Made by a program: the position numbers and the translations under genes | Notes under the pieces: model-generated | The model's database searches: none | Seen by the model: only the letters and a program-made list of their open reading frames with translations | Told to the model about the DNA's origin: nothing | Part shown: in pieces, positions 1-29,932 of the stretch | Layout: each line of letters starts with the position of its first letter | Position numbering within the stretch: the stretch's first letter is position 1 | Origin: a candidate division WOR-3 bacterium | GTDB lineage: Bacteria; SDB-A | DNA: 29,932 nt | Assembly: GCA_016934535.1 (NCBI GenBank) | Contig: JAFGSQ010000026.1 | Span: forward strand, 1 to 29,932 | Reading direction: 5' to 3'

Positions 1-120
1 GTTCTTTTCCATAATAATTTTCCGGTAATCCCAATCTGCGACAGATATGGTTTTCAATGATTTGAAAATCTTATATAGGCTTTTAAGTTTTTTAAATGTG
101 ATTTGATAGTAATGTGAAAA
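1..120. other. Window edge, no supported gene
   Basis: AT-rich stretch downstream of the first minus-strand operon. I see no convincing coding region or RNA here. A minus-strand ATG at 12-10 could begin a gene running off the left edge, but it has no good ribosome binding site and too few codons to judge. Confidence 0.3.
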
Positions 121-633
121 TCAACCTCCATCGACAGAAAGAATGATGTTGCCGGAAGCTGATTTGATGTAATAAATCGTGTAATACCCGTTTTTAAGGG
201 TTTCTGCCTGTACACCGGTCATGTAGAATCTTGTACCTCCGAAATTAATCTGGTTGTAAGCATTGTATTTTTTCCCGGTTTCAGGGGTCAGAGTGCCGCT
301 GACCGATGAGATTTTACTTTCACGGAGGTCCTTGTTTCTTAAAAAATAAATAATAATCGGAACAAAAAAGATAGGTGAATAAAGTAAAAAAGGCCATATT
401 TGTGTTATGTCAGAGGGAAACACGCCGTTTTTTTTATAAAAAACGAATCCTCCTATTGCAATAATAAGAATTGCTATAAAAAATGTCGTGGACAGCCTTT
501 GAATCGTCAGTTTGTTTATGGCTTTTATCTTGTTTTTCTGATCCTGAGATAGAGTTCCGCTTTTGTTGGCGTACAATCCATCTGTCGTGAAACCAAAGAT
601 TTCCTGAAGCTGTCTTGTATCATCTCGCGTCAT
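121..633 (-). CDS. Small two-helix membrane protein, unknown function
   Basis: A 170-residue protein that I do not recognise as a named family. The N-terminal ~45 residues are hydrophilic. Two hydrophobic helices follow (about residues 48-66 and 80-98), the first ending in a short basic loop (FYKKNG). A C-terminal ~65-residue segment is rich in Gly, Tyr and Ile and looks like a small beta domain (SGTLTPETGKKY to the terminal SVDGG). It is the last gene of a three-gene operon: its ATG overlaps the stop of the TPR gene in an ATGA arrangement at 630-633. The context suggests it anchors to, or assists, the envelope proteins encoded upstream, but that is inference. Orientation and reality are well supported by the overlap; function is open. 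Confidence 0.7.
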   Translation of the reverse strand: MTRDDTRQLQEIFGFTTDGLYANKSGTLSQDQKNKIKAINKLTIQRLSTTFFIAILIIAIGGFVFYKKNGVFPSDITQIWPFLLYSPIFFVPIIIYFLRNKDLRESKISSVSGTLTPETGKKYNAYNQINFGGTRFYMTGVQAETLKNGYYTIYYIKSASGNIILSVDGG

Positions 634-2240
634 TTTACAGCCTGGTAAATGTAATTCAGTTCGAGATACGGTACCAGCAGGGCGTCGTTTTTCACCGCAT
701 ATTTGTTCCCGTCAGCCAAAAGGATTGGAAGCGATACCGTTTCATATTTATAACTCGGCCAGTAACTGACTTCGACATTGACGACGTAAATGCCGTTCGG
801 GACCATATCACCGAAGCCGTCATCGAGGTCCCATGTGTAAAAATGATTGCCGAGATCTATGCTCGCCCCGGTAGTCGCGTCAGTCTCGAAATTCGATGTG
901 TTGCCCCACAAGGGCAGTGTGACCTGGACTGATTTGACGTGTCCCGCGAATCCGGAAACGTAAATTGTCTTGACGAAATTACCCTTTTCATCCTCGATCC
1001 AGACGGCAGTCTGAGGCGGGAGTTCGTCCTGGAAACCGAGGGCGAATTCTATTGTAAGACAAGGTGTTTCCAGAGAAGTAATATCCGACACCGTGGGACG
1101 GGGGTTGAAGCTCTCAAAGACCGATTCGGCTTGTTCAGAAGACGGATAATCATTTACGACACTTATCCATTTGGAAGTGCCGAGTTTTCTGTAGCCGTAA
1201 CCCAAGTTGAAAAGAGCCTCGGCTTTCATGGAGTCGGGAGCGCTGCTTTGCATAAAAATATTCAAGTCGGATATGCCCTGTTCGAGCCTTCCGACGAAGA
1301 AAGGAAACTGGACTCCCATTATTCCCCTCAAAAGTCTGAATTCAGTATTTTCCGGTTCGAGTTCTAGTACTCTGTCGAGTTGATCCATCGCCTTGAAGCA
1401 CAGATTCGTCCTGTAATCCGTGTTCTCGGAAATGATTTCGGCGTATCCGGCCTCGCTTAAAGCGAGATAGACGTATGCGAGAAGAGAATGCGCATCCACG
1501 CAGTTTTCGTCTGTTTCAACGGCTTTAAGCAATAGCGTTTCTGCTTTGAAATACTCCTCCGACTCGTATAAGAGTTGAGCCTGTGTTAAAACTTCTTCCA
1601 AATCTGAAGGGCTTATGCTTTCTGATTCTAAAAAAGGTATGACAATTTCTTTCAGTCTTTCGATTTCCTGACTGGCTTTTTGCGTAATTTCAGGATCCGA
1701 ATTCAATTCGAAAATTTCTTCCCACATTTTAAGAGCAGATAAAATGTCTTCTTTTTTCTCGTATCCTTCGGCTAAAAACATCCTCGTCTGGACAGCGTAG
1801 CGCTGTACTTCATGTTCTGGGGCGCTTGCCAGCAGAGAAAGTAAGGTTTCAAGGTCTTCTATGCCCTGGTTCAGTTTTCCCAAAAAAGGAGGCACTTTAA
1901 CACTCATGAGACCTCTGTAGAACAGGGCGTTAAGATTTTCGAAATCGAGGCGCACCGCTTTATCGAGTATGTTGAAGGATTCGAACGCGCGGGAGGCCTG
2001 AAGTTGGAAATTATCGGTTTCGCCGGCGCTTTTGCCGACGTAAAAACCCAGAAGGGCCAGAACATCAGGATTGTCCGGGTATTTTTCGGCGGCTTCCCTC
2101 ATCAGAGTTATAGCTTCTTCGGTCTTTCCCTGGTTGTTGAGCTCTCCGGCCGTGTCCATGTAATCCTTCAGCATCATCTCCGGGAAAAGGATACCGATTG
2201 ACATTAACAAAAATATTGCCGCGATAAATAAAACTTTCAT
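630..2240 (-). CDS. Exported TPR protein with DUF2271-like C-terminal domain
   Basis: I place the start at the ATG at 2240, not at the first in-frame start at 2285. GGGAG lies 6 bases upstream, the protein then begins with a signal peptide (MKVLFIAAIFLLMSIGILFP), and the start overlaps the preceding gene's stop as ATGA. That gives 536 residues. Helical TPR-type repeats fill most of the protein (motifs such as ALLGFYVG, FLAEGYEKKEDILSALKMWE, AQLLYESEEYFKAETLL). About 150 C-terminal residues form a beta-rich domain with VWIEDEKGNFVKTI, DATTGASIDLG and DDGFGDMVPNGIYVVNVE. That order matches DUF2271, a predicted periplasmic domain often found near flavin-binding proteins. The upstream partner here is indeed an FMN-binding protein. 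Its likely role is a periplasmic scaffold in a redox module; the domain call rests on motif memory. Confidence 0.72.
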   Translation of the reverse strand: MKVLFIAAIFLLMSIGILFPEMMLKDYMDTAGELNNQGKTEEAITLMREAAEKYPDNPDVLALLGFYVGKSAGETDNFQLQASRAFESFNILDKAVRLDFENLNALFYRGLMSVKVPPFLGKLNQGIEDLETLLSLLASAPEHEVQRYAVQTRMFLAEGYEKKEDILSALKMWEEIFELNSDPEITQKASQEIERLKEIVIPFLESESISPSDLEEVLTQAQLLYESEEYFKAETLLLKAVETDENCVDAHSLLAYVYLALSEAGYAEIISENTDYRTNLCFKAMDQLDRVLELEPENTEFRLLRGIMGVQFPFFVGRLEQGISDLNIFMQSSAPDSMKAEALFNLGYGYRKLGTSKWISVVNDYPSSEQAESVFESFNPRPTVSDITSLETPCLTIEFALGFQDELPPQTAVWIEDEKGNFVKTIYVSGFAGHVKSVQVTLPLWGNTSNFETDATTGASIDLGNHFYTWDLDDGFGDMVPNGIYVVNVEVSYWPSYKYETVSLPILLADGNKYAVKNDALLVPYLELNYIYQAVK

Positions 2241-2788
2241 TTGTTCTCCCTTTTTAGAAAAAGAAATAACTGGGCTCCTTCCCAAAAATTTTCAAGCACG
2301 GCCTCAGAACTTATAGTCGCTCCAGTCACAGCGTCGATGCTGTAATTCATAAAATTCTTTCCCGGTACGTCTATGCTGTCAATATTTACTCCGGAAAATT
2401 CACCAAAGAAATTTTTCTTTTCAAGAAGAGCGAAGTATTGCGGCGTCTCTTCGTGAGAAACAACCTGAACGCCGGTGCAAAAGCCGTTTACATCAAAGCC
2501 TGTCATTGTGATTATCGGGCCTCCAATGCCTCTGTTCTCTCCGACGAAGGCGTATCCGGACACTGAATAAGATTCAATCGCTGTAAAATAAACAGTCGTG
2601 TCCAAAAGCGCTTTTGAAAAAGATACCGACGAAGGGAAAAGGTTTTGAAGGCAGTTCAATTCTTTATCCGAGATCGGGTTCTCGGAAAAATCCACGGCAA
2701 AAGCTTTGTCGGCAGAAAAAAATGCAGATATTTCAAGTATGAAAAGAAAGAAATACGGCGCAAAAAAGATTTTTCCTAATTTTGTCAT
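2237..2788 (-). CDS. Exported FMN-binding domain protein (RnfG/NqrC-like)
   Basis: A 183-residue protein with an N-terminal signal peptide (hydrophobic residues 5-31, ending near KAFA-VDF). The mature part reads as an FMN_bind domain. IGGPIITMTGFD followed by GVQVVSHEETP is the RnfG-type strand pair, and DAVTGATISS at 152-161 is the flavinylation motif. In RnfG and NqrC, ApbE links FMN by a phosphoester to the last Thr/Ser of this motif; here that residue is Ser160. It lacks the rest of an Rnf or Nqr complex, so it is a stand-alone periplasmic flavoprotein. It heads the operon with the DUF2271-like TPR protein. GGAGAG sits 11 bases before the ATG. No apbE is visible in the window, so the flavin transferase must be elsewhere. 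Confidence 0.78.
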   Translation of the reverse strand: MTKLGKIFFAPYFFLFILEISAFFSADKAFAVDFSENPISDKELNCLQNLFPSSVSFSKALLDTTVYFTAIESYSVSGYAFVGENRGIGGPIITMTGFDVNGFCTGVQVVSHEETPQYFALLEKKNFFGEFSGVNIDSIDVPGKNFMNYSIDAVTGATISSEAVLENFWEGAQLFLFLKRENK

Positions 2789-2952
2789 TTACGTTGTCAC
2801 TCTCCAGTTTTTTTCCCGAACGAATTAATTAACAACAATTTACCACATTTGGTATGAAATAGTAAAATAATTGCGGAATATGAGATGTTTATAGCATTAT
2901 CCCTGAAGATGCTTCTGCGAAAAATGTCACGATTAAACTTCTCAGTTTATTT

Positions 2953-2983
2953 TTGACTTTATATTGAACGGGATTTTTATTAA
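2953..2983 (+). promoter_or_regulatory. Candidate sigma-70 promoter for the SHOCT gene
   Basis: TTGACT (2953-2958) is followed after 19 bases by TATTAA (2978-2983). The -35 is good; the -10 and its spacing are mediocre. It lies in the divergent intergenic region about 55 bases before the start codon. Confidence 0.3.
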
Positions 2984-3037
2984 AATTTACGGAATAATGG
3001 CTGAAAATTTTGAAAGTGTCCGAAGGGGAGGATAAAT

Positions 3038-3571
3038 ATGGAAATGAATGAGAACGTCAGGAAGATTGTCGAATCCTATAAAAGTAAAATTAAAGATGAT
3101 AAAATTTTTTTTCATCCGGACATACCGTTTAAAAAGCTTCACAATGTTCAAAACAGCTACGCCAGGGGTGTTCCCACAAAAACAATTCTTCTTCTCATAG
3201 ACAATACGACTTTCGGAAGCGCGAAAGACGGGGCTCTTTTCACGGAAAACGCGATTTATTCGCACAATATAATGCAGAAACCGCAGAATTATATGTACGA
3301 TGAAATCGAATCGGTTGTTTTTCTTCCCGGAATGACGAGCAACCTCATAATAAACGGCAACAAGTTTCTCGAAACGAATTTTCCATCCCAGGTTTCGATG
3401 GTCTCGGTAAAAGATATGCTCCTGGAGATTATCAATTCCCTTAACGCCAAACCGTCCGGTGAAACTTTACCTGTTGAGGGATTGAAAAAACTCAAGGAAC
3501 TCTACGAACAGGGATTGATTAATGAAGAGGAATACAATCAAAAGAGAAAAAAATACATCGATCTGATCTGA
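3038..3571 (+). CDS. SHOCT-domain protein with PH-like N-terminus
   Basis: A 177-residue soluble protein. The last ~32 residues (GLKKLKELYEQGLINEEEYN, then the basic tail) are a SHOCT domain, the short C-terminal helical hairpin that ends many bacterial proteins and is thought to mediate oligomer or membrane contacts. The N-terminal ~135 residues alternate beta strands (KTILLLIDNTTFGSAKDGAL, ENAIYSHN, YDEIESVVFLPG, NLIINGNKFLET) and resemble the PH-like/YcxB-type folds often joined to SHOCT; this is a fold guess only. There is no signal peptide or membrane segment. A strong site, GGGGAGG, lies 6 bases before the ATG. The gene stands alone, divergent from the flavoprotein operon and convergent with pdxT. 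The specific function is unknown. Confidence 0.75.
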   Translation: MEMNENVRKIVESYKSKIKDDKIFFHPDIPFKKLHNVQNSYARGVPTKTILLLIDNTTFGSAKDGALFTENAIYSHNIMQKPQNYMYDEIESVVFLPGMTSNLIINGNKFLETNFPSQVSMVSVKDMLLEIINSLNAKPSGETLPVEGLKKLKELYEQGLINEEEYNQKRKKYIDLI

Positions 3572-3590
3572 TGTTTAATTATAAAACATC
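3570..3590. terminator. Weak hairpin between convergent genes
   Basis: GATGTTT (3570-3576) pairs perfectly with AAACATC (3584-3590) around a 7-base loop. It lies between the SHOCT gene stop and the pdxT stop. The stem is AT-rich and no clear T-run follows on either strand, so it is only a possible bidirectional terminator. Confidence 0.3.
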
Positions 3591-3616
3591 TGAACGATTC
3601 CAGTAAAACTCGATTC

Positions 3617-4219
3617 CTATGAAACAATGATGCTCTCAATAATTCTGTAAACGTCAAAACCGTCCGAAAGTTCAGGATGGAATGTGCAGGCGATTATCCT
3701 GTTTTGGATGACCAAGACCGGACTGCCTTCGGATTCGGCGAGTACTTGGACGCCATTTCCTGTTCTCGTTATCCTCGGGGCTCTTATAAAAATGCCGTTC
3801 ATTGAATCTGTTCCGGTGAATTTTCTTCCGGAAGAAGTGAAGCGGATTTCCTTGACTGATGAATCCACCTGCCTTCCGTAGGCATTTCTTTCTGTTTCTA
3901 TGTCAATTAGACTCCAAGGTTTCGCTCTGCCGGGGTTGAGAATATTTTTTGAAAGCATTATGCTTCCCGCGCAGGTCCCGAAAAGCGCGACGCCTTTTTC
4001 TGTTTCAGATATTATTCTTTCTCCGAGACGCGAGAGGTCTGAAAGTATTGAAATTGTTGAAGACTCCCCGCCAGGAATTATTATAAGATCGACGGTTTCA
4101 GGAAAGTCCCCCGGTTTTCTGATAAAAAAGACCTTGGAATCCCTGAAGTATTCCAGAACCTTTCTGGAATGAGAGTCGTAATCGCCCTGTAAGGCGACTA
4201 CGGCTATTTTCGTTACCAT
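3617..4219 (-). CDS. pdxT: Pyridoxal 5'-phosphate synthase glutaminase subunit PdxT
   Basis: Glutaminase of the DXP-independent vitamin B6 pathway. It hydrolyses glutamine and channels ammonia to PdxS, which makes pyridoxal 5'-phosphate from ribose 5-phosphate and glyceraldehyde 3-phosphate. The 200-residue length is normal. The class I amidotransferase features are in place: oxyanion-hole loop GGESST (50-55), nucleophile Cys83 in FGTCAG, and the His181/Glu183 pair in HPEL. The N-terminus [10 protein letters not shown] is typical of PdxT. The ATG at 4219 lies inside the end of pdxS (7-base overlap), so the two subunits are translationally coupled. Confidence 0.96.
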
Positions 4220-5088
4220 CCTCTAGACTGAAGTTCTTCTTCAGGGGAGAGCTTTGAAGAATCTATCCCTCTCATCCCCTCGCCGAGTTCTTCAGAAATT
4301 TCAGCGACTGCTTTGGCGTCTTTGTAATGCGTCACGGCCAGAACTATCGCTCTCGCTCTTTTTTCCGGGTCGGAAGACTTGAATATTCCCGATCCGACGA
4401 AAATACTTTCTGCGCCGAGTTGCATCATTAAAGATGCGTCGGCAGGTGTCGCTATGCCTCCTGCGGCGAAATTCGGCACAGGCAGTTTGGCGGTTTCGGC
4501 AACATTCTTTACGAGAGAATAAGGTGCGCCGAGTTCTTTCGATTGTGCCATGAGCTCGTCGTCCCTGAGAGCAGTCAGTACTTTTATGTCGTGCTGAACC
4601 GTTCGCATGTGTCTGACAGCGTGGATTATGTCTCCTGTGCCCGCCTCTCCTTTTGTTCTTATCAGCGCGGCTCCTTCTCCGATCCTCCTGAGAGCCTCGC
4701 CGAGGTTTCTGCATCCGCAGACGAAAGGCACTTCGAAGGCGTGTTTGTTTACGTGGAATCTATCGTCAGCCGGCGTCAAAACTTCCGATTCGTCAATGAA
4801 ATCCACGCCTACGGCCTGAAGTATCTGCGCCTCGGCAAAATGTCCTATCCGGCACTTTGCCATCACCGGTATGTCCACGGTTTGCATGATCTCTTTGATT
4901 TTTTTCAGGCTCGCCATCCTTGCCACTCCCCCGGAAGCCCGGATGTCCGCAGGCACTCTTTCCAGAGCCATCACAGCTACTGCTCCGGCTTCCTGTGCTA
5001 TCGAGGCCTGTTTGGCGTCGGTGACGTCCATTATGACGCCGCCTTTCAGCATGTCTGCGAGTCCGATTTTGATTTTTATATCAGCCAT
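4213..5088 (-). CDS. pdxS: Pyridoxal 5'-phosphate synthase lyase subunit PdxS
   Basis: Synthase subunit of the PLP complex, a (beta/alpha)8 barrel forming dodecamers that bind PdxT. I use the ATG at 5088 (291 residues): AGGAGG sits just upstream at 5094-5099, the protein then starts with [20 protein letters not shown] as in the family, and an in-frame start at 5136 would fall inside the -10 promoter box. Catalytic residues by comparison with Bacillus PdxS: Asp21 (MDVTD), Lys78 (MAKCRIGH), which forms the ribose-phosphate imine, and Lys146 ([10 protein letters not shown]), the second Schiff-base lysine. The phosphate loops ([15 protein letters not shown]) are intact. The gene is first in the pdxST operon. 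Very secure. Confidence 0.97.
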
Positions 5089-5135
5089 ATAAACCTCCTG
5101 AAAATGGGATAATTTATAAGTAAAAAACCAATTCA

Positions 5136-5164
5136 ATTATAATTATAACATATATTCAGGTCAA
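5136..5164 (-). promoter_or_regulatory. Sigma-70 promoter of pdxST
   Basis: Read on the minus strand: -35 TTGACC (5164-5159), 17-base spacer, then a perfect -10 TATAAT (5141-5136). A second TATAAT lies directly upstream of it (5147-5142), within the spacer. The start point should be near 5129, giving a leader of about 40 bases before the pdxS ATG. Confidence 0.8.
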
Positions 5165-5182
5165 ACTGAACAAGGGGATTCC

Positions 5183-6301
5183 TTACGCAGATTCCGGCAA
5201 ATCAGTTGTTATGAGGCCTTTGGGTGACGTGTAGAAAACCGAACCGCCTGAGCGGGTATAAGTTTCGAGTTCTTCCATGAACCATTTTATTCTTTTTGCG
5301 TCGAGGTGAAGGAGCGGATTCTCGATAAAAATAATCTCGGGATTTCTCGACAGAGCCAGACAAATAGCAATCGCGCGTCTTTGGCCGGATGAAAGAGTAA
5401 AAGGGTCGGCTCCGATAATGTCGTCCGGAAAACCCGCTCCTTGAGCCATTTTAAGAAAAAGGTCTCTGTCGATTCTCCGCCAGGCAAGTTCCCTGCCGAT
5501 ATCTCTGTAAAAGAAAAGGCGTTCGGAACATTGAGGGAGAAATGAAATTTTTCCCTTCTTTTTCAATCGGCTTTTCAGTTCTTTGATCAAAGAATTGTTG
5601 GAATCAAGTTTGAAGTAATTTGGCTTTGTGAAGATATTCTGAACTCTTTCAATTGTCACATCTTTTAAAGACAGTTCGGGATCTTCTGTCAGTCCGCCTT
5701 TTTCCAGAAAGTAATGCTTTTTGGTTATGTTTTTGAAAAAAGAGGGGAATTGCGTGACGTAAAGACACCCGATGCCGTGGTTGAGCAGTTTTTCGGTCAT
5801 CTCCTTTCTCTCATTTTCAGTCAGATTGATGAATACTTCATCGAACAGTATGAATTTTTTCCCGGTCATGCAGAATCCCGCAGTGAAAAGCTTCAAAAGT
5901 TCGTAATAGTCCATATCGAAGGTTTTTTTAGAATTGATAGTCCATTCTTTCGCGATTTCCGAGGCTGATATTAAGCCGTGCGAGGAGTTGCCTTTTGCGA
6001 GAGAAGCGCTGAATCGCAATTCCTTTTCTGATGTTGTAAAAGCTATTTGATTGAATATTTCCTGCCTTATCAGTCCTGTGAAAGAGGAAGACGACGATGT
6101 CGAAACTCCGTTTCCACTGCAGTAAACTTTTCCGGAATCCGGCACCAGCAAACCGGACAAAGCGAAAAGGAGTGTGCTTTTACCGGATGCAACATCTCCG
6201 GAAAGAGTCGCGACACTTCCGTCCTCTATCTCAAGACTGACGTCAGATAATAATTTTCCTTTGTTCCATGAAAATGTTATATTTTCTGATACTAATTTCA
6301 T
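5183..6301 (-). CDS. Tandem, degenerate ABC ATPase (EcfA-like)
   Basis: A protein of 372 residues if it starts at the ATG at 6301; the in-frame extension to 6394 would overlap the divergent guaA start. Half 1 has a Walker A (GDVASGKST, 35-43), a Q-loop (IRQEIFNQIAF) and a Walker B with catalytic Glu (FILFDEVF). It shows no LSGGQ signature and has Gln in place of the H-loop His (LYVTQF). Half 2 has no Walker A, a Q-loop that resembles EcfA proteins (ISFLPQCSERLFF), a good signature (TLSSGQRRAIAICLALS), a weakened Walker B (IIFIENP) and no H-loop His. The halves are therefore complementary and could form one composite ATP site. No transmembrane partner is encoded nearby. It could be the ATPase of an ECF vitamin or metal transporter with unlinked partners. 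Confidence 0.72.
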   Translation of the reverse strand: MKLVSENITFSWNKGKLLSDVSLEIEDGSVATLSGDVASGKSTLLFALSGLLVPDSGKVYCSGNGVSTSSSSSFTGLIRQEIFNQIAFTTSEKELRFSASLAKGNSSHGLISASEIAKEWTINSKKTFDMDYYELLKLFTAGFCMTGKKFILFDEVFINLTENERKEMTEKLLNHGIGCLYVTQFPSFFKNITKKHYFLEKGGLTEDPELSLKDVTIERVQNIFTKPNYFKLDSNNSLIKELKSRLKKKGKISFLPQCSERLFFYRDIGRELAWRRIDRDLFLKMAQGAGFPDDIIGADPFTLSSGQRRAIAICLALSRNPEIIFIENPLLHLDAKRIKWFMEELETYTRSGGSVFYTSPKGLITTDLPESA

Positions 6302-6346
6302 TGAATTGCTGTTAGCACGCGGCAAAAAAAAAGAAAAGAGGAAATT

Positions 6347-8152
6347 GTGCCGGACAAAATCGCTGTGATAGACCTTGGGGGTCAGTATGCGCATCTCATT
6401 GCCACCAAAGTGAGGGAGACGGGAGTTTTCTCGGAGATACTGAATCCCGACGCGGACATGAGCGTTCTGTCTGAATTCAAAGGAGTGATCCTTTCCGGCA
6501 GTCCCGCCTTGAGTTCACAAAACGAACTGGCAATCGGCGGAGAAATTTTAGGCAAAGATATCCCGGTTCTCGGTTTTTGTTTCGGCCATCAGGAGATCGC
6601 CAAATTCCACGGCGGTAAAATCGAAAACAAGGGACAGGAATACGGTAAAAGCGTTTTGAGGATAACAAAGAAATCCGAGATATTCGAAGGCCTTTCCCTG
6701 GAAGAAACGGTTTGGATGAGCCACGGTGACGCAGTTGTCTCTCCAGGCCAGATGGAAGAAACAGGCGTTTCGGTTTCTCCAGAAGGGCGGATCCAGAGAT
6801 ATTCAGCGCTACAGCATCTTCCGTCAAAACATTTCGGCTTTCAGTTTCATCCGGAAGTGGACGACACTCCCAACGGCATAAAAATGATAGAAAACTTTGT
6901 TTTTAAAATATGCGGCTGTATTAAATCCTGGGATCAGAAAACGATGCTCGAAAAAATAAAAAATAATGTCATAAAGGAAGCTTTCGGCAAAAAAACAGTA
7001 ATGCTAGTCAGCGGAGGAGTAGATTCAACAGTAGCCGCAGTGGTGCTTGGCAAATATCTGCCGCGCGAAAGCCTGTCTTTCATACACGTTGACACCGGGC
7101 TTATGAGGGAAAACGAGAGCAGGGAAGTGATGGACCTTTTTGAGAAACAAGGTCTTCTCGGCAGAATGAAGTTCATAGACGCCTCAAAGAACTTCATCGG
7201 GAAACTCGAAGGAATAAGCGACCCGGAAAAGAAAAGAAAGATTATAGGTGAATCGTTCATACAAACTGTGGAACCGCTCTTATCAGAAACCTCCGGAGAG
7301 GGAAATCTTTTGGGTCAGGGCACAATATACCCTGACAGGATAGAAACGGGTGAAACGAAACACGCGAACAAGATAAAGACGCACCACAACAGAATACCGG
7401 TTATAGAGGAGATGGTCAGAGCCGGAAAGGTCATAGAACCGCTGAAAGACCTTTACAAGATGGAAGTCAGGGAATTGGCCAAGCATTTAGGAATACCCTC
7501 CGAATTCGTCGACAGGCATCCTTTTCCCGGTCCCGGACTCGGAGTGAGATGTGTGTGCTCCGACGGTAATGTTGACAAAGACGAATTTGCAAAAGTCCGA
7601 AAAGACCTTTTAAATTTGCCTTCTGTAACTTTTGAAAAGGACCTGCTTCCGGTCAAATCGGTCGGAGTAAAAGGCGACCTCAGGAGTTTCGAATACTCGG
7701 CTGTTTTGTGTTCGGAAAAAACGGATTTCGATGAGGCCGAATCTTATGCCAACGTCATTTTTCGGTCTGTGAAAGGCATTAACAGGACACTTTTGATATA
7801 CGGCATCAAAAGCCTGCCTGAATTTCGAGCAAGAGAAGCTTATCTCACACCGAAAAGGCTTGAAATTTTAAGAAAAGCAGACAGAAAAGCGAACGATTTG
7901 CTGATTAAATTCGGCCTGTACGGCGACGTGTGGCAGATGCCCGTCATACTTCTGCCGGTGACAGCGAACGGGCAAGAGAAAGAGATAATCGTCGTAAGAC
8001 CGGTTGTCTCCTTGAGAGGTATGACAGCCAGGCCGTATCATTTGACAGATATATTTATGGACGAGTTAAACGAATTCATAAAATATTCGGACGCTGGATT
8101 TCTGGCGTTCGACCTTTCATCAAAACCTCCCGCGACAATAGAATGGGAATGA
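6347..8152 (+). CDS. guaA: GMP synthase (glutamine-hydrolysing), long form
   Basis: Converts XMP to GMP with ATP and glutamine. It starts at GTG 6347 with GAGG 6 bases upstream. The glutaminase domain has Cys78 (GFCFGHQE) and His168/Glu170 (FQFHPEVD). The ATP-pyrophosphatase domain has the PP-loop SGGVDST (222-228), and HPFPGPGLGVR (391-401) is intact. The protein has 601 residues against about 510-525 for usual bacterial GuaA. The extra ~100 residues lie at about 402-500 and contain LLPVKSVGVKGDLRSFEY, a second copy of the dimerisation-type motif. The true C-terminal domain follows (VWQMPVILLPV to SSKPPATIEWE). This arrangement is that of human-type GMPS. GuaA function itself is secure. Confidence 0.96.
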   Translation: MPDKIAVIDLGGQYAHLIATKVRETGVFSEILNPDADMSVLSEFKGVILSGSPALSSQNELAIGGEILGKDIPVLGFCFGHQEIAKFHGGKIENKGQEYGKSVLRITKKSEIFEGLSLEETVWMSHGDAVVSPGQMEETGVSVSPEGRIQRYSALQHLPSKHFGFQFHPEVDDTPNGIKMIENFVFKICGCIKSWDQKTMLEKIKNNVIKEAFGKKTVMLVSGGVDSTVAAVVLGKYLPRESLSFIHVDTGLMRENESREVMDLFEKQGLLGRMKFIDASKNFIGKLEGISDPEKKRKIIGESFIQTVEPLLSETSGEGNLLGQGTIYPDRIETGETKHANKIKTHHNRIPVIEEMVRAGKVIEPLKDLYKMEVRELAKHLGIPSEFVDRHPFPGPGLGVRCVCSDGNVDKDEFAKVRKDLLNLPSVTFEKDLLPVKSVGVKGDLRSFEYSAVLCSEKTDFDEAESYANVIFRSVKGINRTLLIYGIKSLPEFRAREAYLTPKRLEILRKADRKANDLLIKFGLYGDVWQMPVILLPVTANGQEKEIIVVRPVVSLRGMTARPYHLTDIFMDELNEFIKYSDAGFLAFDLSSKPPATIEWE

Positions 8153-8174
8153 TCAAGAGAAACATATGTTATTG

Positions 8175-8205
8175 AGATCCGGAACGCCTGCCGGTTTTCG
8201 GATCT
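8175..8205 (+). other. Hairpin abutting the ribosome binding site of the next gene
   Basis: AGATCCGGAA (8175-8184) pairs with TTTCGGATCT (8196-8205) with one G-U wobble and an 11-base loop. It sits between the guaA stop and the GAGGGGG ribosome binding site of the downstream gene, with no T-run, so it is not a terminator. It may stabilise or process the message. Confidence 0.45.
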
Positions 8206-8216
8206 GAGGGGGACGA

Positions 8217-10166
8217 ATGAACAGAAAACTGACCGCAGTATTTTTGATTGTTTTAACTTTAATATTCGTCGCGAATCCCGTTTTATTAGCCAGAGCCGGA
8301 GGCGGTGAATCATACGGCGGCGGGGGAGGTGGCGGAGGATCTTTTGGAGGGGGTGGAGGAGACGGTGGAGGTGGCGGGGGAGAACTGATACTGTGCCTGA
8401 TATGGCTTATAATAAAATATCCCTGCATAGGTATTCCTCTGACTTTGTTTATAATCGCCGCAGCCATATTTTCTAAAATAAAGGGCACCGGAGCCGTCAC
8501 AGACAGGAATCTCAAAAGAGCCCAGAGGGCAGTCAGAAGCAGTTCGATAGATCAGAATCTCAAGCGTCTTGTATCAAAGGATCCGAATTTCTCTCTCGAA
8601 GCGCTGAAAACGAGAGTCGCGACCGCTTTTGCCGCTGTACAGAAAGCATGGAGCATACAGGATTTGACTAAAATTACACCTTTTGTCTCAGACGGCATAA
8701 ACGAGAGGTTCAGCCTTCAGATAGATATGCAGAAAGCTGAAGGATGGAGAAACGTAATGGAAAACGTGTCCGTACAGAAAGTCGAACTCGTCTCCGTTTT
8801 GTCGGACCAAAATTACGACACTCTGCATTTTGCTGTGACCGCCAAAGCAAAAGACTACAAAGTAAATCTGAAGACCGGGAAAACATTGCAGGGGTCAATG
8901 ATAAACGACAAATTTACGGAAGTCTGGACTTTCTTGAGAAAAGCCGACGTCAAAACACTCAACAGGAAAGGCGCTTTCGAGGGTAATTGCCCTAACTGCG
9001 CCGCTCCTCTCGCTATTACCGACGAGGGGAACTGTAAAGCCTGTAAAGCTTTCATCCGAAGCCCCAATTACGACTGGATACTCTCAGAGATAACTCAGGT
9101 TGAAGAATGGGAGCCGCGCTCCGCTGAAGCGGCAGTTCCGGCAAACAATATAATTTCAGAAAAAGACCCCAATTTTTCAACACAATATATAGAGGATAGG
9201 ACGTCGGTGGTGTTCTACCGTTACCAGGCGGCACTGTTTACGGGCGACGCTCTCCATCTGATGAAAGTCGCTTCTGCAACGGCTTACAAAGACCTGGCAA
9301 CCCGTATTTCCGGAAATAAAAAAGGCGACACCGTCCTTTATTATAGATTTCCTGCTGTTGGTAAGGTAGAAACTCTTTGGGTGCAATCGGAAGGCGATAT
9401 TGACAAAGTTCACGTTCTCGTTAAATGGTCGGGAAGCGGGGCTGAAAGAAATCTGGCCACCGGAACAATTAGGGTGACTGGAGCCAGGACGATAAGAACG
9501 ACAGTGTTCACTCTTTTCAGAAAAGGAGACGCTTTATCGCCGTCGGAATCCTTTGCCTCGGCGCACTGTCCTAACTGCGGAGCTCCCGAAATTAGGGATT
9601 CAAAAGAAGTCTGTCCTTACTGTGGAACGGTTCTCAATGACGGGAGCAGAACCTGGATACTCCGAGAAATGCAGGATTACCAAGCTTGGATGCAGGTCAA
9701 CAGGGAAAGATGGAACGCCGACAGAAAAAAGACCGTTTTCTCCCAGAATCCGTCAGCGGTTATTGAAGCTCTCGCGGCGATGATGTTCGCCGACGGGATC
9801 GCGGATGAACAGGAAAAGAAAAAACTTACTGAATTCGCCTCCAAATACGGCATGACTAAATCTGCGGTGGATGAACTGACCGATAGAGCCGTTTCAGGAA
9901 ATCTTGTTTGGCAGATACCGTCGGATAAAGCGAAGGCTCAGGGCTTCCTGATGGCTCTGACGGACATGTCGCTAAGCGATGGTAGAGTGAGCAGGGAAGA
10001 GTGGAAAATACTGAAAGACGTGGCTTATAAGATAGGAATCGACGAACCGAAACTAAAAAATCTTGTCAGAGAAAGACAGAAAGCATTGATAAATTTCGGT
10101 AAGAAATATTTCAAAAAACCGGGAGAAAACATTCAACCTCCTCCTCCTCCAGATATACCGAACTAA
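8217..10166 (+). CDS. Membrane protein with duplicated Tim44-like/zinc-ribbon units and TerB-like domain
   Basis: 649 residues; GAGGGGG lies 4-5 bases before the ATG. Order: signal-like helix (1-25), poly-glycine linker (28-55), one or two membrane helices (56-86), two similar units, then a TerB-like helical domain (about 510-625: ALAAMMFADGIADEQEKKKL and LMALTDMSLSDGRVSREEW). Each unit starts with KDPNF (121 and 317), continues with a Tim44-like/NTF2-type region, and ends in a CxxC pair set (C258/C261 with C273/C276; C451/C454 with C466/C469) followed by WIL (287, 480). The Gly-rich/Tim44-like pairing is known in bacterial membrane proteins. TerB-type domains bind metal in tellurite-resistance systems. 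It is 64 bases downstream of guaA, probably co-transcribed. The role is unknown; a membrane-anchored stress or metal sensor is a guess. Confidence 0.75.
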   Translation: MNRKLTAVFLIVLTLIFVANPVLLARAGGGESYGGGGGGGGSFGGGGGDGGGGGGELILCLIWLIIKYPCIGIPLTLFIIAAAIFSKIKGTGAVTDRNLKRAQRAVRSSSIDQNLKRLVSKDPNFSLEALKTRVATAFAAVQKAWSIQDLTKITPFVSDGINERFSLQIDMQKAEGWRNVMENVSVQKVELVSVLSDQNYDTLHFAVTAKAKDYKVNLKTGKTLQGSMINDKFTEVWTFLRKADVKTLNRKGAFEGNCPNCAAPLAITDEGNCKACKAFIRSPNYDWILSEITQVEEWEPRSAEAAVPANNIISEKDPNFSTQYIEDRTSVVFYRYQAALFTGDALHLMKVASATAYKDLATRISGNKKGDTVLYYRFPAVGKVETLWVQSEGDIDKVHVLVKWSGSGAERNLATGTIRVTGARTIRTTVFTLFRKGDALSPSESFASAHCPNCGAPEIRDSKEVCPYCGTVLNDGSRTWILREMQDYQAWMQVNRERWNADRKKTVFSQNPSAVIEALAAMMFADGIADEQEKKKLTEFASKYGMTKSAVDELTDRAVSGNLVWQIPSDKAKAQGFLMALTDMSLSDGRVSREEWKILKDVAYKIGIDEPKLKNLVRERQKALINFGKKYFKKPGENIQPPPPPDIPN

Positions 10167-10218
10167 ATTAATATGAACTGATGTTTCAATATCCGACTCG
10201 TACGAAAATTTTATATTA

Positions 10219-10247
10219 TTGAATTGAAAACTTAAATCTGATAAAAT
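10219..10247 (+). promoter_or_regulatory. Candidate sigma-70 promoter for the 6S RNA
   Basis: TTGAAT (10219-10224), 17-base spacer, TAAAAT (10242-10247). The start would be near 10254, about 25 bases before the base-paired RNA begins, which implies 5' trimming or a slightly different start. Confidence 0.5.
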
Positions 10248-10277
10248 GTAATCGATGAAAAACAAAGTATCAAAGAA

Positions 10278-10452
10278 TCGGACACTGGGGTGTGCGTGAT
10301 GGATAGATTTTGTTTGAGCCAACAGCCTTTAGCAGGGAATCCGGTTCCTTGCGGGACGATCGAGCTCTTAAATGAGATTTTCCGAACTCAAGGCAGGATG
10401 CCCACCTTGACAAAGGTTCAAACTCTTCTTTCACACGGCATCCCGGTTCCAA
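10278..10452 (+). ncRNA. ssrS: 6S RNA
   Basis: About 175 bases of structured RNA in a gene-free stretch. The closing stem is CTGGGGTGTGCGTG (10285-10298) with CACGGCATCCCGG (10434-10446), 13 pairs with one bulge, extended outward by GGA-A/TTCC (10280-10284 with 10447-10450). An inner stem joins TTTGAGCC (10313-10320) to GGTTCAAA (10415-10422). A hairpin is formed by GCAGGGAA/TTCCTTGC (10332-10352). The wobbles are G-U only on the plus strand, which sets the strand. The pieces GAGCCAACA, CCGGTTCC, CACCTTGA, AGGTTCA and GGCATCCCGG match what I remember of proteobacterial 6S RNA, including the E. coli 3' end. 6S RNA mimics an open promoter and sequesters the housekeeping RNA polymerase holoenzyme in slow growth. 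Exact ends are uncertain. Confidence 0.78.
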
Positions 10453-10669
10453 TATTAAAGGGATAAGAACACTTGTTTGAAAGAAATCATTCTCTTTTAA
10501 TAACAAAAAAATATCATATGAAAAGAGACGCAATTTTCCATGGATTTGTTTTGACGCTTATTTCGCGCTTTGACAAGCCTTTTAAGGCGTCGAGACTGCC
10601 GGAATTTCGTACCTGACATTTTTTTGATTTCTTGGATTCGTGTTCTCCGTCCCGTACGGGAGGATTTTC
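10453..10669 (+). other. Leader region between 6S RNA and rny
   Basis: No gene is supported here. It holds TTGACA (10570-10575), immediately followed by the 12-base palindrome GCCTTTTAAGGC (10577-10588). I find no matching -10 box at the usual distance, so the rny promoter is not located. Confidence 0.35.
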
Positions 10670-12295
10670 GTGTTAATATACTTTTTGACCCAATTGGTAG
10701 GTCAGAATGGCGGGATTTCCAACATTCCCCTTGTCCTGATACTTCCGATAATAATCCTGTGTTTTTTCCTTTGCATAATCACTTTTTGGCTCGGATACGT
10801 TGTGAGTCTGAAAATTCAAAAAAGCAGGCTTGAAGACGCAAAAACTCAAGCCCGCAAGATAATAGAAGACGCGAGAAGCGAATCCGAATCCTATAAAAAG
10901 ACTGCTAAACTCGAGGTGAGTGAAGAGGCGGCAAAGACGAGAGCGGAACTCGAATCGAAAGAGCGAAAATTTCAGAGAGACATGTATCAGATAGAAAAGC
11001 GGCTCAACGACAGAACCTCTTCTCTCGACAGAAAACAGGAATCAGTAAACGGGAAAGAAAGAGAGCTGGTAAAAAAAGAGAAAGACCTCGTCGTCAAAGA
11101 AAGAGCCCTCATGCTCAAGTCCGAAAAACTCGACAACGAATTGAGAGAGATCAGCAACAGACTTCAGAAGATATCGAGGATGACGGTTCAGGAAGCCAAA
11201 AACGAACTGCTTCAAAGCCTTGAAAATCAGGTCAAAAAAGAATCGGCTCAGATGATAAAAAAGATAGTAGACAACGCCGTCAAGGAAGCGGACAAAGAGG
11301 CGGCTGAAATAGTTGTTTCGGCGATCCAAAGATGCGCGACCGACCACACTGTGGAATCGACGGTTTCAGTCGTTGCTTTGCCTTCGGAGGACATGAAAGG
11401 GAGAATAATTGGAAGAGAGGGAAGAAATATAAGGTCTTTCGAGAACCTAACCGGTGTCGAGATAATAATTGACGACACTCCCGAAGCCATAACACTGTCG
11501 GGTTTTGACCCCGTGAGAAGGGAAATCGCGAGAATAGGCATGGAAAAACTTGTCTCGGACGGCAGAATCAATCCCGGCAGAATCGAGGTCGTGATCGAAA
11601 AAGCAAAAAAAGAAATCGACGAAATAATCCAAAAAACCGCCGAAGAGACAGTGAACGAACTGGGTATATCGGCGTTTCACCCTGAGATAATGAGATATCT
11701 CGGCAGGCTGAGATACAGGACGAGTTACGGACAGAACGTATTACAGCACTCGAAAGAAGTTGCCTATTTGGCCGCTTTAATGGCAGGCGAACTTGGTCTC
11801 GACGCCGCTATAGCGAGAAGAAGCGGCCTTCTTCACGACATTGGAAAAGCGGCAGACCACACTCTGGAAGGAACGCACGCGCTCATTGGAGCCGATCTGG
11901 CAAAAAGGTACAACGAAGACATAATAGTTGTGAATGCTATCGCATCGCATCACGAGGAGGCCGAGCCGGTTTCACCGATAGCGGTTCTTGTTCAGGCGGC
12001 GGATGCCATATCAGGTTCGAGACCCGGCGCGAGAAGAGATACAATTGAAGCCTATCTTGAGAGAGTTGAAAAGTTGGAAGACATCGCCGCAGATATTGAA
12101 GGCGTCGAGAAAGTTTTCGCCCTTCAGGCCGGAAGGGAACTGAGAGTCATTGTCGAACCTTCGAAAATATCTGACGCTGAAGCCATAGTGCTGTCCGGCG
12201 AGGTAGCAGCGAGGATTGAAAAGGAGCTCAAATACCCGGGGCAGATAAAAGTCACGGTAATCAGGGAGATCAGGGCGACGGAATATGCAAAATAG
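10670..12295 (+). CDS. rny: Ribonuclease Y
   Basis: Membrane-anchored endoribonuclease that starts mRNA decay. I choose GTG 10670 (541 residues) because GGGAGG at 10658-10663 is 6 bases upstream; the in-frame GTG at 10640 lacks such a site. Order: N-terminal membrane helix (IPLVLILPIIILCFFLCIIT), a long charged coiled coil (to about residue 200), a KH RNA-binding domain (GRIIGREGRNIRSFENLTGV), and an HD phosphohydrolase domain with the metal pair in LLHDIGKAAD plus downstream SHHEE and QAADAISGSRPGARRD. This is the canonical RNase Y layout. It is the first gene of a six-gene operon and overlaps ymdB by 11 bases, as these two genes are also neighbours in Bacillus. Secure. Confidence 0.95.
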   Translation: MLIYFLTQLVGQNGGISNIPLVLILPIIILCFFLCIITFWLGYVVSLKIQKSRLEDAKTQARKIIEDARSESESYKKTAKLEVSEEAAKTRAELESKERKFQRDMYQIEKRLNDRTSSLDRKQESVNGKERELVKKEKDLVVKERALMLKSEKLDNELREISNRLQKISRMTVQEAKNELLQSLENQVKKESAQMIKKIVDNAVKEADKEAAEIVVSAIQRCATDHTVESTVSVVALPSEDMKGRIIGREGRNIRSFENLTGVEIIIDDTPEAITLSGFDPVRREIARIGMEKLVSDGRINPGRIEVVIEKAKKEIDEIIQKTAEETVNELGISAFHPEIMRYLGRLRYRTSYGQNVLQHSKEVAYLAALMAGELGLDAAIARRSGLLHDIGKAADHTLEGTHALIGADLAKRYNEDIIVVNAIASHHEEAEPVSPIAVLVQAADAISGSRPGARRDTIEAYLERVEKLEDIAADIEGVEKVFALQAGRELRVIVEPSKISDAEAIVLSGEVAARIEKELKYPGQIKVTVIREIRATEYAK

Positions 12296-13115
12296 AGTCA
12301 ACTTCGTCTTTCTGGGAGACATAATAGGAAAACCGGGAAGACAGATATGCAAAGTCTGTCTTCCTGAGATTTTTAACGAGTACTCGCCGGACGCCGTCAT
12401 AGCGAACGGAGAGAATCTGGCTTCGGGATTCGGAATATCGAGAAGGGTTTCGGAGGAGCTTTTCGAAGCCGGAGTTTCGGTTTTCACAGGAGGGAATCAT
12501 TCTCTTCACGTGGTCGGTTCGGAGGATTGGTTCGAGAAGGAGCGCAGAGTTGTCATACCCGCAAATTTCACCAAATTCATAAGAGGATCCCGCCTTGCAG
12601 AAATCGAGACGGAAAATTCCTGCATATACATCGCTTGCCTCGTAGGCAGGCTTTTCATGAATCAAAGCGACAATCCGTTTACTGTTGCCGACGCTCTTCT
12701 GGAAGAGATCGCGAGAAAAAAGAAGGTGGAAAATCCGGTTATACTAGTCGATTTTCACGCCGAAGCGACATCGGAAAAAAAGGCGCTTCTTTTCAATCTC
12801 GACGGCAAGGTCACTGCTCTCCTGGGCACGCACACTCACGTAGCGACTTCTGACGAATTTGTGTCAGAAAAAGGAACGGCTTACATAACTGATGCCGGAA
12901 TGGCGGGAGCATTCGACTCAGTGATCGGAATGAATCCCGGCGATTCACTTGAAACGATGAAAACAGGAAGAAAATTGAGGCTCAAACCGGCTTTCGGCTC
13001 GAAAAGGAGGCTCGACGGTGTTTTTGTTTCGGCTGATGCGGAAACCGGCAAGGCTTTGGAAATAAGACGCTTCACTAAATTCGCCGAGTTTCCCAGCATA
13101 AGGAACGGAGTTTGA
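12285..13115 (+). CDS. ymdB: YmdB-family metallophosphoesterase (2',3'-cyclic-nucleotide phosphodiesterase)
   Basis: 276 residues of the TIGR00282/YmdB family, calcineurin-like dimetal phosphoesterases. Bacillus YmdB acts on 2',3'-cyclic nucleotides and affects biofilm and motility choices. Metal-site motifs in order: GDIIGKPG (11-18), NGEN (41-44), GGNH (69-72), DFHAEATSEK and GTHTHVATSDE. The family-typical end region (DAGMAGAFDSVIGM) is present. The ATG is inside the end of rny, so the two are translationally coupled. The rny-ymdB pairing supports a role in RNA-turnover by-products. The enzyme class is secure; the in vivo substrate is inferred from the family. Confidence 0.92.
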   Translation: MQNRVNFVFLGDIIGKPGRQICKVCLPEIFNEYSPDAVIANGENLASGFGISRRVSEELFEAGVSVFTGGNHSLHVVGSEDWFEKERRVVIPANFTKFIRGSRLAEIETENSCIYIACLVGRLFMNQSDNPFTVADALLEEIARKKKVENPVILVDFHAEATSEKKALLFNLDGKVTALLGTHTHVATSDEFVSEKGTAYITDAGMAGAFDSVIGMNPGDSLETMKTGRKLRLKPAFGSKRRLDGVFVSADAETGKALEIRRFTKFAEFPSIRNGV

Positions 13116-13117
13116 CG

Positions 13118-13984
13118 ATGGATACAAAAATACTTCAGGGAAAACCGGTTGCAGACAGAATTTATGCTGAAATAAGCGAAACTGTCGCAAACATGGATGA
13201 AAAACCGAAACTTGTAGTCTTTTTTGTCGGCGAAGATCCCGCTTCAAAATCTTACGTTAGCTCAAAAGCCAGGGCGGCAAAAAAAACGGGTATAATCGAA
13301 ACAACTTTGACTTTACCCGAATGCACGAAGGAAAATGAGCTCGTGCACATGATTAAAAAATACGCGGAAGAGGAAAATCCCGACGGTATTCTGGTCCAAT
13401 TCCCTCTTCCCGGGCACATAGATCCTGAAAAAATTATATTGGCTGTTCCACCTGAAAAAGACGTCGACGGACTGCATCCTCAGAATCTCGGAGCACTGTT
13501 GAGAGGAACTTCCGGTCATTATTGCTGTACTCCGGCAGGAATAATAGCTTTGATGGATTATTACGGCCTCAGAGTAAAAGGAAAGAGCACTGTAGTCTTG
13601 GGCAGAAGCCTGATAGTCGGAAAACCGTTGGCCAATCTTCTTCTCGCAAAAGGCACTGATGCGACAGTCACTGTATGCCACAGCGCGACATCTGATCTGA
13701 GAGAATACACTGAAAACGCCGATTACGTCGTATCGGCAATCGGAAAAGCGAATTTTTTAAAAAAAGATATGATTAAAGAAGGCTGTTGTATCATAGACGT
13801 CGGCGTAAACAGAGTCGAATCAGATTCGTCGGCAAAAGGATATTCGATACGCGGAGACGCCGATTTTGAGAGCATGATCGGATACGCAGGCGCCATAACA
13901 CCGGTTCCGGGCGGAGTCGGCTTGATGACCGTTGCAATGCTTATGAAAAACACGGTCAATTCAGCTCTTTTCAACAGGAAATAG
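13118..13984 (+). CDS. folD: Bifunctional methylenetetrahydrofolate dehydrogenase/cyclohydrolase
   Basis: Interconverts 5,10-methylene-THF, 5,10-methenyl-THF and 10-formyl-THF, feeding purine and formyl-methionine synthesis. I use ATG 13118 (288 residues): GGAG sits 7 bases upstream, whereas an in-frame TTG at 13112 is too close to it. Landmarks: YVSSKARAAKKTGI with the catalytic Tyr and Lys, QFPLPGHID, KDVDGLHPQNLG, YCCTPAGIIALM, the NADP-binding loop LGRSLIVGKPLANLL, VDVGVNR-type IDVGVNRV, and TPVPGGVGLMTVAMLM. Length and motifs are all standard. It starts two bases after the ymdB stop. Confidence 0.96.
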   Translation: MDTKILQGKPVADRIYAEISETVANMDEKPKLVVFFVGEDPASKSYVSSKARAAKKTGIIETTLTLPECTKENELVHMIKKYAEEENPDGILVQFPLPGHIDPEKIILAVPPEKDVDGLHPQNLGALLRGTSGHYCCTPAGIIALMDYYGLRVKGKSTVVLGRSLIVGKPLANLLLAKGTDATVTVCHSATSDLREYTENADYVVSAIGKANFLKKDMIKEGCCIIDVGVNRVESDSSAKGYSIRGDADFESMIGYAGAITPVPGGVGLMTVAMLMKNTVNSALFNRK

Positions 13985-13993
13985 TCGTCCGCC

Positions 13994-15316
13994 ATGGAAA
14001 TATTTTCTGTTTCCCAGATAAACAATCTGGCGAAAAAAACGCTCGAAATGCAGTTTTCCGGTATTGCGGTGAAAGGAGAGGTTTCAAAAACCACTCTCCA
14101 CTCGAGCGGACATTTTTATCTGACATTAAAGGACGAATACGCGGCTCTTGACGCTGTAATATACAAAGGAAGTCTGAGAAGACTTTCATTGACGCCCTCT
14201 GTCGGAGAAACCTGGATATGTCAGGGAAGGCTCTCTCTCTGGGAAAAGACGGGCAGATTTATTTTTGTAATTGAGACGGCTTATCCGTCGGGCAAAGGCG
14301 ATCTTTACCTGAAATTCATACTGCTTAAGGAAAAACTGGAAAAGGAAGGTCTATTTGACTCTTCAAGAAAAAAAAGACTGCCAGAGTATCCCGAAAAAGT
14401 GGGTATCGTGACATCTCCGACAGGAGCTGTCATAAGGGATTTTGTAAACATATACAGAAGGCGTTATCCCGTCGCCGAGATCATTTTGTCGCCTTCTTCT
14501 GTTCAGGGTGAAAATGCTTCTTCCGAACTTATAAAAGCCGTGAAAAGATTGTTGAAAACCCGAGTCCAGCTCATAGTTATCGCAAGAGGCGGAGGTTCAC
14601 CGGAAGATCTCGCCGCTTTCAACGATGAAGATTTGGCTCGCGTCATAGCCGCGTCGCCGGTACCTGTAGTGTCGGCTGTCGGGCACGAAACCGACAGAAG
14701 CATTTCAGACCTTGCCGCCGATGTTGCAGCTCCCACACCGTCTGCGGCGGCAGAGCTTGTGTTTCCGGATAGAAAAGACATACTCGAGGTGATCGGCTAT
14801 TCCGAAAGAAACCTAAAAGTTAAAATGTCTGAAAAGACGAGGTATTTTAAAGTTTCGCTGTCGTCATACGCAGGTTCATATTCTTTGAATTCCGTAAAAA
14901 GCAAGATCAACGAATATTCGGCATTGCTGGGATACAGGAAAGACAACGCAGTAAAATCGATGAATTCAGTTCTGACGCGCAAAAAAAACGAACTCGAAAA
15001 CAGCCGCCGGAAAATAGACGTAAGAAGACTCAAAGAAAACTTGGCTCTGAAAGAAGAAAATCTGGGTTACAGGTACGCTGAAATTGACCGCAGAATCAAA
15101 AACCGTACGGCGAATGCAATGGAAATCCTGAATTTGGCCGAAAAAAAGATTTTTGCACTCTCTCCGTATGTTGGCCTGAAAAAAGGGTACGCAATGATTT
15201 ATGATTCAGAAGGCAATCTCGTTCCGAGCGGGGACAGAGTGAACAGAGACGAATCATACGATGTAAAATTTGTTGATAAAACCTGGCAGATGAAAGCAGA
15301 AAAGGAGAAACAATGA
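13994..15316 (+). CDS. xseA: Exodeoxyribonuclease VII large subunit
   Basis: Catalytic subunit of exonuclease VII, which degrades single-stranded DNA in both directions. 440 residues, normal length. The N-terminal OB-fold reads VSQINNLAKKTLEMQFSGIA, then VKGEVSK and SSGHFYLTLKDE. The catalytic core holds KVGIVTSPTGAVIRDF, RGGGSPEDLAAFNDEDLARV and VSAVGHETDRSISDLAADVA. A charged coiled-coil tail follows and the protein ends with a GYAMIYD segment. The small subunit xseB is not adjacent and no candidate is seen in this window. The gene starts 9 bases after the folD stop and its own stop overlaps the next start (ATGA). Confidence 0.95.
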   Translation: MEIFSVSQINNLAKKTLEMQFSGIAVKGEVSKTTLHSSGHFYLTLKDEYAALDAVIYKGSLRRLSLTPSVGETWICQGRLSLWEKTGRFIFVIETAYPSGKGDLYLKFILLKEKLEKEGLFDSSRKKRLPEYPEKVGIVTSPTGAVIRDFVNIYRRRYPVAEIILSPSSVQGENASSELIKAVKRLLKTRVQLIVIARGGGSPEDLAAFNDEDLARVIAASPVPVVSAVGHETDRSISDLAADVAAPTPSAAAELVFPDRKDILEVIGYSERNLKVKMSEKTRYFKVSLSSYAGSYSLNSVKSKINEYSALLGYRKDNAVKSMNSVLTRKKNELENSRRKIDVRRLKENLALKEENLGYRYAEIDRRIKNRTANAMEILNLAEKKIFALSPYVGLKKGYAMIYDSEGNLVPSGDRVNRDESYDVKFVDKTWQMKAEKEKQ

Positions 15317-17706
15317 TCGGCGCCTTTTTATTTTCAATTCTAGTGACGGCAAAAAGCCCGGAGATAATAGTGTCGGCCGACACTTCTTTTGGTCTGACTT
15401 TCTCCGAGGGCAGGGCTTCTTTCAAGGTTTTCGAAGACAGATACATAGACCTTGAAATTTCAATCGATCCGCCGGTGGCTTTCGTCGTTTACGACGAAGA
15501 AGGAAACATTCTGGCGAAAAGCTCGAACGGCGAAGCCGTTCTAAACACTTTTTTCAATTACTGGTTCAGCGTAAAGTTTTCAGGTGTGTCTTCGAACTCT
15601 GTTTCTGTTGATGTCAGAGCCGCAAGAGACTATAGGCAGATATCGGCCATTCCTCATACGGGCAGACTGGAGGCTGAAAAACCTTCGGAAGTTTTCACTT
15701 TCACGCCTTCTGTTTCCGGTGTTTATGAGTTCTCAGTATCTTCCGAAGACCGCGGAGGGGACCTGGACCTGAAAATATACACCGCTGACGACGAATACAT
15801 TTCAGGGAGTTTCTCTGACGGCAACGATGAAAGAGTGAGAGTCCCGATATTCGCGGGCGACGTCGTCAGAGCGATAGTCTATCTGAACGACATCTCGAAA
15901 TCAGTGAATTTTGCCGTTTATGCAGCCAGAAAAGACGACTTGCGTGAGTTACAGTCCGGCAGGACTCTGAGCGGGACAGTTGGAGAAAATTCAATGCAGA
16001 ATTTGTATCTGGTTCCTTCTACGGGATCAAGACCGGTTCTTATCTATCTGGATGCTAATTCAAACACAGATGCGGATCTCGATCTTTATGCAAGCTTCGG
16101 CGGGGAAACTTACAAATCAGTCAGTTACACTTCGAGGGAAATGATACTTCTTCCTCCTGAAGCCGGAGAAGTTCAAGTCACGGTAAAAGGTTATAATTTA
16201 AGCGGTTCTGATGTAAGATATTCGCTCATCGCCCAGGAGGTCGCTACTTTTCTCCCGCATTCCTCTCCCGTCCTGACAAAACGGATAGAACCTGACAAGC
16301 CTTACATATTTGGTGTGACGTCTGGTGAAGAGGGATTTTATTACTTTGGAGCATTGTCTGCTGAGAAGAGAGACATAGACATGATGGTTTTCGACCGTTA
16401 CGGTTCAACAGAATTGAAACTCAACACACTCAATCCTTCTGAAATCACCGCTATATGGCTCGGCAGAAGAGACACTGTGTATCTTCTGCCGATTCTTTAC
16501 GACAGGCCTTCCGAGATCGAGGTTTCGTTTGGCGCAGTTGACTTAGACACCATAGAGACCATATATTCGGGGGATCACATAAACGGCACAGTCAGACCGC
16601 CTTTCCAGGGAGTGAAGTTTTACAGTCTTCAGTTTCCAGGCTCAGGAACGGCGGCTGTTACCGTCAGAGGAGAGAGCACCAGGGACAGAGACGTGGATCT
16701 TTTCGTCAGCGGGAGGAGTTTTTACAGACGCTCGGAAGGTTCGGAAAATCCGACCGACATGGCTTCCGACGAAACCGTCCTGTTCGGTGTTGAACCAGGA
16801 GAATATTATCTTGCTCAGGTATACGCCTACGGGCGGGGAGACAGGTGCAGATACGACATCAGCACCAGATTGATAGAAGATTATAATTTGACTGCTGAAA
16901 ACTCTCCCGGCACTGTCCGGGCACTAATTATAGGAATCAGCGGTTATCCCGGGGAAGGATCTCTCAACAGAGCCACTCAGGACGCTCTCGAATTTTACGA
17001 TTTACTTGTCCTCAACGGCATTATAGCGCCTGAAAACACTGTTTTTCTTGCCGATGAAAACGCGACAAGACGGAACATTCTCGATGCCCTCGCGAAAATT
17101 TCGAGAGTATCTGTGCCAGGCGACAAATTCGTTTTTTTCTTCAGCGGCCACGGTGACAGAAAAAGATTTTCCAGGGGGACTCTCGAACAGGACGGGTACG
17201 ATGAGAGCATATGCCCATACAGCCTGACTGACGAGAACGGCGACATCTTCGACGATGAATTGAGCGCAGCTATACCTGATCATATTGAAAGCTATGTATT
17301 TTTAGACGCTTGCCATTCCGGCGGGTTCGTGTCAGATTTGACCGGGACGGGCAGACGTCTCATAATTACAGCTTCGGAAGAAGACAGGGAAGTCGGAGAA
17401 AGAGTTTTAACTCCTCTCATTCTGAGAGCTTTCAGAGGTGAAGCAGACAAAAACGGCGATTCCTGGCTGAGCGCGAAAGAAATAATTGACTTCGTCAGAG
17501 ATCGTTCAAGACGAATTTGTCCGGAGTGTCTTCATGAATTTACCGGAAGCGTGCCGAGAACATGTCCGGATTGCGGTGTCAGCCTGACGGACGAGAACAG
17601 ACCGATGAATCCCGATCTTGGAGTGAATTTCGACGAAGATACAAGACTATTTGAGCTGAAACCGGTTTACAACGAATCACAGGACGGAGAAAAGGATAAG
17701 AGATGA
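15313..17706 (+). CDS. Secreted metacaspase-like (C14) protease with PPC-like domains, EF-hand loop and zinc ribbon
   Basis: 797 residues; AGGAG lies before an ATG that overlaps the xseA stop. A weak N-terminal export signal (1-13) is followed by repeated beta domains resembling PPC domains, with FTFTPSVSGVYEFSV (128-142) and DLDLKIY or DLDLYAS segments, to about 525. The C14 caspase domain then runs from VRALIIGISGY (535). Catalytic His613 is in FFFSGHGD and Cys667 in FLDACHSGG. After the catalytic Cys comes an EF-hand-like loop, DKNGDSWLSAKE (712-723), and a four-Cys zinc ribbon, CPEC (736-739) and CPDC (751-754). Metacaspases cut after Arg/Lys and several need calcium, so the loop may matter. 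Its place between xseA and alaS is unusual. The protease class is well supported; target and localisation are inferred. Confidence 0.83.
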   Translation: MIGAFLFSILVTAKSPEIIVSADTSFGLTFSEGRASFKVFEDRYIDLEISIDPPVAFVVYDEEGNILAKSSNGEAVLNTFFNYWFSVKFSGVSSNSVSVDVRAARDYRQISAIPHTGRLEAEKPSEVFTFTPSVSGVYEFSVSSEDRGGDLDLKIYTADDEYISGSFSDGNDERVRVPIFAGDVVRAIVYLNDISKSVNFAVYAARKDDLRELQSGRTLSGTVGENSMQNLYLVPSTGSRPVLIYLDANSNTDADLDLYASFGGETYKSVSYTSREMILLPPEAGEVQVTVKGYNLSGSDVRYSLIAQEVATFLPHSSPVLTKRIEPDKPYIFGVTSGEEGFYYFGALSAEKRDIDMMVFDRYGSTELKLNTLNPSEITAIWLGRRDTVYLLPILYDRPSEIEVSFGAVDLDTIETIYSGDHINGTVRPPFQGVKFYSLQFPGSGTAAVTVRGESTRDRDVDLFVSGRSFYRRSEGSENPTDMASDETVLFGVEPGEYYLAQVYAYGRGDRCRYDISTRLIEDYNLTAENSPGTVRALIIGISGYPGEGSLNRATQDALEFYDLLVLNGIIAPENTVFLADENATRRNILDALAKISRVSVPGDKFVFFFSGHGDRKRFSRGTLEQDGYDESICPYSLTDENGDIFDDELSAAIPDHIESYVFLDACHSGGFVSDLTGTGRRLIITASEEDREVGERVLTPLILRAFRGEADKNGDSWLSAKEIIDFVRDRSRRICPECLHEFTGSVPRTCPDCGVSLTDENRPMNPDLGVNFDEDTRLFELKPVYNESQDGEKDKR

Positions 17707-19487
17707 ACATTGAAGATCTGAGAAAAGCTTACATAGAATACTTTAAACTTCACGGTCACGCCCACGTTGCGGGCGGGTCGCTTATACCCGAAAACGATCC
17801 GACGGTGCTTTTCACGACTGCAGGAATGCATCCTCTGGTTCCTTATCTGATGGGTGAAAAACATCCTTCAGGCAAAAAACTCTGTAATTGGCAGAAATGC
17901 ATTAGAACCGGAGATATTGACGAAGTGGGTGACACTCAGCATCTGACATTTTTTGAAATGCTCGGCAATTGGTCCCTCGGAGATTATTTTAAAGAAGAAG
18001 CTGTCCGGATGAGTTGGGAATTTCTCACTTCGAAAAACTGGCTGGGTCTCAACCCCGAAAGACTATTTTTTACAGTTTTTGAAGGCGACGAAGTGTCTCC
18101 GCGCGACGATGAAACAGCAGAGATTTGGAAAAAAAGCGGAGTAAAAAAAGAACGCATTTTATTCCTGCCCAAAAAAGACAACTGGTGGGGTCCCGCCGGA
18201 AAGACAGGGCCTTGCGGTCCGGACACTGAGATGTTTTACGACACTCTTATGCCGCGATGTTCTGAAAAGTGCGCACCAGGCTGTCCTTGCGGAAAATACG
18301 TTGAAATCTGGAACGACGTGTTCATGCAGTATAATAAAGTCAGCGAAGACAGATACGAACAGCTCAAAGTGAAAAACGTAGACACGGGAATGGGTCTCGA
18401 AAGGACAGCGGCTGTGTTAAACGGGTTTTCGACAGTTTACGAAACAGAAAAATATTCGTCTATCCTAAACGAACTCGAAAAAGCGAGCGGAAGAAAATAT
18501 GAGCACAGCGACACAGACACAAAAGCTATGAGGATCATCGCCGATCACATGAGATCTGCTTTCTTCATAATAGGAGACGACCTGGGTGTGAAACCGTCAA
18601 ACCTCGATCAGGGGTACATCGTACGGAGGCTGATCAGGAGGGCGATGAGGTATGCGATTGCGATAGGCATAGAAAAAAGTCTCGGCGATACCCTCGCCGA
18701 AAAAATAATTGAGACTAACCCGGTGTACGACGAACTCGAAAAAAGAAAAGAATTTATTGTCGAAGCTATCGTCGAAGAAGAGCAGAGATTCAGGCATTGT
18801 CTCAGCAAAGGCATGACTGAGTTTTCGAGAATAATCCCCAACATCGAAAAGAGCGAAAAGAAGACGATCCCCGGAAGGATAGCTTTTAAGCTTTATGACA
18901 CTTACGGTTTTCCGCTCGAGATGACGGAGGAACTGGCGGGTGAAAAAGGGCTTAAAGTCGATGTCGATGGATTTCGAGAAGCTTTTAAGAAACATCAGGA
19001 GCTTTCGAGGACTGGAAGCGAAGTCAGGTTCAAAGGAGGGCTTGCCGACGCCAGCGAACAGACAAAGAAGCTTCACACGGCGACTCATTTACTGCACGAA
19101 GCGCTGAGGAGAATTTTGGGAGATCATGTCGCACAGAAAGGATCGAACATAACTCCCGAGAGATTGAGGTTCGATTTCTCGCACCCAAAACCGATGACGG
19201 AAGAGGAGATAAAAGAAGTCGAAAGACTCGTAAACAAAGCCATTGGCGAAGATCATCCCGTCATAGAAGAATTGATGAGCGTTGAAGAAGCGAAAGCCAA
19301 GGGAGCCGTCGCACTTTTTACAGATAAATATTCGGAAAAAGTCAAAGTTTACACTATAGGGGGATTTTCGAAAGAAGTTTGCGGAGGTCCTCACGTCGGG
19401 AAGACGAGCGAACTCGGCAAATTCAAGATACTCAAAGAGCAGTCTTCTTCTTCGGGAGTGAGGAGGATCAAAGCCATTCTTGAATGA
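17703..19487 (+). CDS. alaS: Alanyl-tRNA synthetase, short form
   Basis: Charges tRNA-Ala. 594 residues against about 870 for common bacterial AlaRS. The class II catalytic domain (FTTAGMHPLVPYLMG, KTGPCGPDTEMF, EIWNDVFMQYNK, MGLGLERT-type MGLERTAAVLNG) and the tRNA-recognition domain are present. A Cys-rich insert (CSEKCAPGCPCG) sits before EIWNDVF and may bind zinc. The protein then passes almost directly into the editing domain (HTATHLLHEAL; CGGPHVG, with Pro where CGGTH is usual) and ends. The beta-barrel linker and the C-terminal coiled-coil/DHHA1 domain are absent. No continuation in other frames follows the stop, so this is a natural short form like those in candidate phyla. Its ATG overlaps the previous stop (ATGA); last gene of the operon. 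Confidence 0.93.
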   Translation: MNIEDLRKAYIEYFKLHGHAHVAGGSLIPENDPTVLFTTAGMHPLVPYLMGEKHPSGKKLCNWQKCIRTGDIDEVGDTQHLTFFEMLGNWSLGDYFKEEAVRMSWEFLTSKNWLGLNPERLFFTVFEGDEVSPRDDETAEIWKKSGVKKERILFLPKKDNWWGPAGKTGPCGPDTEMFYDTLMPRCSEKCAPGCPCGKYVEIWNDVFMQYNKVSEDRYEQLKVKNVDTGMGLERTAAVLNGFSTVYETEKYSSILNELEKASGRKYEHSDTDTKAMRIIADHMRSAFFIIGDDLGVKPSNLDQGYIVRRLIRRAMRYAIAIGIEKSLGDTLAEKIIETNPVYDELEKRKEFIVEAIVEEEQRFRHCLSKGMTEFSRIIPNIEKSEKKTIPGRIAFKLYDTYGFPLEMTEELAGEKGLKVDVDGFREAFKKHQELSRTGSEVRFKGGLADASEQTKKLHTATHLLHEALRRILGDHVAQKGSNITPERLRFDFSHPKPMTEEEIKEVERLVNKAIGEDHPVIEELMSVEEAKAKGAVALFTDKYSEKVKVYTIGGFSKEVCGGPHVGKTSELGKFKILKEQSSSSGVRRIKAILE

Positions 19488-19606
19488 AACACTCGGTTCA
19501 GAACTCTTTTATTTATTAATGATGAAAATTGACACCACCAGAAATATCGAACGGTTCCAATTATTGTCCGATGTCCAAAAAACCAACCGGAAAATCACTT
19601 TATTGA

Positions 19607-19641
19607 GACTTTAAACAGATTCTGTTTCGATTTAAAAAGTC
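19607..19641. terminator. Nested hairpin between convergent genes, possible terminator
   Basis: AAACAG/CTGTTT (19613-19618 with 19622-19627) forms a tight hairpin with a 3-base loop. It is nested in GACTTT/AAAGTC (19607-19612 with 19636-19641), with an 8-base bulge. It lies after alaS and before the end of the minus-strand deacetylase remnant. T-richness downstream is modest. Confidence 0.4.
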
Positions 19642-19658
19642 ATTTTATTGCGAATATT

Positions 19659-20404
19659 TCACAGTCCGAGTGAATCCATTTTTTCCTTTTCGTATTCTCC
19701 GTCTTCACCGGGATATCTGAGTATGTTTTCGAATTTTCCTGATTCTTTTGCAATTGCCCAGACAATACTCTCTCCAAGAGGTATAATTTCGGGTCTTTTA
19801 ACATATATTGGATCATTGTATGCTTCCTGAGGCGGTATTATCTCCCAGCCCGAAGACACAAAATGATTTATCAGATCATCGAGAAAAAGTGCCGACACCA
19901 GGTTGTGGTGAAGCAGGATCACGTGGGATATTCTTCTCCCTGTCAATTCGTATGCTAAATCATCGTAAAAAACGGCTCTTTCATTGATGTGAGAGATATA
20001 AAAATCTCTGTAAGGTGTGAGATCGGTTTCAGCATTTTCTTCGAGTTTTTCTTTTAGCCTTTCGTCTATATACCATTCCGAATTGTCTATTGAAACATGA
20101 CCGATTACGTAGCCCGCGCTGTCAAAAAAGTTATAGACGGCATCGATTTTTTCTCTCGTTTCCCCTTGTTTTAGGAAAGGAAATCTGAACAGCTTTACGT
20201 AGTTCTCGTAATTTTTTATCACTGAATCTCCTCTGACGATGTCTCCAATAAACATTTCAGGAGTGAGTCTTGAAGAATTGTAGTAAAAATGAGAATACGA
20301 ATGATTGGCTATTAAGTGTCCGTCCGAGTTCCAGTTTGTTCAACGGCCATTTGACTCACCGATGTTAAAAGCATAGCTATTAGAAAAAAAAGCGTATTTG
20401 TCAT
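19659..20404 (-). pseudogene. Broken polysaccharide deacetylase (NodB family)
   Basis: An ATG at 20404, with AGGAG upstream, begins a signal peptide (MTNTLFFLIAMLLTSVSQMA) that stops in frame at 20312. A different frame, open from just after a TGA at 20340, reads TNWNSDGHLIANHSYSHFYY, containing the NodB zinc-binding motif HSxxH. It continues through an ATG at 20255 for 198 residues: RFPFLKQGETREK (the Arg motif), VIGHVSIDNSEWYID and VILLHHN. The first NodB motif, TFDDG with the catalytic Asp, is absent from every frame, and too little room remains for it. The gene has therefore lost about 60 or more N-terminal codons and also carries a frameshift. The 198-residue open frame by itself would lack the catalytic Asp and the metal-binding His pair. 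Confidence 0.72.
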
Positions 20405-20507
20405 TATGTCTTGTACTCCTATATTTTTTGATCAGGCGGTTCTGGAAAAATTCATTTCCTGTGATTTGATATGCGAATAAAATGATAACCGGTCTTTGAT
20501 TTGGCTG

Positions 20508-21626
20508 TCATCGGAACTTTTTCAGTGCGCCGGAAGCGACAAGCGTATTACCTGCCATAATTTTATATATATAAATTCCCGACGGAAGGTCTCTGCCTGA
20601 AAAATCTTCACCTGACCAAGTTACTGAGTAACTGCCTGCCTCGAAATTACCTCTCAAAAGATTTAAAATTTTTCTGCCGGAAATATCCGAGACATAAACT
20701 TCTATCCATTCGCTTTTCGAGGTTTTGAAAGATATATCTACGCGGGAGGTGAAAGGATTCGGGCGCGCGTTAAATTCGCTGATGAAAGACGGGATTTCGA
20801 TACTTTCTTCGACTCCTGTTGTCCAACCGGCAAGAACGGCAAACATATACCAGACCGCCATTCCCTTGTGAAGGCAGTTTTCGTAAGCGGTGTGTGAGCC
20901 GTTGTAATCGCCGTAATAAGCAGGGTGTTCGGCTGGTATGTATTGACCGTTGTGATAATAGGTGTGCTGTTCCCACTGGTCGGTGGTGTCGTTATACCAC
21001 CAACAGTCCATGTCGGCGAAGTCGAAAAGTATCTTGCCGTTGTTCAGGCAATATTGTCTTATCTGGTTGTTTCTCTGATGCCTTATATAGCCGTCATCTC
21101 CGGTCGCCTGGGCGTTTCCTGTCATATAAATGAAAATGACGTTCGAATACTGCTGGTCGAGTCTGTTGACGGAGTCGAGATAGGTCTGTACGGAATCGGA
21201 CGTGTAATGATCGCACTGACAGCACCAGGCCCAGGCGGAATAATTCAGATTTGAATTGGCGTTGAGAACAGCTCTCGTCTCGTTCATTCCGTCTGTCGTC
21301 TGCCAGTACATTTCCGGAGTCACGTAATCGTCATATCTCTGACCGTCGTGTATGCAGAAAGAACCGGGGGAATTCGGCAATTCACACCAGCCGATGTCCA
21401 CACCGAATGCGGAATTAATTATCTCGAGTTCTTCCAATCCTGTGGTCAGCTGGCTTCCGTGTGAAGTGTGCGCGTAGTGCCATTTAAAGTTGGTTTTTAC
21501 GTAGGTAACCCATTGAGAAGGAATGTTGTCAACTCTCATACAGGTGTGGTCTATAACGATCTGAGTGAATGCGTTGTGAAACAAAAAGAAGAGGACTGCC
21601 GAAAAAACAGAAAGTTTTGTTTTCAT
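20508..21626 (-). CDS. Secreted protein with FlgD-like C-terminal sorting domain
   Basis: 372 residues from the ATG at 21626, chosen because GGAGG lies 4-5 bases upstream and a signal peptide follows directly (MKTKLSVFSAVLFFLFHNAF). The ~270-residue mature domain has landmarks HYAHTSHGSQLTTGLEELE, SAWAWCCQCDHYT, VIFIYMTGNAQATGDDGY, NNQIRQYCLNNGKILFDFAD and HKGMAVWYMFAVLAGW. I have seen this family in secreted proteins of environmental bacteria but know no firm function; an SGNH-hydrolase-like fold is possible. The last ~85 residues (NARPNPFTSRVDISF to DLPSGIYIYKIMAGN) are a FlgD-Ig/type IX-like sorting domain, which attaches or exports proteins at the outer surface. It is the only clearly intact gene between 19.5 and 22.0 kb. 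Confidence 0.75.
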   Translation of the reverse strand: MKTKLSVFSAVLFFLFHNAFTQIVIDHTCMRVDNIPSQWVTYVKTNFKWHYAHTSHGSQLTTGLEELEIINSAFGVDIGWCELPNSPGSFCIHDGQRYDDYVTPEMYWQTTDGMNETRAVLNANSNLNYSAWAWCCQCDHYTSDSVQTYLDSVNRLDQQYSNVIFIYMTGNAQATGDDGYIRHQRNNQIRQYCLNNGKILFDFADMDCWWYNDTTDQWEQHTYYHNGQYIPAEHPAYYGDYNGSHTAYENCLHKGMAVWYMFAVLAGWTTGVEESIEIPSFISEFNARPNPFTSRVDISFKTSKSEWIEVYVSDISGRKILNLLRGNFEAGSYSVTWSGEDFSGRDLPSGIYIYKIMAGNTLVASGALKKFR

Positions 21627-21696
21627 TTTTCCTCCTTTGTAATTTCCTGCTCTCATATTATGAGCGGGTTTTTAAAACCAATCAGATCCCGATCCA

Positions 21697-21702
21697 ATTA
21701 TA
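21697..21702 (-). promoter_or_regulatory. Possible -10 box for the secreted protein gene
   Basis: Read on the minus strand, TATAAT (21702-21697) lies about 70 bases before the ATG at 21626. The -35 at 17 bases is poor (ATGGAA). The palindrome CTCATAATATGAG lies between this box and the start and could be an operator or an alternative -10 (CATAAT). Confidence 0.3.
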
Positions 21703-21754
21703 CTCCCGTCGGAAAGGTTTTCCATGTTTTATTCCGAACGGGGACCGGGATGTC

Positions 21755-21949
21755 TCAGAATTTTTTGATTCTGCCATGGCAATAAGGCGTTTTACCTGTT
21801 TTCAGATAATATTCCTGATGATTATTTTCAACCGGAAGGAACTTGTCTGCCTGAGTTAATTCAGTGACTACTTTGAGCCCTCTGCTTTTCGCCAACGTAA
21901 AAAACTGCTGATTTGTATTGATACTAAACGCCGGAGGCCTGTATTTCAT
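21755..21949 (-). pseudogene. C-terminal remnant of methionine sulfoxide reductase MsrA
   Basis: 64 codons read KYRPPAFS, then LKVVTELTQADKFLPVENNH, QEYYLKTGKTPYCH and a basic tail. This matches the end of MsrA, where (I/V)VTE, KF-x-AE, HQ-x-YY and PYC are in this order. The catalytic GCFWG region and about two thirds of the protein are missing, and the upstream minus-strand sequence to 22018 is AT-rich with no MsrA-like frame. The segment between YRPPAF and VVTEL is also shorter than usual, suggesting further decay. It is not expected to make an active enzyme. Confidence 0.65.
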
Positions 21950-22006
21950 TATGACCTTCGAATATTAATTAAGATATTTCGTAATGAAATTATGGCAAGG
22001 TCGTAT

Positions 22007-22012
22007 TAAAAT
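22007..22012 (+). promoter_or_regulatory. Possible -10 box for a leaderless cyclase mRNA
   Basis: TAAAAT (22007-22012) ends 6 bases before the ATG at 22019, and no Shine-Dalgarno sequence lies between. If this is the -10, transcription would begin at or next to the A of ATG. No good -35 is seen. Confidence 0.35.
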
Positions 22013-22018
22013 CTTACC

Positions 22019-25000
22019 ATGAATAGCGTTTCCCCCGAAAAAAGCATTTTGTCTTCTGTACCCGATTTTATTTTGGACAGATATAAAACAGGAAAATATT
22101 CCGGAAGCTTTGAAGGAGCAGTATTTTACGCAGATATAAGTGATTTCACTAAAATAACTGAAACACTTATGAAAAGAGGGAAGAAAGGCGCCGAGGAATT
22201 GAGTTCCATTCTCAACAGATTTTTCGGACCTTTAATCAACGGAATATATTCCGTAAAAGGATTTGTCTCTTGTCTTGAAGGAGATTCTATCATAGCCGTT
22301 TTCCCTTCTTTATACTGTGAAAAAGCTAAAGTTGCCGACACCGTGATTAATGCCTACAATAAATTTTCCAAAATCAAACCGCAGGGTCTTAAAAAAGTAA
22401 GCCGAGGTATTTTCGTCAAAGCTGGATTCTCCTATGGGAAGATTGACTGGCAGATTGTGCATAAGCATTCTCAATATGCTTATTTTTTCATGGGTGAAGC
22501 CGTGTCAGGAGCCATATCAGCCGGAAGCAATTTCCGTGAAAATGAAATCCGCTTCGACAAAGGCGGAAAAGATGATTTGTCATTAGGGAAAGCGGACTTT
22601 GTCAGTTGCAGGTATAAAAAGAACTTGCATGACTCTGCATTACCGGTAGTAGAAGATAACAACAGGCAAGACGACGTTTTGAGAGAGATGTTCTTGTCTC
22701 ACATGTTACGAGGTAGAGTATTTAAAAATGAATTCAGAGACGTCATAACTTGTTTCATTTCTCCGCATAAGGGAGTGGAAATTTCGGAATTTGTAGGCAC
22801 GGTGTCGAGACTTTCGGAAAAGTACAGTTGTTACGCGAGATTCAGTTACGGCGATAAAGGTGTTGTTTCCGTTACGGTCTTCGGCGCTCCGGTTAGAATG
22901 GAGGATTCATTTGAAAGAGCGTGCGGCTTTGCGTCCGAATTGTCGAAGACAGGTCTCTATAAAATCGGTTTGACGTACGGATCGGCTTTTGCAGGTATTA
23001 TAGGAAATAATACGAGAGCCGAATACGTTGTTCTCGGAGAGAAGGTCAATCTGGCTGCCCGGTTGATGTCGCATGCTAAAGCGCGAGAGATCTTCATAGA
23101 TTTCGATTTATCAGATGCAGCAAAAGAAAGTTATAGTTTTAATTACCGCGGAGAAGAGTTTTTCAAAGGCTTTCACGATCCTTGCAAGTATTATGTTTTA
23201 AAAAAGAAAAAGTACGAGAAAAAAACAGAAAGAATCGAGCTGACGGGAATGAAAAAAGAGGTTTTAAAACTTACGGACGAACTGAAAAAATTTTCACACG
23301 AAAAAAATTTTCGAGTAATCAGTATTTTCGGCGACGCGGGCGCTGGAAAAACCGTTTTAATAAAAAAGTCACTCGAAAAAGCTGGAGTCGAAGATGCGGT
23401 TTTCATATCGCCTGAATTTTCTAATTTCGAAGATTTCGGCGTTGTATCGAAATTTTACGAATCAATTTTTATCGGCAAAACAGAAAACAAAAAGTTCGGA
23501 AAAAAACTGTTTAATAAAAAATTCTCAGATTATGTTCAAATTACAACAAAAAACCCGGACAAATCCACAGCTTCGGAGCGGCAAGATGAACTGTCAAGGG
23601 CAAAACCTTTAATATCATATTTTGTTTCATCCCCTGACAATAAATCTTTCATCGAAAAACTGAATTACAAAACCATGCGCGAAGAAACAATCAGGGCAAC
23701 GGCGGCCGTTTTAAAGTCTTTTTGCCTGCATAAACCTTCGGTTTTAGTAATAGATGACGCTCATAACCTGGACGAACAGTCAAAAGAAGTGTTTTCAGAA
23801 GCCTTGGAAAAAGCCGGTAATCTGTCTCTTTGTCTGATTTTATGTTCGAGGTACGCAGGAGACGGATCCAGAAAAATGATTTTTAAAACCTTAAAGGGCA
23901 AAAGGACTCTGATAGATGTGAAAAGACTTACTCCGGCAGAGATTTCTGACTTGGCCGAAAAATTTTTTAGTTTAAAACTTTCGAAGCAATTTTCCTCATA
24001 CCTTTTCAATACTACACGCGGAAATCCTTATTTTCTGGCTACTTACTGCGATTTTCTCAAAAAAAGCGGTCTTTTCGAGACCAGGGACAATAAAGCTTAT
24101 CTGAAAAAAGAAACGCAGAATCTTCCAGGCAGTATAAAAGACGTCATTATCGCTAAAATTGACAGGCTGGAAAACGATGCCAAGGATATTCTTTTTTCTT
24201 GCTCGGTGTTCAGAAAAAGAATTGAAGTGTCAATACTCTCCGATATTCATAAAGTCAGGCGAAACCGCATTTATGGGCTTTTAGAAGAGTTGACCGAGAA
24301 AGGATTTCTTTTCGCTAAAGGCCGAAAAGAAGTAGGATTCCAGAGTGATATAGTTTCCAAAGCAGTCTACGGAATGATGCTCGAATCCGAAATTGCTCGC
24401 CGGCACTCCGCTGCGGCAAGATGCATTCAAGATAAATACGGAGAAAAAAAGAACTATTTTGAAGAGATTGCCTATCATTTGGACAAAGCGAATGATTTAA
24501 GAAATTCCGCTGAATATTTCGTAAAAGCGGCGCGTTACGACAAAGAAAGATTATTTTACAAAAGAGCCGTTGAACTGTATTCAAAAGCGAAAACGAATCT
24601 GAGCAGGCAGAAAGATCCCATAAAAACAGTTATGATAAATCTGGAATTGTCGGAGATTCATTCGAAAGCCGGAGAGATTTTGTTGTCGAAAAAGAATCTC
24701 TTGGAGAACATTAAGATCTGTAAAAAAGTTACCGAAAAAGAAAAAAAAGCGTCCTTGGACAGAAAAACAGCTGAAGATTTGCTTTTCAAAACGTATTATT
24801 CACTCGGGGATGATTACATCGTCCAAGGAAAATACGTCAAGGCAATTGAGACTGCAAAACTTTCTTTGAAAATCGCTAAAAAACCATATTACAGACAAAA
24901 TAAGCACAAATCCTACAATCTTCTCGGCAGGATCTTCTACTACAAAAATAATTACGCAAAAGCGCTGTATTATTACAAGAAAAGCATAGGGTCAATGATA

Positions 25001-25984
25001 AGTTCCGGCAGTTCAGGTGATGACCCGAGAATTTTTATGAATATAGCCAACGTTTATTCTGAAACAGGGGATTACGACAAAGCTATTAGTTACTACAGGA
25101 AAAGCCAGAGGATTTCAGAAAAGCAGGGCGACAGGATTACAGTTTCTAACATCAAATTCAACACCGCTTACCTGTATTATGAGAAAAAAAATTATAAAAA
25201 ATCTCTCAGATATTTTAACGAATGTCTTGCGTTTTGCAGGAAATTCAAACTGCATTCGATTTTAGCTAAAACCTCTCTGAATATCGGGTTGCTGTATATG
25301 GATTTGCGCGATTTCAGAAAATCAAGAAGATGCTTTTCGGAAAGCCTTAAGCTCAACAGAAAAATTGACGACCCACTCGAAACATCGAGAGTCTTGAACA
25401 ATATAGGATCATTGCTGATTGAAAAGCAGGATTATAAATCTGCGGAAAAATATTTCAAGGAAGCTCTTGATATAAAAGACAGGATAGGAGACGAAAAAGG
25501 CAAAGGTATATTGCTTGGAAATCTTGGGAAAATGCATACTCAAATGAAAAATTACAAAGAAGCCGAAAAGTATCTATCGGAGTCTGCCGAAATTTTCAGG
25601 AAATTGGGAGTAAAATTTCTTTTAGCGACGGTGCTCGTATACAAACTGGAGTTGCATTCATTACGTGGAGACCGAACATTCCCTGAAAAAACAGTTGCTG
25701 AAGCCATGTCGCTCGCCCGCAGGTTGAAAAATGAATCGCTCAAAAAGAAAATTGAAAATTTTTCAGTAATCTTCAATGAGATAGTGCGAAGAGCCCGTGA
25801 CCCTGAAGACTTCTTTGTGAGAGGTCTCTCCGAGGAGCATTTTTGCCGCCGCCGCCTCTCGCAGGGATCTCATTCCGTTTTTCTTTGCCTCGGACCTGAT
25901 AAGATTGAGGCTTTCTCCAATAACTATGAACTTCCGTATTTCAGGAGTGATTTTGAGAATTTCGAAAATACCTGTTCTGTATAA
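22019..25984 (+). CDS. Soluble-adenylyl-cyclase-like protein: two class III cyclase domains, STAND NTPase, TPRs
   Basis: 1321 residues with the order of human soluble adenylyl cyclase. C1 (about 32-200) keeps both metal-binding aspartates, Asp39 (FYADISDFT) and Asp89 (LEGDSIIAVF), but not the transition-state residues. C2 (240-395) has lost the metal residues but keeps Asn344 and Arg348 (GEKVNLAARL). One catalytic site is thus possible. The usual substrate-selecting Lys, four residues before the second Asp, is Cys85, so specificity for ATP is uncertain. An NTPase follows with Walker A GDAGAGKT (438-445) and Walker B VLVIDD (575-580), then many TPRs from about 800 to 1240. The 3' 222 bases lie antisense to the PilB/GspE gene; the final ~65 residues look unlike TPR and may be a read-through extension. 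The start lacks a ribosome binding site. Confidence 0.86.
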   Translation: MNSVSPEKSILSSVPDFILDRYKTGKYSGSFEGAVFYADISDFTKITETLMKRGKKGAEELSSILNRFFGPLINGIYSVKGFVSCLEGDSIIAVFPSLYCEKAKVADTVINAYNKFSKIKPQGLKKVSRGIFVKAGFSYGKIDWQIVHKHSQYAYFFMGEAVSGAISAGSNFRENEIRFDKGGKDDLSLGKADFVSCRYKKNLHDSALPVVEDNNRQDDVLREMFLSHMLRGRVFKNEFRDVITCFISPHKGVEISEFVGTVSRLSEKYSCYARFSYGDKGVVSVTVFGAPVRMEDSFERACGFASELSKTGLYKIGLTYGSAFAGIIGNNTRAEYVVLGEKVNLAARLMSHAKAREIFIDFDLSDAAKESYSFNYRGEEFFKGFHDPCKYYVLKKKKYEKKTERIELTGMKKEVLKLTDELKKFSHEKNFRVISIFGDAGAGKTVLIKKSLEKAGVEDAVFISPEFSNFEDFGVVSKFYESIFIGKTENKKFGKKLFNKKFSDYVQITTKNPDKSTASERQDELSRAKPLISYFVSSPDNKSFIEKLNYKTMREETIRATAAVLKSFCLHKPSVLVIDDAHNLDEQSKEVFSEALEKAGNLSLCLILCSRYAGDGSRKMIFKTLKGKRTLIDVKRLTPAEISDLAEKFFSLKLSKQFSSYLFNTTRGNPYFLATYCDFLKKSGLFETRDNKAYLKKETQNLPGSIKDVIIAKIDRLENDAKDILFSCSVFRKRIEVSILSDIHKVRRNRIYGLLEELTEKGFLFAKGRKEVGFQSDIVSKAVYGMMLESEIARRHSAAARCIQDKYGEKKNYFEEIAYHLDKANDLRNSAEYFVKAARYDKERLFYKRAVELYSKAKTNLSRQKDPIKTVMINLELSEIHSKAGEILLSKKNLLENIKICKKVTEKEKKASLDRKTAEDLLFKTYYSLGDDYIVQGKYVKAIETAKLSLKIAKKPYYRQNKHKSYNLLGRIFYYKNNYAKALYYYKKSIGSMISSGSSGDDPRIFMNIANVYSETGDYDKAISYYRKSQRISEKQGDRITVSNIKFNTAYLYYEKKNYKKSLRYFNECLAFCRKFKLHSILAKTSLNIGLLYMDLRDFRKSRRCFSESLKLNRKIDDPLETSRVLNNIGSLLIEKQDYKSAEKYFKEALDIKDRIGDEKGKGILLGNLGKMHTQMKNYKEAEKYLSESAEIFRKLGVKFLLATVLVYKLELHSLRGDRTFPEKTVAEAMSLARRLKNESLKKKIENFSVIFNEIVRRARDPEDFFVRGLSEEHFCRRRLSQGSHSVFLCLGPDKIEAFSNNYELPYFRSDFENFENTCSV

Positions 25985-27520
25985 AAAACCGGTTCCCCTG
26001 CACTGAACACAGCCTTTTCCGATTTTGACGCCTGCCGTGGAGAGTTGGTTCTTTTCGATTTCCAGCGCTTCAACCGCATCCGGGGGAAGATTAAAACTTT
26101 CAGAGCAGAACTGGCAGTTTTTTCTTATAAGCCTTTGCGCTATTACACCAATGAGAGTGCTCGACAAAAGGAATTTCGGAACACCGAGGTTGACCATTCT
26201 CGAAATTGCCGAAGGGGCGTCAATCGTGTGGAGAGTAGAAAACACGAGATGGCCGGTTAAAGCCGCCTGAATTGCGTATTCAGCGGTTTCTTTGTCCCTT
26301 ATTTCTCCGACCATAATTATGTCAGGGTCCTGCCTGAGAACGTTGCGAAGGGCATTGGCGAAGCTTATTCCGGATTTGTTGTCTATAGGTATCTGATTGA
26401 AATCTTCGTAGACGAGTTCGACGGGATCTTCTATGGTCACAATGTTGACTTCCGGTTTTGAAAGCTCTCTTAGAAGAGAATAGAGGCTTGTTGTTTTTCC
26501 GCTTCCTGTCGGTCCTGTAAGCAAGATTATCCCTTCGTTGTGCCCCAGGAATTCCCTGACGAGCGACATGTCGTCGTCGAAAAATCCCAGATCTCCTATG
26601 TTCTGCAGAAGTACGTCGGGGTCGAATATTCTCATAACTACTTTTTCTCCGAATACTGTCGGGACCGTGGAAATTCTTATTTCCAGTTCGTTGTCTTTGT
26701 ATTTCTTTTTAATTCTTCCGTCCTGAGGTATTCTCTTTTGGGAAATGTCGAGTCCGGAAAGAATTTTGACTCTCGACACGATGGCGGAGTGTACAATGTT
26801 CGGTATTACGTGAACGTCGTGAAGAACACCGTCAATTCTCATTCTGACTAAAGAGAGGTTTCTTTTCGGTTCGATGTGAATGTCCGAAGCTCTTTGTTCA
26901 AATGCGTAGGAGAACAGATTGTCTACTGCCGTGACGACGGGTTTTATGTCGGGTTGGACTTCGATGTCAGTCTGACTCAGGTATTCTTTGTTGAAAATAT
27001 TTTTGGACTCGAGGGTGCCCGAACGCAGAAGAGTTTCAGCGGCTTTTAAAGCCGAGTGGAAGGAAAAAAATCCCTCAATAATTTTTTCGACGTCGGAAGG
27101 CTTGGCCATAACAAAATTCAATTTAATGTGAAGTTGATTTTCGAGGTCGTCTCTGAGCTTCAAAACCGAGGGCTCGCAGAAAGCAACAGTCAGGCTGTCT
27201 CCTTCGCGCGATAGAGGCACTATTTTGTTGTGTTTGGAAAATTTCTGAGGAATGGCTCCTGTAACTATTTCCAGGTCGAGTGTGAGGGGGTCGATGTGTA
27301 TGAAAGGAGCGCCAAGTAATTCGGCTAAATTTTCATAAACTACGTCTTCGGAGATTGCTTTGGTGGAGACGAGCGAGGTAAGAACATCCTGACCCGATAT
27401 TTTGGAATGTCTTTCCATTTTTTCAAGATATTCCTTCTTTATGATTTTTTTTGACTGGAGAAGTTCGATCAGTTTTTCGGTTATCTGAGTTTCGGTCAGT
27501 GATAGAATATCTTCATTCAT
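25763..27520 (-). CDS. PilB/GspE-family assembly ATPase
   Basis: 585 residues, cytoplasmic hexameric ATPase that powers type IV pilus extension or type II secretion. The N-terminal T2SSE_N-type domain spans about 40-150 (VSTKAISEDVVYENLAELLG). The core has Walker A GPTGSGKT (336-343), the Asp box VTIEDPVE (361-368), Walker B IIMVGEIRD (401-409) with Glu406, and the His box LVFSTLHTIDA. The Cys pairs C469/C472 and C504/C507 bind zinc in this family. Which of PilB or GspE it is cannot be told without pilus or secretin genes, and none lies in this window. Its ATG overlaps the panB stop (ATGA). The family-typical end (GMRSLREAAAAKML, EVFRVTG) is complete, so the stop at 25763 is genuine. Confidence 0.92.
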   Translation of the reverse strand: MNEDILSLTETQITEKLIELLQSKKIIKKEYLEKMERHSKISGQDVLTSLVSTKAISEDVVYENLAELLGAPFIHIDPLTLDLEIVTGAIPQKFSKHNKIVPLSREGDSLTVAFCEPSVLKLRDDLENQLHIKLNFVMAKPSDVEKIIEGFFSFHSALKAAETLLRSGTLESKNIFNKEYLSQTDIEVQPDIKPVVTAVDNLFSYAFEQRASDIHIEPKRNLSLVRMRIDGVLHDVHVIPNIVHSAIVSRVKILSGLDISQKRIPQDGRIKKKYKDNELEIRISTVPTVFGEKVVMRIFDPDVLLQNIGDLGFFDDDMSLVREFLGHNEGIILLTGPTGSGKTTSLYSLLRELSKPEVNIVTIEDPVELVYEDFNQIPIDNKSGISFANALRNVLRQDPDIIMVGEIRDKETAEYAIQAALTGHLVFSTLHTIDAPSAISRMVNLGVPKFLLSSTLIGVIAQRLIRKNCQFCSESFNLPPDAVEALEIEKNQLSTAGVKIGKGCVQCRGTGFLYRTGIFEILKITPEIRKFIVIGESLNLIRSEAKKNGMRSLREAAAAKMLLGETSHKEVFRVTGSSHYLIEDY

Positions 27521-28356
27521 AACTTGTCTATTTCATCCGCTTCTTCCGGCTGAAGGCGGACAGTTTCCTTTTCCGACGGAAAATTGCCCGATCTGACATC
27601 TTCGATATATTTCGAAGCGGCCCCTGATATGGTTTCGCCTATTTCCGCGTATTTTCTAGCGAATCTCGGAATGTTTTCCGGCGTCAGACCGAGCAGGTCG
27701 TTTGTGACAAGAATCTGTCCGTCGCAGGCGCCGCCGCTGCCGATTCCGATAGTCGGGATAGTGAGAGACGAAGTGATTTTTTCAGCTAACTCGAAAGGGA
27801 TAAATTCAAGAACCAAACTGAAAACACCTAAATCTTCAAGCATTTTAGCGTCGTCAACTATCATTGCCGCGTCATTGAAAGTCCTGCCTTGAACCTTGTA
27901 TCCTCCAAAGCGCGACACGGATTGCGGAGTGAGTCCGAGGTGACCCTGAACTGCCATTCCGGCAGCCAAGACAGCTTCTATCTTGTCTTTTACAACGGAG
28001 CCTCCTTCGATCTTGACGGCGTCAGCTCCGCCTTCGGCTATCAGTTTCCCGGCGTTTTTAACGGCTTTTTCCATGGAAAGCTGATACGAAAGAAACGGCA
28101 TGTCTGCTACTATGAAAGTTTCCCGGGCGCCTTTTCTTACCGCTTTGCAAAAGCGAAGGATGTCGTTCACTTTGACGCAAAGAGTGTTTTCAGAGCCGTA
28201 TACGACCATGCCGGCCGAATCTCCGACGAGTATGAAATCAACGCAGGATTTCTGAAGCCAGTTAGCCGTGCAGTAGTCATAAGCTGTGAGCGCGCAAATC
28301 TTTTTTTTTTCCAATTTGCGCTTTTTGAAATCGTGGAGCTTGAATTTGCCTTTCAA
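27517..28356 (-). CDS. panB: 3-methyl-2-oxobutanoate hydroxymethyltransferase
   Basis: First committed step of pantothenate synthesis: transfers a hydroxymethyl group from 5,10-methylene-THF to 2-oxoisovalerate to form ketopantoate. 279 residues. Family residues: Asp46 (LVGDSAGM) and Asp85 (ADMPFLSY) with Glu117 (AVKIEGG) for the metal, Lys115, His139 in GHLGLTPQSV, and catalytic Glu184 (LVLEFIP). PTIGIGSG and CDGQILVTNDLLGL close the barrel. It starts with TTG at 28356, overlapping the previous stop as TTGA; no better start exists, as the next Met is past the active-site Asp46. No panC or panD is nearby. The folate cofactor links it loosely to folD elsewhere in the window. Confidence 0.95.
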   Translation of the reverse strand: MKGKFKLHDFKKRKLEKKKICALTAYDYCTANWLQKSCVDFILVGDSAGMVVYGSENTLCVKVNDILRFCKAVRKGARETFIVADMPFLSYQLSMEKAVKNAGKLIAEGGADAVKIEGGSVVKDKIEAVLAAGMAVQGHLGLTPQSVSRFGGYKVQGRTFNDAAMIVDDAKMLEDLGVFSLVLEFIPFELAEKITSSLTIPTIGIGSGGACDGQILVTNDLLGLTPENIPRFARKYAEIGETISGAASKYIEDVRSGNFPSEKETVRLQPEEADEIDKL

Positions 28357-28826
28357 AACGTCTTTGCGAGCGCGAAAATAGGTTTCAGTCTTTCATTGGT
28401 TGCTCTGAGTCTTTCGGCCAGAGTCCTGACCAGGACCCAAAGAATGTTAATGCCCGCGCCGGGGTATTCCTGCATGAATTCTATGAGTTTTTCTCTTTTA
28501 AAACCTATGGTTTCTGTTTCTTCTTCAGCAGTGACCGTGGCGGACCTTTTTGACGCTTCGACCAGAGCCATTTCTCCGATAATCTCTCCCGGTCCGTATA
28601 TCGCGAGAGCTTCTTCGCCGACTCCCGGGACTATCGTGGAGATTCTGACTTTACCTTTGATAATTACATACATGGAGTCGCCTTTTTCGCCTTCGTTGAA
28701 AATCGTCTCACCCTGAGAGAATATTTTCAACTTTGCTCTTTTCAGGAGTTCGATTATCTCTTCGCGGTTCAATCCTCTGAACAGGGCGACTTTTCTGAGC
28801 AAATCAATTTTTTTTTCTTCATCCAT
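28353..28826 (-). CDS. Stand-alone cyclic-nucleotide-binding protein
   Basis: 157 residues forming a single CRP-type cNMP-binding domain plus a C-terminal helix, with no helix-turn-helix. N-terminal LLRKVALFRGLNREEI is the usual entry helix. The beta barrel has the FSQGETIFNEGEKGDSMYVI run. The phosphate-binding cassette is GEIIGEMALVEASKRSATV, with Glu85 and Arg94 in the positions that hold cyclic nucleotide ribose and phosphate. The site therefore looks able to bind ligand. It must signal through a protein partner rather than DNA. It sits between the LysM gene (27-base gap) and panB (overlap) in the same operon as the PilB/GspE ATPase, and faces the cyclase gene about 2.4 kb away. Confidence 0.87.
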   Translation of the reverse strand: MDEEKKIDLLRKVALFRGLNREEIIELLKRAKLKIFSQGETIFNEGEKGDSMYVIIKGKVRISTIVPGVGEEALAIYGPGEIIGEMALVEASKRSATVTAEEETETIGFKREKLIEFMQEYPGAGINILWVLVRTLAERLRATNERLKPIFALAKTF

Positions 28827-28853
28827 GAGATTGCCCTCGTTTTTTCTGCAAAA

Positions 28854-29885
28854 TTACAATTCAGCTCTGCAGACGAGTTTTATTTTGTCTCCTTCTTTTA
28901 TTTCAGAAAGACCGTTGATTCCGAAGATGTAACCCGTTGCGGATTCGTTTTGCACGTTCAGTATCTGAATATAGCCGGAGGGTCTTTCCGGAATTATGAC
29001 TTTTGCGCCTGTTGCCGGATTTGTTACTTCCTGTGAAGGGATCAATATCTCAAAAACATCGCCTACAATGACATCGTTGTTTGAACCTATGTTGACATAG
29101 ACGAAAGATGTGTTTTTGATTGTTCCAAAATAGTTGAGTATTCTGATTATATAACCGGTGATGTTTTTGTCGGTGAGTTTCATCTGGGTATTCAGAGGGA
29201 TGGAAGGAGTTTCAAACAAGGAAACCGCTTCACCAAGTTCGATGGAATTGTCATAAATTTCCTGAATAAGGCATCGTGATACGTCGGCTTTTGTTTCGAT
29301 AACTCTCAATATACCCAAAGGATATATAATTTTTCCGAGGTCTCTGCCGGTTATGGGATCGCTGATGGAATATGTCTCTCTCTCTATCAACAGGAATTGT
29401 CCCTCGCTTATGCCTTTATTGGTTCCGGCGTCTATATAAACCTGAAAACCGGTGCTTAATTGCGGGACTTCCCTGTCGTGATAGTCGACAATATGAGCCT
29501 TTGCTCTGTATGGTTCTCTGGAAACATAACCGCACCTGAACGAGAGTTCATAAGCCACGACAGGCTGAGCGATGTCAAACAGTGATACTTGGATGGCGGG
29601 AGGAACGTCAAAAAGTTCAGGAGATGAAACAATATCTGTGATTGCCGGTATGAGAAACTTCTGACCGGGATAAATCCAATGAGGATCGCGGATCTCAGGT
29701 TTGTTGGCTTCCCAGATCACAGGCCATTTGTATGGATTTCCGAGATAATAGTGAGAAAGGTTCCACAGGCAGTCGCCCGGAGAAACTATATGATACCTTG
29801 GTTGGGTGTGAATGTTGAAATTGTCCGACATAATGCAGACAGGAATAATTGCCATCAAAAGGAAAAACTGCCACTTTTTCACCAT
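28854..29885 (-). CDS. Exported LysM-domain protein
   Basis: 343 residues. The signal peptide (KKWQFFLLMAIIPVCIMS) is followed by a LysM domain (about 31-81: YHIVSPGDCLWNLSHYYLGN, then WEANKPEIRDPHWIYPGQKF), the peptidoglycan-binding fold. The remaining ~260 residues are beta-rich with repeated GxxGD/GIxEGQ-type turns (INAGTNKGISEGQ-like at 173-183, VGDVFEI, IKEGDKI), similar to flagellar/pilus periplasmic accessory proteins. Two starts compete: ATG 29885, only 2 bases after AGGAGG, and GTG 29882 at a better 5 bases; the mature protein is the same. It is the first gene of the operon ending in the PilB/GspE ATPase, which fits an envelope role in pilus or secretion assembly. Confidence 0.8.
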   Translation of the reverse strand: MVKKWQFFLLMAIIPVCIMSDNFNIHTQPRYHIVSPGDCLWNLSHYYLGNPYKWPVIWEANKPEIRDPHWIYPGQKFLIPAITDIVSSPELFDVPPAIQVSLFDIAQPVVAYELSFRCGYVSREPYRAKAHIVDYHDREVPQLSTGFQVYIDAGTNKGISEGQFLLIERETYSISDPITGRDLGKIIYPLGILRVIETKADVSRCLIQEIYDNSIELGEAVSLFETPSIPLNTQMKLTDKNITGYIIRILNYFGTIKNTSFVYVNIGSNNDVIVGDVFEILIPSQEVTNPATGAKVIIPERPSGYIQILNVQNESATGYIFGINGLSEIKEGDKIKLVCRAEL

Positions 29886-29913
29886 GGCCTCCTTTGTGCC
29901 TTTGTATAAATAT

Positions 29914-29919
29914 ATATTA
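29914..29919 (-). promoter_or_regulatory. Perfect -10 box of the LysM-panB-ATPase operon
   Basis: Read on the minus strand, TATAAT lies at 29919-29914, about 29 bases before the start codon. The -35 element would fall outside the window, so the promoter is incomplete here. Confidence 0.5.
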
Positions 29920-29932
29920 TATCATTTTCTTA

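Follow-up and report, generated by a model that had tools for sequence, protein, structure and literature searches.

A zinc-ribbon orthocaspase whose gene is vertically inherited and belongs to the core in two bacterial phyla

The caspase-like (Peptidase_C14) gene located between xseA and alaS in the genome of a candidate division WOR-3 bacterium belongs to the core gene set of two little-studied bacterial phyla, in which it is vertically inherited as a single copy, and the encoded protein, judging from its sequence, is a member of a distinct family of orthocaspases (bacterial metacaspases). Caspase homologs in prokaryotes are mostly treated as patchy accessory genes tied to cell death, and an earlier note on this locus regarded metacaspases as normally accessory, a generalization that fails for the zinc-ribbon orthocaspase family, which belongs to the core in both phyla. 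A single-copy core gene of this kind, evolving like its housekeeping neighbors, is suggestive of a day-to-day role other than cell death in at least one caspase lineage, and the zinc-ribbon orthocaspase is a defined protein with which such a function can be tested. The stretch analyzed here (the window) comprises 29,932 nucleotides of contig JAFGSQ010000026.1.

Domain architecture and conserved residues

The C14 gene was found to be intact in the open-reading-frame check of the window, and the protein matches Peptidase_C14 with a score of 49.6 bits compared to the curated cut-off of 21.4 (Table 1). Sequence matches of the C14 domain in the PDB include metacaspases 4, Mca2 and Yca1 as well as GSU0716. 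An AlphaFold2 model of residues 521-797, derived from two sequences, is weak (mean pLDDT 56, pTM 0.55); a Foldseek search with this low-confidence model retrieved only metacaspases or GSU0716 among the top 25 matches, with E-values down to 4.5e-8. The protein looks like a functional metacaspase with a caspase fold, an EF loop and a zinc ribbon.

Table 1. Features of the C14 gene and its immediate neighborhood in the window
Feature	Coordinates	Strand	Evidence
C14 metacaspase (orthocaspase) gene, 797 aa	15313..17706	+	ORF; Pfam PF00656, 5.5e-13; orthologs
Hydrophobic N-terminus, signal-peptide- or anchor-like, without basic n-region	15313..15351	+	hydropathy
N-terminal beta region; PPC-like DxD(L) motifs recur around residues 150, 253, 354 and 460	15385..16872	+	PPC in 17/22 members
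Caspase/C14 domain, residues 536-705	16918..17427	+	Pfam; PDB sequence matches; Foldseek
Catalytic His613 (SGHG)	17149..17151	+	34/34 orthologs
Asp647-Asp648, equivalent to Asp189-Asp190 of the TbMCA2 Ca site	17251..17256	+	alignment to 4afr; invariant
Catalytic Cys667 (DACHSGG)	17311..17313	+	34/34 orthologs
EF-hand-type loop D712-E723, flanked by two predicted helices of p10	17446..17481	+	D712 and E723 invariant; 34/34; helix-loop-helix in model
Zinc ribbon CPEC-x11-CPDC, residues 736-754	17518..17574	+	four Cys in 34/34; Pfam zinc-ribbon families in members
rny, ymdB and folD, located further upstream in the same gene run	10640..13984	+	Pfam; order kept as far as relatives' sequence reaches
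xseA, upstream neighbor, 4-nt overlap	13994..15316	+	Pfam Exonuc_VII_L
alaS, downstream neighbor, 4-nt overlap	17703..19487	+	Pfam tRNA-synt_2c

The caspase His-Cys dyad, the EF-hand-like loop and the terminal zinc ribbon that had been noticed in the window protein are all present, and the respective positions, including Cys 736/739/751/754, are retained in each of the 34 full-length orthologs, with the identity between the orthologs from the two phyla being about 29%. In the low-confidence model, the EF-type loop (D712-KNGDSWLSAK-E723) connects two p10 helices. Across 22 family members, Pfam detects the C14 domain in all 22, PPC in 17, and any single zinc-ribbon model in at most 10. The description of the N-terminal part as PPC-like beta domains is borne out for most of the family, but the window protein itself falls just below the PPC cut-off (4.6e-5); the family alignment contains near-invariant Asp pairs in this region (D150/D152, D253/D255, D354/D356 and D460/D462).

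In TbMCA2, the S1 pocket includes D95, S156 and D211, and the calcium site includes D173, D189, D190 and D220 (PMC4357240). By alignment to this structure (4afr), the equivalent S1 residues of the window protein are D557, S611 and D665, which are invariant across the family alignment, and the calcium-site equivalents are D630, D647, D648 and D675, all four of which are Asp in the window protein; in the members from the second phylum, D630 is replaced, mostly by Asn, with the other three remaining invariant.

Gene order, distribution and descent

The 4-nucleotide ATGA overlaps at both ends of the C14 gene, with xseA stopping at 15316 and alaS beginning at 17703, and the order rny-ymdB-folD-xseA-C14-alaS are as claimed previously, according to the ORFs and Pfam matches. 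The overlaps make co-transcription likely, but not the certainty implied by the statement that the gene must be co-expressed with its neighbors. A scan for internal promoters and terminators yielded 17 promoter-like matches compared to 8.9 in shuffled sequence; these matches are scattered and hence uninformative on internal promoters. An upstream start codon with a basic n-region (ATG in two congeners, CTG in the window) was considered and rejected, and the downstream ATG was retained as the C14 start because it is preceded by a good Shine-Dalgarno-like AAAAGGAG.

The C14 gene is present in all four genomes, from two genera, that constitute our sample of the window's GTDB phylum (the locus in JAFGIG010000004.1 is one of the four), and the order xseA-C14-alaS is conserved in each. 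The C14/alaS overlap is found in all four genomes, with TTG as the alaS start in G003, and the xseA/C14 ATGA overlap is visible in the three congeners. Genes guaA, tim44-like, rny, ymdB and folD are also located upstream in G002 and G003, the compared stretch of G001 starting within xseA. Three genes 3' of alaS are gone from the locus in the second genus but C14 is kept, indicating that its retention reflects more than general synteny. In the window's genome, the Pfam profile search detected a single Peptidase_C14 match, namely, the C14 gene itself.

Outside this phylum, full-length matches were found in one other phylum only, first in a sample of 145 relatives and again in a sample of 386. 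Within this second phylum, a match was detected in 39 of the 42 genomes, a few of the matches being fragmentary, and in all 24 good genomes (completeness ≥90%, contamination ≤5%). The in-frame stops in many of these matches turned out to be the natural C-terminal stop, with the match running past the frame end. In all 30 second-phylum loci, C14 is directly followed by pheS, that is, it precedes pheS-pheT, and neither xseA nor alaS was found within its flanks; upstream, many of the loci with a long enough flank contain a xerC-like gene along with one that is unassigned. In the window's own genome, pheS-pheT is preceded not by C14 but by a proS-like gene (identified from the N-terminus alone). 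Given the pheS-pheT context in the second phylum as opposed to the xseA/alaS context in the first, the gene has moved at least once between the two phyla, and its link to rny and xseA is lineage-specific and tells little of its function.

In the tree of C14 domains, the two phyla form two reciprocally monophyletic clades that are joined at 92/89. The pN/pS of C14 is similar to those of xseA, guaA and folD and higher than those of rny and alaS, although these ratios are rough because dS is mostly saturated. No relatives were found in viral contigs. The fact that the window protein matches the generic 'caspase' model of PADLOC (6e-18) speaks for an anti-phage or toxin-type caspase effector, but the match is restricted to the protease domain, no partner sensor gene is adjacent, and the gene is a single-copy, vertically inherited core gene in a housekeeping operon, which makes such a function extremely unlikely.

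The earlier note considered a programmed-death or stress-proteolysis role tied to RNA turnover. In a broader form, this reading holds that the protease is coupled to nucleic acid and translation genes within a stress or death program triggered along with RNA turnover or tRNA charging, consistent with the fully conserved placement of C14 in both phyla, each time upstream of a synthetase gene, albeit a different one. There is also a precedent in metacaspases encoded in translation-linked operons, for example, with trmE in Xanthomonas (PMC3501461), such that operon placement alone is not new. However, C14 of the second phylum is not adjacent to rny, ymdB or xseA, and probable export of the protein would place it in a compartment other than that of RNA turnover. 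Furthermore, upon inspection of ORFs, no synthetase gene was seen next to the four nearest other C14 relatives examined, and the independent placements number only two. Because the second phylum keeps the ortholog at another place, we reject coupling to RNA turnover as the main reading and consider it unlikely. The synthetase gene directly 3' of C14 in both phyla (alaS in one, pheS in the other) is suggestive and might reflect more than coincidence, although there are just two events. One could imagine that selection ties the expression of an exported core caspase to the synthetase genes (alaS or pheST), so that the state of translation would set the dose of a surface protease, a scenario that we view as quite improbable.

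Several other features of the window were observed. AlaS is short (594 aa; 17703-19487), with Pfam matches to the catalytic and tRNA_SAD parts and without a C-terminal DHHA1-type match. Adjoining guaA, a gene at 8217-10166 encodes a single protein in which a Tim44-like domain is combined with a zinc ribbon and a TerB domain; this gene is tandemly duplicated in G003. The small cNMP-binding protein encoded at 28353-28826 is much better conserved than its neighbors, with an identity of 97% among congeners and 85% to the other genus. Finally, a cyclase-AAA-TPR gene (22019-25984) and a T2SSE/PilB-type ATPase gene (25763-27520) overlap convergently by about 220 bases.

Export and probable function

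A Sec signal peptide consists of a basic n-region, an h-region and a cleavage site. The characterization of the protein as secreted-type relies on a hydrophobic N-terminal stretch of about 12 residues, which is present in all 22 members examined (in the window protein, the Kyte-Doolittle maximum is 2.35 over 12 residues, starting from residue 1), but the usual basic n-region is missing, with K or R ahead of the stretch in 1 member and absent in the other 21. The hydrophobic N-terminus together with the PPC domains makes export plausible, and only plausible given that the putative signal lacks the basic n-region.

The explanation that we favor, and consider moderately probable, is that the C14 gene encodes a constitutively expressed, exported, calcium-dependent Arg/Lys-specific housekeeping protease acting on envelope or secreted proteins. 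Under this scenario, the protein would leave the cytoplasm via its hydrophobic N-terminus, bind Ca2+ both at the p20 site and through the EF loop, and hold Zn2+ in the ribbon that would serve as a rigid C-terminal brace; cleavage after Arg or Lys in envelope or secreted proteins would contribute to their maturation or quality control. The position in core operons, rny-ymdB-folD-xseA-C14-alaS or before pheS-pheT, would then ensure that C14 is steadily expressed along with growth genes, and would not reflect a shared pathway of RNA or DNA turnover. We infer the housekeeping processing role from the distribution of the family only.

Family-bearing genomes contain 19-88 Por_Secre_tail matches each (53 in the window's genome), and all 11 tested for the gingipain family C25 (G000-G003, G105, G145, G149, G150, G171, G183 and G185) contain 9-20 matches per genome. 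With many C25 proteases and type-9-type tails in the same genomes, envelope protein processing appears to be a reasonable setting for the C14 protein. Near the C14 gene, the protein encoded at 20508-21656 has a FlgD_ig/Por_Secre_tail C-terminus. These tails, including the one nearby, would also fit a substitute or partner of a PorU-type sortase that trims cargo C-termini in type 9-like secretion. However, the abundance of proteases of the gingipain/PorU family leaves no gap to fill, and in G003, the Por_Secre_tail neighbor is gone from the locus whereas C14 is kept; we therefore reject this possibility as improbable and retain the housekeeping protease as the preferred explanation.

Comparison with known systems

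A search of open-licence papers found nothing relevant on the zinc-ribbon C14 architecture or on a metacaspase encoded beside alaS, and no account of a core, two-phylum zinc-ribbon family. Type I metacaspases are defined by a Pro-rich, zinc-finger N-terminal prodomain, and an EF-hand motif is on record in 7 archaeal proteins (PMC6426788). The window protein shares the dyad, the S1 acids, the calcium-site acids and the fold class with type I metacaspases of the C14B group (TbMCA2, Yca1 and the Candida glabrata metacaspase). Unlike these, it has no Pro-rich prodomain; the N-terminus is beta/PPC-like, and the EF loop and the zinc ribbon are located in the C-terminal part, within p10 or following it.

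With bacterial and archaeal orthocaspases that possess accessory domains or EF-hand motifs, the family shares the C14 domain and the EF-type loop after the catalytic Cys; in our scan of sampled C14 ORFs, EF-type loops occupy the equivalent place in other bacterial C14 proteins, but the zinc ribbon was found in none of the scanned C14 ORFs from outside the family. Other orthocaspases, as far as sampled, are not known as phylum core genes, whereas this family is core in two phyla. GSU0716 of Geobacter (3bij), with a solved structure, has the same bacterial C14 fold but, at 285 aa, is too short to include the N-terminal beta region.

The C25 gingipain/PorU proteases are exported and, in the known members, specific for Arg or Lys. 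They have the clan CD fold in common with the C14 protein, in which Pfam detects no match to Peptidase_C25, but represent a different family and, in family-bearing genomes, are encoded by separate, multicopy genes.
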